Below are positions 1-64,000 of a stretch of DNA of 64,000 nt, in pieces. A program made the position numbers and the translations under genes. Within the stretch, counting starts at the first letter, position 1, and each line of letters starts with the position of its first letter. The notes under the pieces are model-generated. The model was given only the letters and a program-made list of their open reading frames with translations. It was not told the DNA's origin and ran no database searches. This DNA is from Moraxella sp. FZFQ2102. Lineage in GTDB: Bacteria; Pseudomonadota; Gammaproteobacteria; Pseudomonadales; Moraxellaceae. The DNA lies in NCBI RefSeq assembly GCF_024137865.1, contig NZ_CP099960.1, forward strand, positions 248,001 to 312,000, read 5' to 3'.

Positions 1-91
1 GCTGGCGTTTGGTTTGACTCACGGTCAGCACATCACTTTGGTTGTCGGTTTGTACATCATAATCATTAGGTGCACTCATGATTGACATCAT
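1..91 (-). CDS. N-terminal fragment of an unidentified protein
   Basis: Reading leftward from three in-frame ATGs (ending at 91, 88 and 79) there is an open frame to the window edge. From the third ATG it begins MSAPNDYDVQTDNQSD and is hydrophilic and acidic. An AAGGG sits immediately before the first ATG and 12 bases before the third, so the start is uncertain. The gene lies beyond the terminator of the neighbouring 252-residue gene and points the same way. Too little is present to recognise a family. Confidence 0.4.
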   Translation of the reverse strand, partial: MMSIMSAPNDYDVQTDNQSDVLTVSQTKRQ

Positions 92-129
92 CCCTTATCA
101 GTTTTTTAAAGTTTTTTGAGCAATAAAAA

Positions 130-168
130 GCCATAAGCACGCGGCACATCACCCAACACGCTTATGGC
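130..168 (-). terminator. Rho-independent terminator of the 252-aa gene
   Basis: Perfect 9-bp inverted repeat GCCATAAGC / GCTTATGGC, followed on the minus strand by TTTTT. It lies just past the stop codon at 188. Confidence 0.7.
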
Positions 169-187
169 ATTATTTTAAATTGATTGA

Positions 188-946
188 TTAGTCTTGTTTG
201 ACAATTGGGCGATTGCTGGCGTTCGGCATTTCAGCCAATGAAGTCGGTGCATCGCTGATGATTTTGCCAATTTGCCAGTTGTACAGCTGCTGCACTTTTT
301 GTGTGCCTGCCATCAGCTCGATCTTCATCTGCTTAGGCTCAAAGCCTTCAGGCATGATAAAGCGGCCGCGGATATTCGCCACGCCATTGATATCATAGCT
401 TGATGGATCAAGTGGAATCTCAACCATACTGGTAGCATTCAGCAGTGTCAATTTAGGAATCATTTTCACCGCTTTGCCCGAGACATCGATCATCGAGACA
501 TCAAAACGATATTCATAGGTATTTTGTGGCAATGAAATGATCTCAGACGCCATGATATTCAGCGCCACGCCGCCTTGCTCTGCCACCGATGCTTTGAGCA
601 GTTCATTGACCTGCTCTAGCTGTAGATTGGTGGTTTTTAACTCTTCATATTCGCCGCGCAGTCGCTCAAGATTCGCCATGCTGATGTCGCGCTCTTGGCG
701 TGCCGTGGCAGCATCTTGCTTCAGCTGTGCGTTTTCTTTGCTCAAAACTTGGCTGTCTGCAGTGGCTGCAGCGACTTGTGGAATGTTCTCGGCAGCGTCC
801 GCCACACCTTGGCGAAAGCCGAATTTAAAGCCAATCACCGCCACCACCAACGATGCGAAAATCAACGCCAACATGAACAGAGCCAAAATCTGCCCTGTCG
901 CCCCACGCTCATGACGAGCCTTAGAAAATGAAAAATTATTTGGCAT
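188..946 (-). CDS. Membrane-anchored coiled-coil protein, unknown function
   Basis: This 252-residue protein is not one I can name. Residues about 19-42 form one hydrophobic segment after a short basic N-terminus, so it is probably an inner-membrane anchor with the rest in the periplasm. Residues about 65-120 are rich in E, Q, L, K and R with coiled-coil character, and the remaining 130 residues look like a small beta-rich domain. It is a single gene with its own terminator, 217 bases downstream of cysG on the same strand. No signal peptidase site or lipobox is visible. Its function is open; an envelope or division role would only be a guess. Confidence 0.75.
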   Translation of the reverse strand: MPNNFSFSKARHERGATGQILALFMLALIFASLVVAVIGFKFGFRQGVADAAENIPQVAAATADSQVLSKENAQLKQDAATARQERDISMANLERLRGEYEELKTTNLQLEQVNELLKASVAEQGGVALNIMASEIISLPQNTYEYRFDVSMIDVSGKAVKMIPKLTLLNATSMVEIPLDPSSYDINGVANIRGRFIMPEGFEPKQMKIELMAGTQKVQQLYNWQIGKIISDAPTSLAEMPNASNRPIVKQD

Positions 947-1163
947 GAGTTACCCAAACCATTGTGTCTAGAAAAATGCCACTTATTATAGCAAAATTTG
1001 CGCGATTGCATACGCTTGTTTTACGATGATATACGAAATTTTACAATTCATTCTCATTTAGCAAATGGTTGGCATGGGAAAAATGGCTAAATATTTAGAA
1101 TAAGATGGGTCAAGTGGTTTAAAAATTTAGGTCATTAAATGTTCGCTTTTAAAAAACCCATCA

Positions 1164-2513
1164 TCAGCCTTGATACAAATCCACCACTTTACCAGCGATA
1201 ATAATCGCGGGTGCAGATACGCCGCTTTCTTCTTGCTTGGCGACAATATTTGCCAAAGTCCCAGTCAGCACCGCTTGATTGGGTAAGCTTGCGTTCGATA
1301 CGATGGCGACAGGCAGATCGCTTGGCAAGCCTTGTGCGCTTAAGTTCTCGACAATCTTCGGCAAGGCGTGTAGCCCCATATAAAACACCAAAGTCTCATC
1401 GGCTTGGTACGCACTTTTTAGCCCATCAAAGGCTTCATTGGTCTTGTAGCACCCTGTCAAAAATCGCACCGAAGTCGCCACACCACGATGGGTAAGCGGA
1501 ATGCCTGTGCTGCTGCTTGCCGCCAATGCCGCTGTGATGCCGCTGACCACTTGGTATGGCACGCCTGCTTGTCGGCACGCGAACATCTCTTCGCCGCCAC
1601 GCCCAAAAACAAAAGGATCACCACCTTTTAGACGCAGTACGCGATGCCCTGCTTTGGCATATTTGACCAATAAGGCATTGATTTCATCTTGGGTTTTGGC
1701 GTGGTCTTGGCGTTTTTTACCGACGAAGATTTTTTGGCTATCACGGCGGCATAGATCCAAAATCTTAGGCGATACCAAAGCATCGTACAGCACGACATCC
1801 GCCTGCTGCATGAGTCGCAGTGCCTTGAAAGTCAATAAATCTGGGTCGCCTGCACCTGCGCCGACGATATATACTTCGCCCTGCTTGTCGTTATTTTCGA
1901 TAAAATCACTTAATTCAGTATCAAGCTCACCGACGGATTGATCCACCATCGCACGACCAAATACCGATTCCCAAAAATAGCGGCGCTCGGTAATGGTCGG
2001 CAGTTTTTCTTTTACCGTCGCGCGAAACTCACCTGCCTTGGCGGCAAGCTTGCCCAAACCGCTTGGCAATACACTCTCGATCTTGGCGCGAATCAGTCGC
2101 GCAAGCACAGGCGCTTTGCCATTGCTGGACACGCCGATGACCACAGGATCACGATCGACGATGGCAGGGAAAATAAAATCACACAGCGCAGGCGTATCGA
2201 CAACATTAATCGCGATACGGCGCGCTTGACAGTCACCATGCACCAAGACATTCACCGCATGATCATCGGTCGCAGCGATGACGATGCTTGGCTGATGGGT
2301 ATCCAAATCAGTGGCATCGTAGCTTTTTTGATGGATGATTGCTTGATGATTATTTAGAAATTTAACAAATTCATCATCGAAATTTTTCGCGATTACCACA
2401 AGCTTTGCCCCTGCCTTTGCCATCAGCATCGCTTTACGATGTGCGACATCGCCGCCGCCGACGATCAGCACGGTTTTATTTGCTAGGTCAAAAAATAAGG
2501 GCAAAGTCTTCAT
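1164..2513 (-). CDS. cysG: Siroheme synthase (precorrin-2 dehydrogenase / uroporphyrinogen-III methyltransferase)
   Basis: A 449-residue CysG-type fusion that turns uroporphyrinogen III into siroheme, the cofactor of the sulfite reductase encoded two genes upstream. Residues 1-205 are the NAD-dependent dehydrogenase/ferrochelatase half: GGG-D nucleotide loop near 19-22, the catalytic-type Asp in NVVDTPALCDF (D106) and VSSNGKAPVLAR around 128-139. Residues about 214-449 are the SAM methyltransferase: VYIVGAGAGDPDLLT and LRLKGGDPFVFGRGGEE. The length is normal for the fused enzyme. It is the last gene of a minus-strand cluster cysI - DUF934 - cysG with gaps of 29 and 36 bases, so it is likely co-transcribed with them. 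It acts in the cytoplasm. Confidence 0.95.
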   Translation of the reverse strand: MKTLPLFFDLANKTVLIVGGGDVAHRKAMLMAKAGAKLVVIAKNFDDEFVKFLNNHQAIIHQKSYDATDLDTHQPSIVIAATDDHAVNVLVHGDCQARRIAINVVDTPALCDFIFPAIVDRDPVVIGVSSNGKAPVLARLIRAKIESVLPSGLGKLAAKAGEFRATVKEKLPTITERRYFWESVFGRAMVDQSVGELDTELSDFIENNDKQGEVYIVGAGAGDPDLLTFKALRLMQQADVVLYDALVSPKILDLCRRDSQKIFVGKKRQDHAKTQDEINALLVKYAKAGHRVLRLKGGDPFVFGRGGEEMFACRQAGVPYQVVSGITAALAASSSTGIPLTHRGVATSVRFLTGCYKTNEAFDGLKSAYQADETLVFYMGLHALPKIVENLSAQGLPSDLPVAIVSNASLPNQAVLTGTLANIVAKQEESGVSAPAIIIAGKVVDLYQG

Positions 2514-2549
2514 GGTAATATCTTTTTTATTGTTAAATTATATTTATCA

Positions 2550-2939
2550 TTAGCTAAATAATGGCAAACGGCTGATCGTTTCACCATCATAACCTGTGGC
2601 AAGATCTTGTAAGGTTTTGGTCAAAGTCGCAAGCTTTGCTTCTTCGACCAAAAACGCCGTTGCACCTGATTTGACAAAATAATTCGCCTGATCCAATGCA
2701 AAATCACCAGCGACGATGATCTCGCCTGCAAAACCCTTGTGTCGTGCGTGGCGGATTAGGCTAAACACGCGACCATCTTTAAAATCCGCTAAATTAAACA
2801 GCAGTGACGCAGGCGCAGCTTGTACTGCCGATTCGATCTCATCTGGTGTGGTGTCTGCGCTCAAAGCTGCCACCAATTCTTCTTCACTGATCGCCACAGC
2901 TTCGGTGCGCGCATCGCTATATACTTTCGTTATGCTCAT
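2550..2939 (-). CDS. DUF934 family protein, sulfite-reductase partner
   Basis: 129 residues, matching the DUF934 family by FKDGRVFSLIRHAR (about 54-67) and GEIIVAGDFALDQANYFVKSGATAF (about 76-100). The family is usually found next to ferredoxin-type sulfite/nitrite reductases and is thought to help electron delivery or assembly, but its biochemistry is not settled. This copy is somewhat short for the family. It sits between cysI and cysG in the same orientation with short gaps, supporting a role in assimilatory sulfite reduction. An AAGGA ribosome site precedes the ATG at 2939. Confidence 0.85.
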   Translation of the reverse strand: MSITKVYSDARTEAVAISEEELVAALSADTTPDEIESAVQAAPASLLFNLADFKDGRVFSLIRHARHKGFAGEIIVAGDFALDQANYFVKSGATAFLVEEAKLATLTKTLQDLATGYDGETISRLPLFS

Positions 2940-2968
2940 GATGATTCCTTACTATTTCTTATCAATGA

Positions 2969-4645
2969 TCAGCTATAGACTGCCGCTTTGAATGGTGCAA
3001 TACCCAGTCGCTCTACCGCTTGGGCAAATGTCTCGATATGCTCATCGCTTTCGATGCGGTTGGTTTTATAGACATCCACGATAGTGGCGATGGTCTTGGC
3101 AACTTCATCAGCAGCCACTGCACGACCTAGGATATCACCAAGCTTGGCATTCTCGCCTGAGTTACCGCCTAGGCTGATTTGATACCAATGCTCGCCTTTT
3201 TTGTCCACGCCCAAGATACCGATATCACCGACATGATGGTGCGCACACGCATTCATACAGCCTGACATATTTAGGCGGATTTCACCCAGATCATAAAGAT
3301 AATCTAAATCATTGAACTGCTTCTCGATCGATTCTGCGATGTTATGCGTTGTGGCATTTGCCAAAGCACAATAATCAAAACCAGGGCAGACGATCATGTC
3401 TGTCAGTGTGCCGATGTTCGCGCGTGCAAGTTTTAGCGCAACCAATTTTTGCCACAAGGCATATAGATCACTGATTTTGACATCAGTCAATACAAGGTTT
3501 TGGTGATGTGTACCGCGAATCTCGCCAAGGCTGCATTCATCTGCCAAATCAGCAAGCGCAAACATCTGCGCATCAGTCACATCACCTGCTGGCACATACT
3601 CGCCATCGACCACGCCGGCTTTTAGCGAAATCACCACCGCACGATAGCCGTTCACCTTATGAGCGACAGTGTTGTGCTCATACCAGTTTTTAAAGTTAAT
3701 ATCGCCAAAAAATTCCTCCAGCTTAGATTGTGCCTCTAGCGGATCGATTTGCTCATAATTTGGCTCGGTAAAATAGCTTTGCGCCTTTTCAAAATGCGCA
3801 TCAGTCAGGGTCAAATCGCCATCTTTGAGCGTTTGCCATTCTTCATCGACTTTTTGGGCAAAGACATCTTTACCAAGACTTTCGACCAAAATTTTGATAC
3901 GAGCCTTGTATTTATTATCACGGCGACCTTCTAGATTATACACACGCAAAATCGCATCCAGATACGACAGCAGATGACGGCGTGGCAAAAACTCATTAAT
4001 CACCTTGCCAATAATCGGCGTACGACCAAGACCGCCACCAACAAGCACTTCAAAGCCAAGCTCACCATCACGCTCAACCAAATGCAGACCAATGTCATGC
4101 ACCTGCGTCGCTGCACGGTCAGCCTTAGTGCCGATGACGGCAATCTTGAATTTGCGTGGCAAAAAGGCGAACTCAGGATGAAAAGTACTCCACTGACGGA
4201 TAATCTCGCAATACGGGCGTGGGTCGGCAATCTCATCAGCATGAATGCCTGAATAAGGGTCGGTCGTCGTGTTACGAATACAGTTGCCTGATGTCTGAAT
4301 GGCGTGCATCTGATTGGCAGCAAGCTTGGCAAGAATATCAGGCACTTCTTCAAGCTTCACCCAGTTGAGCTGCATATTGGTGCGCGTGGTAAAATGTCCA
4401 TAACCGCGGTCATAATCGCGCGCAATCTCGGCAAGTGTGCGCAGCTGATTGCTTGACATCAAGCCATAAGGAATGGCAATGCGTAGCATCGGCGCATGAC
4501 GCTGTACATACAGACCGTTTTGGAGACGAAGTGGCAAAAATTGCTCTTCTGGCAACTCACCTGCCAAAAAACGCTGGGTTTGGTCACGGAACTGAGCGAC
4601 ACGCTCGTCCACCAGTTTTTGGTCGGCATAGCTGTATTGATACAT
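2969..4645 (-). CDS. cysI: Nitrite/sulfite reductase, siroheme-[4Fe-4S] haemoprotein
   Basis: 558 residues of the sulfite/nitrite reductase family, which reduces sulfite to sulfide with six electrons for cysteine synthesis. Two ferredoxin-like half domains (TTRTNMQLNW near 86-95, and its repeat around 379) flank two siroheme/4Fe-4S domains. The four cluster cysteines are visible as CPGFDYC (C420, C426) and SGCMNAC (C463, C467). No flavoprotein subunit (cysJ) is adjacent, so the donor is probably ferredoxin or an unlinked reductase. DUF934 and the siroheme synthase follow on the same strand. A nitrite substrate cannot be excluded from sequence, but the cys-type context favours sulfite. Confidence 0.9.
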   Translation of the reverse strand: MYQYSYADQKLVDERVAQFRDQTQRFLAGELPEEQFLPLRLQNGLYVQRHAPMLRIAIPYGLMSSNQLRTLAEIARDYDRGYGHFTTRTNMQLNWVKLEEVPDILAKLAANQMHAIQTSGNCIRNTTTDPYSGIHADEIADPRPYCEIIRQWSTFHPEFAFLPRKFKIAVIGTKADRAATQVHDIGLHLVERDGELGFEVLVGGGLGRTPIIGKVINEFLPRRHLLSYLDAILRVYNLEGRRDNKYKARIKILVESLGKDVFAQKVDEEWQTLKDGDLTLTDAHFEKAQSYFTEPNYEQIDPLEAQSKLEEFFGDINFKNWYEHNTVAHKVNGYRAVVISLKAGVVDGEYVPAGDVTDAQMFALADLADECSLGEIRGTHHQNLVLTDVKISDLYALWQKLVALKLARANIGTLTDMIVCPGFDYCALANATTHNIAESIEKQFNDLDYLYDLGEIRLNMSGCMNACAHHHVGDIGILGVDKKGEHWYQISLGGNSGENAKLGDILGRAVAADEVAKTIATIVDVYKTNRIESDEHIETFAQAVERLGIAPFKAAVYS

Positions 4646-4815
4646 GATAATTTTCCTTTGGTGTATGGCTAAATGAATTGAAATAACAGGATGTTTTTGG
4701 ATTAAGAATTATACCGCATCATGTTAAGCGTTGAGCATAAAAAATTAAAATTCAAAAATGGAATATCGGTAGATGGTTTGGGGATAATCTGATTTGACAG
4801 TTTATAAAAGACAAC

Positions 4816-4836
4816 AACCGCCCATAATGAGCGGTT
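4816..4836 (-). terminator. Terminator downstream of the HTH-aminotransferase gene
   Basis: Inverted repeat AACCGC / GCGGTT around an 8- to 9-base loop, 30 bases after the stop at 4868, followed on the minus strand by a short, imperfect T tract. Confidence 0.5.
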
Positions 4837-4867
4837 TGTCAGAGAATTTAGCAAGTTTGGTTTGGTG

Positions 4868-6457
4868 TCACTCCGTCCCAAATTCACGGCGTTTTTTGGC
4901 AAAGAACCGATCCAGTCGATCCATCGCATCTTCAAGGTCAATCAGATTTGGCAAAAATACCACACGGAAATGATCTGGTTGATCCCAGTTAAAGCCTGTA
5001 CCTTGAACAATCAGCACCTTTTCTTCGATCAATAATTCCATCATAAATTTCATATCATTATCAATCGGATAGACATCACGATCAATCTTTGCAAAGCAAT
5101 AAAACGCCCCTTGTGGTGTGGTACAGCTGATGCCTTTGATGGCGTTTAGACGCTGTACTGCCAAATCACGCTGTTTGCACAGTCTGCCTGTCGGTGCGGT
5201 CAAAGCCTGCATAGACTGATAGCCGCCCATCGCTGTCTGAATGGCATATTGTGCTGGCACATTGGCACACAGACGCATACTAGCGAGCATGGTCAAGCCC
5301 TCGATAAAATCGGTGGCATGGTCTTTTTTGCCCGACAGCATCAGCCAGCCCGAGCGATAGCCTGCGATACGGTGTGACTTGGATAAGCCGTTGAAAGTCA
5401 GAACCAAGCATTCATCAGTGATGGTACACATCGGTGTATGCACCGCACCATCGTACAAGATGCGATCATAAATCTCATCCGCCATGATGACTAAGCCATA
5501 TTTTTTGGCAAGGCTTGCGATGCTGTGCAGCATCTCATCAGAGTACAGTGCACCCGTTGGGTTGTTTGGATTGATGATGACAATGCCTTTGGTGCGTGGC
5601 GTGATTTTACTTTCGATATCTGCCAAATCAGGCTGCCAATTATCATCTTCATTACAGCGATAATGCACTGCCGTTCCGCCTGCCAGATTTGCCGCTGCCG
5701 TCCATAGTGGATAATCAGGCATCGGGATCAGCACTTCATCACCGTCATCAAGCAGTGCCTGCATGGTCATCACAATCAGCTCACTCACGCCATTGCCGAT
5801 ATAGACATCCGCCACATCGGTCGCTGTCAACAATCCTTTGGCTTGATAATACTGCAAAATCGCCTTACGCGCTGCAAAAATCCCTTGTGAATCCGAATAA
5901 CCCGACGCATCATTCAAATTCATCGCCACATCACGGACGATCTCATCTGGTGGCAATAGCCCAAATGGTGCTGGATTGCCGATATTTAGCTTAATGATAC
6001 GCTGACCTTCAGCTTCCATGCGTACAGCAGTCTGAAGCAATTCGCCACGAATATCGTAGCAGACATTGGCAAGTTTACTGGATTTTTTTAGGGGTTTTGG
6101 GGTGTCGGTAAGCATAGCAGTTTCCACAGGTTGTGTCGTTTGTAAATTTGGAGTCATCATCGGCGTACCCATTGGTAGGACAGCATCATCGCCACGCAGC
6201 AAATAGCTTTCGCTCACGCCAAGCACTTGGGCAAGAATCGGCAATTTAGCACTGGCAATACCATTTTTGCCACATTCCCAATTGGCAATCGCACCACGAC
6301 TGACAGGCGAGCCACACTCCCCCATCTTGATTGCTAAGCTTTCGGCAGACATACCGAGTGCCTTGCGACACTGTTTTAGGCGAAGACCTTGGGCTTGGGT
6401 ACTGGTTAAGGTGTCGTGACTGTCATTGTCTTGCAAAATTTGGCTCATGGCAACCAT
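4868..6457 (-). CDS. HTH-domain / class I-II aminotransferase fusion (AlaA-like)
   Basis: 529 residues. Residues about 130-529 are a fold-type I PLP aminotransferase close to alanine aminotransferase AlaA: NPNNPTG (296-302), ADEIYD with D327 and Y330, and the PLP lysine K360 in FNGLSKSHRIAGYRSGWL. The usual enzyme has about 400 residues; the extra N-terminus holds an XRE/Cro-type helix-turn-helix (residues about 25-85, LRLKQCRKALGMSAESLAIK then SRGAIANWECGKNG). A linker with Thr, Pro and Met runs from 90 to 125. The likely activity is pyruvate plus glutamate to alanine, with the HTH suggesting self-regulation or sensing. Repeated TTTGCAAG boxes cover its promoter and the start of the gene. 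The start may be this ATG or the one at 6448; neither has a clear ribosome site. Confidence 0.9.
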   Translation of the reverse strand: MVAMSQILQDNDSHDTLTSTQAQGLRLKQCRKALGMSAESLAIKMGECGSPVSRGAIANWECGKNGIASAKLPILAQVLGVSESYLLRGDDAVLPMGTPMMTPNLQTTQPVETAMLTDTPKPLKKSSKLANVCYDIRGELLQTAVRMEAEGQRIIKLNIGNPAPFGLLPPDEIVRDVAMNLNDASGYSDSQGIFAARKAILQYYQAKGLLTATDVADVYIGNGVSELIVMTMQALLDDGDEVLIPMPDYPLWTAAANLAGGTAVHYRCNEDDNWQPDLADIESKITPRTKGIVIINPNNPTGALYSDEMLHSIASLAKKYGLVIMADEIYDRILYDGAVHTPMCTITDECLVLTFNGLSKSHRIAGYRSGWLMLSGKKDHATDFIEGLTMLASMRLCANVPAQYAIQTAMGGYQSMQALTAPTGRLCKQRDLAVQRLNAIKGISCTTPQGAFYCFAKIDRDVYPIDNDMKFMMELLIEEKVLIVQGTGFNWDQPDHFRVVFLPNLIDLEDAMDRLDRFFAKKRREFGTE

Positions 6458-6584
6458 CGCTGATGAATGAATGGCAGTATTTTACGCCCATCTTGACCAT
6501 TTTGCAAGTTATACTTTACAAAATTCGCACACTTTGCAAGGTTAATCAAATAGAAAAACTAATTTTGCAAGATTTACTTGCAAA
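6430..6584. promoter_or_regulatory. Array of five TTTGCAAG boxes
   Basis: The octamer TTTGCAAG occurs at 6501-6508, 6533-6540 and 6564-6571 (direct, spaced 32 and 31 bases, about three helical turns) and inverted as CTTGCAAA at 6577-6584 and at 6430-6437, the last inside the first codons of the HTH-aminotransferase gene. One copy supplies the -35 hexamer of the predicted promoter. The arrangement suits an autoregulatory operator for the gene's own N-terminal HTH. That is an inference from repetition and position only. Confidence 0.6.
6479..6507 (-). promoter_or_regulatory. Sigma-70-type promoter of the HTH-aminotransferase gene
   Basis: On the minus strand TTGCAA (6507-6502) and TAAAAT (6484-6479) are separated by exactly 17 bases. 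Transcription would start near 6472, about 15 bases before the ATG at 6457. The -35 hexamer is part of a TTTGCAAG box, so a bound protein would block it. Confidence 0.55.
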
Positions 6585-6705
6585 TATCTGGGATATGCAC
6601 TGATTTTGTACTTATTTTTAGCCAATCATTCAAATTATCCGCCCATCTTGTGTTACAATCATCTCATTACAACCCTAATTTCACACCAAATACTCAAGGA
6701 CATCC

Positions 6706-7119
6706 ATGAAAACCATCGACCAAGACACCTTACGCACCATGACAGATAGCGATTGGCGAGAGCGACTTGATGAGCTGTCTTACTATGTATTACGCCAAAA
6801 AGGCACGGAGCGGGCATTTACAGGCATCTACACCGATACCGAAACGGCAGGTACTTATCACTGCAAGGGATGTCATGCGCCATTATTTAGTAGCACGGCT
6901 AAATTTCACTCTGGCTGTGGTTGGCCAAGCTTTGATCAAGTCATCAGCGCCGATGCTGTCGATGAAACGCTGGATCTGTCGCACGGTATGCGCCGTATTG
7001 AAGTGACTTGCCATCACTGCGGCGGCCATCTGGGTCATGTGTTTAATGATAATTTCGTCACGGGTACAGGCTTACGATACTGTATTAACTCAGTGGCGGT
7101 GGAGCTTATGGAAAGCTAA
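6706..7119 (+). CDS. msrB: Peptide methionine-(R)-S-oxide reductase MsrB
   Basis: 137 residues, the standard single-domain MsrB, which repairs methionine-R-sulfoxide in oxidised proteins using thioredoxin. Zinc ligands are CKGC (C53, C56) and CHHC (C102, C105). The catalytic cysteine is C126 in RYCINSVAVEL, and a likely resolving cysteine is C71 in SGCGWPSFD. It is divergent from the HTH-aminotransferase gene, and the 248-base gap between them carries the TTTGCAAG boxes, though they lie nearer the other gene. It is monocistronic, ending at a bidirectional terminator. Cytoplasmic. Confidence 0.95.
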   Translation: MKTIDQDTLRTMTDSDWRERLDELSYYVLRQKGTERAFTGIYTDTETAGTYHCKGCHAPLFSSTAKFHSGCGWPSFDQVISADAVDETLDLSHGMRRIEVTCHHCGGHLGHVFNDNFVTGTGLRYCINSVAVELMES

Positions 7120-7128
7120 TTTAAAACG

Positions 7129-7158
7129 AAAACAGCACCCAATCTTGAGTGCTGTTTT
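7129..7158. terminator. Bidirectional terminator between msrB and the purine permease
   Basis: AAAACAGCAC / GTGCTGTTTT, a perfect 10-bp stem around a 10-base loop with T or A tracts on both sides. It serves the two convergent genes. Confidence 0.85.
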
Positions 7159-7175
7159 TACTAAGTGCAAAAGCC

Positions 7176-8492
7176 TTAACCGCCGAACACTGCGAATTTA
7201 AACACCCATAAAGCTGCGATGATCCACACCATATACGGCACAGATTTTGCCTTACCAGTGAACAGCTTGATCAGCGCATAGCTGATAAAGCCCATGGCGA
7301 TGCCATCCGCGATCGAATAAGTCAGCGGCATAAAGACAATGGTCAAAAACGCAGGCGCAGCTTCGGTGATGTCCGTCCAGTCGATGTCAAGGATGCCTTG
7401 AATCATCAAAATCGCGATGAACAGCAATGCTGGCGCAACCGCAAAACCCGGAATCGACTGAGCCAATGGTGCAAGGAACAAGCAACCCAAGAACAACAGC
7501 GCCACAACCACAGCCGTCAGACCCGTGCGACCACCTGCTGCCACGCCCGATGCCGACTCGATATATGGCGTGGTCGATGATGTCCCTAGTGCTGCACCTG
7601 CGACGATGGCAGCCGAGTCAGCGAACAGCGCGCGTTTTAGACGGGGTAATTTACCATCGACAAGCAAGCCTGCACGGTACGACACACCCACCAAAGTCCC
7701 TGTCGAATCGAACAAATCCACCAAGAAAAACACAAAAATCACACCGATCAGACTTGCGGTAAATAAGCCGTCAAAGTCCATCTGCATAAAGGTCGGCGCA
7801 AGTGATGGCACTTCACCGACGATGCCCTGAAACTCATTATGTCCTGTCAAAGTCGATAGCACCGTCACCGCCAAAATACTGATGATAATCGCTCCCGTCA
7901 CGCGAAAATGATGCAGCACAATCATCATCAAAAAGCCCAAAAACGCATACAGCACTTGTGGGGATTTCAGATCGCCAAGCTGGACGAGCGTGAACTGATT
8001 GGCGACGACAATGCCTGATTTTTGGAACGCGATGAACGCCAAAAACAAGCCGATACCACCACCGATAGCAAGCTTCAATGACATCGGAATGGCATTGACG
8101 ATTTGTTCACGGATACTTAATAAACTGATGATAAAAAACACAATCCCAGAGACAAAAACAGCCGCCAATGCCGTCTGCCACGGCACAGCCATCGCCCCAA
8201 GACACACCGAAGCGAAATAGGCATTGAGCCCCATACCCGGTGCAAGTGCGATCGGATAGTTAGCAAAAATACCCATTACAAGGCAGCCAATCGCCGCCGC
8301 CAAGCAAGTCGCCACAAAGATCGCGCCATAATCCATACCCGTCTCCGATAGAATGATCGGATTGATGATCATGATATAGCACATGGTCAAAAAGGTGGTG
8401 ATACCCGCGATGGTTTCGGTTTTGATCGTTGTACCGTTTTCTGATAATTTAAATAGGCTTTCAAATAAACCTTGAGAATGAGAACTTGCCAT
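7176..8492 (-). CDS. NCS2-family purine permease (AzgA/GhxP-like)
   Basis: 438 residues with about 12-14 hydrophobic segments and the AzgA-type features of the nucleobase:cation symporter-2 family: an N-terminal ETIAGITTFLTMCYIMIINP, ALAPGMGLNAYFA around 82-94 and LFDSTGTLVGV near 262-272. Related proteins import adenine, guanine or hypoxanthine with protons across the inner membrane; which base is used here cannot be told. It is monocistronic. A hypoxanthine phosphoribosyltransferase that could use such a base is encoded far away at 58970. Confidence 0.9.
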   Translation of the reverse strand: MASSHSQGLFESLFKLSENGTTIKTETIAGITTFLTMCYIMIINPIILSETGMDYGAIFVATCLAAAIGCLVMGIFANYPIALAPGMGLNAYFASVCLGAMAVPWQTALAAVFVSGIVFFIISLLSIREQIVNAIPMSLKLAIGGGIGLFLAFIAFQKSGIVVANQFTLVQLGDLKSPQVLYAFLGFLMMIVLHHFRVTGAIIISILAVTVLSTLTGHNEFQGIVGEVPSLAPTFMQMDFDGLFTASLIGVIFVFFLVDLFDSTGTLVGVSYRAGLLVDGKLPRLKRALFADSAAIVAGAALGTSSTTPYIESASGVAAGGRTGLTAVVVALLFLGCLFLAPLAQSIPGFAVAPALLFIAILMIQGILDIDWTDITEAAPAFLTIVFMPLTYSIADGIAMGFISYALIKLFTGKAKSVPYMVWIIAALWVFKFAVFGG

Positions 8493-8679
8493 AAGCCAAC
8501 CTTAAAAGTAAAAAAGCCGTCATCAGGCACACACAGCCCAATACAGCTCCTTGATTTTATTGATGATGATTTGAATGATTACAAACGATAATAGTATAGC
8601 ACAATTTGTGTAGCAATCCTATTTATTGTATCTGTATAAATAGCCAAGATAATAGGAATATAAGAACCGACACCTATAA

Positions 8680-8696
8680 GGTGCGTTGTACGCACC
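8680..8696. repeat. Short palindromic repeat GGTGCGTTGTACGCACC
   Basis: Seventeen-base palindrome in an AT-rich gap. Related units occur at 8774, 53928 and 54045, so it is a dispersed intergenic repeat rather than a gene-specific operator. Confidence 0.6.
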
Positions 8697-8773
8697 ATTA
8701 AGATACCTAATATGTCAATTTACCAAAAAGATTTGCCAAATTTATCATAAAAATCAAGTATTTGTGGTGTATT

Positions 8774-8790
8774 GGTGCGGATGCCGCACC
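8774..8790. repeat. Short palindromic repeat GGTGCGGATGCCGCACC
   Basis: Same 17-base layout as the unit 94 bases to the left (GGTGCG, five-base centre, CGCACC-like arm), with a different centre. Confidence 0.5.
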
Positions 8791-8866
8791 CTACGGTTCA
8801 TTATTTTAATTAACACCAATCATCAATTTAATTTTCTCTTTTTTTCACTAAACCCCACCCACAAAA

Positions 8867-8888
8867 AACCAGCCCTTACAAGCTGGTT
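8867..8888 (-). terminator. Terminator of glnK-amtB
   Basis: AACCAGC / GCTGGTT stem with an 8-base loop, followed by TTTTTT on the minus strand, 20 bases past the amtB stop. A T tract on the other side could also make it work on the plus strand. Confidence 0.8.
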
Positions 8889-8908
8889 TTTTTTAACGCC
8901 TTTTTTAA

Positions 8909-10195
8909 TCAATCCGCGATTTTCTCACCGTGGATGGCTAGGTCAAGACCTTGATATTCATCTTCGGCATCGACACGCAAGCCCATGGTATATTTGATCA
9001 CAAGACCGATCACCGCTGTCATCACCGCAGAATAGGCGATGGTCGCAAGGACGCCTTCGATTTGTAGCCACAGCTGCTCAGCCATGCTGACATTGGCAGC
9101 ATCTGGATAGATGGTAGTACTGACGAACACCCCAGTCAAGACCGCACCGACGATACCACCGACACCATGCAGACCGAACGCATCTAGACTGTCATCGATA
9201 CCCAAGCGGCGTTTGCCATAATGAATCATCAAGAAACACGCCACCGCAGTCAATACACCGATCGCAAGCGCACCTGACACATCCACAAAGCCTGCCGCCG
9301 GAGTGATACCCACAAGACCTGCGATCGCACCTGATGCACCGCCTAGAGCTGATGCTTTGCCACGAGCGAAGTATTCGCACACCATCCAAGCCAATGCACC
9401 GATTGCTGCTGCCACTTGCGAGACCACGAGTGCCATCGCCGCGCTGCCATTTGCACCCAATGCCGAGCCACCATTGAAGCCGAACCAGCCGACCCACACC
9501 AAGCCTGCACCGATCAAGGTCAATGATAGGTTTGCAGGGGCAAGATTGCCTTTGCCGTAGTCTTTACGCTTGCCAAGCAGTGCCGCCAGTACCAAGCCTG
9601 CCACGCCTGCATTGATATGCACCACAGTACCGCCCGCGAAATCCAGCGCATCGCCAGTCAGCCAGCCGCCGCCCCATACCCAGTGGCAGATCGGTGCATA
9701 GACTAGCAGTACCCACGCCGCCGAGAACCATAGGAATGAGCCGAATTTGATACGCTCAGCCAACGAACCCGCCAAAATCGCAACAGTAATCACCGCAAAG
9801 GTCAATTGGAAAATCACAAACAAAATGGTCGGAATGCTACCACTTAAGTCATCAAGCCCAATCCCTGCAAGCATCGCATTGGCAAAACCACCAACAAAAG
9901 CATTCATGCTGCCTTCAGAGAACGCCAGCGAATAGCCCAGCACCACCCACAGCACCGACACTACCGCCGCCGCGCCGTAGCTGTGCATCATGGTTGATAG
10001 GATATTTTTCTTACGCACCATCCCTGCATAAAACAGCGCAAGCCCCGGTAAAGTCATCATCAGCACAAGTGCAGTCGAGACTAGCACCCACGAAGTATCA
10101 CCAGTATCAAGCACATCTTCAGCGAACGCCATATTTGATAATCCCAGCAATCCTAAGCCTAACAACGCCGATTGCCAACCTTTTACCATTTTCAT
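8909..10195 (-). CDS. amtB: Ammonium transporter AmtB
   Basis: 428 residues. A cleavable signal peptide (residues 1-25, ending NMAFA) is followed by 11 predicted membrane helices, the normal Amt/Rh layout. The family's twin pore histidines are visible in VHINAGVAGLV and FGLHGVGGIVG. The trimeric channel brings ammonium/ammonia through the inner membrane. It follows glnK by 57 bases on the same strand; GlnK plugs AmtB when nitrogen is plentiful, so pairing is expected. The usual order glnK-amtB is kept. Confidence 0.95.
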   Translation of the reverse strand: MKMVKGWQSALLGLGLLGLSNMAFAEDVLDTGDTSWVLVSTALVLMMTLPGLALFYAGMVRKKNILSTMMHSYGAAAVVSVLWVVLGYSLAFSEGSMNAFVGGFANAMLAGIGLDDLSGSIPTILFVIFQLTFAVITVAILAGSLAERIKFGSFLWFSAAWVLLVYAPICHWVWGGGWLTGDALDFAGGTVVHINAGVAGLVLAALLGKRKDYGKGNLAPANLSLTLIGAGLVWVGWFGFNGGSALGANGSAAMALVVSQVAAAIGALAWMVCEYFARGKASALGGASGAIAGLVGITPAAGFVDVSGALAIGVLTAVACFLMIHYGKRRLGIDDSLDAFGLHGVGGIVGAVLTGVFVSTTIYPDAANVSMAEQLWLQIEGVLATIAYSAVMTAVIGLVIKYTMGLRVDAEDEYQGLDLAIHGEKIAD

Positions 10196-10252
10196 TGATT
10201 ACCCCTTATCACTCTTTTCATCTATTTTTATCAAATCAATGCATTATGCCAC

Positions 10253-11001
<749 letters not shown>

Positions 11002-12237
11002 ATGACAGACACCAAACAGCTTACCATCGGCATCGTCGCAGGCGAGATCTCAGGCGATGCACTGGGCGCGGATTTCATGCAGCAGATGAACGCCATTCAT
11101 CCATACATCCGCTGGGTGGGCGTGGGCGGCACGCAGATGGCGGCGCAGGGCTTGGCATCAGTGATCGAGATGAGCCGCTTATCAGTGATGGGATTGGTTG
11201 AAGTCATCAAGCATTTGCCTGATTTATTATCAGCAAAAAAAGAGGTTTTGGTGGCATTTGCCGATGCTAAGATCGATATGTTCATTGGCATTGACGCGCC
11301 TGATTTTAATCTGCGACTGGGCAAAGTGCTTAAGCCACAAGGTGTGTACTGTGTGCAATATGTCAGCCCGTCGGTATGGGCGTGGCGCGAAAATCGCATT
11401 CATGGCATCATGGCAGCGACCAATCTTGTGCTGTGCTTATTTCCGTTCGAACTCGGGGTCTATGCCAAGCACAAGCACCCTGCCGCCTGCGTCGGTCATC
11501 CGCTACTTGGCAAGCTGACCACAGACAGCCGCACGCTTGTTAATCGCCGCCAAGAGCTGATCGCCGCCCTACCGCAGTTTGCCCTAAATCATATTCATAA
11601 TAATCAGTCGCTGATTTGTCTGATGGCAGGCTCTCGCACTTCTGAGATTACCGCCATCTTGCCACTACTCATCGAAAGCGCACAAAAAATCAGCCAAACT
11701 GTGCCAAATTGCCAATTCATCCTGCCTGTGGTCAGTCGCGAACACGCGCAGCTGGTGCAGGATTTTTGCCAATCGCACGCCGCTAATTTGTCCGATAGTA
11801 TGCATATTGTGCATAATGATGGGCAATTTTCATACACCGATGGCTTGGGTTTGAGCCAAGCTTGCATGAATGCCAGTGATGTCGTACTGCTCGCATCAGG
11901 TACGGCAACACTTGAGTGTCTGCTGCTTGAGCGTCCGATGGTGGTGGTGTATAAGGTGAGCCGCATTACTTATGCCATCGCCAAGCGATTGGTAAAAATC
12001 CCTTATGTCAGCCTGCCAAATATCTTATCAAATCAGCAAATTGGCACTGCCATCGTCCCAGAGCTGATCCAAGCTGATGCCAATAGTGATGCGGTCAGTC
12101 AGCACGCCTTGGTAATTTTGCACAATCCAAGCGAGCAGACGCAGAAACTTACCCAGACTGCACGCACCCTACGCGCAGACAGCCATGCCAATGCAGCACA
12201 GGCGGTGTTGGATGGGTATTTTGGCAATCAGATCTAA
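11002..12237 (+). CDS. lpxB: Lipid-A-disaccharide synthase
   Basis: 411 residues, family length or slightly above. LpxB joins UDP-diacylglucosamine and lipid X to make the lipid A disaccharide at the inner-membrane surface. The GT19 hallmarks are present: AGEISGDALGADFM near 14-27, YVSPSVWAWRENRI around 119-132, and ASGTATLECLL near 299-309. It is followed 118 bases downstream by rnhB, the usual neighbour. The rest of the lpx cluster is not in this window upstream. Confidence 0.95.
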   Translation: MTDTKQLTIGIVAGEISGDALGADFMQQMNAIHPYIRWVGVGGTQMAAQGLASVIEMSRLSVMGLVEVIKHLPDLLSAKKEVLVAFADAKIDMFIGIDAPDFNLRLGKVLKPQGVYCVQYVSPSVWAWRENRIHGIMAATNLVLCLFPFELGVYAKHKHPAACVGHPLLGKLTTDSRTLVNRRQELIAALPQFALNHIHNNQSLICLMAGSRTSEITAILPLLIESAQKISQTVPNCQFILPVVSREHAQLVQDFCQSHAANLSDSMHIVHNDGQFSYTDGLGLSQACMNASDVVLLASGTATLECLLLERPMVVVYKVSRITYAIAKRLVKIPYVSLPNILSNQQIGTAIVPELIQADANSDAVSQHALVILHNPSEQTQKLTQTARTLRADSHANAAQAVLDGYFGNQI

Positions 12238-12355
12238 AAAGCGTGATTAGCTTATTTGATTCTTAACCATTTGATTTTAAAAGAGATTTGTAAGGGCGTA
12301 TCGCACACGCTCGTGAGTGTTTTTTTAAACTATTGAAAATAAATTCGGAAAAACA

Positions 12356-13105
12356 ATGACCATCAATTTATCTCAGCTTGCATCATTATGCACCATCACC
12401 CAAAAACCCGCCATCAATACACCACTACCGCCGCGCGTGGTGATCGGCGTCGATGAAGTCGGCCGCGGTGCGTTGTTTGGGCATATGACGGTAGCGGCTG
12501 CGATTTTGCCGAGTGATTTGACGGGAAATTTTGGTGAAATTGATCTTGGCGATACACCGATCAAGCTATTAAATGACAGCAAGAAACTCACTGAAAAACG
12601 CCGAGAAAGCTTGTTTGAACCGATAAAATCACTTGCTTATGATTATGCCATCGTCGATGTGCCGCGCACCGTGATTGATGAGATTAACATCGCCAATGCC
12701 ACGATGTTTGGGATGCGTCTTGCCATCGAATCATTGTTGTCGCGCCATCAGCTGACGCCGAGCAGTACGAGCATTCTTGTCGATGGCGTACAGTTTCCCA
12801 ATCTACAAAATGGCGTGGCGTCGGCATTTTATGACAATCACACACTAATCAAAGGCGATGGCACGCATTCAACCATTGCTTGTGCCAGTATTCTTGCCAA
12901 AGTGCATCGCGATCGTGCGATGGTCGAATACGGTAAAGCCTTTCCAGAATATCGTATCGAAGGACACAAAGGCTATCTGACCGCAGTGCATAAAGCCGCC
13001 ATTCTTGAACACGGCATCTTGCCTGAGCATCGCCGCAGCTATTCACCGATCAAAGAGCTGTATCACGATGGCTTTATCAATCGCACTTATTGGCATGGTG
13101 TGTAA
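12356..13105 (+). CDS. rnhB: Ribonuclease HII
   Basis: 249 residues; removes ribonucleotides and RNA primers from DNA-RNA hybrids. Catalytic D33 and E34 lie in IGVDEVGRG; DSKKLTEKRRE and DGTHSTIACASILAKVHRD complete the active site. The protein is about 40-50 residues longer than typical RNase HII: about 28 extra residues lie before the core and there is an insertion around 60-75. The Shine-Dalgarno sequence is weak. It is likely co-transcribed with lpxB and ends at a bidirectional terminator shared with der. Confidence 0.93.
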   Translation: MTINLSQLASLCTITQKPAINTPLPPRVVIGVDEVGRGALFGHMTVAAAILPSDLTGNFGEIDLGDTPIKLLNDSKKLTEKRRESLFEPIKSLAYDYAIVDVPRTVIDEINIANATMFGMRLAIESLLSRHQLTPSSTSILVDGVQFPNLQNGVASAFYDNHTLIKGDGTHSTIACASILAKVHRDRAMVEYGKAFPEYRIEGHKGYLTAVHKAAILEHGILPEHRRSYSPIKELYHDGFINRTYWHGV

Positions 13106-13140
13106 AACCGACTGGTTGGTTTGTACTTATTAATTTAAAA

Positions 13141-13173
13141 AAAATAACGGCAGCACATCACTGTCGTTATTTT
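13141..13173. terminator. Bidirectional terminator between rnhB and der
   Basis: Long stem AATAACGGCAG / CTGTCGTTATT (one G-T pair) with a 7-base loop, flanked by A and T runs. It serves convergent rnhB and der. Confidence 0.85.
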
Positions 13174-13183
13174 TTGCCATCAC

Positions 13184-14605
13184 TTAACCGCGTTTTTTCT
13201 CCGCGCGCTTAAACTTCTGAATACGCTTTTTCTCACGCATAAGCTTGGCTTTATTTTTCACCACAGGGTTTTTCTTACCTTCATATGGGTTGGCATTTTG
13301 TTTGAATTCCACATGCAAAGGCGTACCTTCAAGCTTAAATACATTGCGATAGACATTCTCAAGATAACGCTGATAGCTCTTTGGTAAGGCAGAAGTTTGG
13401 TTACCATGAATAACGATCACCGGTGGATTGTGTCCGCCAAGATGTGCATAGCGAAGCTTGATGCGGCGTCCAGAGACCATCGGCGGTGGATGATTTGCCA
13501 CAGCATCTTCTAGGATACGCGTCAGCTGATTGGTTGATACCTTAAACATCGATGCGTCATATGCCTTGTGGATTGATGGGTACAGATTGCCCACGCCATT
13601 GCCATACAGGGCTGAGATCAGATGGATTTTCACCCACGGCACGAAATTGAAACGGCGATCAATCTCAATTTTCACAATGTCTTTTTGTTCTTGGGTTAAG
13701 CCATCCCATTTATTGATCGCAACGACAATCGCGCGCCCTGCATCGAGCGCATAGCCCAGCATATGCAAATCTTGATCAACAATCCCTTCTTTGGCATCGA
13801 TCACCACGACGACGACATTGGCATCTTTGATGGCTTGCAAGGTCTTGACGACCGAGAATTTCTCCACTTTCTCATCAATGCGACCACGGCGACGCACACC
13901 CGCTGTATCGATCAAGACATAATTGCGCCCTTCGCGTTCAAACGGAATATAAATACTGTCGCGCGTCGTCCCCGGCATATCAAAGACCACCACGCGCTCT
14001 TCGCCAAGTAAGCGGTTCACCAGTGTTGATTTACCGACATTCGGACGACCAATAATGGCAAGCTTCAGGGCTTGCTCATCAAGCTCATCACCCTCTTCAT
14101 CTTCAGGCATATCAGCGGTCAAGGCTTCAAGCAGGTTATTTACGCCCTTGCCGTGACTTGCCGCCATCGGAAATGGCTCGCCAAAGCCCAAGGCGAAAAA
14201 TTCAGCTGAGCTTGCTTCATGCACGCCATCCATCTTGTTCGCGACCAGATACACAGGCTTGCCAAGGCTGTGCAAAAAGCGCGCAATCTCACTATCAGCA
14301 CCAATCATGCCCACGCGCGCATCAACGACGAACACCACGATGTCCGCTTCATGGATCGCGGTATATGACTGCGTCGCCATATAATCATCGATATTGCCCG
14401 TGCCGTCATCCATCTCACCGATACCGCCTGTATCAACGACGATGAATGATTTGTTTTCATAATGAGCGTCGCCATATTGACGGTCGCGGGTCAGACCTGC
14501 AAGGTCAGCCACCAATGCTTGACGGCTTTTGGTCAGCTGATTGAATAATGTGGATTTGCCGACATTGGGACGACCAATCAAGGCAACGACAGGTTTTATG
14601 CTCAT
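13184..14605 (-). CDS. der: Ribosome biogenesis GTPase Der
   Basis: 473 residues with two tandem GTPase domains, each with [10 protein letters not shown] (near 11-20 and 186-195), a switch motif DTGG or DTAG and an NKxD motif (NKMD, NKWD). A C-terminal KH-like domain ends in a Lys/Arg-rich tail. Der is essential for 50S subunit maturation. It lies downstream of bamB in the conserved gammaproteobacterial order hisS-yfgM-bamB-der, but here hairpins lie between bamB and der, so it may have its own promoter. Confidence 0.97.
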
Positions 14606-14693
14606 ATAAAAACTCTTAACTTTTTATCAATGAATCATACAATCAAAATGAGATTGATGATTATTTTTTAAACAAAATATAAAAACGGCAAAA

Positions 14694-14718
14694 CCTTTGT
14701 TGCCAATGACAACAAAGG
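14694..14718. terminator. Perfect hairpin between bamB and der
   Basis: CCTTTGTTG / CAACAAAGG, a perfect 9-bp stem with a 7-base loop, upstream of der. On the minus strand a short TTTTGCCGTTTTT follows, so it may terminate or attenuate bamB transcripts entering der. Confidence 0.5.
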
Positions 14719-14728
14719 AATGCTAATA

Positions 14729-14768
14729 ATAGCCACAAAAGCCTAATTCGCTTTAGCTTTTATGGCTA
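14729..14768 (-). terminator. Hairpin directly downstream of bamB
   Basis: Inverted repeat TAGCCATAAAAGC / GCTTTTGTGGCTA with one mismatch, starting about 10 bases past the bamB stop. Its T tract is poor. Together with the hairpin at 14694 it forms a double stem-loop. Confidence 0.5.
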
Positions 14769-14777
14769 TAAAATGAC

Positions 14778-15953
14778 TTAGAACTGATAAATGCTGACCA
14801 CGCCATTGGCACTTTGGGTGTATAGGCGATTGCCATAGACTTGTAAGCTGGTCAATTCATGCTTGCTATCGACACGGCTGATGATTTTACCCATGGTGTC
14901 AAACACATGGATGATGCCATCTTTGTCACCGACAGCGATATATTGACCGATGGTGACAGGATTGGTCAGACCACGGAATTTCAAATCGCTGTTACGCCAC
15001 AGCACATCACCAGTGATGCGATCAAAGGCGATCACTTCGCCATCGACGCTAGCACCGATTACTGCACTGCCAAGCACACTCACGCCTTGGATGGTGGCAA
15101 GCTCACTGACAAACATGGTGCGACCTGTCGCCATGTCAAAGCCAACCAACTGACCGCTGTAGCTTGCTGCATATAGATGCTGACCTGCGACGATCGGTGT
15201 GCCATCAACATCACGCAGCTTGGCGATATCGCCCGAGCCTGCCGCCAGACCGACACGGCGCACCCACACAGGTGAACCGCTTGCAGCATCAATCGCGTGG
15301 ATACGACCATCTGCCGCACCGATCAATGCTGTCTTGACATCAACCATGATCGGTGCTGCCATACCACGAATGCTCAGGCTTGGTGCTTGGCTGCTGTACT
15401 GCCAATCGATCGCACCTGTGGCAAGATTTAGACCATAGACCACGCTGCCATTGGTTGATACGATGACTTTGCCATTATTAATCAGTGCAGGTGCAAGGCT
15501 TGCTGATGGCAGCTGTGCCGTCCAGCGTGTTTGACCTGTCGCGCGATCCAGTGCCACGACAGCACCTTGACGCGTACCCACGACCACCGTATCGCCTGAC
15601 ACCGCCACACCACTGGTGATGGCATCATTGACATTGGCTGCCCAAGCTAGCTGACCACCATCAAAGGCACTGACTACACCACCACGGCTGGCGGCGATAT
15701 AGCCTGTTTCAGTTTGAGCGATTTTTAGATCCACCACATCTTTATCTTTGGCTTTGTTGCGCTTAAAAGTCGATGTGCCCTGCTCAAGCTTGGTACTGGC
15801 AACTTGGCTTAATACCGCAACAGATTGCTCAAGCTTAACCAGTTTGGTCGGCTTTCTTGGATCTTCTTGAAAAATGCGCTTACCTGCACTACAGCCGACC
15901 ATCGCGACCGCCAGTGTAGCAACCAAAGCTGTTTTGATAAAAGCTTGAGACAT
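14778..15953 (-). CDS. bamB: Outer membrane assembly lipoprotein BamB
   Basis: 391 residues from the ATG at 15953; upstream codons to 15983 are open, but this start gives a proper lipoprotein signal (MSQAFIKTALVATLAVAMVGC, cut before C21). The body is an eight-bladed PQQ-like beta-propeller with repeated DRATG, DAASG, DMATG and DRITG turns. BamB is a periplasmic-side part of the BAM complex that inserts outer-membrane beta-barrels. It follows yfgM on the same strand, 63 bases away. Confidence 0.93.
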   Translation of the reverse strand: MSQAFIKTALVATLAVAMVGCSAGKRIFQEDPRKPTKLVKLEQSVAVLSQVASTKLEQGTSTFKRNKAKDKDVVDLKIAQTETGYIAASRGGVVSAFDGGQLAWAANVNDAITSGVAVSGDTVVVGTRQGAVVALDRATGQTRWTAQLPSASLAPALINNGKVIVSTNGSVVYGLNLATGAIDWQYSSQAPSLSIRGMAAPIMVDVKTALIGAADGRIHAIDAASGSPVWVRRVGLAAGSGDIAKLRDVDGTPIVAGQHLYAASYSGQLVGFDMATGRTMFVSELATIQGVSVLGSAVIGASVDGEVIAFDRITGDVLWRNSDLKFRGLTNPVTIGQYIAVGDKDGIIHVFDTMGKIISRVDSKHELTSLQVYGNRLYTQSANGVVSIYQF

Positions 15954-16016
15954 ACCGTATCCTTTGAATGAAATAAAATGCAAAACGATTTTATTATAGC
16001 GTTTTGTTGCTAAGCA

Positions 16017-16853
16017 CTAATTGCCAGTTTGTGTAGTTTGTGTTTCTGCTGACGCATCAGCTACTGCTTGTGCAGGCTCGGCGACATCTTGTTCACCTTG
16101 CACTTCTGCTGCTTGCTGTGTCGGCTGATTGACAATCGGCGTTGGCACTTCGATCGGATCAACAATCACGCCCAATGCTTGTAGTTTTAGACTCAGCACT
16201 GCACGATTTTCTTGGCGTGCTTTTAGCAGATCCCAAGCAGCAAGATAAGCTTTTTTGGCAGATTCTGTGTCATTTTTTGCCACAGCGATATCGCCCAACA
16301 GTTCTTGGCGTGATGGCTCGAATGCTTCAGGCATCGTTTCATTAGCAACCGCTGTCGCACCATCGATGTCATTATTAGCTAGCATGGCGCGTGCATAGCG
16401 AATTTTGGTAATCGCTGCCAAGCCTTCATCACCCGTATCGATGGCTGTAGCCTGACTCAGTGTCGTCACCGCCCCTGCCAGATCATCATTATCTGTCTGA
16501 TGGCGCGCCTTGATCATCAGCGCTTGCCATGCATAAGCGGTATCACCATGTTCCGCGACCAACGCATCGATGTCAGCGAACAGCTTGGTTTCTTCTTCAG
16601 CGATCAGTTTTTTGGTCGCTTCATCTTGCGCACCATTGGCAGCTGCCAGCACGATTTGGTCATTGCGATCACTGATGACGGTGTATTTGTCCGCTGCCAC
16701 AGTATCGACCTTGGCATAATGCTTTTGGTAATATTGCCAACCAAAAAACGCTGCCAACACCAACAGCACCGCATAGATGATTTTTTCGCCATGCATTTTT
16801 AGGGCGTTGATTGATTGGCTGTCCGCAAAGCCGTTATTTTTCGTTTCAGACAT
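16017..16853 (-). CDS. yfgM: YfgM-type ancillary SecYEG translocon protein (TPR)
   Basis: 278 residues: a short cytoplasmic N-terminus, one membrane helix (about 28-45, IIYAVLLVLAAFFGW), then tetratricopeptide-like helical repeats in the periplasm to about 220. A low-complexity Gln/Ala/Glu tail makes it longer than the E. coli protein (about 206). YfgM works with PpiD at the SecYEG exit site. Position between hisS and bamB is the usual one and supports the call more than sequence alone. Confidence 0.85.
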   Translation of the reverse strand: MSETKNNGFADSQSINALKMHGEKIIYAVLLVLAAFFGWQYYQKHYAKVDTVAADKYTVISDRNDQIVLAAANGAQDEATKKLIAEEETKLFADIDALVAEHGDTAYAWQALMIKARHQTDNDDLAGAVTTLSQATAIDTGDEGLAAITKIRYARAMLANNDIDGATAVANETMPEAFEPSRQELLGDIAVAKNDTESAKKAYLAAWDLLKARQENRAVLSLKLQALGVIVDPIEVPTPIVNQPTQQAAEVQGEQDVAEPAQAVADASAETQTTQTGN

Positions 16854-16912
16854 GAGTGTACTCTAAATAAATTTTAAACGCATTATAACACAAACGACAA
16901 GGTAGCAGTCAA

Positions 16913-18172
16913 TCACACATCAAAATGATGACTTGCCGCCACACGCACCTGCTCACCCGTCGCCATGGTCTTGACGGTGATTTCGCCCGCTGCCACTTCA
17001 TCTTCGGCGATGATTACGGTATGCGATGCGCCTGATTTATCCGCCTTTTTCATCTGTGCTCTTAGGCTTGTAGCACTTGCCATTTTTACACGCAAGTTTG
17101 GCTGACGATGGCGCAGCTCACTGGCGTATTTCATGCCTTGTACATAGCATTCAGGCGATGCGGTGACAAAGATATCGCATTGCGCTTGTTCATCAAATGG
17201 ATTCACCGCTTCAATCAACAAAAGCAAGCGCTCAAGCCCCATCGCAAAGCCCACACCAGGCTCAGATTGCTCAGGCTTACCCTTAATGATACCAACCAAG
17301 CCATCATAGCGACCACCGCCGCAGACCGTTGCCTGCGAGCCAAGCTTATCTGTGACCCATTCAAAGACAGTCTTATTATAATAATCCAAGCCGCGCACAA
17401 GCTTTTCATTAATCTCAAAGCCAATGCCCAAAGCGGTCAAATATTCTTGCACTTTGGCAAAATGCGCTTTGGTATCATCACCCAAAAATTCGCTTAATTT
17501 TGGTGCATTTTGTAAAATCGCTTGGGTTTTTTCATCTTTACTGTCCAAGATTCGCAGTGGATTGGTGCTAAGACGACGCTGTGAATCTTCGTCCAGATCC
17601 GCCTTGTGCGCGGTCAAATACGCCACCAAAGCCGCTTTGTACGCTTGGCGCTCATCTGATTCACCCAAAGTATTTAATTGTAGTTTTACTTCATGATCAA
17701 TACCCAGCACCTGCCACATACGATGCGTCATGGCAATCAGCTCAGCATCAGCATCAGGCAGCTCACTGCCAAAACATTCCACACCCAATTGATGGAACTG
17801 GCGATAGCGACCTTTTTGCGGACGCTCATAGCGAAACATCGGGCCGATATACCAAAGCTTTGGCGTATCGCCACGCGTCAAATTATGCTCGATCACCGCA
17901 CGCACCGCACCTGCTGTACCTTCTGGTCGCAAAGTCAATGCAGTCGGTGGTTCGCCCTTGTCAAAAAAGCTGTACATTTCTTTTTCGACGATGTCTGTCG
18001 CTTCACCAACACCGCGCGCGAACAGCTGTGTCTCTTCGACGATCGGCAAGCGAATTTGGCTAAAACCGTAGCCATCCAGCACACTGATTAGCTTAGATTC
18101 TAGGCGACGCCAATTTGGGCTATCGCTTGGCAAAACATCATTAAAGCCCTTAATCGCGGTAATCTTACTCAT
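16913..18172 (-). CDS. hisS: Histidyl-tRNA synthetase
   Basis: 419 residues, normal bacterial length. Class II motifs: [15 protein letters not shown] (motif 2 region begins near 82), [21 protein letters not shown], and the histidine-specific [13 protein letters not shown] around 263-275; motif 3 is [10 protein letters not shown]. The C-terminal anticodon-binding domain starts near 330. It lies between ispG and yfgM, as in related genomes. Confidence 0.97.
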
Positions 18173-18232
18173 GTTTTTTCCTTATAATTTTTTAAAAATT
18201 CTACATAAAATTTGACAAAGCACAGCTAGATT

Positions 18233-19351
18233 TTAGCCCTGCACGCGCAAAATCTCATTGGCGCGATTATCCTGAATTTCTTTGACCTGCGCACGCACCA
18301 TGGCTTCGATTTCATCAACAAGCTTGGTGGTATCAATCAAATGGCTTTTTTGACCATTGCGATATACAAGGCTATTTGGGCTTGCGCCGACCACGCCAAT
18401 GGTCGCTTCTTTGGCTTCACCTGGACCATTGACCTTACAGCCAATTACTGACAAATCAAGCGGCTCACGCACATCTTCTAGGCGCGCTTCTAGCTCATTC
18501 ATCACTTTAATGACATCAAATTCTTGGCGGCTGCAGCTTGGGCAAGCAATAAAATTCACCCCATTTGAGCGAATGCCTAATGATTTTAGAATATCAAAGC
18601 CGATTTTAATCTCTTCTTCAGGTTCAGCCGCCAGCGAAATGCGCATGGTATCGCCAATGCCATCAAGCAAAAGACCACCCAAAGCGATTGCTGATTTCAC
18701 CGTACCGGTACGATACACGCCCGCTTCGGTCACACCTAGGTGTAGCGGATTGTCAATCTGGGCTGAAATCAAGCGATAGGCATCTAAAGTTAAAAATACA
18801 TTCGATGCTTTAACTGAAATTTTATAATTTTGAAAATCCAGTTTTTCCAAAATATCAATATGACGAAGTGCCGATTCTAGCATCGCTTCACCAGTCGGTT
18901 CGCCGTATTTTTTTTGTAAATCTTTTTCTAGTGAGCCAGCATTGACGCCGATGCGAATTGGCACATTATGATGACGCGCTGCAGCGACCACTTCACGCAC
19001 TTTGGCATCGTTGCCGATATTACCTGGGTTAATGCGCAGGCAGTCAGCACCTGCATCTGCCACAGCGATGGCGATTTTATGATCAAAGTGAATATCAGCA
19101 ATCAATGGTACTGAAACCTGTTTTTTGATCTCAGCAAATGCAGCCACACTTTCCATTGTCGGTGTCGAAACACGCATCAAATCAGCACCTGCATCGACAC
19201 AGCGCTGGATCTGCGCGACCGTCGCTGCGACATCACAAGTATTGGTATTGGTCATACTCTGCACGCTGATCGGCGCATCACCACCGATGGCGACATTACC
19301 GACATGGATTTTTTTGGTAGGGCGGCGTTTGATAGGATTGTATGCTGACAT
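18233..19351 (-). CDS. ispG: 4-hydroxy-3-methylbut-2-enyl-diphosphate synthase
   Basis: 372 residues from ATG 19351. An in-frame GTG nine bases upstream overlaps the likely ribosome site AAGTGAT, so ATG is preferred. IspG is the [4Fe-4S] enzyme of the MEP isoprenoid pathway. A TIM barrel (VQSMTNTNT near the start) is followed by the cluster domain with CPSCSRQEF and, about 30 residues on, [10 protein letters not shown]. It follows rlmN by about 60 bases; rodZ, often between them in relatives, is absent. Confidence 0.96.
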
Positions 19352-19412
19352 GGTTATCACTTATTATTTATTCTTAATAAAATTCCGATTTTTCATAACT
19401 TTTTATAAAAAA

Positions 19413-20621
19413 TCATTCAGCTGACTGCTGGCGTTTTTCGATGCTTTCTTGCCATTTTTTGGCACGGCGTGTGCGATCCGCCACTTGTCCCACAAGCTGC
19501 CCACACGCCGCATCAATATCATCGCCGCGTGTTTGGCGAATGGTGCAAACAAAGCCTGCGTTATTTAAAATATTGCTAAAGGCATGAATGCGGTTGTTAC
19601 TTGAGCGATCGTATGGTGCGTGCGGAAATGGGTTGAATGGAATTAAGTTGATCTTACTTGGCAAATCTTTTAATAGCGCGACCAATTGGCGTGCGTGCTC
19701 ATCGCTATCATTGACGCCGGCGAGCATGACATATTCGATGGTGACATGTTTTTTGTGGCGTGGATTTTCATCATAGACATAAGCTTTGGCAGCTTTGATC
19801 AGCTCAGATAATGGATATTTTTTATTAATCGGTACAAGCTCATCGCGCAGTGTGTCATTAGGCGCGTGCAAGCTGATGGCAAGTGCAACATCAATATCTT
19901 TAGCAAGATCATACATCTTCGGCACGACGCCCGATGTCGATAGCGTGACGCGACGCTTAGAAAGACCAAAGGCATGATCATCCAGCATCAAAGACATCGA
20001 TGCTACGACAGGCTCGTAATTGAGCAGCGGTTCACCCATGCCCATCATCACCACATTGGTCACGCGGTTCTCACGCTCAGTCGGTGCAACATCTTCCATA
20101 TAGGACTGATTGGCAACCCACAGCTGACCGATGATCTCGCTTGGGGTCAGATCACGCTCAAAGCCCTGTTTACCTGTACTACAAAATGAACAATCCAATG
20201 CACAGCCCACTTGGCTTGAGATACACAAGGTCTTGCGCCCAAATTGCTTATTTTCATCAGCAGGAATCAGCACAGTCTCAACCAGCGAACCCCCTGCCAC
20301 TTCAAAGACCCACTTACGCGTACCGTCATTACTAAATTCTTTGTACTTGACTTTTGGCGGGATGACGCACGCCGTCTCATGTAGGCGTTGTTGTAGTTTT
20401 TTTGAAATATTAGTCATCTCAAAAAAGTCAGTCACGCCAAATTGATAAATCCACTTCATCACCTGCGTCGCACGAAATGGCTTTTCGCCAAGGCTGATAA
20501 AAAACGCCGACAGCTCATCTTTGGACATGCCCAAAAGATTGATCTTGCTTTCTTTGGCATCTTCGGCGGTATCAGAGGTATGAATGACTGGGATTTTATT
20601 CACGGCAAACTCAAGCTTCAC
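19413..20621 (-). CDS. rlmN: Dual-specificity 23S rRNA / tRNA methyltransferase RlmN
   Basis: 402 residues; a radical-SAM enzyme that methylates C2 of A2503 in 23S rRNA and A37 of some tRNAs. The CxxxCxxC cluster is C140, C144 and C147 in [13 protein letters not shown]; a C-terminal [12 protein letters not shown] holds the methyl-carrying cysteine. The start is a GTG, chosen because its N-terminus before KINLL has the length seen in the E. coli enzyme; the next ATG (20528) would cut into the domain. First gene of the ispG-hisS-yfgM-bamB block. Confidence 0.94.
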
Positions 20622-20785
20622 TTTGCAATTAAATGCTCTATTATACTAAATTTTTGGTAGGATTGATAGATTTTTGGTGGTGGTTGTGTGTTTGCTCGTG
20701 TGAGTTATAATAAGGCAAAATGAACTGTGTGCCATTGCTCATTTCATATGAAACTCAGAACCAAGCAATACCAATACTTATCAAG

Positions 20786-20879
20786 CAACAAAAAACCCTT
20801 AAAGCTATATACTTCAAGGGTTTTAGGTTATTTTCAAATCCTTTCGGACTGTCAAATGGTACCAGTGGTCGGACTCGAA
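20786..20879. repeat. Distal attachment-site copy (tRNA-Leu 3' fragment plus terminator)
   Basis: This 94-base stretch is an imperfect direct repeat of 40721-40814: the first 39 bases and the last 23 plus flanking bases match, with scattered differences between. Positions 20857-20879 equal the last 23 bases of the tRNA-Leu gene including CCA, but the match stops at 20880 where the tRNA should continue. It is the displaced 3' end left by site-specific integration. Confidence 0.85.
20792..20824. terminator. Displaced copy of the tRNA-Leu terminator
   Basis: Stem AAAACCCTT / AAGGGTTTT with a 15-base loop and a T tract on the minus strand. It is identical in sequence to the hairpin beside the intact tRNA at 40727. 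Confidence 0.65.
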
Positions 20880-20930
20880 TGAGAATCTTAAGGTATTGAT
20901 TTTATTAATATTAAATTTTAAAATTTATTT

Positions 20931-20952
20931 TTTACCCTATTATTTACCCTTA
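20931..20952. repeat. Candidate integrase arm-type sites, distal end
   Basis: TTTACCCTAT at 20931-20940 and TTTACCCTTA at 20943-20952, about 50-70 bases inside the island junction. Four matching decamers flank the other junction at 40618-40679. The shared motif close to both att cores suggests arm sites for the integrase or its directionality factor. Confidence 0.5.
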
Positions 20953-21256
20953 TATGTTTTAATGATAGGGTTTCTGAGATAAGGTTATGAAGCGTGATAA
21001 ATTACAAACCCTTTCTAGCTATCCATTATATTAAACTACAGTAAAATTATAAATTTATATTTAATAAAAATAATATTTATTTATACTAAACTTATATAAT
21101 TTACTATAAATTTTATCCAAAATAATTACTTTTTCCCAATTTTCATCTATAATAATTAAAATTCACAAATTTTTATATTTTTTAATGATTTTTCATATAC
21201 GATAATCATTTTTCTCCTATTTTCCATCAATTTATTTAATTTGGCAAGGTTGAGTT

Positions 21257-22807
21257 ATGTATTCATCTATCACAGACCCAATTGGTGCAGTTTGGCTGAT
21301 TCGCAAGCTTGATCTGGCTGTTTACTCACCTTTATATACTGTCAGTGAGATTGGCAAGAGTCGTATGACGGTCAAGGATGGCGATTTTACCAAACACACT
21401 TATCAAGCACGCGTTCGCCCTAGCGATGATGTGATGGCTCATTTGGTATTTCATCTAAAGCATGAAATTGTATCGTTTGAATTATTGGTGCGAGTATTTG
21501 AGAAAATTGATCACAAATTGATTGAAGATTATATTAACAGCGAACCAACGGGACAATACGCTCGCAGATTGGGCTTTTTGTATGAATGGTTGATGGATAA
21601 GCAGCTGTCAATCACAGCGATCATCGGTGGTAATTATGCGGATGTATTGGATGGTGAACAGTTTGTGGTGGCATCTAGCAGTACAAAAGATACGCGTTGG
21701 CGAGTGAATAACAATATTGCGGGTACGCCAAGCTTTGCCCCAGTGGTGATTAAGACCGATGCAGTTAAGGCGGCTATTGAATTTGATATTAAAGACAAGC
21801 TTGATAAGATAAGTGAAGAATTTGGCGAAGATTTGATTTTACGCTCATCGGTGTGGATTACCTTGCGTGAGAGTCGTTCAAGCTTTATTATTGAGGGCGA
21901 GGGTAAAAAAGAGAATCGCATTGAACGCTTTGCTGCAGTGATGGCAGAACAGGTGGGCAAAGGCGAAATGCCGCTAAATCCCAAAGCTTTGGCAAGGCTG
22001 CAACAAGAAATCATCGGCAGAAGCTTGAGCATTGAGACTTTTGGGGTTAGGCAGTCGCCTGTATTTGTTGGCGAGAGTAATTTTCGTGAAAAAAAAGAGA
22101 TTGTGCATTATATCGCACCGCCACAACAGATGGTGGACGAGCAGTTACAGGGCTTAAGCGAATTTATGGATAAAACCCAAGGGCAATCAAGCATTATGCG
22201 TGGTGCTGTGGCTGCTTTTGGCTTTGTGTATATTCATCCTTTAGCAGATGGCAATGGGCGAGTGCATCGCTTGCTGATTAATGATATTTTGCGTAGAGAC
22301 CGGCAAACCCATGATCCAATTATCCTGCCAATCTCAAAAGCCATCATCGAAGATGGTAGTAGTCGTAAGGCGTATAATCAAGTGCTAGATACCATCTCCA
22401 AGGCAGTGATGAAGAGCTTAGATGGTCAATATCAGTTTAAAGAGCATATCCGTTATGCTGATGGCATACGCTCAAATCTTGTGCTGAATGACACAAGCCA
22501 AGCCCTACCCCTTTGGCGATATATGGACCTGACGCCCCATGTGGTGTATTTGGCAAATTTACTACAAAAAGTCATCACCGAAGATATGCCCGATGAATCT
22601 CGCTACTTACGCCATTATGACAGTATTCGAGAAAATCTTAAAAATATCATCGACATGAGCAATCATGATGCCGATCGAATTATCCGTAGTATCATTGACA
22701 ATCAAGGAGTCAGAAGTAACAAACTAGTCAAAGAATACCCTATGCTGGCTGATGATGAGTTGTGGAGTGAGCTCGTAACTACCGTAAATCGTAGCAATTT
22801 AATTTAA
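21257..22807 (+). CDS. Fic family protein, class II (putative AMP-transferase)
   Basis: 516 residues. The Fic core motif HPLADGNGRVHR (327-338) has the catalytic H327 and the anion-binding GNGR; such proteins usually transfer AMP from ATP to a target hydroxyl. An inhibitory helix motif S209-x3-E213-G214 lies N-terminal to the core, the class II arrangement that restrains activity in cis, which explains why no separate antitoxin is seen. The first 200 residues and the last 120 are not recognised; the latter may be a winged-helix. It is transcribed alone, opposite to the restriction-type operon with which it converges. Likely island cargo; target unknown. Confidence 0.88.
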   Translation: MYSSITDPIGAVWLIRKLDLAVYSPLYTVSEIGKSRMTVKDGDFTKHTYQARVRPSDDVMAHLVFHLKHEIVSFELLVRVFEKIDHKLIEDYINSEPTGQYARRLGFLYEWLMDKQLSITAIIGGNYADVLDGEQFVVASSSTKDTRWRVNNNIAGTPSFAPVVIKTDAVKAAIEFDIKDKLDKISEEFGEDLILRSSVWITLRESRSSFIIEGEGKKENRIERFAAVMAEQVGKGEMPLNPKALARLQQEIIGRSLSIETFGVRQSPVFVGESNFREKKEIVHYIAPPQQMVDEQLQGLSEFMDKTQGQSSIMRGAVAAFGFVYIHPLADGNGRVHRLLINDILRRDRQTHDPIILPISKAIIEDGSSRKAYNQVLDTISKAVMKSLDGQYQFKEHIRYADGIRSNLVLNDTSQALPLWRYMDLTPHVVYLANLLQKVITEDMPDESRYLRHYDSIRENLKNIIDMSNHDADRIIRSIIDNQGVRSNKLVKEYPMLADDELWSELVTTVNRSNLI

Positions 22808-22815
22808 ATTTCTTA

Positions 22816-23881
22816 TCAATTAATAATTTTTAATTTAAAAGAATGATCATTTAGATCTCCAAGAGAGAATATATTTGTATTGATTCCAAAATACTCATAA
22901 ATCACTTTTGTTTTATGAATTAGTCGCTGATCATTACTAATAAACCAATCACAAAGTGATGCAAAGCCAACATGCTCAGAATCTTTTTGAGCGCTAAGAA
23001 ACTTGTTTTCTTTATGAAGTGACTTATCCACCTTGTATCCAATTAGATTTAAAAAAATCATAAGCAAGCATAATTCTTTCAAATATTTGCCTAGATTCAT
23101 CATTAATATTGTTAAGAAAAACCTGGAGTAAATCACCATTAATATCACTAAGTGATTGTATATAATCGCTAATTCTTTCGAAAGTGTTCTTACCTTCTAT
23201 TTTGTTTAAATTATCGTGATTAATTTGACACTCTTTTCGAAGTTGTTGAGATATCCCTTTTTCAGCTCCCATTAAATACAGCTCCTGATAAAAGCGTTCA
23301 AGTCCTGACTTAACAACTGGTACTTGTTTTAACAATTCCTCCAAATGCTTTTCACTATCTGAAACAAATTTGCCAAATAGTGCTTTTTCATGTTTTGAAT
23401 AAATTTCTTTTTCCAAATCCACCCTAAGTATATCTCGGCAATTACCAATATATTTTAGCAATAAGAATAATTCATTTATTTGTCCTTCAACCTGTTTGCT
23501 TGGAGTGTCTATTTGGCTGTAATTCACCATGCCTATTTTCAAAGTATTGATAAGCATATTCTCAAAAGGCAAGATGTCTTCAATATATTTGATGTATGCC
23601 TCATACGAGTTAACATTCCATCGCATAAAGTATTGCTGAGTACCATCAAATTCCAAAGTATTAGTTAAAAATTTTGCACTCAATTTATCAAGCAAATCAA
23701 GAAAATCATGCAAATATCGAGAATTGTTAGAGTTTGAGCCCGCCTTATGAATTTCAGACAACGTTGTAGGTGAGTAGCAAATTATCCAATTTTGGGATAA
23801 ATAATCCATTAATTGATCTGATGCTTCTTTTAATAAACAATCCAAGATATTTTGATCTAAATAAACAGATGGTTTATCCAT
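22816..23881 (-). pseudogene. PIN-like domain gene split by a one-base slip in a run of seven T
   Basis: From ATG 23881 (just past the LlaJI-like stop; an in-frame TTG at 23905 is also possible) the frame encodes VYLDQNILDCLL, a PIN-type first strand with its acidic residue, then a long helical middle, and stops at 23024. Dropping one base in the homopolymer at 23051-23057 (A7 on the plus strand) joins AYDF to LNLIGYKVDKSLHK and continues to 22816 with HVGFASLCDWFISNDQRL, the conserved PIN C-terminal block. The full product would be about 350 residues. So this is a PIN-like (RNase-fold) gene that is broken, phase-variable, corrected by slippage, or hit by a sequencing error. It is the last gene of the six-gene operon. 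Confidence 0.75.
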
Positions 23882-23886
23882 TGGTG

Positions 23887-25161
23887 TTAAATTTCCTTGC
23901 GGCAAATTTGAAACAACTGGCTTTTTTTAATATTTAGTTCAATAATCCGAGAAAGACAATTGATTTCATTCGGAGTATTTTTCTGTGCCGACTGCATTAA
24001 ATGCTTGGTATCAATCAGCAAGGTGTGAATTTTGGTGTATTCTTGACCATCTGTAATAGATAGATCGGAGTCAGCATACCCGATGTAATGATAGACGGAA
24101 TTGCTTTTGAATTTTAGATGGTCGTAGGGTAGTAGGAATGCATTTCGAATTTTATTTGGAGAAATCTTTAGCTTTTCTCCTTTTCGTGCTATGTATTGTG
24201 CATACACAACCTGCTTGGCGATAGACGACATCTCGGGCAGGTGTTTTGGTTGTTTAGTCTCGCCATATCGGTAATATTTGGCATCGATAACATATAGAAA
24301 CCCATCCATCGTTTTCATGATAGTGTCTGGGTACAGATCATTCGATAGTGCTTGAGATTGGTCGTTAAAATGCCATATTGCCTGTGGGAAATACTGTTTT
24401 TTAATATCACCAGTTTCAGTGCCATAAACCTTATCAATTAGTAACTCCCAAACTTGCTCAAATCGATTTGTCCCAAATCGAAATTCTTGAGATTGGTCAC
24501 TTTGTTGATCAATATTTTGGAGCACTTGTAGCATGCTTTCAAATAACAGCTTTTCCGAATCTTTATTGGTCTTATGCAAACGCTCGCGAAGCGTTGTAAC
24601 AAATAATTCTTCATAAAAAGGTATATTTGGTTTTTGGGGTGTTGATAACCCATAATACCATCCCATTTTTATCAAGCTTTCATATACGCAATGTTTACTA
24701 ATTTGTGTAATTAGTAACTCATCATTAGTTTGGTGTATTCGAGTTTGCATTTTAAGATAAACCGCACCATTATCTTGGATGATCGGCTTTTCTTTTTTAA
24801 TGGTTCGGCCCCAATTCACCTTGCCCGATGTTCTACTTGCATAATAAATTTCTCGATCGTAGTAATAGCCATTTCGTAAGTAATCTTCAATGACAATCAT
24901 GTAAGAACTCAAAGGGAATCCTAAAATCTTATCACTATTTGCATGCAAAACGCCAAGGTCTTCAACTTGTTTTTGAAATCTTGATAGTGTTTGCATAAGC
25001 AAAAGCACATCTTTCTCATTAACTCCTTCAAGACGGTATCCATAAGGAAAGGTGATTTTAGGCTTGGCTGTGCGTGTGTCAGCATCCCATGTAAATGAGA
25101 TTCCTACAAACTCTTCTCTGCTTGTTGTATTCGAACAATACTCGGAGAAATCTTGAGTCAT
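23887..25161 (-). CDS. LlaJI-family restriction endonuclease subunit (McrC-like)
   Basis: 424 residues resembling the nuclease subunit of the LlaJI restriction system, the McrC partner of a McrB-like motor. The PD-(D/E)XK site is visible: E235, P278-D279 in LYPDT and D293-A-K295 in VIDAKYYRYG. The N-terminal 200 residues probably contact the motor or DNA. It starts 5 bases after the stop of the McrB-like gene, so the two are translationally close, as expected for one complex. It presumably cuts DNA lacking the modification put on by the operon's methyltransferases. The recognition site cannot be read. Confidence 0.82.
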   Translation of the reverse strand: MTQDFSEYCSNTTSREEFVGISFTWDADTRTAKPKITFPYGYRLEGVNEKDVLLLMQTLSRFQKQVEDLGVLHANSDKILGFPLSSYMIVIEDYLRNGYYYDREIYYASRTSGKVNWGRTIKKEKPIIQDNGAVYLKMQTRIHQTNDELLITQISKHCVYESLIKMGWYYGLSTPQKPNIPFYEELFVTTLRERLHKTNKDSEKLLFESMLQVLQNIDQQSDQSQEFRFGTNRFEQVWELLIDKVYGTETGDIKKQYFPQAIWHFNDQSQALSNDLYPDTIMKTMDGFLYVIDAKYYRYGETKQPKHLPEMSSIAKQVVYAQYIARKGEKLKISPNKIRNAFLLPYDHLKFKSNSVYHYIGYADSDLSITDGQEYTKIHTLLIDTKHLMQSAQKNTPNEINCLSRIIELNIKKSQLFQICRKEI

Positions 25162-25166
25162 GATTA

Positions 25167-27056
25167 TTACTCGTTTTCATCCTTAGAGTCTGCAAAGACA
25201 AATTCACCGCTAGCGTCAGCTACATCTTCAGTGCTTGGTTTTGGGCTGCTTAGCAAACTTTGGCGAACGCTTTCAATGAAAATATTAAATTTTGCACTTC
25301 CAACGCCATTATTGAACTCTTTCAATACTTGGTCTAAGCTATCCAAATCATCTCTGAACAACTCTGATTTCTTAAACTTAAAGACATCATCCCAAAGGTA
25401 TTTAATGACTTTCTCGGCAAATGGGCAAGAACCGTCCTGTATGGTTAGTTCGTGGGGTTTGACAAAGTATGCTCCAAGTCGCTTATCTTCAGAAGATAGT
25501 GTATTCTTATTTGATTGCAAAATGATGGTGTTAAGTTCTGTATTGAATTTGTCCCAAGTCACACCTGTATCACCAATGACTACATTTCTGAAACCACACT
25601 GCTCAATATTATTTTCCATCATCTGCATTGTCCATCGTCTTTGGAATGCTGTATCAAGAGTGAACACATTTTGGTCGGCTGTATTCATGGTTGCATAGAT
25701 GGATAGGTTGCTAGGGATATAAATCATGTTATTCTGAATTTTAAGATTTCCGTTGGAAACCTTGCTATCGGAGTTCTGATCTAAGGTATCATTGATAAAT
25801 CCTGCAATCAAATCGTTTGAAATTTTGTATTCGCTCTCACCTTTGCTATTACGGTCAAGCAACTGGAAGATTTCACCAAAAATAGCAGGCGCATTTCCGC
25901 GGTTAATCTCTTCAATCACTAAATAGTGGTGTTGATCTGGATTATCAAAAGCCTTTTTAAGAATGCGAGTGAATGGACCCGCCTTAAATTCATAGGTAAT
26001 CCCGACATCTTTTTTAACCGTGGGCAAAATTTGACCAATAAAGTCTGCATTAAGATAGTCGGGATGAAAAACCACTCGCTCAATGCGATGTTCATTTTCA
26101 CCGTTGAGATTGTTTAGTTGCTGGTTTACATAATAACTTTTTCCAACACCTGCAACTCCGTAGAGGAGAAGGTTTTGCGGATCGGATTGTTCGGATTGAC
26201 TAGATAAAGGAATCAATGCACTATCTGATTGCAGGAATTGACCATAGTTGTCTTTATTAAAGCTACTTGGATCTTGCTCAAAAAAATATAGTTTTTGAGC
26301 AATTTCTTTAATTCTGTCAATTTTCAGTTTTATATAACCTGACTCACTGAAGTCTAAAGTCTCTAGCTGTTTTAAAGCCTGTATTAAACGATTATCTACT
26401 TTTTCTTTATATTGAATAAACTGTCTTTCTATAGAAACTTTGTCGTCATCTTGACGCAATGATTGGATAAGCAGTAGTGTATCTAAAAATCCTTCAAATG
26501 TTTTAGTAGTTGCAACAAAATATCGATATTCAAAATCTGAGATTTTTGGATCTTGACCAGATAGGTATAACTCAAGGAGTATTTTATACAAGAGCATTAC
26601 TGGATATAGGCGATACTCAGAACGGGTACTTTCGAACTGCTCATCAATTTCCGAACTAATAAACATTTTTTCTATTTGTCGTTGAACAATATCTTGATAA
26701 GTTTGGATATCTTCAAACTTTCCATTACAGCGCTGCTTAATCTCATTGTACACAGATGTGATCTGAGATTGTTCATACGGATTTGAATTCGTAATTAGCC
26801 CAAAAAAGACAGCAACTCTCAATGCTCTGTGCGTGGTTGTAATATTTAAATGCAAGCTTTGATTTAACCGCTCAGCCTTGCTTTTAATAAATTGCTCAAG
26901 ATTCTTAGCTTGCGATGAGGTATTTTGATATTCTTGTAAAAAATCAACCAAATAGCACAAAGCCACAAATGAAGTTTCTTGTTTGACGATATACCAACAC
27001 GCACCTTTCTGCATATCCTGTAATTCATTCAGTTTGTTTTGCAAAAACTCATTCAT
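25167..27056 (-). CDS. McrB-type AAA+ NTPase subunit
   Basis: 629 residues. The C-terminal half is a McrB-family AAA+ motor: Walker A GVAGVGKSY (300-308), Walker B and McrB signature VIEEINRGNAP (380-390), and ATMNTADQNVFTLDTAFQRRW as sensor/arginine finger. McrB-type motors use GTP or ATP to translocate DNA and switch on their McrC-type nuclease, here the next gene. The N-terminal 280 residues are helical and presumably hold the DNA-recognition part; they are not a domain I recognise. It sits 4 bases downstream of the small PD-(D/E)XK gene. Confidence 0.88.
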   Translation of the reverse strand: MNEFLQNKLNELQDMQKGACWYIVKQETSFVALCYLVDFLQEYQNTSSQAKNLEQFIKSKAERLNQSLHLNITTTHRALRVAVFFGLITNSNPYEQSQITSVYNEIKQRCNGKFEDIQTYQDIVQRQIEKMFISSEIDEQFESTRSEYRLYPVMLLYKILLELYLSGQDPKISDFEYRYFVATTKTFEGFLDTLLLIQSLRQDDDKVSIERQFIQYKEKVDNRLIQALKQLETLDFSESGYIKLKIDRIKEIAQKLYFFEQDPSSFNKDNYGQFLQSDSALIPLSSQSEQSDPQNLLLYGVAGVGKSYYVNQQLNNLNGENEHRIERVVFHPDYLNADFIGQILPTVKKDVGITYEFKAGPFTRILKKAFDNPDQHHYLVIEEINRGNAPAIFGEIFQLLDRNSKGESEYKISNDLIAGFINDTLDQNSDSKVSNGNLKIQNNMIYIPSNLSIYATMNTADQNVFTLDTAFQRRWTMQMMENNIEQCGFRNVVIGDTGVTWDKFNTELNTIILQSNKNTLSSEDKRLGAYFVKPHELTIQDGSCPFAEKVIKYLWDDVFKFKKSELFRDDLDSLDQVLKEFNNGVGSAKFNIFIESVRQSLLSSPKPSTEDVADASGEFVFADSKDENE

Positions 27057-27060
27057 AGTG

Positions 27061-27705
27061 TTACCTCGTTAATCCTAATTGATTTAATAACCCATCAATA
27101 CCAAACAATCTATTATAGTCGCGAAATTTTGCCAAGCCTTCACCAAAATTTCCCACATTATCGTCTTGATTATTTAGATCATACCAGTCTGCATAGCCTT
27201 TAATTGTTGCTTCGGTGATACTATTTAAATCAATGGTTTTTTGTTCGGAATGACTATCTTTTCCGTTTAAATGCACCGCTACATAAAAGTTTTTAGGTGT
27301 ATTTGTAAATTGTTGCATGTTTATCAAAAGTTTTTTGTGGATAGGTCTAAATCCTGTTTTAATGTCAATGCTACGACCATTAATTTCAAAATCAAAACCA
27401 TCAGTATTTCCCTGACCTGGATAAATTTTAAACATATCTTCAATATTTGGATAGAAGTGATGATAATGAAGATATTCCAAAAAAGCCAACTCTCCCAATT
27501 TGCCAACATAAGTTCTTTGTATTTCTAATTTTTGCTGCAATTCAGGATCAGTCTTTGCAACATCGGGAACAAGCCTAGAATACTGATTGTTAGAAAGGAT
27601 AATTCCGTCAGCAAATTTTAAAGCTTTTCTTTTCATTACTTCTGTAATATCAATAATGTAACAATTAACATTATTGCCTTTTCTATTTTCTGTAATTACT
27701 CTCAT
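27061..27705 (-). CDS. Small PD-(D/E)XK nuclease-fold protein
   Basis: 214 residues without a family name I can give. A PD-(D/E)XK-like site is apparent: E72 in GELAFLEYLHYH, D102/D105 in NTDGFDFEING and D114-I-K116 in SIDIKTG, spaced as in restriction endonucleases. The start codon overlaps the stop of the cytosine methyltransferase by four bases (ATGA), and the McrB-like gene follows 4 bases later. It may be a second, independent restriction enzyme paired with one of the methyltransferases, or an accessory of the McrB/LlaJI machine. Nuclease activity is inferred from motif only. Confidence 0.7.
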   Translation of the reverse strand: MRVITENRKGNNVNCYIIDITEVMKRKALKFADGIILSNNQYSRLVPDVAKTDPELQQKLEIQRTYVGKLGELAFLEYLHYHHFYPNIEDMFKIYPGQGNTDGFDFEINGRSIDIKTGFRPIHKKLLINMQQFTNTPKNFYVAVHLNGKDSHSEQKTIDLNSITEATIKGYADWYDLNNQDDNVGNFGEGLAKFRDYNRLFGIDGLLNQLGLTR

Positions 27706-28817
27706 GTCGAAGCCTCCTCACTTAAAATCAATTTGGTAAACTCAGCCCAAAAATACCCCAACTTGGGAGGGACTGCGTTGCCAATCTGACGGCAAATTGA
27801 AGATTTGTTCCCATAAAAAATAAATTCATCTGGAAAAGATTGTATTCTTGCCGCCTCTCTTGGTGTAAGAGTTCGGTTTTCTTTAGGGTGAATAAACCGA
27901 CCGCCGCTTGGCGTGTCAAATCTTGTAGTAATTGTAGGCGCTATATCATTCCAATGCAACCGCCCATATGCGCCACTATGTACAGATTTAATTTCTTCAT
28001 TCAACACAGTAAAGTTTTCCCCATTTCCAATTTTTTGCATTCTCTCTATAGCAACCTTTGAATGATTGGGTGTATTGTGATTGAATATATGCTTATGCTT
28101 AGAACTTAGATAATGTTGGTATCTAGTAACTGCCTCTGGATTCTCCACTTTACCATCTTCAGTAGTTCCGCATAAATTTGCTATGGCATCGTGGACGGTT
28201 GTTGCATCAAAGAAACTGGGGTTTTTTTGAATGATTATATCCCTAGTTTTATTTAATTCATTCTCAAAGTTTATCTTACGATCCAATACCCCTATAATAA
28301 ACAACCTTTCTCTGCCTTGAGGAATTCCATAATTAGATGCCTTTAACACTGTGTGATATAAAGAATACCGGCAACCGTCCAATAAACTTTTATCAGAAAA
28401 AATCTCAATTATTTCATTGAAAATTTTACCCTTTTCCATAGTCAGTAAGCCTTTAACATTTTCCATAATGAACATTTTTGGCTTAACTGTTTTTACTATG
28501 CTAAAATAATGTCGGAATAGCTGATTACGAGGATCGTCTATAAACCCTTGTCTAATTCTCGCTCCTGCCATAGAAAAACCCTGACAAGGAGGTCCGCCAA
28601 TAATAATATCAGCTTCGTTAAGGTGAAAAAAACTACCATTATCAACATTTTTAATATCATCAACAATAAGCTTTGTTTTTGGGTGATTTTTTTGATAAGT
28701 TTCTGCGATACTTTTATCAAATTCAACAGCTTTAATAACCTCCAATCCGTTTTGAAGGAATCCAGTAGAAAATCCACCACAGCCTGCAAATAAATCAATT
28801 ACTTTTAGAGACATCAA
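27702..28817 (-). CDS. DNA (cytosine-5-)-methyltransferase
   Basis: 371 residues of the C5 family with its motifs in order: I DLFAGCGGFSTGF (8-20), IV GGPPCQGFSMAG with catalytic C78, VI MENVKG (118-123), VIII and the target-recognition region around 190-290, IX ending PREAARIQSFPDEF, X QIGNAVPP. It methylates cytosine at a site set by its variable region, which cannot be predicted here. It overlaps the upstream adenine methyltransferase by 23 bases, so the pair is probably translationally coupled. Protects host DNA from the nucleases encoded downstream. Confidence 0.95.
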   Translation of the reverse strand: MMSLKVIDLFAGCGGFSTGFLQNGLEVIKAVEFDKSIAETYQKNHPKTKLIVDDIKNVDNGSFFHLNEADIIIGGPPCQGFSMAGARIRQGFIDDPRNQLFRHYFSIVKTVKPKMFIMENVKGLLTMEKGKIFNEIIEIFSDKSLLDGCRYSLYHTVLKASNYGIPQGRERLFIIGVLDRKINFENELNKTRDIIIQKNPSFFDATTVHDAIANLCGTTEDGKVENPEAVTRYQHYLSSKHKHIFNHNTPNHSKVAIERMQKIGNGENFTVLNEEIKSVHSGAYGRLHWNDIAPTITTRFDTPSGGRFIHPKENRTLTPREAARIQSFPDEFIFYGNKSSICRQIGNAVPPKLGYFWAEFTKLILSEEAST

Positions 28818-30465
28818 AACCCGTCCTGTATTTTAAAGCAAAATTTTTAATGTATGTCACTTCATCTGATTCCAAACCATACAAACGACCAATAGCGTCG
28901 TCAATTTTATGGATCTCATTAAGACAGAGCTTGTGTTTATATTCATAATCAACTTGTTTTGTACCAACATATTTCTTTGTATTTGCAAGTCTAACTTCTA
29001 AATTTTGTGCAAGCTCTGAAAATGTTTCCATATCAATTTGTGCAAGATCTGGAATGTAAAAATTCTTAAGCTCTTTTTGCGTAATGTGCCAGCAGTCTGA
29101 AACCACCACCCAAAACCACCAAAATAAAGACGAGTTCAATAGACACATGCCAAACTCAGAAGATTGTTTATCAAAAAAATTAAATTGCTTGTACTCACCT
29201 CCGAGATGCGGTTTCAAAAAGGCTTTGACCCAAAATGTAGTACGCATATTAAGCGATACCGAAAACAGGCTGTTGCCTTTTGTTTCTTTGGTCAAATAAT
29301 CAAGTAAGCTATTATTATGGTTTAAAATTTTTTTATAAATTCTTGCATCGTAAATGCTCCCCAATTTTGGAATAAAACCGTGATCATCAAAATAATTGAT
29401 TGCAATTTCAGTTTCAGAAAACAACCTTTCTCTTTCAGATTTATACCAGTATTGGTAGTTGCTAGTATAGACAGTTTGATTTATGGGGTCATTGCTTTTT
29501 CTACCGACAATTATGCAGAGTTTCTGATGTACACCAGCAAACAAACAATCTGGACGGTCTGAATAACTTAGTATAAATAATTTATTCAACTTTTTCATTA
29601 AGCTTGTTCGCAGCTTTTTCATCCTTGGGGTCGATATAAATGAAATAGGAATAATAAACCCCATAATACCATTTTCCTCCAGTAGCATTAGGGTATTCAT
29701 CACAATGTTCGCATAAATGTTGCCATACTTTTCAGTAATATTCAATCCGCTTTTACTGTCTTCCACATATGGTGGATTTCCTATAGCATAATCATATTTG
29801 AATCGTTCATTTTTTGCCACAGATACACTATCAACAAAATCATACTCTTTAAAATTTGAGTTTAGAATATCCAGAATATTTACAGGTGCAGATGCGTATA
29901 AATGGTTTTTAATGTATAACCATATTCTTAATTTGGTAATGGCTATTGATTCGGTATTTATATCATTTCCATGCAGTGTCATTAGAATTTTTTGTAAATC
30001 ATCTGAATTAACCGATTTTATACCGCTTAATAGTTTTATTTTAATATCCAAGACTGACAGTAAAAATTCGCCCGTTCCACATGTGGGTTCAAAAAATGTT
30101 TTTTCAAAGCAAAAGTCTAGTATCTCATTCTTTTTTATTAAGTCAATGTTATTGGTTAATACATTATTTTCAATATAGGAATAATCCAACTTTAGAGCTG
30201 TTATGACTATGAAGTCAACTACATCCTTCGGAGTGTAGTAAACACCCCGCTTTTTTCGTAGTGATTCTTTTTCATTTACCGACTGTAGATAGTTTTGGAT
30301 TTTATCGTAATCCATATTGGGGGTTAAGTCCGAATACTTCCCTATATTTTGTAAATGCAAGCAGATTTCATAAAGTTGTCTGATTGTTAATTCATCATTT
30401 TTTTTCACCAAGATTAGTTGGTTTTCAATTAAATTTACAATATAATTTTTCAAATTAAACCTCAA
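28795..30465 (-). CDS. N6-adenine DNA methyltransferase (TaqI/Eco57I-like)
   Basis: 556 residues, first gene of the six-gene operon. KRGVYYTPKDVVDFI (72-86), the SAM motif FFEPTCGTGEFLL (124-136) and the catalytic NPPY (230-233) give the order typical of gamma-class adenine methyltransferases. The region beyond about 380 is the likely target-recognition domain. No nuclease motif is fused, so it is a stand-alone methyltransferase. LlaJI itself is known with two cytosine methyltransferases; finding one adenine and one cytosine enzyme here is different. The gene is AT-rich compared with core genes, consistent with transfer. Confidence 0.92.
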   Translation of the reverse strand: MRFNLKNYIVNLIENQLILVKKNDELTIRQLYEICLHLQNIGKYSDLTPNMDYDKIQNYLQSVNEKESLRKKRGVYYTPKDVVDFIVITALKLDYSYIENNVLTNNIDLIKKNEILDFCFEKTFFEPTCGTGEFLLSVLDIKIKLLSGIKSVNSDDLQKILMTLHGNDINTESIAITKLRIWLYIKNHLYASAPVNILDILNSNFKEYDFVDSVSVAKNERFKYDYAIGNPPYVEDSKSGLNITEKYGNIYANIVMNTLMLLEENGIMGFIIPISFISTPRMKKLRTSLMKKLNKLFILSYSDRPDCLFAGVHQKLCIIVGRKSNDPINQTVYTSNYQYWYKSERERLFSETEIAINYFDDHGFIPKLGSIYDARIYKKILNHNNSLLDYLTKETKGNSLFSVSLNMRTTFWVKAFLKPHLGGEYKQFNFFDKQSSEFGMCLLNSSLFWWFWVVVSDCWHITQKELKNFYIPDLAQIDMETFSELAQNLEVRLANTKKYVGTKQVDYEYKHKLCLNEIHKIDDAIGRLYGLESDEVTYIKNFALKYRTGFDVSKSN

Positions 30466-30554
30466 TACATCAGGCTATAAGTTTAGGTTTGTTCAAGATG
30501 GGTTTATTTATTAATTAATAGAACAGGTCATTCGACTATTATTTACCAAGCAAA

Positions 30555-30582
30555 TCACCGAATTTAAACAGTTATTTGGTGA
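30555..30582. promoter_or_regulatory. Inverted repeat upstream of the methyltransferase/restriction operon
   Basis: TCACCGAAT (30555-30563) and ATTTGGTGA (30574-30582) form 9-base arms with one mismatch around 10 bases, just downstream of a minus-strand TATAAT (30599-30594), i.e. about where transcription would begin. It may be an operator controlling the operon. No controller-protein gene is adjacent. Confidence 0.4.
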
Positions 30583-30688
30583 AATCGAATCTTATTATAT
30601 TAAATCAAGGTCTCATAGATAATTGCGAGCTATATTACCAAACTTTTAACTATAATGCATGTCTATTTAAATACAATGATCTTTTTGT

Positions 30689-31960
30689 TTACCCAACCCT
30701 TAACAACTCATCCCACCGTGTTGTAAACCTTTGACTCATAAAGCCCCGATTCATCTGCCAGTCATCAGACAGTTTTTGTGAGCCTAAAATCAGCTTTCCC
30801 TTGCCAAATTGCTTGTTAATGGCATCCAGTGTTTGCATCAGATGTTGATTTTCTAAATGCTCAAATTCATCTTGTTGTGCAAATAAATCATACTGCACAC
30901 GATGGATGGATTCAATCCCACCCAATTCAATACCGCACTTTTTGTAGTGATAGCCTTGTTTGTATAGGATTTTAAGCAGTTTTTGGGCATGTTGGTTTAA
31001 CACTCGAGTATCATTACTACCTTTAGTAAGAGCAATGGTCTTTTTACCATAGTACTGTTGATGATTGCCAAATGGATTGGTTTGGATAATGACTGTCAGT
31101 GTATGAGCTAGAGTGTTTTGTTCTCTGAGCTTTTGGGCACCACTAGCGATATGATAAGCGATGGCTGATTGCAATGGCTCAATCTCACTAATTGCCTTAG
31201 CAAAGCTTCTGCTTCTAATGATGTGTTTCTTTGACTCTTCAATCTCAAGTCCTGCACAAGGTTTGCCGTTCATCTCTTGCCATGTTCTTTGGGTGGTGAC
31301 GCTAAAATGATGCTTGATAAGATGTCTGTCAGCATCGACAAAGTCTTTGGCAGTGGTGATGCCTAATTGCTTAAGCTGTAGTGCTGTTTGACTGCCAATG
31401 CCCCATATTTCATCCACCGCTTGGCTTGCCAAGGCTCTGTGTTGAATGTCTTTTGACCAATCATCCCAAACCACGACACCGCCAAAGTGCTGTGGATAGC
31501 TTTTGGCAAGGTGATTGCAGAATTTAGCAAGTGTTTTAGTTGGTGCAATACCGACACAAGTAGGGATACCAACCCATTGCCAGACTCTGCTTTTAATCTC
31601 TTTGCCAAGCTTTAGTAAATCTACTTGATTAATCCCTGTTAAATCCGCAAAACACTCATCAATCGAATAAATCTCAATAGCAGGGACAAGGCTTGCAATG
31701 GTGTTCATCATCCGAGCAGAGATATCACCATAGAGCTCATAATTACTTGAAAAGGCGATGACTTTACCGCGATACACCAGCTCTTTGATTTGAAAATATG
31801 GCACGCCCATTTTAATGCCAAGTGCTTTGGCTTCAGCCGTGCGAGCCACTACGCAGCCGTCATTGTTTGATAAAACAACCACAGCTTTGTTTTTAAGCTT
31901 AGGGTTAAAAATCCGCTCACAAGAGCAATAAAAGCTATTGCCATCAATCAGTGCGTACAT
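30689..31960 (-). CDS. umuC: Y-family DNA polymerase V catalytic subunit UmuC
   Basis: 423 residues, UmuC length. Palm acidic residues are in LIDGNSFY (D6) and [12 protein letters not shown]; the fingers segment is [20 protein letters not shown] helix-hairpin-helix region and little-finger domain follow. It performs error-prone synthesis past lesions, together with processed UmuD. umuD lies upstream on the same strand, but 109 bases separate them and a good promoter sits in the gap, so each gene has its own start site. It is carried by the island. The recA-lexA system is not in view. Confidence 0.93.
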
Positions 31961-31971
31961 GAAATATCATC

Positions 31972-32042
31972 TTGAAAAAAGTTACCGATATGATACTGTA
32001 AAGTTTATCAGATTGCAATTTGAAATTGGTAACTCTTTTCAA
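31972..32042 (-). promoter_or_regulatory. umuC promoter with operator-like inverted repeat
   Basis: Minus-strand promoter TTGCAA (32018-32013), 17 bases, TATCAT (31995-31990). The whole is enclosed by 15-base inverted arms TTGAAAAAAGTTACC (31972-31986) and GGTAACTCTTTTCAA (32028-32042) with one mismatch. The inner-left arm matches a sequence in the same place at the umuD promoter. This looks like a repressor operator of the damage response. Confidence 0.6.
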
Positions 32043-32069
32043 TATGAACAAGTTAAGTTATATTGATAG

Positions 32070-32720
32070 CTATCGCTTACGCACATCCTTAATCACATGC
32101 ATTACCACACCAACAATGGCAAGTTCATCACCATCGCTAAAGGTGTAATTGGGATAGCTTTCATTATCACGACTGTTTTCAGAATGTAGTTCGACACATC
32201 CATCATCCAAGATATGCAATCGCTTGATGGTGTATTCAGAACCTAAATCCGCCATGACAATATCTCGATGACTTGGGGTGATGGCACGATCAATGACCAA
32301 TAAATCATCTTTATCAATCCCGGCATCCAGCATCGAATAACCGCCACAGCGAGCAATGATGGTGGACGAAGGATTGCGTACCAAATACTCATTAAAATCC
32401 AAATAATCTTCGATATAACCCTCAGCAGGAGAAGCAAAGCCTGCAGGGATTTTCTCCGTGGCGATGGGTAAGTCAAGCTTAGTTGGATTGGGGTGTACGA
32501 CAAGCGCATCTAATGGTACAGAACCTGTAGTCAATACCACACCCAATTTACCTGCTTTATTCTTTTGAATTAAAGACTCTACCATCGGCAATAAGTTTCT
32601 AGGGATCTTCTTCGCCACAGGACTACCAAAAGGCGATGGCTTACGACCACTGCCTGCACGGCGACCGCCATGAGTGGATTTGGGACGAGATTCGGATTTG
32701 GTATCATCTAATTGGGTCAT
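32070..32720 (-). CDS. umuD: UmuD-like S24 peptidase with long N-terminus
   Basis: 216 residues against about 140 in E. coli UmuD. The C-terminal half is a LexA/UmuD self-cleaving domain: Ala93-Gly94 as the likely cut site, S129 in CGGYSMLDAG (GDSM in E. coli) and K166 in YTIKRLHI as catalytic pair. The extra N-terminus begins with HGGRRAGSGRKPSPFG (17-32), a basic Gly/Arg segment that looks able to touch DNA. Acinetobacter UmuDAb, similarly extended, acts as a repressor of damage genes; this protein may do both jobs. It has its own promoter carrying the motif shared with umuC. Confidence 0.9.
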   Translation of the reverse strand: MTQLDDTKSESRPKSTHGGRRAGSGRKPSPFGSPVAKKIPRNLLPMVESLIQKNKAGKLGVVLTTGSVPLDALVVHPNPTKLDLPIATEKIPAGFASPAEGYIEDYLDFNEYLVRNPSSTIIARCGGYSMLDAGIDKDDLLVIDRAITPSHRDIVMADLGSEYTIKRLHILDDGCVELHSENSRDNESYPNYTFSDGDELAIVGVVMHVIKDVRKR

Positions 32721-32729
32721 GGTGGTGTC

Positions 32730-32776
32730 TTGAAAAAGGTTTCGGTTATCATAAATTTTTCAGTTTGTTTAGTCAA
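32730..32776 (-). promoter_or_regulatory. umuD promoter with motif shared with umuC
   Basis: Minus-strand TTGACT (32776-32771), 17-base spacer, TATGAT (32753-32748): a near-consensus sigma-70 promoter. Directly downstream, over the start point, TTGAAAAAGGTTTCGG (plus-strand reading, from 32730) matches the umuC-promoter sequence TTGAAAAAAGTTACCG at 31972 in 13 of 16 bases and lies at the same distance from the -10. Confidence 0.65.
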
Positions 32777-32809
32777 GTGTTTATTGGGCTGTATTAAGCG
32801 AAAAAAAAT

Positions 32810-32829
32810 AACCCCACCTAAGTGGGGTT
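32810..32829 (-). terminator. Terminator of alpA
   Basis: AACCCCAC / GTGGGGTT stem with a 4-base loop, followed on the minus strand by A then eight T. It is 17 bases past the alpA stop and separates alpA from umuD. Confidence 0.85.
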
Positions 32830-32845
32830 GTAAATCATTGGATCG

Positions 32846-33109
32846 TTAGCTTGCATCGCTAAATTTGCTTTCAAGCCAAGCCGCAATTTGATCAGCTCGC
32901 CAAACCACGCTCCTTTCAGTCAGCTTGATCTGCTTTGGAAAGGTGGGGTCGTAGCGTTTCGACTTTTCATCCATGATTTCATAGATGGTAGAACGGCTTA
33001 AGCGTGTGATTTGTATCACATCCTTAAGTCGCATCATTTGTGGTACTTGAGCTGTACCAAATTGGTCAAGTGGATTTGAAAATTTGGTTTGTGTTGCGTT
33101 ATTTGTCAT
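32846..33109 (-). CDS. alpA: AlpA-family regulator / excisionase-like protein
   Basis: 87 residues; a winged-helix AlpA/MerR-like DNA-binding fold in residues 25-82 (MRLKDVIQITRLSRSTIYEI, then FPKQIKLTERSVVWRADQIAAWL). AlpA proteins activate or aid excision of P4- and CP4-57-type elements. It is single, with its own terminator and an upstream gap carrying three AAAGTCCAGT boxes. It is the probable control gene of island excision. Confidence 0.88.
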   Translation of the reverse strand: MTNNATQTKFSNPLDQFGTAQVPQMMRLKDVIQITRLSRSTIYEIMDEKSKRYDPTFPKQIKLTERSVVWRADQIAAWLESKFSDAS

Positions 33110-33160
33110 CTCGGATTCTCCAGTAAGTTATTGCAGGAGTTAGTTCCTACATAACAAATC

Positions 33161-33224
33161 AAAGTCCAGTAAATTTTTACAACATCCCATAAAGTCCAGT
33201 AGCATCTTATGCACTGGACTTTAT
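33161..33224. repeat. Three AAAGTCCAGT boxes upstream of alpA
   Basis: AAAGTCCAGT at 33161-33170 and 33191-33200 (direct, 30 bases apart) and inverted at 33213-33222; the last two form a long hairpin with arms ATAAAGTCCAGT. They lie between alpA and the Gp3-like gene. The hairpin may terminate the latter, and the boxes may bind a regulator of alpA. The inverted pair lacks a T-rich tail. Confidence 0.6.
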
Positions 33225-33228
33225 GCCA

Positions 33229-34164
33229 TCAACTGACTGGTTTAACAGACTGTCGCAATCCAAACTCCATTGCTTGCCAATCTTCTAACTGTTTAGGATT
33301 AAGTTTCCCTAATTGTGTTTCGGGCTGCGCACTTGGGTTGCGTACTTCATCCGACTGCTCAACTTCATGATAAAACTCCTGACTAATTAACAAACCATCT
33401 TCACTATCAATCTCAAACTGTGAATTGGTATATCCTGCCTTAGCACTTTGTTCAAGTGCGGCTTGATTGAAGCCATGCTCAGAAAGATCGTCATTGATAG
33501 CTTGTGCCTTAGCAATTGATTCTTTCAGCGTAATACCATCTTGCAAAGTAAGATCAACATAGTAAATCGGCGTGCGATAACTTTGAGTGGTTGATTTACC
33601 ACGAATCACCAATTGCAATGGTAGGCAAGATAGTTTGTTATTGGATGCAGCAGCATAATAGCTCAATCTCGCCATCAGCGTACGAATGGAGTTATAGCCT
33701 GTGGTGCGAAACACAAATGCACCAAGCTCATCACTGTCATCCAAATTCACATACAGTCGTCCAAACAGCTTACAATTGCCATTTTGCCCAAGTGGGCAAT
33801 TCTCTGGACTGGGACAGGGTAGGTTTTCTACCCCGTTATTTGTCCGTCTTTGGCATATCTCACCATTGCCGACACACATCGGTCTGCCTGTTTGTCGATC
33901 AAATAGCGTGTATTCTGCTCGTAAATTCAGTTCTGGCGTGTTAAACAGCATTCGTACAGGTATTTGGCGCAGCTTACCGTTGGCGCTATGCTTGCGTAGT
34001 TTCTCATCTATGGGATGATTAACCCAGCCGTCTTTGCCTTGGATTTGACTGGTGATGGTGAATTGATCGTCTTTTTGTGGCATACGCTTGCCATTTTTCT
34101 CGACCACTTTACCAATGCTAATTCTGCCTAATACAGGTGGAGTGATGGCTAAACCTTTAATCAT
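33229..34164 (-). CDS. Gp3-like recombination directionality factor candidate
   Basis: 311 residues from ATG 34164, which has AAGGAG 8 bases upstream; the open frame extends 48 bases further. It starts MIKGLAITPPVLGRISIG and has a Cys-rich stretch (CVGNGEICQRR, then CPSPENCPLGQNGNC) that could bind zinc. Proteins of this type occur on integrative elements and are variously labelled hydrolase/metal-binding or phage Gp3-like directionality factor; I favour the latter weakly. Its place beside alpA and the recombination genes fits a role in excision or DNA handling. Confidence 0.6.
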   Translation of the reverse strand: MIKGLAITPPVLGRISIGKVVEKNGKRMPQKDDQFTITSQIQGKDGWVNHPIDEKLRKHSANGKLRQIPVRMLFNTPELNLRAEYTLFDRQTGRPMCVGNGEICQRRTNNGVENLPCPSPENCPLGQNGNCKLFGRLYVNLDDSDELGAFVFRTTGYNSIRTLMARLSYYAAASNNKLSCLPLQLVIRGKSTTQSYRTPIYYVDLTLQDGITLKESIAKAQAINDDLSEHGFNQAALEQSAKAGYTNSQFEIDSEDGLLISQEFYHEVEQSDEVRNPSAQPETQLGKLNPKQLEDWQAMEFGLRQSVKPVS

Positions 34165-34228
34165 GGGATGACTCCTTATATAACTTGATTTATTTGATAA
34201 ATTTGATACCAATTGAATTCCAAAAGAA

Positions 34229-34263
34229 AAAACTCATGCCGTACGGTTTGTGGCATGAGTTTT
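34229..34263 (-). terminator. Terminator of the YqaJ exonuclease gene
   Basis: AAAACTCATGCC / GGCATGAGTTTT, a strong stem around an 11-base loop, with a short T tract on the minus strand, 25 bases past the stop. Confidence 0.75.
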
Positions 34264-34287
34264 ATGCGGTTTTTTTTGGAAACTTGG

Positions 34288-35346
34288 TTAATTGGCGTGG
34301 GCGGGTGATGCAGACTGATTGATCAAAAAGCGTCTGCTACCTTGACGAATCTGCGGATACTGGCTTAATAGCTCAGGCTTATCCTTTAATAACGCCTTAC
34401 TGTCTAAGACTTGGCTGTCTTTTGACTTCTTCCAACTGATTGAGCCATGTTGAAATATCGCTACTTCATGCTCTTTCATGGCTTGACACAGTTGTTGCTT
34501 TAGAAAATCAAACCGAGATTCATGCTCATCAATCAGTCGTTTTTGTTCGATCAGCTCATCAAAGTAGCCGTTGAGTGTCTGATCATCGCTAAAATCGATA
34601 CTGTCTTGATTGCTATTGGGAAATAAGCTTTGTAATGCTTTTTGGGCAGACTCACTGCCATCAGCAGGTGGGGCAATGTCCTTTTCGACATATTCCCAAA
34701 AGCGTTTTTCTTGAGCAATGATATATTCAATCAACCGCTCATCTCGCTTAATCTCAAACATACGAGCTTCATGACCGCCAATTAAGACACATACATGGGC
34801 AAGCTGTTTACCTGTCACCGCTAACTGATGCTGAACTTGACAAGCAACATACAGTGGCACACCGTTTTGCCATAGTTTTGCGCCATGAACACCTGCGGTT
34901 TTAATTTCAAGTACGCCCACTTCAGGATTGCTCACCGCATAATCAAGATTAGCTAGCATGAACTTATGCTCAGGATGCTGTAATACCGCATTGATACGAC
35001 GGACTTTATTGCCTGTTTTGGCGGTGTAGTATTTGGCAACCAATGGTTCAAGCTGTTTACCCCAATATAGCGGTGCATAGCCATCTGTGGTCACTTTGGC
35101 AGGTTCAATCCGTCCTGTCTTAATAAGCCATAACTCAAGCTGTGACATATAAGGATTGACACCACAAACAGTCGGTGCATCACTACTGCCAATGCCTTGC
35201 TTACGCACATCTAGCCATTGCTCATGGCTTAGCCGCTTGGTATCAATCAGCCGTGTAGGTTTATTTGGCTTTGTAACAGCCATTGCCTTTTTCATGGCTG
35301 TGGACTGGGTATTGGTATTAATAGAATTGGTTAAAGGTGCGTTCAT
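34288..35346 (-). CDS. YqaJ-family exonuclease/recombinase
   Basis: 352 residues from ATG 35346 (AAGGAG just upstream; open codons to 35457 are ignored). YqaJ domain of the lambda-exonuclease fold: QGIGSSDAPTVCG near 50-62, E100 in YWGKQLEPLVAKYY, D135 in LANLDYAV, E147-x-K149 in LEIKT, and QVQHQLAVTG. Such 5'-3' exonucleases make single-stranded ends for phage-type recombination. A coiled segment follows from about 235. No annealing protein is adjacent. It lies in the island backbone next to DUF932. Confidence 0.88.
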   Translation of the reverse strand: MNAPLTNSINTNTQSTAMKKAMAVTKPNKPTRLIDTKRLSHEQWLDVRKQGIGSSDAPTVCGVNPYMSQLELWLIKTGRIEPAKVTTDGYAPLYWGKQLEPLVAKYYTAKTGNKVRRINAVLQHPEHKFMLANLDYAVSNPEVGVLEIKTAGVHGAKLWQNGVPLYVACQVQHQLAVTGKQLAHVCVLIGGHEARMFEIKRDERLIEYIIAQEKRFWEYVEKDIAPPADGSESAQKALQSLFPNSNQDSIDFSDDQTLNGYFDELIEQKRLIDEHESRFDFLKQQLCQAMKEHEVAIFQHGSISWKKSKDSQVLDSKALLKDKPELLSQYPQIRQGSRRFLINQSASPAHAN

Positions 35347-35412
35347 AAAAAACTCCTTAGATGAAATGATGATGGGGTTAAAATCAGTTTTACCACTAAA
35401 AAGACAGCATAA

Positions 35413-35440
35413 AACCACGCTCCTTGCTAAGAGCGTGGTT
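35413..35440 (-). terminator. Terminator of the DUF932 gene
   Basis: AACCACGCTC / GAGCGTGGTT, a perfect 10-bp stem with an 8-base loop and TTTT after it on the minus strand. Confidence 0.75.
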
Positions 35441-35481
35441 AATATGGTAATAATCATAACTTGGTGTATAGCTCAAACTGC

Positions 35482-36477
35482 TTAAGCCACTAAGCGCATT
35501 GCTTCTTCCAAGCCTTTTTGCTTGAGCATTGCTCCTGTGCCGAACCAAGCAGAATCAAGCCTATGATCCATCGACATGGCACGGCGTTCATGATCAACAA
35601 ATTCGGTAATAGAGCAAAGTAGCCCGTAAGCCGTATCTTTGGCACTATCCAAATCTGCACCACGACCTTGCCCATTAAACATCGCCATGATTTGATTCAT
35701 GGCTTTGGCATTTGGGATGACGCTTGGGTTTTGTCGTTGATTGGTAGCAAAGGGAATGATGTTGTAATCCGCATCATTAAACACTCGGTTTAGAAAGTTG
35801 GTTGCTTCTGCCTGTGTGACACGGCGTTCGGACAATTGTTTCATCTGATAATTGTGTTCATCCCAAGTTGAGATGGACAAGCCAAGCTGTGCTTTGACTT
35901 TTTCGCCATCAAACACAGTACTGTGTGGCACTTTGACTACACCACCACGACTATCAGCCAAACTGATTGCCAAAGTGTTATTACACACCACCCGAATGGA
36001 AGTAAACTGCGCTGTGGTAGCAAGCGTGCCATCACAAGCGGTAGCAAGTAGCACATAGCCATGACTGACATCTTTACCCTTTAAGGTGGCTGATTGACCC
36101 GTGCGAGCTAATGCCCAGAGTTTACGACCACCTTTTAGGACACCTGCTGTTTCAAGCTCGAAGTCCGCTTTTTCAGTTAGGTCTCGATAAAACTCCAAGA
36201 TTTCTCTTGGTTGTACTTCTTGATACCGCTGTGACACCACAGACAGTGCATCCAAAGTATCTGAGCGGTATAGCACCTTATGGTCACAATACGGCATGAT
36301 GATATTTTGTCCTGCACTATTTTTGGCGGTATAGCTGACATCGGCAGACTCAATACGCCAGTTCATACCCGATTCCACCGCCCAAACATCGATAGGCTGA
36401 TTGGGAGATAACTCACGACCAATGCCATGCCAAGGCTTATCACCAACATAAGCCATCGTTTCTACTTGATGTGCCAT
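35482..36477 (-). CDS. DUF932 (YfjQ/phage-plasmid-like) protein
   Basis: 331 residues from the second of two adjacent ATGs, which gives a 6-base gap to AAGGAG. Recognised by MAYVGDKPWHGIGRELSP at the start, ALARTG and TSIRVVCNNTLAISL in the middle. DUF932 proteins are common on phages, plasmids and cryptic prophages (YfjQ of CP4-57); the biochemical role is unknown. It lies between the exonuclease and a small zinc-ribbon-like gene on the same strand. Confidence 0.85.
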   Translation of the reverse strand: MAHQVETMAYVGDKPWHGIGRELSPNQPIDVWAVESGMNWRIESADVSYTAKNSAGQNIIMPYCDHKVLYRSDTLDALSVVSQRYQEVQPREILEFYRDLTEKADFELETAGVLKGGRKLWALARTGQSATLKGKDVSHGYVLLATACDGTLATTAQFTSIRVVCNNTLAISLADSRGGVVKVPHSTVFDGEKVKAQLGLSISTWDEHNYQMKQLSERRVTQAEATNFLNRVFNDADYNIIPFATNQRQNPSVIPNAKAMNQIMAMFNGQGRGADLDSAKDTAYGLLCSITEFVDHERRAMSMDHRLDSAWFGTGAMLKQKGLEEAMRLVA

Positions 36478-36502
36478 CATAAACTCCTTAATTCTTTATT
36501 GA

Positions 36503-36844
36503 TCAAACTTCGTTAAAATCAGCAAACTCAGATGCTGTTTTGACAACATCATCACGCTTATGAAAGACATGATGGCAGTTTTGGCAATAAAACATCGACT
36601 GCTTAAAACCAAGCTGTTTGAACCGTTGATGCTCTTGCACAAGGCTGATCGCACCACCTAGCACCACGCCAGTCATGACACCGATGGCAGGATTGACTCG
36701 GTAATAGCGACAAATGGATGCGCCAATGCTTGCTAGCACGCTTGGCGAGAATAAGGTTTGGTTCAATGACTGTGGAAAAAAGGTGCTTGAGCCAGTCATG
36801 GGATGGGTATTGCGTGAATAGCATTTTTCACAGATAGGGTTCAT
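36503..36844 (-). CDS. Small protein with split CxxC pairs and a hydrophobic core
   Basis: 113 residues, not recognised. CEKC near the start (5-8) and CQNC (87-90) could together bind one zinc ion. Between them are about 40 mainly hydrophobic residues (SVLASIGASICRYY, then GVMTGVVLGGAISLV) that may be one or two membrane helices. The start has a TGGAG ribosome site. It is in the same direction as, and 25 bases before, DUF932, so the two may be co-transcribed. Confidence 0.65.
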   Translation of the reverse strand: MNPICEKCYSRNTHPMTGSSTFFPQSLNQTLFSPSVLASIGASICRYYRVNPAIGVMTGVVLGGAISLVQEHQRFKQLGFKQSMFYCQNCHHVFHKRDDVVKTASEFADFNEV

Positions 36845-36975
36845 ATTAACTCCATAGATTGAATAGATTTGGTCAAAGCGCTGACCAAATGGTTAATTGA
36901 TACCGCCAATCATCAAAGATTGACGGCATTGCTCATGAAGGTAATATGTATCTATAAAATTTTTACTATGAAGAC

Positions 36976-37887
36976 TTACAGCTTAGCTACTGGTTTTTTG
37001 GTTATGCGCTTGTTAATATTCCCATGTCCAAAGGTTCTCATGCCCTTGAGCTTAACCAAAGGATGTTGATCGTACTTATCAGGCTTAGTCAGATATTTGG
37101 CAGCTTTGATGGCATTGAGTACTTGTACCACATGGTCTCTGTGTATCATACCAATTCCAAGCGAGTCTAATTGCTTAAATCGGTCGATACGCTCATCATC
37201 ATGGCAATTATAGTAGCAGCCTTTATTGCCAGTAATCTCACCCCATTTCTCACCAACTTGGCTTGCAGCATACCAACCTTTATTCTTTTTATTACCATCG
37301 TAAATTAACAGCAAATGGCAATGATAGCTACCAGTCTTACTGCTTTGCTCGATCGCCCAGACATGACCCCTAAGATGCTTAAAGCAATGTTTTTTCTCAA
37401 TAACCAGCTTTCTTAGCTGATTCATATCTTGAGTGAATTGCTCAATGCTCACATTGGCATCGGAACAGTATTTTAAATCCACTCTGACGAACAATAGCCG
37501 AGCGTAACTAGTGATCAATGCCGTTAGATAATTTTCCAAAGACTGTGTGTTTTTCTTTTCAGATTTGGATATTTTATCTTGATGCTCTTTTGGACTGTAC
37601 TCTTGATTGTACAGTACAGCTAATTTATTGACCAGATTGTCATCCCAAAGCATTTCGTCCGAGTAATCAGACGAATGACAAATGGATTGGGAGATTTCGA
37701 TCAGTTTTTGTATCGGAGTGCAATATTCCCAGTCTGCATTCATTTGACTGATGAACAAAGAATAATATCGATTGAGATCATCTTGGATTCTCTGTAGTGC
37801 TATTTTATCTTTGTTAGGTTTTAGCAGTGATTCACAGATTTGATAGATTTTTACAAGTATAGCATTTGGATTTTGATTAATTGACAT
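36976..37887 (-). CDS. Inovirus Gp2 / YagK-YfjJ family replication-type protein
   Basis: 303 residues. The C-terminal half matches the YagK/YfjJ or inovirus Gp2 type: LLFVRVDL (131-138), SSKTGSYHCHLLLIYDG with H189-C-H191, and MRTFGHGNI at the end. The HxH after a beta strand resembles motif 2 of HUH replication initiators; a candidate Tyr is within AAKYLTKPD. It may start single-strand replication of the excised island. The N-terminal 120 residues are helical. A strong AAGGAG lies before the ATG. It heads the minus-strand backbone. Confidence 0.75.
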   Translation of the reverse strand: MSINQNPNAILVKIYQICESLLKPNKDKIALQRIQDDLNRYYSLFISQMNADWEYCTPIQKLIEISQSICHSSDYSDEMLWDDNLVNKLAVLYNQEYSPKEHQDKISKSEKKNTQSLENYLTALITSYARLLFVRVDLKYCSDANVSIEQFTQDMNQLRKLVIEKKHCFKHLRGHVWAIEQSSKTGSYHCHLLLIYDGNKKNKGWYAASQVGEKWGEITGNKGCYYNCHDDERIDRFKQLDSLGIGMIHRDHVVQVLNAIKAAKYLTKPDKYDQHPLVKLKGMRTFGHGNINKRITKKPVAKL

Positions 37888-38292
37888 GACTTACTCCTTG
37901 GTTGATTTCAAGTCATATCAAAAAAGTATGTTGTATTTTTTTACAGAGTGAATATCTTGGATGGGATATAGGGGTGGGTATATTATTAATAACCTGCTAA
38001 AGATAGAAGAAGAAAACCAAGCCAGAACTAGCGATTAAAATTGAAAGTATAATGATTTATTCAAAATAGATATTGATAGAGTTAGTGATTTATTTTGAAT
38101 TTGTAATATAAAAATATAATTTTATCAATACCTTAATTTAATAAATATCTACGAATTTTCTACGAAATATTAATAAAAAACATTCAAAAAAATCCAATAT
38201 TATTCTTGAAAAACATTTGAATAATCTACAATTCTTGATATAATCATTTTTATTTGATTGTATTAATAAGTATGCTTAAGAGAGTAAAGTTG
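37888..38292. other. AT-rich gap between the YfjJ-like gene and the orphan gene
   Basis: 405 bases, extremely AT-rich, holding divergent promoters. Only the plus-strand promoter at 38217-38244 stands out. Its location beside a replication-type gene would suit an origin, but I see no clear iterons or a convincing nick-site hairpin. Confidence 0.5.
38217..38244 (+). promoter_or_regulatory. Promoter of the orphan 359-aa gene
   Basis: TTGAAT (38217-38222), 16-base spacer, consensus TATAAT (38239-38244). Start of transcription near 38251 would leave a leader of about 42 bases to ATG 38293, which also decides against the ATG at 38254. Confidence 0.6.
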
Positions 38293-39372
38293 ATGAATCA
38301 ATCAGTTTTTGATAGCAGTGGTCAGCATCCCAATGAAGAGTACAATTCAGAGAGTCAATATACCGTTTTGCAGGGCGGGCAACCAACACTTAGGGAAGGC
38401 TTTCCCACTGTGAATGAATCTATTGCAAGAAAATTAGAAGAAGAGAAGCAAGCAAAAGAGATTCAAAAATCCATAGATGAATTTATCTTGAAGTTAAACA
38501 AAAGAGAAAAGTTTATTATAGGATTTTATCTAGATTCTCAATCAGCAGCACGAGACGGAACTCGAAATATTAAAATTGATTCAACCTATTTTGATAACAA
38601 TTACCTTTCTTATGAATTATATAAACTAAACAATTGCATACCTCATGAATATACCAACCTAATAAGTAATTATAAACAGTATTTGATTGAAGATTCAAAT
38701 TATCAAGATCTAAAGACGAATAACAGATGCTTGCTCTATGTTTGGTTTGCATTGTTCGGTTGGGGGTATACGGATGGTTTGGCTTGCTTCTATTATGGTC
38801 TTACAGATTCGCTAGCGGACAATGTAATACATTCGCTAGATGTTTGCCATAATCTGAATATTGATTTTTATGGTTATGGTCCGCAATTACTTTTGGATGA
38901 AAAACTAAAACTCCTTACAAGAAATAAGCGTAATGCTATCAGTCAAGCAATTAAAAACTATCAATTTACTAAACTTGATGTAAGATATGAGAAATGGTTT
39001 GTCTCACTTGAGTATGATGAGCTATGGTGGTGCTATGAGTATATTCAAAAAACATTGCCACCTATTCAGCTACCTGTCGAATATAAGATTTCTAATGATA
39101 AACCCTTTTTACTTGAATATATTCTTTTCAGAATGGATTTGTTTGGAAACAACTGGGATAGGCATGGATATATTAATAAGCTGAAAAAATCCATGATGCA
39201 AAAAAAATATAGAGACAGTAGGAAAAATACAGAGATTATTGATGCTATACTTAAGAAAAACACAGTCAGAAAACTCGATTACCTGGCAAAAGAGTGGAGA
39301 ATGAATCGAATACAAGCTTTAGAAAAGCTGATTGAATTTGGTTATAAAAATGACAGCCCATTTGATGATTAG
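38293..39372 (+). CDS. Unrecognised 359-aa island cargo protein
   Basis: I cannot place this protein. From ATG 38293 (AAGAGAG 8 bases upstream) it has a low-complexity Q/E/S-rich start, a basic helix around residues 45-75, a central aromatic region rich in Tyr, Trp and Phe (WFALFGWGYTDGLACFYYGL), more WxxY clusters, and a C-terminal NTVRKLDYLAKEWRMNRIQA that looks like a ribbon-helix-helix or HTH. No catalytic motif, signal or lipobox is seen. It stands alone, opposite in direction to its neighbours, with its own promoter, next to the integrase: the usual spot for a cargo gene. Confidence 0.75.
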   Translation: MNQSVFDSSGQHPNEEYNSESQYTVLQGGQPTLREGFPTVNESIARKLEEEKQAKEIQKSIDEFILKLNKREKFIIGFYLDSQSAARDGTRNIKIDSTYFDNNYLSYELYKLNNCIPHEYTNLISNYKQYLIEDSNYQDLKTNNRCLLYVWFALFGWGYTDGLACFYYGLTDSLADNVIHSLDVCHNLNIDFYGYGPQLLLDEKLKLLTRNKRNAISQAIKNYQFTKLDVRYEKWFVSLEYDELWWCYEYIQKTLPPIQLPVEYKISNDKPFLLEYILFRMDLFGNNWDRHGYINKLKKSMMQKKYRDSRKNTEIIDAILKKNTVRKLDYLAKEWRMNRIQALEKLIEFGYKNDSPFDD

Positions 39373-39386
39373 TTTATAATTGAAAA

Positions 39387-39417
39387 AATCAGCATGGGTG
39401 ATAAATCCATGCTGATT
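39387..39417. terminator. Terminator shared by the orphan gene and the integrase
   Basis: AATCAGCATGG / CCATGCTGATT, a perfect 11-bp stem with a 9-base loop and TTTTTT on the minus strand, between the convergent genes. Confidence 0.85.
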
Positions 39418-39421
39418 TACT

Positions 39422-40618
39422 TTATTTATCTAGAAGAGATTCCAAATAATCTGCCCAAGCCTGCATCATTTCACGGCGTTTCTCAAGCCACTGAACCCTA
39501 TTGTAAGCGCGACCATTACTATCTCTGACCTGATGCCCAAGCTGTAGCTCAATCATGCGATAATCGTATCCAAAACGCTCTTCTAGGAGCGTACGAGCGA
39601 TAGCACGAAATCCATGGCTTGTTTGCTCTGTACTATCAAATCCCATGCGTCTAATAGCTTGATTGAGTGTATTCCCAGAAAGTGGGCTAACATTACTGGT
39701 TACGGACGGAAAAATGAACTCACTACTGCGAAAAGCTTTCATCTGTTCAAGGATTTCTAAAGCCTGAGTTGATAATGGGTTACACATTTTGACCGCTGTG
39801 GATTTTCTGGTTTTATTTGGTGTATACTCCCAATTGCCATCTTTGATATCATTCCATGTGATGTGTCTAACTTCACCTGGACGAGCAAAAGTCAGCAGAG
39901 TAAAGAGTAGGGCTTTTTTGGTGGTAAAATGCCCATGATAGCCATCGATACACTGAATAAGCTCAGCAAGCCTTGCTTCATCCAATATAGCGGCATTATG
40001 TTTAACTTCGCCTGTTTTAAATACACCACGAAGATTGATAGCTGGATTGGTTTGAATCAACCCAGTAGCAACTGCATAAGTGAAAGTTTTATTCAACATG
40101 GTGCGCATTTTCTCAAGCTTAGCAAAATGACCAGCGCTTTCCACGGGTTTTAATACCGCCATCAAATCAGGTACGGAAATTTCTGAGATGGGTTTATTGC
40201 CCAAGACGGCAATCAACTCATTTTTGTAATTTTCCATTTTTCTAAGTGTGCCATCGGAATAATCCATCGTGTCTAGCCAGTTATTGAAGACGGATTTGAA
40301 ATCGTTGCGTATGGCGTTAAGCTTAGCCTGCTTTTGTTGCTCATCATGAGCTTTTGGATCGATATTCTGAGCAAGTAATGATAAACAATCAGAGCGTACT
40401 TGCCTGGCTTGAGATAGGGATACCTCTGGGTAGCGTCCTATTTTATACATATCTTCTTTAGACTCATAGGGGCGCCGATATTTTAAATACCAAGTTTTGG
40501 TACCTGATACAGCAATAGAAAGCAATAAACCATCGCCATCATAAAGCCGATAGGGTTTATCTTTGGGTTTTGCGTTCGCAATCTCGGTAGCAGTGAGCGG
40601 TTTTGTCGTCTTAGCCAT
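39422..40618 (-). CDS. int: Tyrosine-type integrase (P4/DUF4102 type)
   Basis: 398 residues. N-terminal DUF4102 arm-binding domain (YRLYDGDGLLLSIAVSG, then GRYPEVSLSQAR), core-binding domain, and catalytic domain with R246 (ARPGEVR), H335-xx-R338 (SHGFRAIAR), H362 (LGHQ) and the nucleophile Y372 (AYNRVQWLEKR). It inserts and excises the island at the tRNA-Leu gene, whose 3' end is 174 bases from its start codon. TAAGGGTAAA boxes cover the start codon and upstream region, suggesting it also controls its own expression. Confidence 0.96.
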   Translation of the reverse strand: MAKTTKPLTATEIANAKPKDKPYRLYDGDGLLLSIAVSGTKTWYLKYRRPYESKEDMYKIGRYPEVSLSQARQVRSDCLSLLAQNIDPKAHDEQQKQAKLNAIRNDFKSVFNNWLDTMDYSDGTLRKMENYKNELIAVLGNKPISEISVPDLMAVLKPVESAGHFAKLEKMRTMLNKTFTYAVATGLIQTNPAINLRGVFKTGEVKHNAAILDEARLAELIQCIDGYHGHFTTKKALLFTLLTFARPGEVRHITWNDIKDGNWEYTPNKTRKSTAVKMCNPLSTQALEILEQMKAFRSSEFIFPSVTSNVSPLSGNTLNQAIRRMGFDSTEQTSHGFRAIARTLLEERFGYDYRMIELQLGHQVRDSNGRAYNRVQWLEKRREMMQAWADYLESLLDK

Positions 40619-40679
40619 AAGGGTAAAAAATTTGCCGGTGATAAGGGTAAAATAGCTTTTACCCTTAATTTTACCCTTA
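40618..40679. repeat. Candidate integrase arm-type sites, proximal end
   Basis: Four copies of one decamer: TAAGGGTAAA at 40618-40627 and 40642-40651, and its complement TTTACCCTTA at 40658-40667 and 40670-40679. The first overlaps the int start codon. Two related copies sit inside the other junction at 20931-20952. Confidence 0.6.
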
Positions 40680-40720
40680 TTTTTACGGGATTACTAGGGG
40701 GTAAAAAGGAACCCACCGGA

Positions 40721-40814
40721 CAACAAAAAACCCTTAAAGCTATATACTTCAAGGGTTTTTGTGTATTTTCGAATCCTATCGGACTCTTAAATGGTACCAG
40801 TGGTCGGACTCGAA
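40721..40814. repeat. Proximal attachment-site copy
   Basis: Direct repeat partner of 20786-20879. The 23 bases 40792-40814 lie inside the intact tRNA-Leu gene and are identical in both copies; they are the probable crossover core. The terminator half also repeats, so the element restores both tRNA end and terminator. Confidence 0.85.
40727..40759 (-). terminator. Terminator of tRNA-Leu
   Basis: AAAACCCTT / AAGGGTTTT stem with T tract on the minus strand, about 32 bases after the tRNA CCA end. Confidence 0.7.
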
Positions 40815-40878
40815 CCGACACGCTTTTAAGGGCAACGGATTTTGAATCCGTCGTGTCTACCAATTTCACCACACTGGC
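40792..40878 (-). tRNA. tRNA-Leu (anticodon CAA)
   Basis: 87 bases with CCA encoded. Acceptor stem GCCAGTG / CACTGGT (first pair G-U), discriminator A, D-arm TGGTGAAATTGGTAGACAC, anticodon arm ACGGA-TTCAAAA-TCCGT giving CAA (reads UUG), a variable arm of leucine type and T-arm GGTTCGAGTCC. Its 3' end is the integration site of the island. Confidence 0.95.
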
Positions 40879-41145
40879 ATGTATGGTTAAGCTCATTGGC
40901 TTATGAGTGCGTATTATACACGAAGATTTTGGGGTGTCAAGCATATTTTTGAATTTTTTATTCAAGATTTTCATATTGGAAAAATTTGCCTTATCCATCC
41001 TAAAATCTCTTTATTTTCAATAGATTAAGCCCAATTCTTTTTTTTTGCTTTATCAACCATTCAAGCATTTAACCACTTTCAAAATCATCCCACTGCACGA
41101 ACCTTCATCATCATTGATAAAAAGTGACTGGCAGAATAAACCCCA

Positions 41146-41889
41146 CTATACCACCCCTTCCACGATCTGCTGCAGCACATCTATCAAAAGCTGGCGATCC
41201 ACAGCCTTAGTATTGATCACATAATAGCGATCTTTGGCAACTAAAGTTGCGCTATGGTACACCACACCCTTTTTATCGGTAAATCGTTCAAGACTGACAG
41301 GTACACCAAGCACTGATTCATTCAGCGTCTCAGCAATCATCTCCACAGGCCGATCTGCCGTGATTCGTGTTTCAAAAATCTCAATGCGTGCTTTATTTAT
41401 AGGATTTTCGAACAATCGGTACAGGCTTTGATATGCACCATTAATAAGATTACCTTCATATTCTCGCCCTGTAAGCACAAAACCCTGACTTGTCAATATT
41501 GCAGGTCGCACAGGCTCAAAAGCCAATTTTTGCCGCCTGCCAAAGCGATAAGTCATCTTGGCATGAGTGGCTTGTTTAAACTGTGTGGTCAGCACACCTT
41601 TTAGACTGCCTACAGCATGTAATCTCTTGATGTCATCAGCAGTGATGGCATAATTTTGCGCCGCATTTGCCAAAGCCACATAATGCACATACACAGGCTC
41701 GGTGCTTTCAGGTGCTGTTTGCAAGCTTGTCACCACAGGCTCAACCACGAGCGGCGCATTGTCCGCCTTACCCCCGCGCCAAAATACCACGCCAGAGACA
41801 CCGACCACCGCGACCGCCACGCCAAGCGCGATGGCAAGTTTTTTATTACTGACCTTTGGGACGATATCAGTTTTGGGAAGTAATTTCAT
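41146..41889 (-). CDS. Membrane-anchored protein of unknown function
   Basis: 247 residues. After about 18 cytoplasmic residues comes one membrane helix (about 18-37, LAIALGVAVAVVGVSGVVFW), then an extracytoplasmic domain of about 200 residues without a recognised motif. It begins 2 bases after the yfaE stop, so it is probably the third gene of nrdB-yfaE. That linkage hints at conserved co-expression but not at a shared function. Confidence 0.75.
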   Translation of the reverse strand: MKLLPKTDIVPKVSNKKLAIALGVAVAVVGVSGVVFWRGGKADNAPLVVEPVVTSLQTAPESTEPVYVHYVALANAAQNYAITADDIKRLHAVGSLKGVLTTQFKQATHAKMTYRFGRRQKLAFEPVRPAILTSQGFVLTGREYEGNLINGAYQSLYRLFENPINKARIEIFETRITADRPVEMIAETLNESVLGVPVSLERFTDKKGVVYHSATLVAKDRYYVINTKAVDRQLLIDVLQQIVEGVV

Positions 41890-41891
41890 GC

Positions 41892-42200
41892 TCAGTCATC
41901 CATCGGCGAAGGCTTGGCAAACAGCGATAATTGCTCGGTCGGCGGCAGGTAACTGACCTGCAAACTGCCCGATGCCACACAGCAGCACGCCAACACTTCA
42001 TCATCAGCCAGCTGCACCAAGGGCGGTAGTCGATGATAAAATCCACCCGTCTTGGCAGTCACTCGCATCCGACACGCGCCGCAATAGCCCTGCCGACATT
42101 CATAGCGCACCTGCTTATGCTCGGTGCGAATCATGCCGTCCAGCAAGGTTTCGTTCTCATGCAGATAAAATCGCATCTCGTCTGTAAATACCCAGCCCAT
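41892..42200 (-). CDS. yfaE: 2Fe-2S ferredoxin for ribonucleotide reductase maintenance (YfaE-like)
   Basis: 102 residues from ATG 42200 (ATG 42206 is also possible; open codons run up to 42236). Plant-type [2Fe-2S] ligands C35, C40, C43 in YECRQGYCGACR and a later Cys in ACCC (72-74). YfaE reduces the diferric/met form of the class Ia beta subunit to allow radical repair. It follows nrdB by about 100 bases, as in E. coli. Length exceeds E. coli YfaE (84) through a C-terminal extension. Confidence 0.88.
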   Translation of the reverse strand: MGWVFTDEMRFYLHENETLLDGMIRTEHKQVRYECRQGYCGACRMRVTAKTGGFYHRLPPLVQLADDEVLACCCVASGSLQVSYLPPTEQLSLFAKPSPMDD

Positions 42201-42303
42201 GCCCATGCCTATTAACATCAAGGCGCACCAAATCACAACACCCTATCGCGAATGTCACACATTTGGCACGCCCAAGAAAATTTAATTTTTTAGTAAAATT
42301 TAA

Positions 42304-43434
42304 TTATAATTCAAAATCATCCAAATCCACATCGTCCAAATCGGCATCAATCTGACCGACCAAATAAGTGGTGATTTCGGTTTCTTGAGGCGCAACCTGC
42401 ACATTGTCCGATGACAGCCACGCATTAATCCATGGAATCGGATTGCTCTTAGTCTCAAAAATCGCAGGCAAGCCAATCGCCGCCATACGCGCATTGGTGA
42501 TAAACTCAATATATTGACACAAAATATCGCGGTTTAAGCCAATCATCGACCCATCTTTAAACAAATAATCCGCCCATGCTTTTTCTTGCTCGGCAGCACT
42601 TTTAAAAATCTCAATCGCTTCATCTTGACAAGCCGCCGCGATCTTAACCATCTCAGGGTCATCTTTGCCTTGACGCATGAAATTGATGATATGCTGCGTA
42701 CCATTTAAATGCAAAGCTTCATCGCGTGCGATCATCTTGATAATCTTGGCATTGCCTTCCATCAATTTACGCTCAGCAAAGGCAAAGCTACAAGCGAAAG
42801 ATACATAAAAACGGATGGCTTCTAGCACATTCACCGCGACGATGCACAGGTACAATTGCTTTTTCAGATTTTTTAGATTGACTTCATAAGTGACGCCATC
42901 GACAGTATAACTGCCTTCGCCGTGCAAATCGTACAATTTGGCACAAGTATGCAAATCATCATAATATTTGGCGATGTCAGTGGCGCGCTCTAGGATATAT
43001 TTATTATCAATAATATCATCAAAAATCTTGCTTGGGTCATTGACAACATTGCGGATAATATGCGTGTAGCTGCGCGAGTGAATGGTCTCAGAGAACGACC
43101 AAGTCTCAATCCAAGTTTCAAGCTCAGGAATAGATACCAATGGCAATAGCACGACATTCGGGCTGCGACCTTGGATGCTATCAAGCAGCGTTTGATATTT
43201 TAGATTACTTAAAAAAATATGCTGCTCATGCGCTGATAATTCCGCAAAATCAATGCGGTCTTTTGAGACATCAATCTCTTCAGGTCGCCAAAAAAATGAC
43301 AGCTGCTTTTCGATCAATTGTTCAAAAATCGGGTGCTTTTGTTGGTCGTAGCGTGAGACATTGACAGGCTGACCAAAAAACATCGGCTCTTTGAGCGCAT
43401 CGTTTTTATTTTGGCAAAAAATAGAATAATGCAT
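42304..43434 (-). CDS. nrdB: Class Ia ribonucleotide reductase beta subunit
   Basis: 376 residues, the E. coli NrdB length. Ligand and radical residues are visible: D85 (LLDSIQG), E116 and H119 with radical Tyr Y123 in [16 protein letters not shown], and later EAIRFYVSF and [11 protein letters not shown]. It supplies the tyrosyl radical for reduction of ribonucleotides. nrdA is not adjacent upstream, where a different gene on the other strand begins, so the alpha subunit must be elsewhere. Confidence 0.95.
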
Positions 43435-43698
43435 GGCAAAAATCCAAATATAATTAAATTCCCAATGCCAAATAATGGCGATTTATGACTTTTTTAAACC
43501 GATAATCTTACCACAAAATAGGGTATTTTTTCCAACCTGTGACAGATTTTTCTTGTGTGTCAAATTAGCGGATAAACTTGCAACATTCGTTTACATTTAT
43601 GCCACTAAAGAGCCAAATATTCTTCTATACAATAAACTTACCAAATATGATTATTATTCTTGTTTGGTAAATTTTCTCAATTAAATAGGTGATTAACA

Positions 43699-44124
43699 AT
43701 GAAAAGCGTTATTAAATTTATCCCTGTAATCGCGCTTATGCTTGGCAGCACAGACGCTCTAGCAAACACCGCACCACATTCTGATGCCGATCAAGCGCGC
43801 AAAAGTGCAGTTAAAACTCGCACAGTCAATTACACTTGCCAAAATGGCGAAAAAGTGTCGGTCAAATACGGCTTTAACAAACAAAACCTACCGACTTACG
43901 CACAAGCTTCATTAAATGGCAAAACTCGCTTCATGCCAATCAACCCATATCGCACCGATGATGTCGGCACTGTATTCGGAGATGAAGACAATTTCAGTCT
44001 GAGTGGCGGCGTTGATGCCAATGCCCTAGCCCTAACCTACAAAAATATCCGTAAATCAAGCATTAATGTTTTAAGCCCAGCTTCAGAAATCATTCATAAA
44101 GGATGCCATGCGGTTAAGAGATAA
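43699..44124 (+). CDS. Adhesin complex protein (ACP)-like secreted protein
   Basis: 141 residues with a Sec signal peptide (residues 1-22, ending DALA). The mature part TVNYTCQNGEKVSVKYGFNK, then LPTYAQASLNGKTRFMPI and a final GC, resembles neisserial Adhesin Complex Protein, a small periplasmic/outer-membrane-associated protein with an MliC-like fold that binds host cells and inhibits lysozyme. Two cysteines (in YTCQNG and KGCHAV) could form its disulphide. Single gene, opposite in direction to nrdB and metZ. Similarity recalled from the family, not computed. Confidence 0.75.
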   Translation: MKSVIKFIPVIALMLGSTDALANTAPHSDADQARKSAVKTRTVNYTCQNGEKVSVKYGFNKQNLPTYAQASLNGKTRFMPINPYRTDDVGTVFGDEDNFSLSGGVDANALALTYKNIRKSSINVLSPASEIIHKGCHAVKR

Positions 44125-44150
44125 TCGCCTACATATCAATAAATCAGCAA

Positions 44151-44183
44151 AAAAAGGTTTGAAAGGTAATTTCAAACCTTTTT
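44151..44183. terminator. Bidirectional terminator, ACP-like gene and metZ
   Basis: AAAAAGGTTTGAAA / TTTCAAACCTTTTT, a 14-bp perfect stem with a 5-base loop between the convergent genes. Confidence 0.9.
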
Positions 44184-44196
44184 ACATAACTAAAGC

Positions 44197-45447
44197 TTAA
44201 AGCGTATCCAATCCACGCGCCAAATCTTTGATAATATCTTCAGCTGCTTCAAGCCCCACAGACAGGCGAATCAAGCCATCATTCACCCCTGCTTCTTGTC
44301 TGGCTTCAGGCGTCATACGAAAATGCGTGGTCGTCGCAGGGTGCGTGATGGTTGATTTTGCATCACCCAAATTATTAGTAATACTAATCACTCGTGTGCT
44401 GTCGATCACCTGCCAAGCTGCCGTTTGATCAGCAACTTCAAAGCCAATAATCGCACCGAATGCGCCTGTAATCGCGCCACCACTGACATGATTCAGCGCG
44501 GTGTGCTGACGCTTAGCGACTTCATGGCTAGGATGCGTCGGCAAACCTGAAAAATGCACGGCTTTAACCTTTGGATGATTGACCAAAAATTCTGCCACAC
44601 GATTGGCATTTTCGCAGTGTGCTTTCATGCGAAGCGATAGTGTTTCCAAGCCCTTTAATAGCACCCACGCATTAAATGGCGATAAGCTAATACCACCTGT
44701 GCGCACCACGCCAAAGGCTTTTTCCATCAACTCATCTGAGCCAACCAACGCACCGCCCAATACACGCCCTTGCCCATCGATGTATTTGCTCGCCGAATGA
44801 ATGACCACATCCGCACCCAAATCCAGTGGCTTTTGGATCGCAGGGGTGGCAAAGCAGTTATCGACGATCAACAGTGCATCATGAGAATGTGCAAGATTAC
44901 TTAAAAATGATAAATCAGCAATTTGCGCCAATGGGTTCGATGGACTTTCACAATACAGCACGCGCGTATTTGGCTGAATTGCCGCTGCCCATGCATCGTT
45001 ATCAAAGCAATCCACATAGCTGACTTCAACGCCAAAAGCCTTAAAATAAGTATCAAACAACGCCACCGATGAGCCAAATAACTGCTTGGCACACAGTAAA
45101 TGATCGCCTGCTTTTAGATAAGCAAGACACATAGTCAAAATCGCCCCCATGCCGCTTGCAGTCGCCACACAGCGTTCACCATTTTCAAGCAATGCTAAAC
45201 GACGCTCAAAAGCGCGCACGGTTGGATTGGTATGGCGGCTATAGACATTGCCTTTTTTATTGCCATTAAAATGATCGGCAGCATCGGCGGCAGATTTATA
45301 CACATAGCTACTGGTGGTGAAAATCGCTTCGCCATGCTCGCCTTCATCCGTGCGATGGTAGCCACCACGCACCGCCAAAGTCTGCTCAAAAAAACCAAGG
45401 CTTGGGTCAAGCGCATCAGATTGCCAATTTGGGTCTAGCTGTGTCAT
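44197..45447 (-). CDS. metZ: O-succinylhomoserine sulfhydrylase
   Basis: 416 residues of the Cys/Met-metabolism PLP family. PLP lysine K221 in IHSASKYIDGQGR, cofactor Asp D196 in LLIVDNCFATP, YSRHTNPT (69-76) and SGMGAI. MetZ makes homocysteine directly from O-succinylhomoserine and sulfide, the product of the cysI-encoded sulfite reductase. GQGR after the lysine and the overall form fit MetZ better than cystathionine gamma-synthase. Monocistronic. Confidence 0.92.
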   Translation of the reverse strand: MTQLDPNWQSDALDPSLGFFEQTLAVRGGYHRTDEGEHGEAIFTTSSYVYKSAADAADHFNGNKKGNVYSRHTNPTVRAFERRLALLENGERCVATASGMGAILTMCLAYLKAGDHLLCAKQLFGSSVALFDTYFKAFGVEVSYVDCFDNDAWAAAIQPNTRVLYCESPSNPLAQIADLSFLSNLAHSHDALLIVDNCFATPAIQKPLDLGADVVIHSASKYIDGQGRVLGGALVGSDELMEKAFGVVRTGGISLSPFNAWVLLKGLETLSLRMKAHCENANRVAEFLVNHPKVKAVHFSGLPTHPSHEVAKRQHTALNHVSGGAITGAFGAIIGFEVADQTAAWQVIDSTRVISITNNLGDAKSTITHPATTTHFRMTPEARQEAGVNDGLIRLSVGLEAAEDIIKDLARGLDTL

Positions 45448-45778
45448 TTGTTATCCTTATTTTGTCAAGAATCGGTGATAAAATCGCCCCTAGCATATCA
45501 TATTTTTGGCAAAATAAGTAGCCAGACAAAAAACCACAACAGCCACTTTTAAGCCAATAAATCCAATCACTGTCCGCTTAAAGCATTTATACAAAATTTC
45601 CATCACTGATTCATTCATCCATAAATTCCTGAATGGAAAATATAAAGTCAATTTTGTTGTTAGAATTTCATATTGATTTTTTGTACAGTATGCTTGTTTG
45701 TTGTGCCAGTGCTTTATTAATGTTTATTTATCAGTACTCAGCTCAATATTTCCTATTCAATATTTTAGGAGAACTACA
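45448..45778. other. Divergent promoter region of metZ and the first sulfate-binding gene
   Basis: 331 bases, AT-rich, between divergent metZ and the sulfate-binding lipoprotein. Both are sulfur genes, so shared control (for example CysB) is plausible, but I could not identify a defined operator. Confidence 0.45.
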
Positions 45779-46825
45779 ATGACAACTTTAAAAAATGGTA
45801 AAATTCTAGCCGTCGCTTTGGGTGCAAGCCTTGCCCTAGCTGCCTGCTCAAAAACCGAACAAAAAACCGAAACCAGCAGCACAGGCGGTATTGAGCTATT
45901 AAATGTATCTTATGATGTGGCGCGTGATTTTTATAAAGATTATAACGAAATCTTCAAAAAGCACTACACCACCACCCATCCTGACGCCAAAATCGAAATC
46001 AAACAATCGCATGGCGGCTCAAGCAAACAGGCTCTATCTGTTAAGAATGGCTTACAAGCCGATGTCGCAACCATGAACCAAGGCTCTGACATCGAACTGC
46101 TTGCCGATGCCAAATTGGTCGATGCCAACTGGCGTCAAGCCTTCCCAAATAACGCCATTCCATTTACGAGTACCATCGTATTTTTGGTGCGTGAAGGCAA
46201 TCCAAAAGGTGTAAAAGACTGGAGCGACCTTGCCAATCAAGGCACAGAAATCGTCATCGCCAACCCAAAAACCACAGGCAACGGTCGCTATGCTTTCCTT
46301 GGTGCGTATGGCTATGGCTTGCACACTTTCAATAAAGACGAAAATAAGACCAAAGAATTTGCCAAACAGTTATTGGGCAATGTCAAGGTATTTGAAAATG
46401 GTGGACGCGCAGCGACGACGACTTTTGCTCAGCGTGGCATCGGCGATGTGCTGATCACCTTTGAAAACGAAGCCAATGTCATCAAAGGTAAATTTGGCAA
46501 TGTTGATATTATTTATCCTAGCTACACAGTCAATGCTGAGAACCCTGTCGCGGTGGTAAAATCAGTCACTGACAGCAAAGGCACGACCGAAGCAGCGACC
46601 GAATATCTCAACTACCTATACAGCGACGAAGCGCAAGAGCTTGCGACCAAATTCTACTTGCGCCCAAGCAATCCTGATATCCTAGCCAAGCACAAAGACA
46701 AATTCCCAGAGATGACTACTTTCTTCCCAAATGATGTCTTTGGTGATTGGGCAAGCATCATGAGCACCTACTTCAGCGAAGGCGGTATTTATGATCAACT
46801 TGCTGTCGCATCACAAAATAAATAA
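45779..46825 (+). CDS. Sulfate-binding lipoprotein (Sbp/CysP-like), copy 1
   Basis: 348 residues from ATG 45779 (AGGAG 7 bases before; codons to 45698 discarded). Lipoprotein signal with ALAAC, lipid on C23. The body is a periplasmic sulfate/thiosulfate-binding fold: LLNVSYDVARDFYKDYNEIF, SHGGSSKQA and TTGNGRYAFLGAYGY are family hallmarks. It would hand sulfate to a CysTWA permease, which is not in the window. A lipid anchor is unusual compared with the soluble E. coli proteins. A paralogue follows. Confidence 0.9.
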   Translation: MTTLKNGKILAVALGASLALAACSKTEQKTETSSTGGIELLNVSYDVARDFYKDYNEIFKKHYTTTHPDAKIEIKQSHGGSSKQALSVKNGLQADVATMNQGSDIELLADAKLVDANWRQAFPNNAIPFTSTIVFLVREGNPKGVKDWSDLANQGTEIVIANPKTTGNGRYAFLGAYGYGLHTFNKDENKTKEFAKQLLGNVKVFENGGRAATTTFAQRGIGDVLITFENEANVIKGKFGNVDIIYPSYTVNAENPVAVVKSVTDSKGTTEAATEYLNYLYSDEAQELATKFYLRPSNPDILAKHKDKFPEMTTFFPNDVFGDWASIMSTYFSEGGIYDQLAVASQNK

Positions 46826-46840
46826 GTAGCAAATCTTTAG

Positions 46841-46868
46841 AATCAGTCAGGTGAAAATCTGGCTGATT
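46841..46868 (+). terminator. Terminator after sulfate-binding gene 1
   Basis: AATCAGTCAG / CTGGCTGATT stem with one mismatch, followed by TTTTT on the plus strand. The two sulfate-binding genes are therefore separate units. Confidence 0.8.
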
Positions 46869-47007
46869 TTTTTGCTTGCGCAAATCTCGTTATTCTTATT
46901 TTGAATAATCATTGCAAGTTTCTGCGTTTTGAAAATCTATAAATTTTCGCTAAATTAAGCACATCAAATGACCACTAATCTTAGTGATGATTTTTAAGGA
47001 AACCCGT

Positions 47008-48060
47008 ATGAAATTTGCCAAAAGTTTCACCATTGCCGCGCTGAGCCTTGCAAGCTTATTTAGCATCTCTGCCTGCTCAAATGCCGACAGCAAGACAGCT
47101 AATGCAGGCTCAACTGTCGCTGATCGCATTGAACTATTGAATGTCTCTTATGATGTTTCACGAGATTTTTATAAACAATTCAATGAGTTATTCATCGAGC
47201 ATTATAAAACGAGCAATCCAAATATCACGGTTAGTATCAAACAGTCACACGGCGGCTCAAGCAAACAAGCGCTATCCGTAGCAAATGGCTTGACTGCCGA
47301 TGTCGTTACCATGAACCAAAATTCAGATATTGAGCTCTTGGTTACTAAAGGGCTCATTGAGAATAATTGGCAAGATAAACTGGATAATAAAGCCGTGCCT
47401 TTTACCAGCAGCACCGTCTTTTTGGTGCGCAAAGGCAATCCTAAAGCCATCAAGGACTGGGCAGATTTGACGCGCCAAGATGTGCAGATTATCCTACCTA
47501 GTCCTAAGACTTCGGGCAATGGTCGCTATGCATTTTTGGCAGCCTATGGCTATGGCTTGCACACATTTAATAATGACACCGCACAGACAGATGCTTTTGT
47601 CAAAACGCTGCTTGGTAATGTCGCGATCTTTGATGGTGGTGCGCGTGCTGCGACAACGACTTTCACGCAGCGCGGTATTGGCGATGTGCTGATCACACCA
47701 GAAAACGAAGCCAATCACATCGCCCATCAGCTTAATCAAGGTGAATTTGAAGTCGTATATCCAAGCTATACTGTCGCTACCGAAAATCCAGTCGCCGTCG
47801 TCGATCGTGTCACTGCCAAAAAAGGCAGTGAAAAAGTTGCGCATGATTATTTAGCATATCTGTATAGCGATGCAGGACAAGAGCTTGCTGCACAGCTTTA
47901 TTTACGCCCAAGCAACCCAAATATCCTTGCCAAATATCAAGATCGCTTTCCTGCCATCACCACTTTCTTGGTCAATGATGTCTTTGGTAGCTGGGATGAT
48001 GTGATGACGACCTATTTTGCCGATGGCGCTAAGTTTGATCAGCTGGCGTTGCAGAAGTAA
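47008..48060 (+). CDS. Sulfate-binding lipoprotein (Sbp/CysP-like), copy 2
   Basis: 350 residues from ATG 47008 (AAGGA 8 bases before). Lipoprotein signal SISAC with C23. Same motifs as copy 1 (LLNVSYDVSRDFYKQFNELF, SHGGSSKQALSV, TSGNGRYAFLAAYGYG), and clearly a tandem duplicate that has diverged moderately. It has its own leader and terminator. The two copies may differ in affinity or ligand (sulfate, thiosulfate, or another oxyanion). Confidence 0.9.
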   Translation: MKFAKSFTIAALSLASLFSISACSNADSKTANAGSTVADRIELLNVSYDVSRDFYKQFNELFIEHYKTSNPNITVSIKQSHGGSSKQALSVANGLTADVVTMNQNSDIELLVTKGLIENNWQDKLDNKAVPFTSSTVFLVRKGNPKAIKDWADLTRQDVQIILPSPKTSGNGRYAFLAAYGYGLHTFNNDTAQTDAFVKTLLGNVAIFDGGARAATTTFTQRGIGDVLITPENEANHIAHQLNQGEFEVVYPSYTVATENPVAVVDRVTAKKGSEKVAHDYLAYLYSDAGQELAAQLYLRPSNPNILAKYQDRFPAITTFLVNDVFGSWDDVMTTYFADGAKFDQLALQK

Positions 48061-48076
48061 ATTATCAAAGCAAACA

Positions 48077-48106
48077 AAAACCGCACCATTGAATGATGCG
48101 GTTTTT
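48077..48106. terminator. Terminator after sulfate-binding gene 2
   Basis: AAAACCGCA-type stem (AAACCGCACCATT / ATGATGCGGTTT, one mismatch) with a T7 tract on the plus strand. It may also stop the convergent DUF4126 operon. Confidence 0.8.
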
Positions 48107-48120
48107 TTAGTTGGTATAAA

Positions 48121-48690
48121 TTATTGTGCCATTTTCTTTTTAATGCGCATTCCAAGCCAGATCAAGCCAAAAAACGCAATCAGCACCGCAATAAAGCCCA
48201 GCACAGGCACAAAGATCGATAGTGCCGATAGTCCAATCGCCGCAGTAGTTTCAGCCGCGCCGAATGCTGGATTTGCCACGCCTGCCGTTGTCGCGGTCGA
48301 GACTGCGCGCGTCGCTGCTGATGTCGTCTTGATCGTCGCTGCCGCCCCGCCGCCTGCAACGATCGCAAGCGCCCAAGTCATTGCAGGGCTAAAGTCTGTC
48401 AATGTGCTTGCCATCACCAAAGTCCCCGCCACGCCTGCCAATGGCACAGCAATGGTATCAAGTAAATTATCCACCACAGGCACAAGGTAGCCCAAGGCTT
48501 CGATGACACTTGCCACGCCCAAAATCACTAATGCCGACAAGCTGCCCACCCACATCCAATCTTCATTCAGCGGAATGATGCCAAAATACGCCGCCAAAGA
48601 CAGTCCGAACAGTGGTACAAATACGCGAAAACCTGTACTCGCCGCAAGTCCTACGCCCAAGCAGATACTGATCAGCATTTCTATGGTCAT
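48121..48690 (-). CDS. DUF4126 membrane protein
   Basis: 189 residues with four or five hydrophobic segments and the DUF4126 start LGVGLAASTGFRVFVPLFGLSLA. The central Gly/Ala/Thr-rich stretch (TIKTTSAATRAVSTATTAG) is typical. Function of the family is unknown; inner membrane. Its ATG overlaps the dacB stop (4 bases, ATGA type), so it is translated with dacB. Confidence 0.85.
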   Translation of the reverse strand: MTIEMLISICLGVGLAASTGFRVFVPLFGLSLAAYFGIIPLNEDWMWVGSLSALVILGVASVIEALGYLVPVVDNLLDTIAVPLAGVAGTLVMASTLTDFSPAMTWALAIVAGGGAAATIKTTSAATRAVSTATTAGVANPAFGAAETTAAIGLSALSIFVPVLGFIAVLIAFFGLIWLGMRIKKKMAQ

Positions 48691-50171
48691 GGTGATTCCT
48701 TGTGTGTTGTTGATTGATTTGGATAATTGGCGATGCCGTTCAGCACTTCATCAAGCGCCAAAATCACATCATATGTCATCTGCGAACTCGGCGCATTGAT
48801 CATCGCACTCACCGCATACCATTCGTCATTGGCATCTTTGGCAAAGCCTGCGATCGTATGCACGCCATCTAAAGTACCTGTTTTCATCCACGCGCGCCCG
48901 ATGGCTAGGCTTTGGGGTTGGCGTTTGGCAAACTCTGCCATCGTGCCTGTCTGACCGACCACAGGCAAGGACGCCAAAAACGGCTCAAAATTCGGTGAAT
49001 GATAAGCAAAATTTAACAAACTGACCATCGCACTCGCACTGACTTTACAGTCGCGGCACAAGCCTGATGCGCGCGTCATCTCAGGCGGTGTGGTTGATAA
49101 TTTGCTTTTCCACCACGATGTCAAAAAGGCAAACGCTTGTGGATAATCCGACTGCTTAGCACCTTGAGTCAATGGCAAACTCAGTGCCATCTGCTCGGTC
49201 ATGACATTATTAGAATACAGATTAATGTCTGCGATTAAGCTTTTTAGCGATTTAGAATACCAAGTGACAATCGGTAAATGCGCACCGCCCTGCGCCTTGA
49301 TATCCCAAGCTTGCTGTGCGATAATGACTTGACCTGTGAAAGCTGGATCAATTATTTGCCACTCGCCCTGCGCCGCTTTAACGGCAAGTGCATTGGTATC
49401 AGCAAAGGCAAGCCAAAACTGACTGGCGGCACATTGATTGGACATCACACCGCGCACGCTGAGTGCTTGGGTAGTCAGATCAAAATTGGGTGAATTTGCC
49501 TTAGTACAAGTCGCAGATACCATCGGCATCTGCTCAGGTGCAGTGAAATTTGCTAAGCTTGGCTTAACAGTGATGCTGGCTTGGGTGTTGCTCTTTGGTG
49601 TGACAGAGACTTCGATCGTGCCAAAATTCACAAGCAAGGCATTGGGCTGTGCATTATACGCGCGCAGTGCTTGCCGATCGAACGATGCAGTATCAAATGA
49701 CGCACCTTTAAAAGCAAGATTATCAATGATGATATTGCCATGAATGTGCTTAATACCGCGCTGCTTGATTTTTTCAAATAGGCTTGTCAAAGCATCATAA
49801 GTCAATGCAGGATCGCCTGCGCCAACGATGATCAAATCACCATACAAAGTACCGCCCATCACCGCCCCATGCTGATACACGCGCGTCTGCCAACGATAGT
49901 CCGCACCCAATGTATCTAGCGCGGCAAATGTCGTCACCAGTTTCTGAGTCGATGCCGGCACCATCAGTGCCGAGTCCCGATGACGAATGCGCAGCTCACC
50001 CTTACCAAGCGGCTCAACCACCAAGCTCATGGCGGCATCATCCACGCCTGCCGCTTTTAGCCGTGCGCTGATATTGGCAGGTAATTCTGCCTGTGCACTC
50101 GTACCAACCACCATCGCCATGATCAGTGGCAGCATGGCAATACGGCAGCGCAATTTATGAATCATTTTCAT
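48687..50171 (-). CDS. dacB: D-alanyl-D-alanine carboxypeptidase/endopeptidase PBP4
   Basis: 494 residues, PBP4 length. Signal peptide 1-28 (ending AQA). Active site triad of penicillin-interacting enzymes: S74-TQ-K77 (PASTQKLVTT), S320-N-N322 and K430-T-G432. A long insertion between the first two motifs is characteristic of class C enzymes. It trims and opens peptidoglycan peptides in the periplasm. It overlaps the genes on both sides by four bases, forming a tight three-gene operon. Confidence 0.95.
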   Translation of the reverse strand: MKMIHKLRCRIAMLPLIMAMVVGTSAQAELPANISARLKAAGVDDAAMSLVVEPLGKGELRIRHRDSALMVPASTQKLVTTFAALDTLGADYRWQTRVYQHGAVMGGTLYGDLIIVGAGDPALTYDALTSLFEKIKQRGIKHIHGNIIIDNLAFKGASFDTASFDRQALRAYNAQPNALLVNFGTIEVSVTPKSNTQASITVKPSLANFTAPEQMPMVSATCTKANSPNFDLTTQALSVRGVMSNQCAASQFWLAFADTNALAVKAAQGEWQIIDPAFTGQVIIAQQAWDIKAQGGAHLPIVTWYSKSLKSLIADINLYSNNVMTEQMALSLPLTQGAKQSDYPQAFAFLTSWWKSKLSTTPPEMTRASGLCRDCKVSASAMVSLLNFAYHSPNFEPFLASLPVVGQTGTMAEFAKRQPQSLAIGRAWMKTGTLDGVHTIAGFAKDANDEWYAVSAMINAPSSQMTYDVILALDEVLNGIANYPNQSTTHKESP

Positions 50172-50464
50172 GCTGCACTAACAAAATACTTCTGCAAACC
50201 TTCACCAATGCCTGAGCTAATGGCAGATTTTAATGGCTTGGCAAAAAAGCCCAATGACGCTTCAAAAACAATCTTATCAGCAGTCAAAGTTGCCTTAGCA
50301 TCAACACCCGCCTTTGAAATGCTCGCGGTATCAGCTGTCTCACCTTCGATATAATCAGCCTTTAGCCCAAATTGCGACTCAGCTTCGCTCAGCCATTTTT
50401 TGGCTTGTGCGCGTGCGGTGGCAAAATCAAAACCATGGGCTTGTTCAATGCGAATATCTCTCAT
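50168..50464 (-). CDS. Polyhydroxyalkanoic-acid-system family protein
   Basis: 98 residues from ATG 50464 (GAG-type ribosome site; open codons upstream to 50533 are unlikely). Small PHA_gran_rgn-type protein: MRDIRIEQAHGFDFATARAQ, then TLTADKIVFEASLGFFAKPLKS. The family is named for PHA granules but is found widely in bacteria without PHA, so the role is open. First gene of the operon with dacB and DUF4126. Confidence 0.8.
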   Translation of the reverse strand: MRDIRIEQAHGFDFATARAQAKKWLSEAESQFGLKADYIEGETADTASISKAGVDAKATLTADKIVFEASLGFFAKPLKSAISSGIGEGLQKYFVSAA

Positions 50465-50561
50465 AATTACTCTTTTGTATGTAAATAAAATTTGCCCTAT
50501 TTTATAGCATCGATGGTAAATTTTCCGTGGCATTTTGTAACTGTTACAATATTACAAATAA

Positions 50562-50585
50562 AAAGCCCTGTAAAAACAGAGCTTT
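50562..50585 (-). terminator. Terminator of dcd
   Basis: AAAGCTCTGT / ACAGGGCTTT stem (one mismatch) followed by TTTTT on the minus strand, 30 bases past the stop. Confidence 0.75.
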
Positions 50586-50615
50586 AGCAAGTGCTATTTG
50601 TCATCAAGCCGCAGA

Positions 50616-51191
50616 TTAAGTCTTTGGCAAAGTCACACCCGTCTGCCCTTGATATTTTCCGCCGCGATCCTTGTAAGAAGTCTCGCAGACATCATCGGCA
50701 TCCGATTGGAAAAACAGCATCTGCGCCACGCCTTCACCAGCATAAATGCGCGCAGGCAAATTGGTGGTATTACTAAATTCCAAAGTCACATGACCTTCCC
50801 ATTCAGGTTCAAGCGGCGTGACATTGACGATGATGCCGCAGCGTGCGTAGGTCGATTTGCCAAGGCAGATGGTCAAGACATCGCGCGGGATTTTGAAATA
50901 CTCAACCGTGCGTGCCAGTGCAAATGAGTTCGGTGGAATGATACATTCATCACCGACGATGTCAATAAAGCTTTTTTCGTCGAAATTCTTCGGATCAACG
51001 ATCGCTGAATGTACATTGGTAAAGACCTTAAATTCATTGGCGCATCGGACATCATAACCATAGCTAGATGTGCCATAGCTGACCAGCTTATCGCCCTTTT
51101 CATTATAGCGCACTTGATTTGGCTCAAATGGCGCGATCATGCCGTGTTCTTCGGCCATTTTTCGGATCCAGCGATCGGATTTGATAGACAT
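50616..51191 (-). CDS. dcd: dCTP deaminase
   Basis: 191 residues from ATG 51191, the size of the E. coli enzyme; a longer open frame to 51236 is not needed. [22 protein letters not shown] start, [20 protein letters not shown], the catalytic-site Glu in [32 protein letters not shown]. It turns dCTP into dUTP, the first step to dTTP. Single gene. Confidence 0.96.
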
Positions 51192-51451
51192 GGTTGTACT
51201 CTTTAGATAGTTTTCTAGATGGCTATTATAAGGCATTTATCAGCATTTGAGTAGTGGCAATTGCATTTGAAATTTGGCAAAATTTGACGCTGAATTATCA
51301 ATGGATCTTTTAAATTTATCACCGCCAAAATTATTTATCCTTGATTCAAACTCTTGGAAAATTGCTTATACCACTTGGCTTCATCTTGATAATTTGCTAA
51401 CATAAGACTTATTCATTTGCTACAAAAATTGTTGTAAAAAAGGATGTTTCG

Positions 51452-53263
51452 ATGAATCGTTTTGACTTTAGCACCGCGCCTTATAATGCACTCACCACCA
51501 GGCAGCGCACCAAGCTTGAAAAAGCCACTGACATCGTCTTTTTTGACGATCATGCCACAGTCATCAGTCCCCAAGACGCCGTCGAAACGCTCTACATCAT
51601 CATCAAAGGCATCGTCCAAGAAGTCGATGCCGATGGCGAAGTGCTTGCCATTTATCACCCATCGGACAGCTTCGATACGCGCGCGCTGTTTGAGCAGTCG
51701 TATCGCCACAGCTTCATCGCCGCCGAACAAAGCCTGCTGTATGCCATTCCAAAAGCCGTGATTCGTGAATTGATCGAGAAAAACAGCGAATTTGGCGCGT
51801 ATTTTTTCGCCAATATCGCCGATAAACTCAAAGCACAAACCGGCAATAAGCGCGAAAATGAACTGGCTGGACTGTTCACCGCCAAGATCAAAGACGCCTA
51901 TCGCCCTTATGATGAGCTGCATTCAGGTGAAATAAGCCTGATCCAAGCAGGCAAAATCATGCAAGAAAATAAGAGCAAATCGCTGCTAATTCATCATAAT
52001 GGCAAAATCGGTCTGGTGGCAGAATCGCTGTTTCGCGATGTGATGATCCAAAGTGGTGATACGCTCGATCCGCACGCGCCCATTCATCAGTGGGCGTGCT
52101 TTGAGCTGATCAGCGCTGATGTCGATGATTTTATGTTCACCGCACTGCTTAAGATGATGAATCATCGCATTCAGCGCGTCGTCGTCACCAAAAATGGCGA
52201 TCCCATCGGCATGCTTGAGCAGATTGATATTTTAGCATTTCTATCCAATCACAGTCATCTTATCGCGGAGAAACTGGAAGTTGCGACAAGTCTTGGCGAG
52301 CTTACCCGTGTCGCCACACAGATGAATGCCACCATCGCTGCTTTATTTAGCAATGGCATGCAGGCTAAGCAGCTGGCTCAGCTGATGCAAGTACTGAACG
52401 CGCGCCTATTTGAAAAAGCTTGGCGATTGATCGCACCTGAACATATCATTGATAAGTCTTGCTTGATTGTCATGGGCTCTGAAGGTCGTGGCGAACAAGT
52501 GCTAAAAACCGATCAGGACAATGCGCTGATTTTTGATGATGATTTAACCCTTGAAGAAGTAATGCCTTATACGCAGGCATTTTCGGCGGTGCTTGATGAT
52601 TTTGGCTATCCGCCTTGCCAAGGCAAAATCATGGTCAATAACCCCAGTTGGTGTAAGCCTATTAGTGAATTTAAACAAATGGTCGGCTCATGGTGTCGTA
52701 CAGCAAGCGGTGAGAACATGATGAATCTTGCGATTTTTATTGATGCCAAACCCATCACAGGCAAGCAAGAGCTTTTCTATGAAGTTAAGGATCATTTACA
52801 ATTTTATCTACAAAATGATGTCGGTATGCTGATGAGCTTTGCGCGCGTGGTGAATCAATTTAATGAAGATGGGCAAGGGTTTTTTGCGCAGATTCTGGGT
52901 CAAGAAAAGCGCAAAATGGACATCAAAAAAATGGGTACTTTCCCCATCGTGCATGGCGTGCGCTCCTTGAGTTTACAGGCGCGTATCACTGAGACCAACA
53001 CTTTTGAGCGCATCAATAAGCTTGCTGAGATGGGAATTATCGAAAAGCAGCTGAGCCAAGATGTCGCCGAAGCACTTGCTTATCTGATGCACACGCGACT
53101 AAAAAATGGCTTATTTTCTATTAAGCATGGCTTAGAAGTGCAGCCCAACCAAGTCGCCACCGAAAACCTCTCCACGCTTGAGCGTGACCTACTCAAAGAC
53201 GCCCTGCAAGTAGTCAAACGCTTCAAGCACATGGTCAATGCGCATTTTCATTTGAGCAACTAA
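51452..53263 (+). CDS. cNMP-binding / CBS / DUF294 nucleotidyltransferase-like signalling protein
   Basis: 603 residues in several domains: a cyclic-nucleotide-binding-like beta roll (about 15-125), a CBS pair (about 150-270), then a DUF294 nucleotidyltransferase-like domain with G342-S343-xx-R346 and D354-x-D356 (MGSEGRGEQ, KTDQDNALI), and a helical substrate-binding domain at the end. Resembles GlnD-like regulators, but the substrate is unknown. An AAGGATG ribosome site precedes the ATG. It is followed 9 bases after its stop by an exonuclease gene, a pairing found in many gammaproteobacteria. Confidence 0.9.
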   Translation: MNRFDFSTAPYNALTTRQRTKLEKATDIVFFDDHATVISPQDAVETLYIIIKGIVQEVDADGEVLAIYHPSDSFDTRALFEQSYRHSFIAAEQSLLYAIPKAVIRELIEKNSEFGAYFFANIADKLKAQTGNKRENELAGLFTAKIKDAYRPYDELHSGEISLIQAGKIMQENKSKSLLIHHNGKIGLVAESLFRDVMIQSGDTLDPHAPIHQWACFELISADVDDFMFTALLKMMNHRIQRVVVTKNGDPIGMLEQIDILAFLSNHSHLIAEKLEVATSLGELTRVATQMNATIAALFSNGMQAKQLAQLMQVLNARLFEKAWRLIAPEHIIDKSCLIVMGSEGRGEQVLKTDQDNALIFDDDLTLEEVMPYTQAFSAVLDDFGYPPCQGKIMVNNPSWCKPISEFKQMVGSWCRTASGENMMNLAIFIDAKPITGKQELFYEVKDHLQFYLQNDVGMLMSFARVVNQFNEDGQGFFAQILGQEKRKMDIKKMGTFPIVHGVRSLSLQARITETNTFERINKLAEMGIIEKQLSQDVAEALAYLMHTRLKNGLFSIKHGLEVQPNQVATENLSTLERDLLKDALQVVKRFKHMVNAHFHLSN

Positions 53264-53275
53264 AGGGGCGATTTG

Positions 53276-53890
53276 ATGAAGTTTTTTGACAAATTGCGCC
53301 ACAGTTATTATCGCAAACAGCTTAAAAATCCTGATTATGATTTTTTGTACCAAAGCCATCCTGATGAGCTCGTGAGTTTTGATTGTGAAACCACAAGCCT
53401 AAATGTCGCCGAAGCACAAATCATCTCCATCGGCGCGGTAAAAATTCGCGGTAATCGCATTTTGACCAGTGAAGCTTTTGAGATTCTGATCAAGCCTGAA
53501 GGCATGATGGAAGCGACCAATGTCACCATTCATGGACTTCGCCCCAAGGATCTGAGCAGTGGCGTGACGATTGAAGCGGCATTAGAAGAATTTCTGCACT
53601 TCGTCGGTGGTCGTCCGCTCGTTGGGTATTTTTTGGAATATGATGTGGCGATGGTGAATAAATTCTTAAAACCGATGCTTGGTATCATCCTGCCCCAAGA
53701 GCAAATCGAAGTCTCGCGGCTGTTCCACGCCCAAGAAACCAAGCACAAATATTATGATGCAGAAGTGGATTTGACCATGGCAAATATGGTGAAAACCCTT
53801 GGCATTCCTGACTTGCCACGCCATGATGCACTCAATGATGCCATCAATGTGGCAATGATGTATCTTGCGCTCAAGCATCGGCGTGTGTAG
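53276..53890 (+). CDS. DnaQ-like 3'-5' exonuclease
   Basis: 204 residues from ATG 53276 (AAAGGGG upstream; the TTG three bases earlier is not preferred). DEDDh exonuclease: D36-x-E38 in SFDCETTSLN, the second Asp in GYFLEYDVAMVNK, and H-x4-D in PRHDALNDAINVAMMY. It is not fused to polymerase domains; likely trims DNA or RNA, possibly signal oligonucleotides. Coupled to the DUF294 gene. Confidence 0.92.
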   Translation: MKFFDKLRHSYYRKQLKNPDYDFLYQSHPDELVSFDCETTSLNVAEAQIISIGAVKIRGNRILTSEAFEILIKPEGMMEATNVTIHGLRPKDLSSGVTIEAALEEFLHFVGGRPLVGYFLEYDVAMVNKFLKPMLGIILPQEQIEVSRLFHAQETKHKYYDAEVDLTMANMVKTLGIPDLPRHDALNDAINVAMMYLALKHRRV

Positions 53891-53927
53891 TTTGTTGCTT
53901 TTTTTAAAAATCCCACTCTGGCTATAG

Positions 53928-53944
53928 GGTGCGTTCAACGCACC
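53928..53944. repeat. Short palindromic repeat GGTGCGTTCAACGCACC
   Basis: Perfect-arm 17-base palindrome, same type as 8680-8696. Confidence 0.6.
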
Positions 53945-54044
53945 AACAAGCAACTTAGTGTCAATTTACAAAACTACTTAATATAAAATCAGACACTTTT
54001 GATGAATTACCATGTGGGACGCGCCTTGCTTTTTGTGACAAAAT

Positions 54045-54061
54045 GGTGCGTTCAACACACC
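54045..54061. repeat. Short palindromic repeat, decayed copy
   Basis: GGTGCGTTCAACACACC: one base away from the unit at 53928, 117 bases to its left. The change breaks one arm pair. Confidence 0.5.
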
Positions 54062-54104
54062 CTTGTATCTTACCACCTAAGACTAGCTATCTTGGTGGTA
54101 GCAT

Positions 54105-55303
54105 GGTAGATTATACCATCAACCTAAGTTACTTGTGAGTTTTTACGCACCCTAAGTACTTTGATGCTGTTTTGTAGATTAAACCCAAGTAACTTCCTTT
54201 TCATCGTAAATCTGAATGGTATCCAAGCACTTGATTGTCATACAATTAATGATGCTGAATGAACAAGGATAGATGCAATGACTTATTACATCGGTGTTGA
54301 TGTCAGTAAACATAAACTGGATGTGGCTTGGCTCAAAGACTTATCAAGCATGAAAGTCAAAACCAAAATCTTTGACAACACACTTGAAGACTTTATACAG
54401 CTTAGCGATTGGCTAGCAGACAATTTGGGTTCTGATGTCAGTTTTAACGACATTCACATCGTCCTAGAAGCCACAGGAGTATATCATGAAAACCTAGCCT
54501 ATTACTTATATGACTTAGGCTTTCAGGTGAGTATTATTAATCCTGCTTTTGTCAAACACTATGCTGACAGCTTGGGTGTTAGACAAAAGACCGATAAAAA
54601 AGACAGTATCATCCTTGCCAAATACGGTGCAACCACACAGCCCGATATCTGGATTGCCCCAAGTCATGAAGCTCGTCATTTAAAATCTCTGCTGTCTCGT
54701 CTTGATGCGTTACATGAAGACTTACAACGAGAGGAAAATCGTAAAGAAAAAGCAGAGGCAACTGACACACCAAAGGCAGTCAAAGATTCCATTGATGCGG
54801 TTATTGCCTATCTGAAACAAGCCATCAAAGCATTAAATGACGATATAGATAATCACATCAAACGCCACCCCAAACTCAAAGCTGATCAGGCGTTACTACA
54901 AAGCATCAAAGGTGTAGGACAAGTCATCTCAAGACAAATGCTTGCTTTGTTTAATACCAAACAATTTAATAATGCTAAGCAAGTATCCGCCTTTTTAGGA
55001 CTAATTCCCAAGCAGCAAGAATCAGGCTTATTTAAGGGCAGGTCAAGACTGGCTAAAACCGGCAATTCAAGCATTCGTGCCAAATTATACATGGCAGCAG
55101 TGGTGGCTACTCAATACAATCCTGATATTAAAGACCAGTATGAACACTTACAACAAAATGGCAAATGCAAAATGCAGGCTTTATGTGCGTGTATGCGTAA
55201 ATTGGTTCAAATCTGTTTTGGTGTGATTAAGCACCAAACTCCCTACCAACCACAAATTCAGGCAATTTAGGGTTTGACTTTGGGGTTGGGAGATGGTATC
55301 TAC
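54105..55303 (+). mobile_element. IS110-family insertion sequence (approximate ends)
   Basis: One IS110-type transposase with flanking non-coding DNA on both sides. GTAGATTATACCATC near 54106-54120 and GATGGTATCTAC at 55292-55303 form an imperfect inverted pair that could be the subterminal repeats of the IS1111 group. True ends cannot be set, as these elements make no reliable target duplications. Confidence 0.55.
54278..55270 (+). CDS. IS110-family transposase
   Basis: 330 residues. N-terminal DEDD RuvC-like domain (YIGVDVSKHKLDVAW with D8, VLEATGVYHENLAYYL, KTDKKDSIILAKYG) and C-terminal Transposase_20 domain ending SIKGVGQVISRQMLAL, FLGLIPKQQESG and LAKTGNSSIRAKLYMAA with the candidate serine nucleophile. 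The frame is full length and intact, so the element may be active. Many IS110 elements carry a guide RNA in their non-coding end; the 5' flank here is about 170-200 bases. Confidence 0.95.
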   Translation: MTYYIGVDVSKHKLDVAWLKDLSSMKVKTKIFDNTLEDFIQLSDWLADNLGSDVSFNDIHIVLEATGVYHENLAYYLYDLGFQVSIINPAFVKHYADSLGVRQKTDKKDSIILAKYGATTQPDIWIAPSHEARHLKSLLSRLDALHEDLQREENRKEKAEATDTPKAVKDSIDAVIAYLKQAIKALNDDIDNHIKRHPKLKADQALLQSIKGVGQVISRQMLALFNTKQFNNAKQVSAFLGLIPKQQESGLFKGRSRLAKTGNSSIRAKLYMAAVVATQYNPDIKDQYEHLQQNGKCKMQALCACMRKLVQICFGVIKHQTPYQPQIQAI

Positions 55304-55815
55304 GCATTTTTTTAATTTTATTAAATTACTTCATTAAAAATTCATCTTAAAAATTGCTAAAACCCATCATTACCCCACCCCTGTGTCTTGCACAATCTAC
55401 ATAACTTAAAAAATTTCTGCATAATTCAAGTATTGATGTTATAACTTCCTAAAATATTAACTCATTGATAAATAAGAATATTTTTATAAATTTTCTCATT
55501 ACAACCCGTTACAAATTGGCAAGTTTTAACAATTTTTCGATACAAATGTATTGCAATTGCCACAAGTTGTGTTATGCTATAAACATCCGTTTTTGTATAA
55601 TCAATCTTTATGAATGAGTTATCAAGTGCTGGTTCAGACTGACTGATTGTTGATCAATTTTTTCACCACAATGATGGAATATGATGTTCTTGAGTGTGTT
55701 GTTGTTATTGAATGATTAAAAGCGGATCGACAACAATGGAATAATTTGCAGGGATTTGCAATTCACTTCACCGTTTTGGTTCCAAATCCCTGCGCTTTCA
55801 TAAGGAGTGATTTTT
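55271..55815. other. AT-rich promoter region before the DUF4212/symporter operon
   Basis: 545 bases: right flank of the IS element, then AT-rich DNA and the promoter candidate at 55551. The roughly 230-base leader beyond this promoter contains several inverted stretches but no riboswitch that I recognise. Confidence 0.5.
55551..55578 (+). promoter_or_regulatory. Promoter candidate of the symporter operon
   Basis: TTGCAA (55551-55556), 16 bases, TATGCT (55573-55578), with the small palindrome CACAAGTTGTG (55561-55571) in the spacer, which could be an operator. Confidence 0.45.
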
Positions 55816-56073
55816 ATGTCACAACATGATGCACAAGGATATTGGAAAGCCAATGTTCGCTTAATTATCCTTTGCCTTGTTCTTTGGCTACTTTGCTCGC
55901 ACGGCTTTGCCATTTGGCTACGCCCGATGCTTGCCGGTATCCAAGTAGGTGGTTCTGATTTGGGCTTTTGGTTTGGTCAGCAAGGCTCTATGATTGTCTT
56001 TATTTTATTGATTTTCTTCTATGCATGGCGCATGGGCAAAATCGATAAAGAATTTGGCGTGACGGAGGACTAA
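55816..56073 (+). CDS. DUF4212 small subunit of a sodium:solute symporter
   Basis: 85 residues from ATG 55816 (AAGGAG 8 bases upstream; the in-frame GTG at 55807 overlaps that site). Two membrane helices, YWKANVRLIILCLVLWLLCSHGFAIWL-type first segment and a second at about 55-75. DUF4212 proteins always accompany the VC_2705-type symporter that follows, here 3 bases after the stop, and are viewed as its small subunit. Confidence 0.92.
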   Translation: MSQHDAQGYWKANVRLIILCLVLWLLCSHGFAIWLRPMLAGIQVGGSDLGFWFGQQGSMIVFILLIFFYAWRMGKIDKEFGVTED

Positions 56074-56076
56074 GCC

Positions 56077-57849
56077 ATGAGTCAGTTTTGGATTAATATT
56101 CTATTTGTTGGTGCGTCGTTCGCGCTGTACTTCGGTATCGCGATTTGGGCGCGCGCTGGCTCTACCAAAGAGTTCTATGTCGCTGGTGGTGGCGTACACC
56201 CTGTGGTCAATGGTATGGCAACAGGCGCTGACTGGATGAGTGCGGCTTCGTTCATTTCGATGGCAGGTATGCTTGCCATGGGTGGCTATGCCGCATCGGC
56301 ATATTTGATGGGTTGGACAGGTGGTTTCGTACTACTTGCGCTACTACTTGCGCCGTATCTGCGTAAATTCGGTAAGTTCACCGTACCTGATTTCATCGGT
56401 GATCGCTTTTATTCTAAGACCGCGCGCCTTGTCGCTGTCGTGTGCTTGATCCTAGCGTGTACCACTTATGTTATCGGTCAGATGACTGGTGCAGGCGTTG
56501 CGTTCTCGCGCTTCTTAGAAGTTGATAGCACCACAGGTCTATTGATCGCGGCTGTCGTTGTACTTTTCTATGCTGTACTTGGTGGTATGAAAGGCATCAC
56601 CTATACTCAGGTGGCGCAGTACATCGTTTTGATGATTGCTTATATGGTGCCTGCGATTTTCATCTCGCTGAACTTAACTGGCAACCCAATCCCACAAATC
56701 GGTATGTTCGGCACAGATGTCGCAAGTGGTGTACCGCTGCTACAAAAGCTTGATATGCTGGTCACCGATCTTGGCTTTGATCAATACACCGCTGATGTGC
56801 CAAATAAGCTTAATATGTTCCTACTGACCATGTCATTGATGGTGGGTACTGCTGGTTTGCCACATGTTATCATCCGCTTCTTTACTGTACCAAAGGTCTC
56901 TGATGCGCGTACTTCGGCGGGCTGGACACTGTTCTTCATCGCCCTACTGTATACCACAGCCCCTGCGGTCGGCTCTATGGCGCGCCTAAACATCATCAAC
57001 ACCGTCTATCCAGAAGGTCGCGATGCCCCTACGCTTGTCCATGCTGAGCGTCCTGAGTGGATGACCAACTGGGAAAATACTGGTCTATTGAAGTTTGAAG
57101 ACAAAAACGGCGACGGTCGTATCCAGTACTATAATGACAAGAACGAAGAGTTCAATAATACTGTCGCTGCCGAAAAAGGCTGGGCTGGTAATGAGCTAAC
57201 CGTAAACAACGACATCTTGGTACTAGCAAACCCTGAAATTGCAAACCTACCAAGCTGGGTTATCGGTCTGATTGCTGCTGGTGGCTTGGCTGCTGCACTA
57301 TCTACCGCTGCAGGTCTGCTACTTGCGATCTCATCTGCGATCTCGCATGACTTGATCAAGAAAACCATCAAGCCTGATATTACTGATAAAGGTGAATTGA
57401 TGGCGGCTCGTATCTCAATGACTGTGGCAATCGCTGTTGCGACTTACCTAGGTATCAACCCACCAGGATTTGCCGCTCAGGTTGTTGCTGTTGCCTTTGG
57501 TATCGCAGGCTCTACCCTATTCCCTGCCTTGATGATGGGTATTTTCTCAAAACGCATCAACTCTGCAGGCGCAACAGCAGGTATGATTGTTGGTGGTGCG
57601 ATTACTTGTATCTATGTATTCTTGTACATGGGCTGGTTCTTCATCCCTGGTACCAACACCTTCGAAAACGTCGAAGCAGAATGGATCATGGGTATCTCAC
57701 CACTATCATTTGGCGCTATCGGTGCTTTGATCAACTTCGTGGTTGCGTTCATCGTGTCATCTATGACACCACCGCCACCAAAAGAAGTACAAGACCTAGT
57801 CGAAAGCGTCCGCTATCCAAAAGGTGCTGGTGCTGCTGTTGATCACTAA
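56077..57849 (+). CDS. Sodium:solute symporter (VC_2705/ActP-like)
   Basis: 590 residues of the SSS family with about 13 membrane helices; GADWMSAASFISMAGM, VPDFIGDRF and GTAGLPHVIIRFFTV match the VC_2705 subgroup near ActP acetate symporters. Substrate is likely a short carboxylate such as acetate, but is not proven. A periplasm- or cytoplasm-facing loop at 342-353 reads DKNGDGRIQYYN, like an EF-hand calcium loop, odd in a transporter core. Co-transcribed with the DUF4212 gene and ended by a terminator at 57869. Confidence 0.93.
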   Translation: MSQFWINILFVGASFALYFGIAIWARAGSTKEFYVAGGGVHPVVNGMATGADWMSAASFISMAGMLAMGGYAASAYLMGWTGGFVLLALLLAPYLRKFGKFTVPDFIGDRFYSKTARLVAVVCLILACTTYVIGQMTGAGVAFSRFLEVDSTTGLLIAAVVVLFYAVLGGMKGITYTQVAQYIVLMIAYMVPAIFISLNLTGNPIPQIGMFGTDVASGVPLLQKLDMLVTDLGFDQYTADVPNKLNMFLLTMSLMVGTAGLPHVIIRFFTVPKVSDARTSAGWTLFFIALLYTTAPAVGSMARLNIINTVYPEGRDAPTLVHAERPEWMTNWENTGLLKFEDKNGDGRIQYYNDKNEEFNNTVAAEKGWAGNELTVNNDILVLANPEIANLPSWVIGLIAAGGLAAALSTAAGLLLAISSAISHDLIKKTIKPDITDKGELMAARISMTVAIAVATYLGINPPGFAAQVVAVAFGIAGSTLFPALMMGIFSKRINSAGATAGMIVGGAITCIYVFLYMGWFFIPGTNTFENVEAEWIMGISPLSFGAIGALINFVVAFIVSSMTPPPPKEVQDLVESVRYPKGAGAAVDH

Positions 57850-57868
57850 TCAACCTACCCACCTTCTC

Positions 57869-57894
57869 AAAAGTCGTCCACTTGGGCGGCTTTT
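57869..57894 (+). terminator. Terminator of the symporter operon
   Basis: AAAAGTCGTCC / GGGCGGCTTTT stem (G-T pair allowed) with a short loop and TTTTGTTTTT after it. Confidence 0.8.
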
Positions 57895-57996
57895 GTTTTT
57901 GGTGACTAAGTCGCAATTATTACTATCACATCACCCAAAAGCATAAATCAAAACCAATCCAGCCAAAAAGACAACGACACAGATAAGTTGCAAAAA

Positions 57997-58020
57997 ATGC
58001 ACCCAATTGATTGAGTGCAT
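57997..58020 (-). terminator. Terminator of folD
   Basis: ATGCACTCAA / TTGGGTGCAT stem with a 4-base loop and TTTTTT on the minus strand, 24 bases past the stop. Confidence 0.8.
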
Positions 58021-58043
58021 GGATCATCACAACAAAATGATGA

Positions 58044-58898
58044 TTAAGCCAATCCTGCTTCTTTTTCGGCAGCTTCGACTGTTTGGCGAATCAGAGTGTT
58101 GATCGTCATTGGACCGACACCACCTGGTACTGGTGTGTATGCCGATGCCACCGCTTCGATACCACCCAGCTCGATATCACCGCAGCCGCCTGTATCCGTC
58201 GGGTGAAAACCTGCATCCACCACCACAGCACCAGGCTTGATCCAGTCTTTTTTGATTAGCTCAGGCACGCCGACCGCACCGACGACGATGTCAGCATTGG
58301 CGATATGGCTTGGCAAATCTTTGGTCTTAGAGTGGCAAATGGTAACGGTGCAATTGGCGTTCAGCAGCATCATTGCCATTGGCTTACCAAGAATGGCACT
58401 ACGACCGACGACGACAGCGTGCTTACCAGCCAACTCAACATTGTAGTGATTCAGCAAGTGCATGATGCCCTGCGGTGTGCATGAACCATAAGCAGGCTCA
58501 CCCATCGACATATTACCAAAACCTAGACAGGTCACGCCATCGACATCTTTGGCCAAGCTAATACGGTCAAAGCACGCACGCTCATCAATCTGAGCAGGCA
58601 CTGGATGCTGTAGCAAAATCCCATGCACATCACGGTTGGCATTGAGCTCATCAATCTTGGCAAGTAGTTCTTCAGTCGTCGTGCTTTCAGGCATCTCGAC
58701 ACGAATGCTGTCCATGCCCACGCGCTTACAGGCATTGCCCTTCATGCGCACATAAGTCGCTGATGCTGGGTCGTCACCCACCAAAATCGTCGCCAAAATC
58801 GGCGTACGCGCAGTCTTTGCCTTATAAGTCTCAACACGCGATTTTAATTCATTTTCAATCTGTGCTGCCAATGCTTTGCCGTCTAGTACCAATGCCAT
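58044..58898 (-). CDS. folD: Methylenetetrahydrofolate dehydrogenase / cyclohydrolase
   Basis: 284 residues, the bifunctional FolD that interconverts 5,10-methylene- and 10-formyl-THF with NADP. Catalytic lysine region [45 protein letters not shown], and [15 protein letters not shown] near the C-terminus are all intact. Monocistronic; lies next to hpt, both serving purine supply, but in separate units as a 71-base gap suggests. Confidence 0.97.
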
Positions 58899-58969
58899 AG
58901 CTCACCTGTATAAGTTTGGGTTAAAGATTGGGAAATTATAGTCAATTTGAGGGAAATTTGCTAGTCGTA

Positions 58970-59506
58970 TCACAACCCAATCTCACCAATGAAAGGTAGA
59001 TGGCGATATTTTTGGTCATAATCCAGACCATAGCCCACGATAAAGCGGTCTTCAACTTCAAAACCCATAAACTTGACAGACATCTCAATCTCACGGCGTG
59101 ATGGCTTACTCACCAAAGTGCATAGCTCAATTGAATTTGGCTCACGAGTTTGTAGGATTTCCACGACTTTTGACAAGGTGCGACCAGAGTCGATGATGTC
59201 TTCAACAATCAGTACATCTTTGCCTTTGATTTCGCTGTCCAAGTCTTTGATGATTTTAACATCGCCACTTGAGACAGTACTTTTGTTAATATAACTTGAT
59301 ACAGTCATAAAATCAATTTCATGTGGCTTAGTGACTTCACGGCACAAATCCGCCATAAAAATCACCGAACCACGCAGCAAACCCACCAAAATCAGCTCTT
59401 TATCACTGTCTTTGTAATGAGCATTGATCTGCTCGCCCAATTCTTTAACACGCTTTGAGATTTCTTCAGCAGAAATCATGACATTCATCTGACGCGGTTC
59501 GCTCAT
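58970..59506 (-). CDS. hpt: Hypoxanthine phosphoribosyltransferase
   Basis: 178 residues, standard length. PRPP-binding VLIVEDIIDSGRTLSKV (about 98-114), GLLRGSVIFMADL near 43-55 and VGYGLDYDQKYRHLPFIG at the end. Salvages hypoxanthine (and guanine) to nucleotides; a purine permease at 7176 could supply the base. It follows the serine-hydrolase gene by 45 bases on the same strand. Confidence 0.96.
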   Translation of the reverse strand: MSEPRQMNVMISAEEISKRVKELGEQINAHYKDSDKELILVGLLRGSVIFMADLCREVTKPHEIDFMTVSSYINKSTVSSGDVKIIKDLDSEIKGKDVLIVEDIIDSGRTLSKVVEILQTREPNSIELCTLVSKPSRREIEMSVKFMGFEVEDRFIVGYGLDYDQKYRHLPFIGEIGL

Positions 59507-59551
59507 GGCTACTCCTAAGATAAAATTGTGATACTTATAAATTAAGGTGAA

Positions 59552-60817
59552 TCATTGTGCAATACCCAATGCCATCTCTGATAATGCAAATTGGCGAATA
59601 TCATTAAGCATCGTGGTATCAAAATTATGAATAAAAACAAAAGACAGCTTGCGAGTAGGGTCACAAAACGCCACCGAGCCATTATAACCCATGTGTCCAT
59701 AGGCGGCGTCGGTGTTTTGTAGACTAAACACACGATGAAAACCCATTCGCCAACGCATATTAGCAGGCATGACCGCATCAAATCCATCGGTATGCACCGT
59801 GCGCATCTGTGATAAAGTATCAGCATCGATCAGCACCTTATCATCCACCACGCCATTATTGGCGTGCATGGCGTAGATTTTGGCAAGTGCATTAGCGGTA
59901 GAGACGCCGTTTGCCGCAGGAATACACGCCATCAGTACATCGGAGCGGTGATATTCTAGCCCATCGCGACTGTTTGGCATGAGTGCATTTTTATAATTGG
60001 CAAGGTTCATGCGACTGGTGTCAAAGTACAAGCGATTCACCGCAGCAGTGCTGATCGGCGCATCACCGAGTGCAGGCTGCCAAAGCTGTGCTGCTGGCAA
60101 ATGCGCAAGGGTCGCAAGCGTCTCTGGGCTATCAGGCTTCAGTACAGGCTTGCGGCGCGGTGTGTTTTCGGTTGGCAATTCATAAAAATAGCGTTCTGGC
60201 TTGGCAATCTGTGCCACCAACGACTCAGGTACACCATAAAACAGCTCGGCCGATACGCCCAAAGGCTGTGCCAAATAAGTATCCAGTGCATCATTGACGC
60301 TCATGCCAGTCACGCGCTCGACCACACCGCCCAAGACCCAACCTGAGACCAAAGCACTGTACGCGCTGGCATACTGCTGCTCCGCTTGTCCGCGTGGCAC
60401 ACCCACAGGCATGGCGGCGATTTTACTTGTCATACCTTGCCAATCAAGCAAATCATTGGCATCGGTAGTGACGCTTGTGATGTCAAATAAGCCTGCGCTA
60501 TGAGTTAAAACATCTTGCAGGCGGATGTCTTGCTTGCCATTTTGGACAAAGTCTGCCCAATAAGTCGCAATCGGCACATCATAGCGCACAAGCCCACGAC
60601 TGACCAAAACCGCGATCAAAGTCGCCATCACGCCTTTACCGATCGAAAAATTCACCGATAAAGTTGATGATGACCACGGCAGCTCAGGCAGCGCTTGACC
60701 CACAGCGGTATCGACGACTTTTTTGCCTTGATGATAAATCACCAAAGCACCGCCAGCAGGCGCATCGTCGAGTTGTAATTTTTTTAAAATATCTTCAAAA
60801 TCTTGCCAATTTGACAT
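59552..60817 (-). CDS. Beta-lactamase-fold serine hydrolase (EstB-like)
   Basis: 421 residues of the class C beta-lactamase/esterase family. Nucleophile S58 in S58-IG-K61 (FSIGKGVMAT), second motif Y153-S-A (YASAYSALVSGW), and a late HMGYNGSVAF that takes the place of the KTG box. There is no signal peptide, so it is likely a cytoplasmic esterase or peptidase rather than an antibiotic-resistance enzyme. Family 8 carboxylesterases are the nearest recollection. Substrate unknown. Confidence 0.85.
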   Translation of the reverse strand: MSNWQDFEDILKKLQLDDAPAGGALVIYHQGKKVVDTAVGQALPELPWSSSTLSVNFSIGKGVMATLIAVLVSRGLVRYDVPIATYWADFVQNGKQDIRLQDVLTHSAGLFDITSVTTDANDLLDWQGMTSKIAAMPVGVPRGQAEQQYASAYSALVSGWVLGGVVERVTGMSVNDALDTYLAQPLGVSAELFYGVPESLVAQIAKPERYFYELPTENTPRRKPVLKPDSPETLATLAHLPAAQLWQPALGDAPISTAAVNRLYFDTSRMNLANYKNALMPNSRDGLEYHRSDVLMACIPAANGVSTANALAKIYAMHANNGVVDDKVLIDADTLSQMRTVHTDGFDAVMPANMRWRMGFHRVFSLQNTDAAYGHMGYNGSVAFCDPTRKLSFVFIHNFDTTMLNDIRQFALSEMALGIAQ

Positions 60818-60848
60818 AATCTATTCTTTTATTATTATTTACAATCAA

Positions 60849-61742
60849 TCACAAAAAAGCGATGCTGCCGACCAAATGCGGCTTATCGCTAGAGACGGCA
60901 TACAGCCCAAATTCAATGCCCAAATCACACGGCACATCGCTGATCAGCTCAGCTTTCGATGGCAAAAAGACAGGCTGCTTGAACGCCACTTCCACCGTAT
61001 AAGCAGCAGGCAGTTTATAGGCTTTGGATAGCAGTGCCAGTGATTTGGCTTTGGTCCACATTCCATGCGCGATCGCCTTTGGAAAGCCGAACGCACGCGC
61101 TGACAATGGGTGTAGGTGAATTAGGTTAAAATCCCCTGAGACAAACGCATAACGGCGACCGATGTCTTCAGGTACATCAACCACAGTATGCAGTCCGCCT
61201 TCGATCACTTCAGGCTTAGGGTTGGCTGTCTCAGGCTTGGCAGGATTGGCAGCGCGTTCTTGCTTGCTCTTTTTTTGGCGCGACAGATAAGTCGATACGC
61301 CTTGCCAAATCACTTCATCACCAATCGATACCGTGGTGATAAAGTCAAACTGCTGCCCCTTATCATGTGCCTTAAGATTATCCAATCGTACCGCCATCGA
61401 CACCGTCTCGGTATCGAAAATCACGCGATGCTGCGTAACGCTGTTGTGGATATGCACCAGTCCTAGCATCGCAAAAGGAAAATCAGGCTTTGCCATCATA
61501 TTCATCTGCAAAGTCTGCGACAGCACCGCAAAATAAGTCGCAGGCACACGCCCATCATCCATAAAGCCGCAAATCTTGCGATACTCGCGCAGATTACCCT
61601 GGTCGATCACCAGTTTCTCGACGCTATACACCGCCGTCGGCAACTCGCTTGCCTTGCTGTCACCATGCGGCAATAGGCTTTTGATGACATTGGCATAAGT
61701 TGTGTGTATTTTTGGCAATTCTTTAAATTGCAAATCTGACAT
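60849..61742 (-). CDS. MaoC-like dehydratase (hotdog fold)
   Basis: 297 residues, double-hotdog. The hydratase-2 motif with D204 and H209 (SGDFNLIHLHPLSARAFGF) lies in the C-terminal half; the N-terminal half is a degenerate hotdog. A basic linker (about 155-175, RQKKSKQERAANPAKPE) joins the two. It probably hydrates/dehydrates acyl-thioesters and is clustered with a FabG-type reductase (82 bases upstream) and a divergent thiolase, so a fatty acid or PHA-like cycle is likely. Confidence 0.85.
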   Translation of the reverse strand: MSDLQFKELPKIHTTYANVIKSLLPHGDSKASELPTAVYSVEKLVIDQGNLREYRKICGFMDDGRVPATYFAVLSQTLQMNMMAKPDFPFAMLGLVHIHNSVTQHRVIFDTETVSMAVRLDNLKAHDKGQQFDFITTVSIGDEVIWQGVSTYLSRQKKSKQERAANPAKPETANPKPEVIEGGLHTVVDVPEDIGRRYAFVSGDFNLIHLHPLSARAFGFPKAIAHGMWTKAKSLALLSKAYKLPAAYTVEVAFKQPVFLPSKAELISDVPCDLGIEFGLYAVSSDKPHLVGSIAFL

Positions 61743-61824
61743 AACACTTCCTTTTGGCTTTTGATCGTGCTGATTATATTAAGTGTATTAGCATAATCAG
61801 CACGATTTATTTATAAATACTAAA

Positions 61825-63195
61825 TTATGCACCCAATAGGCTCTGACCACAGACGCGGACGATGTTGCCATTGATGCCGCCTGCTTGTGGCGCGATCATC
61901 CATGCGATGGTCTCAGCGACATCCACAGGCTCACCACCTTGGCTCATTGAGTTCATACGACGGCCTGCTTCACGGATGGCAAATGGGATTTGACCTGTCA
62001 TCTTGGTCCCGATAAATCCAGGGGCGACAGCGTTAATCGTACGCGCCGAATCAGCAAATAGCTTGGCGGTCGCTTCCACAAGCCCAATCACCCCAGCCTT
62101 ACTCATCGCGTAGTTGGTCTGACCCAAGTTCCCTGCAATGCCTGAGATGCTTGACACGCAGACGATGCGCGCAGCGTCAGATAAGCCATTGGCATCAAGC
62201 AGATGCGCATTGATATTGGCGATGGCAGCAAGGTTGATATTCATCACCAGATCCCACTGTTCATCACTCATCTTCGCCAAAGTCTTATCGCGCGTCACGC
62301 CTGCATTATGCACGACGCCATCCAGCACGCCGCACGCTTTGATGATTTGGCTACCCGCATCTGGATCGGTGATGTCAAGCGGCAATGCAAAACCGCCAAT
62401 CTCGCCTGCCACCGCTTGCAAATCTGCCAAAGCTTGTGGCACATCTAGACAATACACCTTCGCGCCATCACGCGCCAGCACTTGGGCGATTGCTTTGCCG
62501 ATACCGCGACTTGCGCCTGTGACTAGCACCTTTTTGCCTGCCAAAGTATCACTTGTGGCTTGGGCAGATTTTTTGATCACCACCGCTTGACCTGAGACAT
62601 AGGCAGATTTGGCTGACATGAAGAAATTCAGCGTATGCGCAAGCTCAGATTCCGCGCCTTTTTGGACATACAGCACTTGGGCGGTGATGCCTTTTTTGAA
62701 CTCTTTGCCGATCGATTTGACAAAGCCAAGCAGTGCGCGCTGAGCCATCGCAAAGCCAATGTCTGTACCTGTGCAGCACTCGGGACGCGCAATGACAATC
62801 ACTCTGCCTGATGATTTGATCGAACGGGCGATCGCGTGGAAAAATTCATAAGCCTGCTTAAGCTCGGCTGCCGTGCGGATATTGGTCGCATCAAAAATCG
62901 CCACTTTAAAGCGCGCGTTCTCATCCGTCAATCGCTCGCTTAAACTACCTGCCTTAGCGGTGAAAATATCAGCCTGATTACAAGACACCTTGGCATCATG
63001 CCCTGCCAAAATACGCGCCAACTCATCGCGCACACTGCTGTCATCACCAAGTGACAATCCCAACGCCACTTCGCCGCGCACCACAGGCTGTCCCAGCTCA
63101 TAGCGGTCAAGCTTAATCGGCATCGGCAGGCCCAGATTTTTGGCTACTTTTCTGCCGATTGATGACTGTACCAATTCACCATAACGATCGCTCAT
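61825..63195 (-). CDS. Two-domain 3-oxoacyl-ACP/CoA reductase (FabG4-like)
   Basis: 456 residues from ATG 63195 (AAGGAG upstream; open codons to 63234 are discarded). The C-terminal 240 residues are a normal short-chain dehydrogenase: TGASRGIG (226-233), NAG (297-299), S349 and Y362-xxx-K366. The first 210 residues are an extra Rossmann-like domain without its own catalytic set, as in mycobacterial FabG4. Reduces 3-oxoacyl thioesters. Grouped with MaoC and the thiolase. Confidence 0.9.
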   Translation of the reverse strand: MSDRYGELVQSSIGRKVAKNLGLPMPIKLDRYELGQPVVRGEVALGLSLGDDSSVRDELARILAGHDAKVSCNQADIFTAKAGSLSERLTDENARFKVAIFDATNIRTAAELKQAYEFFHAIARSIKSSGRVIVIARPECCTGTDIGFAMAQRALLGFVKSIGKEFKKGITAQVLYVQKGAESELAHTLNFFMSAKSAYVSGQAVVIKKSAQATSDTLAGKKVLVTGASRGIGKAIAQVLARDGAKVYCLDVPQALADLQAVAGEIGGFALPLDITDPDAGSQIIKACGVLDGVVHNAGVTRDKTLAKMSDEQWDLVMNINLAAIANINAHLLDANGLSDAARIVCVSSISGIAGNLGQTNYAMSKAGVIGLVEATAKLFADSARTINAVAPGFIGTKMTGQIPFAIREAGRRMNSMSQGGEPVDVAETIAWMIAPQAGGINGNIVRVCGQSLLGA

Positions 63196-63471
63196 ATTTT
63201 GCTCCTTTGTTATTAAATCGCCCTTTACCGCCAAGGCTGATCGATGTTTATTCTTGATAAATTACAAATAATAACTGTTTATTTTATCACAGTTAAGCCC
63301 TATTATTACAAAAATCTTGACGATGTACAGCCAAAATTCATACCTATAAAAATTTGGTTTATAAAACTCAATTTTTCATAACTATTTATTATAATAGGTG
63401 AAAACTTTTCGCATTTAAGCAGTAAAGGTGGTATGCTTAGGATATTCAATCATTTTTTAAGGAAGAATCTC

Positions 63472-64000
63472 ATGAGCCAAATCAAAAAAGTCGCCATCAT
63501 CGGCGGTAATCGCATCCCTTTTGCGCGCAGTAATGGCGCGTACGCTGACGCAAGCAATATCGATATGCTCACCGCTGCCTTGGATGGCTTGATTGAGCGA
63601 TTTGATTTGGCTGATAAGCCAATCGGTGAAGTGGTTGCAGGTACTGTACTTAAGCATAGCAATGATCTGAACTTGACGCGTGAAGCGGTGCTGAACACGC
63701 GTCTGCCTGCCACCACACCCACTTATGACATCTCGCAAGCGTGCGGCACAGGGCTGCAGTCTGCCTTTGCTGTCGCGAATAAAATCGCGCTTGGCATCAT
63801 TGACAGCGGCATCGCAGGCGGTACAGACACCACATCGGACGCACCGATTGCACTCGGTGATGGACTGCGCAAAGCCTTGATCCGCCTTGGCAATGCCAAA
63901 ACTGCCAAAGATCGCTTGACGGCACTTGCCAGTATCAATCCAAAAGACTTAATTGCCTTTCCACAAAATGGTGAGTCTCGCACACAGCTATCCATGGGTG
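63472..64000 (+). CDS. Acetyl-CoA acyltransferase/acetyltransferase (thiolase), 3' end missing
   Basis: Starts at ATG 63472 (AAGGAAG 8 bases before) and remains open to the window edge: 176 codons of an expected 420-440. MSQIKKVAIIGGNRIPFAR, and the acyl-enzyme cysteine C91 in DISQACGTGLQSAFA, mark the thiolase family; the form recalls FadI-like enzymes. It condenses or cleaves acyl-CoA units. Divergent from the FabG4-like gene over a 276-base AT-rich gap, with which it likely works. Confidence 0.92.
   Translation, partial: MSQIKKVAIIGGNRIPFARSNGAYADASNIDMLTAALDGLIERFDLADKPIGEVVAGTVLKHSNDLNLTREAVLNTRLPATTPTYDISQACGTGLQSAFAVANKIALGIIDSGIAGGTDTTSDAPIALGDGLRKALIRLGNAKTAKDRLTALASINPKDLIAFPQNGESRTQLSMG

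Follow-up and report, generated by a model that had tools for sequence, protein, structure and literature searches.

A 64,000-nucleotide stretch of the Moraxella sp. FZFQ2102 genome (the window) carries a five-gene operon in which an adenine-type and a cytosine-type DNA methyltransferase are combined with a McrB-LlaJI restriction module and a small nuclease-fold protein, P214. The same five families are found together again in Bacillota, and the module behind the methyltransferases differs from locus to locus. We propose, at roughly even confidence, that the operon encodes a type II-like restriction-modification system of exchangeable modules, in which the methyltransferase pair guards the host against both the McrB-LlaJI machine and an autonomous P214.

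The operon and the island that carries it

The features to which the analysis refers are as follows.

28795 to 30465, minus strand: N6A, Eco57I-type N6-adenine DNA methyltransferase, 556 aa (PF07669, PF02384 and motifs)
27702 to 28817, minus strand: C5, cytosine-C5 DNA methyltransferase, 371 aa (PF00145, TIGR00675; 23-base overlap with N6A)
27061 to 27705, minus strand: P214, PD-(D/E)XK nuclease-fold protein, 214 aa (4-base overlap with C5)
25167 to 27056, minus strand: R1, McrB-like AAA+ GTPase with an N-terminal domain (about residues 1-240), 629 aa
23887 to 25161, minus strand: R2, LlaJI-family PD-(D/E)XK nuclease subunit, 424 aa (PF09563, PDLC03549)
23024 to 23905, minus strand: first ORF of the PIN-like gene, N-terminal part, 293 aa (ATG at 23881)
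22816 to 23148, minus strand: second ORF of the PIN-like gene, C-terminal block in the other frame, 110 aa
20786 to 20824, no strand: left attachment repeat, an exact 39-bp copy that runs on into an imperfect one containing the 3' end of tRNA-Leu
40721 to 40759, no strand: right attachment repeat, beside tRNA-Leu (40792-40878)
39422 to 40618, minus strand: island tyrosine integrase (PF00589, PF13356, PF22022)

The five intact genes form a real operon. All run leftward in the order N6A, C5, P214, R1, R2, with junctions that overlap or leave 4-5 bases; with the PIN-like gene counted from the ATG at 23881, the junction lengths down the operon are -23, -4, +4, +5 and +5 bases. Promoter and terminator scans gave matches at chance level, and a PADLOC scan of 10 further window proteins gave nothing. 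The original prediction had described a six-gene leftward operon; its order, strand and spacing were confirmed, and its sixth gene proved to be two ORFs in different frames. Every motif that it had named is present (GNPPY, PPCQ, GVAGVGKS, EEINRGN, PD...DAK and, in P214, E72/D105/D114/K116).

N6A, whose ORF has TTG as its first start codon, matched PF07669 (E 2.3e-14) and PF02384 (E 1.4e-9) in Pfam and contains the motifs PTCGTGEF and GNPPY. C5 contains PPCQ and matched PF00145 in Pfam (E 3.9e-78) and TIGR00675 in NCBIfam (E 1.8e-69). The C-terminal half of R1 forms a McrB-type GTPase motor, with the Walker A sequence GVAGVGKS and EEINRGN, and R1 matched AAA_5 (PF07728, E 8e-10) in Pfam and McrB in the PDB (E 1e-18). 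R2 belongs to the RE_LlaJI family (PF09563, E 2.8e-31), and its PD and DAK residues are invariant in all seven aligned LlaJI proteins, the broken L015 gene being left out of that alignment.

The PIN-like gene spans 22816-23905 as two overlapping ORFs. The first holds the YLDQN and E43 block and the second a CDWFISNDQRL block, whose residues correspond to the C-terminus of the relative P0121 in a different frame. The intact relatives P0121-P0124 are single ORFs of 354 aa (97, 52, 51 and 35% identical to the first ORF); with the blocks split over two frames here, this indicates that the gene is broken in this assembly. The break, near 23050, is either a sequencing error or a real lesion. The acidic residues D9, E43 and D317 are kept in 7/7 relatives and D311 in six of them, at what we take to be PIN spacing. 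None of the seven members matched a Pfam PIN family at E 0.1, and the first ORF gave no convincing Pfam family. Against the PDB, the family profile gave low-scoring hits to helical or designed proteins only, and one relative searched alone gave a single weak match. The family was not found in viral contigs.

The suggested location in an island was confirmed and sharpened by attachment repeats, a tRNA-Leu and a tyrosine integrase, and the restriction system is carried as cargo by an integrative element of 20 kb. Among 22 genomes of the same genus, the element's own included, none showed a clean empty site. Near-identity searches of plasmids with the island's right half, and of phages with the whole island, found nothing. 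At the same tRNA-Leu, the related genome G015 carries another element, whose integrase is 64% identical.

Recurrence, pairing and module exchange

The original prediction had asked whether the gene order recurs in unrelated genomes, and for five genes it does. The set is found in the Bacillota Anaerotignum (L014) and a Clostridia MAG (L020), and in degraded form in Streptococcus infantis (L015) and on a Lactiplantibacillus plantarum plasmid (L024); in L018/L031 the system is present with P214 6 kb away. There is a slight difference in order: P214 comes first elsewhere and lies between C5 and the McrB gene in the window. This recurrence in Bacillota indicates one system rather than chance stacking.

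Judging by their sequence distances, N6A and C5 co-evolve (Mantel r 0.89, 14 loci, p 1e-4; r 0.82, 9 loci, p 1e-4 for loci with P214 only). The L015 N6A and L026 C5 entered this test as partial ORFs, the broken L024 P214 was left out, and L023 (a fragment) and L022 (at a contig end) offered no N6A to pair. What stands behind the pair varies: McrB with LlaJI, a double-AAA McrB with McrC, or no module. In L017, L030, L040 and L041 the McrC family PF10117 replaces LlaJI, so that McrB-McrC stands for McrB-LlaJI, and in L021, where the order is P214-N6A-C5, the next gene encodes a glycosyl hydrolase and no motor stands behind. On the methyltransferase tree (L026 left out, L021 and L029 unlabelled for module, L024 counted as having P214), parsimony placed three module changes, at mostly low node supports. 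N6A was not found in viral contigs.

The stretch of C5 between its catalytic motifs is conserved across 13 loci, and the roughly 240-residue N-terminal domain of R1 in 7/7 aligned proteins (broken L026 and L028 genes left out). The strong match of R1 to the PADLOC profile PDLC03547 (E 1.1e-83) covers residues 294-605 only. That profile has 585 positions, the published length of R1.LlaJI, and presumably represents that protein. Taken together, the conserved C5 stretch, the conserved R1 domain and the confined match suggest that these systems may share one specificity, different from that of LlaJI.

P214 carries the conserved E...D...(D/E)xK active site of the PD-(D/E)XK superfamily: E72, D105 and K116 are invariant in 74/74 aligned sequences and D114 is kept in 73 (the window member and 73 of the 120 homologues listed). 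Its structure model has a restriction-endonuclease-like fold by VIA-align structure comparison, with D114 and K116 on one strand. The window's P214 had no Pfam, PADLOC or NCBIfam match, a Pfam scan of the 74 members gave none with a convincing family, and its profile found nothing in the PDB by sequence search. P0021, a listed homologue, has a precomputed PF25902 label that was absent on a fresh scan.

The P214 family is widespread (177 homologues found), was present in one of 274 genomes of the class, the window's own, and was not found in phages or viral contigs. A strong N6A was present in 8/10 genomes with P214, and proteins 45-51% identical to N6A in 8 of the 9 P214 genomes searched; in G330 and G333, N6A is on a different contig from P214. 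When P214 lies apart from N6A, the genome still has N6A in 2/4 cases compared to 4/665 background genomes (p 2e-4), which weakens the idea of P214 as an independent hitch-hiker. Conversely, three of the five N6A genomes in a sample of 397 were without P214 at E 0.001, all three with complete restriction modules, and we rejected P214 as a universal component. P214 thus tends to need the N6A-C5 marks, and the marks do not need P214. P214 distances track neither N6A (r -0.05, p 0.55) nor C5 (r 0.21, p 0.24; Mantel, 9 loci), which fits a separately traded part.

A proposed shared methyl guard and its alternatives

In the mechanism that we favor, N6A and C5 would modify a single common site. The simplest such site would be asymmetric and carry m6A on one strand and m5C on the opposite strand, and DNA that lacks the marks would be attacked by two machines. 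One would be of LlaJI type: the N-terminal domain of R1 would read the site, the GTPase motor would be used, and R2 would cut. The other would be P214, taken as an autonomous restriction endonuclease of the PD-(D/E)XK type that recognizes this site in its unmodified state and is restrained by the same marks as R1-R2. The mark pair would stay constant as the core, behind which nuclease modules can be exchanged. P214 is linked to N6A-C5 by co-occurrence, and its site-specific cutting, blocked by methylation, is a prediction from this pattern. The computation establishes the gene content, its recurrence, the exchange of modules, the fold and conserved active site of P214 and the ends of the island; the specificity and strand of each mark, the common site, cutting by P214 and a role against phages are inferred. 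If the mechanism holds, one modification pair over two unlike nucleases would explain module swaps without host death; P214 would offer a new, small endonuclease whose site is guarded by m6A and m5C. Its distribution suggests a testable job, that of a restriction nuclease which has a methyl guard in common with a second machine. A bolder generalization, which we hold tentatively and with clearly less confidence, is that m6A and m5C on opposite strands form a licence platform into which any unmarked-site nuclease could be plugged. Two mechanistically different machines could then run in one cell under one guard, a GTP-driven translocating cutter (McrB-LlaJI or McrB-McrC) and a simple EcoRV/Hjc-like endonuclease, and a phage that escapes one machine would still meet the other; P214 could sit far from its guards on the chromosome, and McrB-McrC would have switched its target from methylated to unmethylated DNA.

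The most serious competitor, to which we give about half the weight of the shared-guard mechanism, makes P214 an accessory subunit that cuts only as part of the GTP-driven complex, comparable to the third LlaI or BsuMI gene or to the small cutting subunit of a type IIT enzyme. The window P214 does sit between C5 and R1, with its 4-base overlap with C5. Passages of PMC1459862 describe restriction cassettes of three ORFs for LlaI and BsuMI, in which the McrB-like subunits are short, and small cutting subunits are known in type IIT enzymes, according to the relevant portion of PMC4081073. R1, however, differs from the short LlaIB and BsuMIB in having an N-terminal domain of its own. Complete systems also exist without P214, one with McrB-LlaJI (L042) and two with McrB-McrC (L040, L041), and P214 is found with either motor type, with none beside it in L021, and can be unlinked. 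Considerably less probable is a role in DNA repair or processing, with P214 as a nuclease tied to methylated DNA, for example a Vsr-like enzyme at m5C-derived mismatches or a reader of hemimodified sites. P214 tends to accompany N6A-C5 with no adjoining restriction module needed, and the m6A reader DpnI is among its fold neighbors in the structure comparison. Pfam includes a Vsr profile, however, which 0/74 P214 members matched at E 0.1, and E...D...DxK is the pattern of ordinary PD-(D/E)XK nucleases.

The two remaining alternatives concern whether the genes belong together, and we consider both very improbable, the first marginally more so. Chance stacking of independent restriction-modification pieces in a defence island would agree with the trading of P214 and restriction modules independently of the methyltransferases, and the PIN-like gene resembles such a passenger; the reunion of the same five families in another phylum and the co-occurrence of unlinked P214 with N6A speak against it. 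The PIN-like gene might instead be a working sixth part, expressed by ribosomal frameshifting or a homopolymer switch, whose RNA cleavage kills or stalls infected cells when restriction fails. Its start lies 5 bases beyond the stop codon of the LlaJI gene, its intact relatives keep the acidic residues, and RNase (HEPN) domains coupled to restriction-modification systems are on record in a section of PMC3710099. But the gene is broken in this assembly, it was not found at the other examined loci of the five-gene system, only seven proteins of the family turned up among the limited set of candidates that the search scored, and two distant relatives in the 274 class genomes have no system gene adjoining (one on a contig 4.1 kb long). 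The PIN-like gene looks like a passenger. The original prediction had counted it as part of the system, with an RNA-directed back-up role; nothing points to such a role, and we rejected it, the gene being broken here and not found with the system elsewhere. Of the hybrid restriction system as first conceived, the m6A-type and m5C-type methyltransferases, the LlaJI-type McrB machine and the extra PD-(D/E)XK protein stand, and the PIN-like gene drops out.

Comparison with known systems

LlaJI cleaves in a GTP-dependent manner and recognizes GACGC/GCGTC. The window R2 matches nearly all of the PADLOC profile PDLC03549 (E 5.1e-66 over 14-408), whereas the R1 N-terminal domain has no match to PDLC03547. 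As the account in parts of PMC1459862 has it, LlaJI of Lactococcus lactis pNP40 likewise combines a McrB-like R1 with a separate N-terminal half, a PD-(D/E)XK R2 and two methyltransferases in the same gene cluster. Both LlaJI methyltransferases are m5C enzymes, whereas the window has one adenine-type and one m5C-type enzyme, and the LlaJI system as described comprises four genes, P214 not among them. LlaI and BsuMI, whose McrB-like proteins and three-ORF cassettes those parts of PMC1459862 relate to LlaJI, have McrB-like subunits of 337 and 343 aa compared to 629 aa for R1; a reference cited there places three LlaI restriction genes in an operon with llaIM.

The pairing of adenine and cytosine enzymes, first pointed out as an oddity, is less odd given Hpy99V of H. 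pylori. In the annotation given in portions of PMC3936762, each strand of a single asymmetric site has its own enzyme there, m6A for GGAG and m5C for CTCC; the m5C enzyme, M2.Hpy99V, was inactive in the tested strain. The type IIS/IIA systems Alw26I, Eco31I and Esp3I also have m6A and m5C enzymes, one per strand. NCBIfam includes an Alw26I-type model, which was not among the N6A matches at E 0.1. With type IV McrBC, the window R1 shares McrB AAA+ motor homology, and the likeness extends to the four loci with an McrC-family nuclease in LlaJI's place. McrBC itself cuts methylated DNA and, in the passages of PMC1459862 that describe it, has no associated methyltransferase, whereas these modules stand directly behind their own C5; in these four systems, a switch of a McrBC-type machine from methylated to unmethylated targets becomes testable.

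A five-gene operon carried by an element at tRNA-Leu

Five intact genes run leftward from position 30465 to 23887: N6A (Eco57I-type N6-adenine methyltransferase, PF07669), C5 (cytosine-C5 methyltransferase, PF00145), P214 (a 214-aa protein of PD-(D/E)XK nuclease fold), R1 (McrB-like GTPase, AAA_5) and R2 (LlaJI-family nuclease subunit, RE_LlaJI PF09563), with successive junctions of –23, –4, +4 and +5 bases. The top PADLOC matches of R1 and R2 are labelled type II restriction enzymes; PDLC03549 spans almost the whole of R2, and PDLC03547 is limited to the R1 motor (residues 294–605). No convincing family was found in Pfam, NCBIfam or PADLOC for P214, nor for the PIN-like protein, whose ORF has its ATG 5 bases past R2. 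A search of 57 genomes with R1 gave a match at E 0.001 in 11 of them, its own genome counted, and the best match outside that genome (37% identity) covered the motor only.

A 20-kb element (GC 37%, against 46% for the remainder of the window) carries the operon and also encodes an integrase, AlpA, a recombination-directionality-like protein and a YqaJ recombinase.

Features of the element and its surroundings
20786–20824 and 40721–40759: 39-bp exact direct repeats of the element; the left one is continued by a duplicate of the 3' end of tRNA-Leu
20786–40759: complete integrative element at tRNA-Leu
21257–22807 (+): Fic-domain gene inside the island, convergent with the PIN-like gene
30689–32720 (–): UmuC-like polymerase and S24 peptidase (UmuD-like) genes, immediately upstream of the operon

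The Fic-domain protein (PADLOC PDC-S24 match, E 4.7e-165) is a second candidate defence gene. In another genome, the same tRNA is occupied by a different element, whose integrase is 64% identical (loci L055 and L060), and the site may therefore be an integration hot spot.

Recurrence of the gene set and the place of P214

We scanned one genome per species, 84,980 species in all, for two short peptide patterns drawn from aligned P214 sequences. At least 10 loci were confirmed, a lower bound because such patterns were used. The order P214-N6A-C5-McrB-LlaJI was found in Anaerotignum (L014) and a Clostridia MAG (L020), in degraded form in Streptococcus infantis (L015), and interrupted by IS30 on a Lactiplantibacillus plantarum plasmid (L024). 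P214 is the first gene in L014 and L020 and lies between C5 and R1 in the window. For five of the six genes originally proposed as a unit, this recurrence bears out that they form one system. On the Lactobacillus plasmids L024, L026 and L028 it has decayed to differing degrees, with IS30 insertions and split ORFs; like the window, L024 also has a Y-family polymerase (1406–2707).

P214 lies 6 kb off in L018/L031, and in L021 a glycosyl hydrolase gene comes after P214-N6A-C5. In L017, a 1006-aa double-AAA protein and a McrC-family protein replace the McrB-LlaJI pair. At L016 and L019 no further gene of the system was found within 10 kb of P214, but both genomes, G330 and G333, have N6A-C5 on a different contig, with a McrB remnant behind it in G330 (L029) and McrB-McrC in G333 (L030).

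P214 genes remote from co-occurring methyltransferases (other contig)
L016, 9875–10636
L019, 9953–10645

Double-AAA McrB-like and McrC-family nuclease (PF10117) genes directly behind the C5 methyltransferase
L017, 13425–17811
L030, 11033–15398
L040, 3252–7563
L041, 11223–15558

A methyl-dependent McrBC enzyme behind a C5 methyltransferase would threaten its own host's DNA.

N6A (45–51% identity) was present in 8 of 10 P214 genomes (8/9 of the first set, 0/1 of the second). The two lacking a match were G336, where P214 is just a 63-residue fragment, and G732, where it sits at the end of a 3.4-kb contig. Among 397 genomes around the family of L017, N6A occurred in five, two with full-length P214 and three without; N6A loci without P214 are L040 and L041 (McrB-McrC) and L042 (McrB-LlaJI). 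A third, weak P214-like match there (G468, E 7e-6) had no system gene in the 17 kb read around it. Among 270 genomes around the family of L015, P214 and N6A occurred in one and the same genome, the centre of that sample. With the two centre genomes left out, the N6A background was 4/665, G330 being counted among the four. Where P214 is unlinked from N6A (G330, G333, G336, G732), N6A was still present in two of four genomes (binomial p 2e-4). P214 thus tends to need N6A-C5, and N6A-C5 can do without P214, although numbers are small. A restriction nuclease and its guard show this kind of dependence, but a Vsr-like dependence would look the same.

Exchange of parts, target site and the PIN-like gene

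N6A and C5 distances agreed closely (r 0.89, 14 loci; r 0.82, nine loci with P214; p 1e-4 each), and P214 distances agreed with neither (r –0.05 and 0.21). On the N6A-C5 tree, whose node supports are mostly low, the restriction module required 3 parsimony changes (11 labelled loci) and P214 presence also 3 (13 loci); neither was clustered beyond shuffles. Two regions are conserved among these systems: the part of C5 that lies between its catalytic motifs, which we take to be the target-recognition region, and the N-terminal domain of R1. From this we infer that the systems share one target site. A common site would account for harmless exchange of restriction modules.

The PIN-like protein, originally proposed as a sixth member and possible RNA-directed back-up, fared differently. 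Its sequence is split over two ORFs in different frames (23024–23905 and 22816–23148), whereas four relatives are single 354-aa ORFs (97, 52, 51 and 35% identity to the first piece). Because the conserved aspartates near the C-terminus are encoded in the second frame, the copy here should be inactive, barring a sequencing error at the frame break or its bypass. The family has at least seven proteins, three added by profile search. Distant relatives occurred in only two further genomes among 274 of the class, and no gene of the R-M system adjoins them (one contig is just 4.1 kb); near a relative on an Alteromonas plasmid (21% identity), the 14 kb examined contain no annotated R-M gene. The gene was absent at every other examined locus of the system, and membership is not upheld. 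In two of the relatives, P0121 and P0126, the C-terminal part matches phrog_34404, a phage family of unknown function (E 6.7e-7 and 2.5e-7, respectively).

Comparison with known systems

In the portions of the open-licence literature covered by our search, we found no description of P214, nor any LlaJI system described as having a second nuclease that acts autonomously. The sections consulted describe RNase domains (HEPN) coupled to R-M systems (PMC3710099), a LlaJI-family endonuclease among the type II genes of S. xylosus HKUOPL8 (PMC10030836) and a four-gene set resembling LlaJI in Clostridium cellulovorans (PMC11779793). LlaJI itself has four genes, including two m5C enzymes, with specificity GACGC/GCGTC; its R1 carries a GTPase domain and serves as specificity subunit, and its R2 is the presumed nuclease (PMC1459862). 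Asymmetric sites have one or two methyltransferases each (review, PMC4081073), and Hpy99V of H. pylori has an adenine and a cytosine enzyme for the two strands, the m5C enzyme being inactive in the strain tested (PMC3936762). The operon is an R-M operon of the LlaJI type, and its one real surprise is P214, a widespread, unnamed predicted PD-(D/E)XK nuclease that moves independently but tends to remain in the company of the same two methyltransferases.
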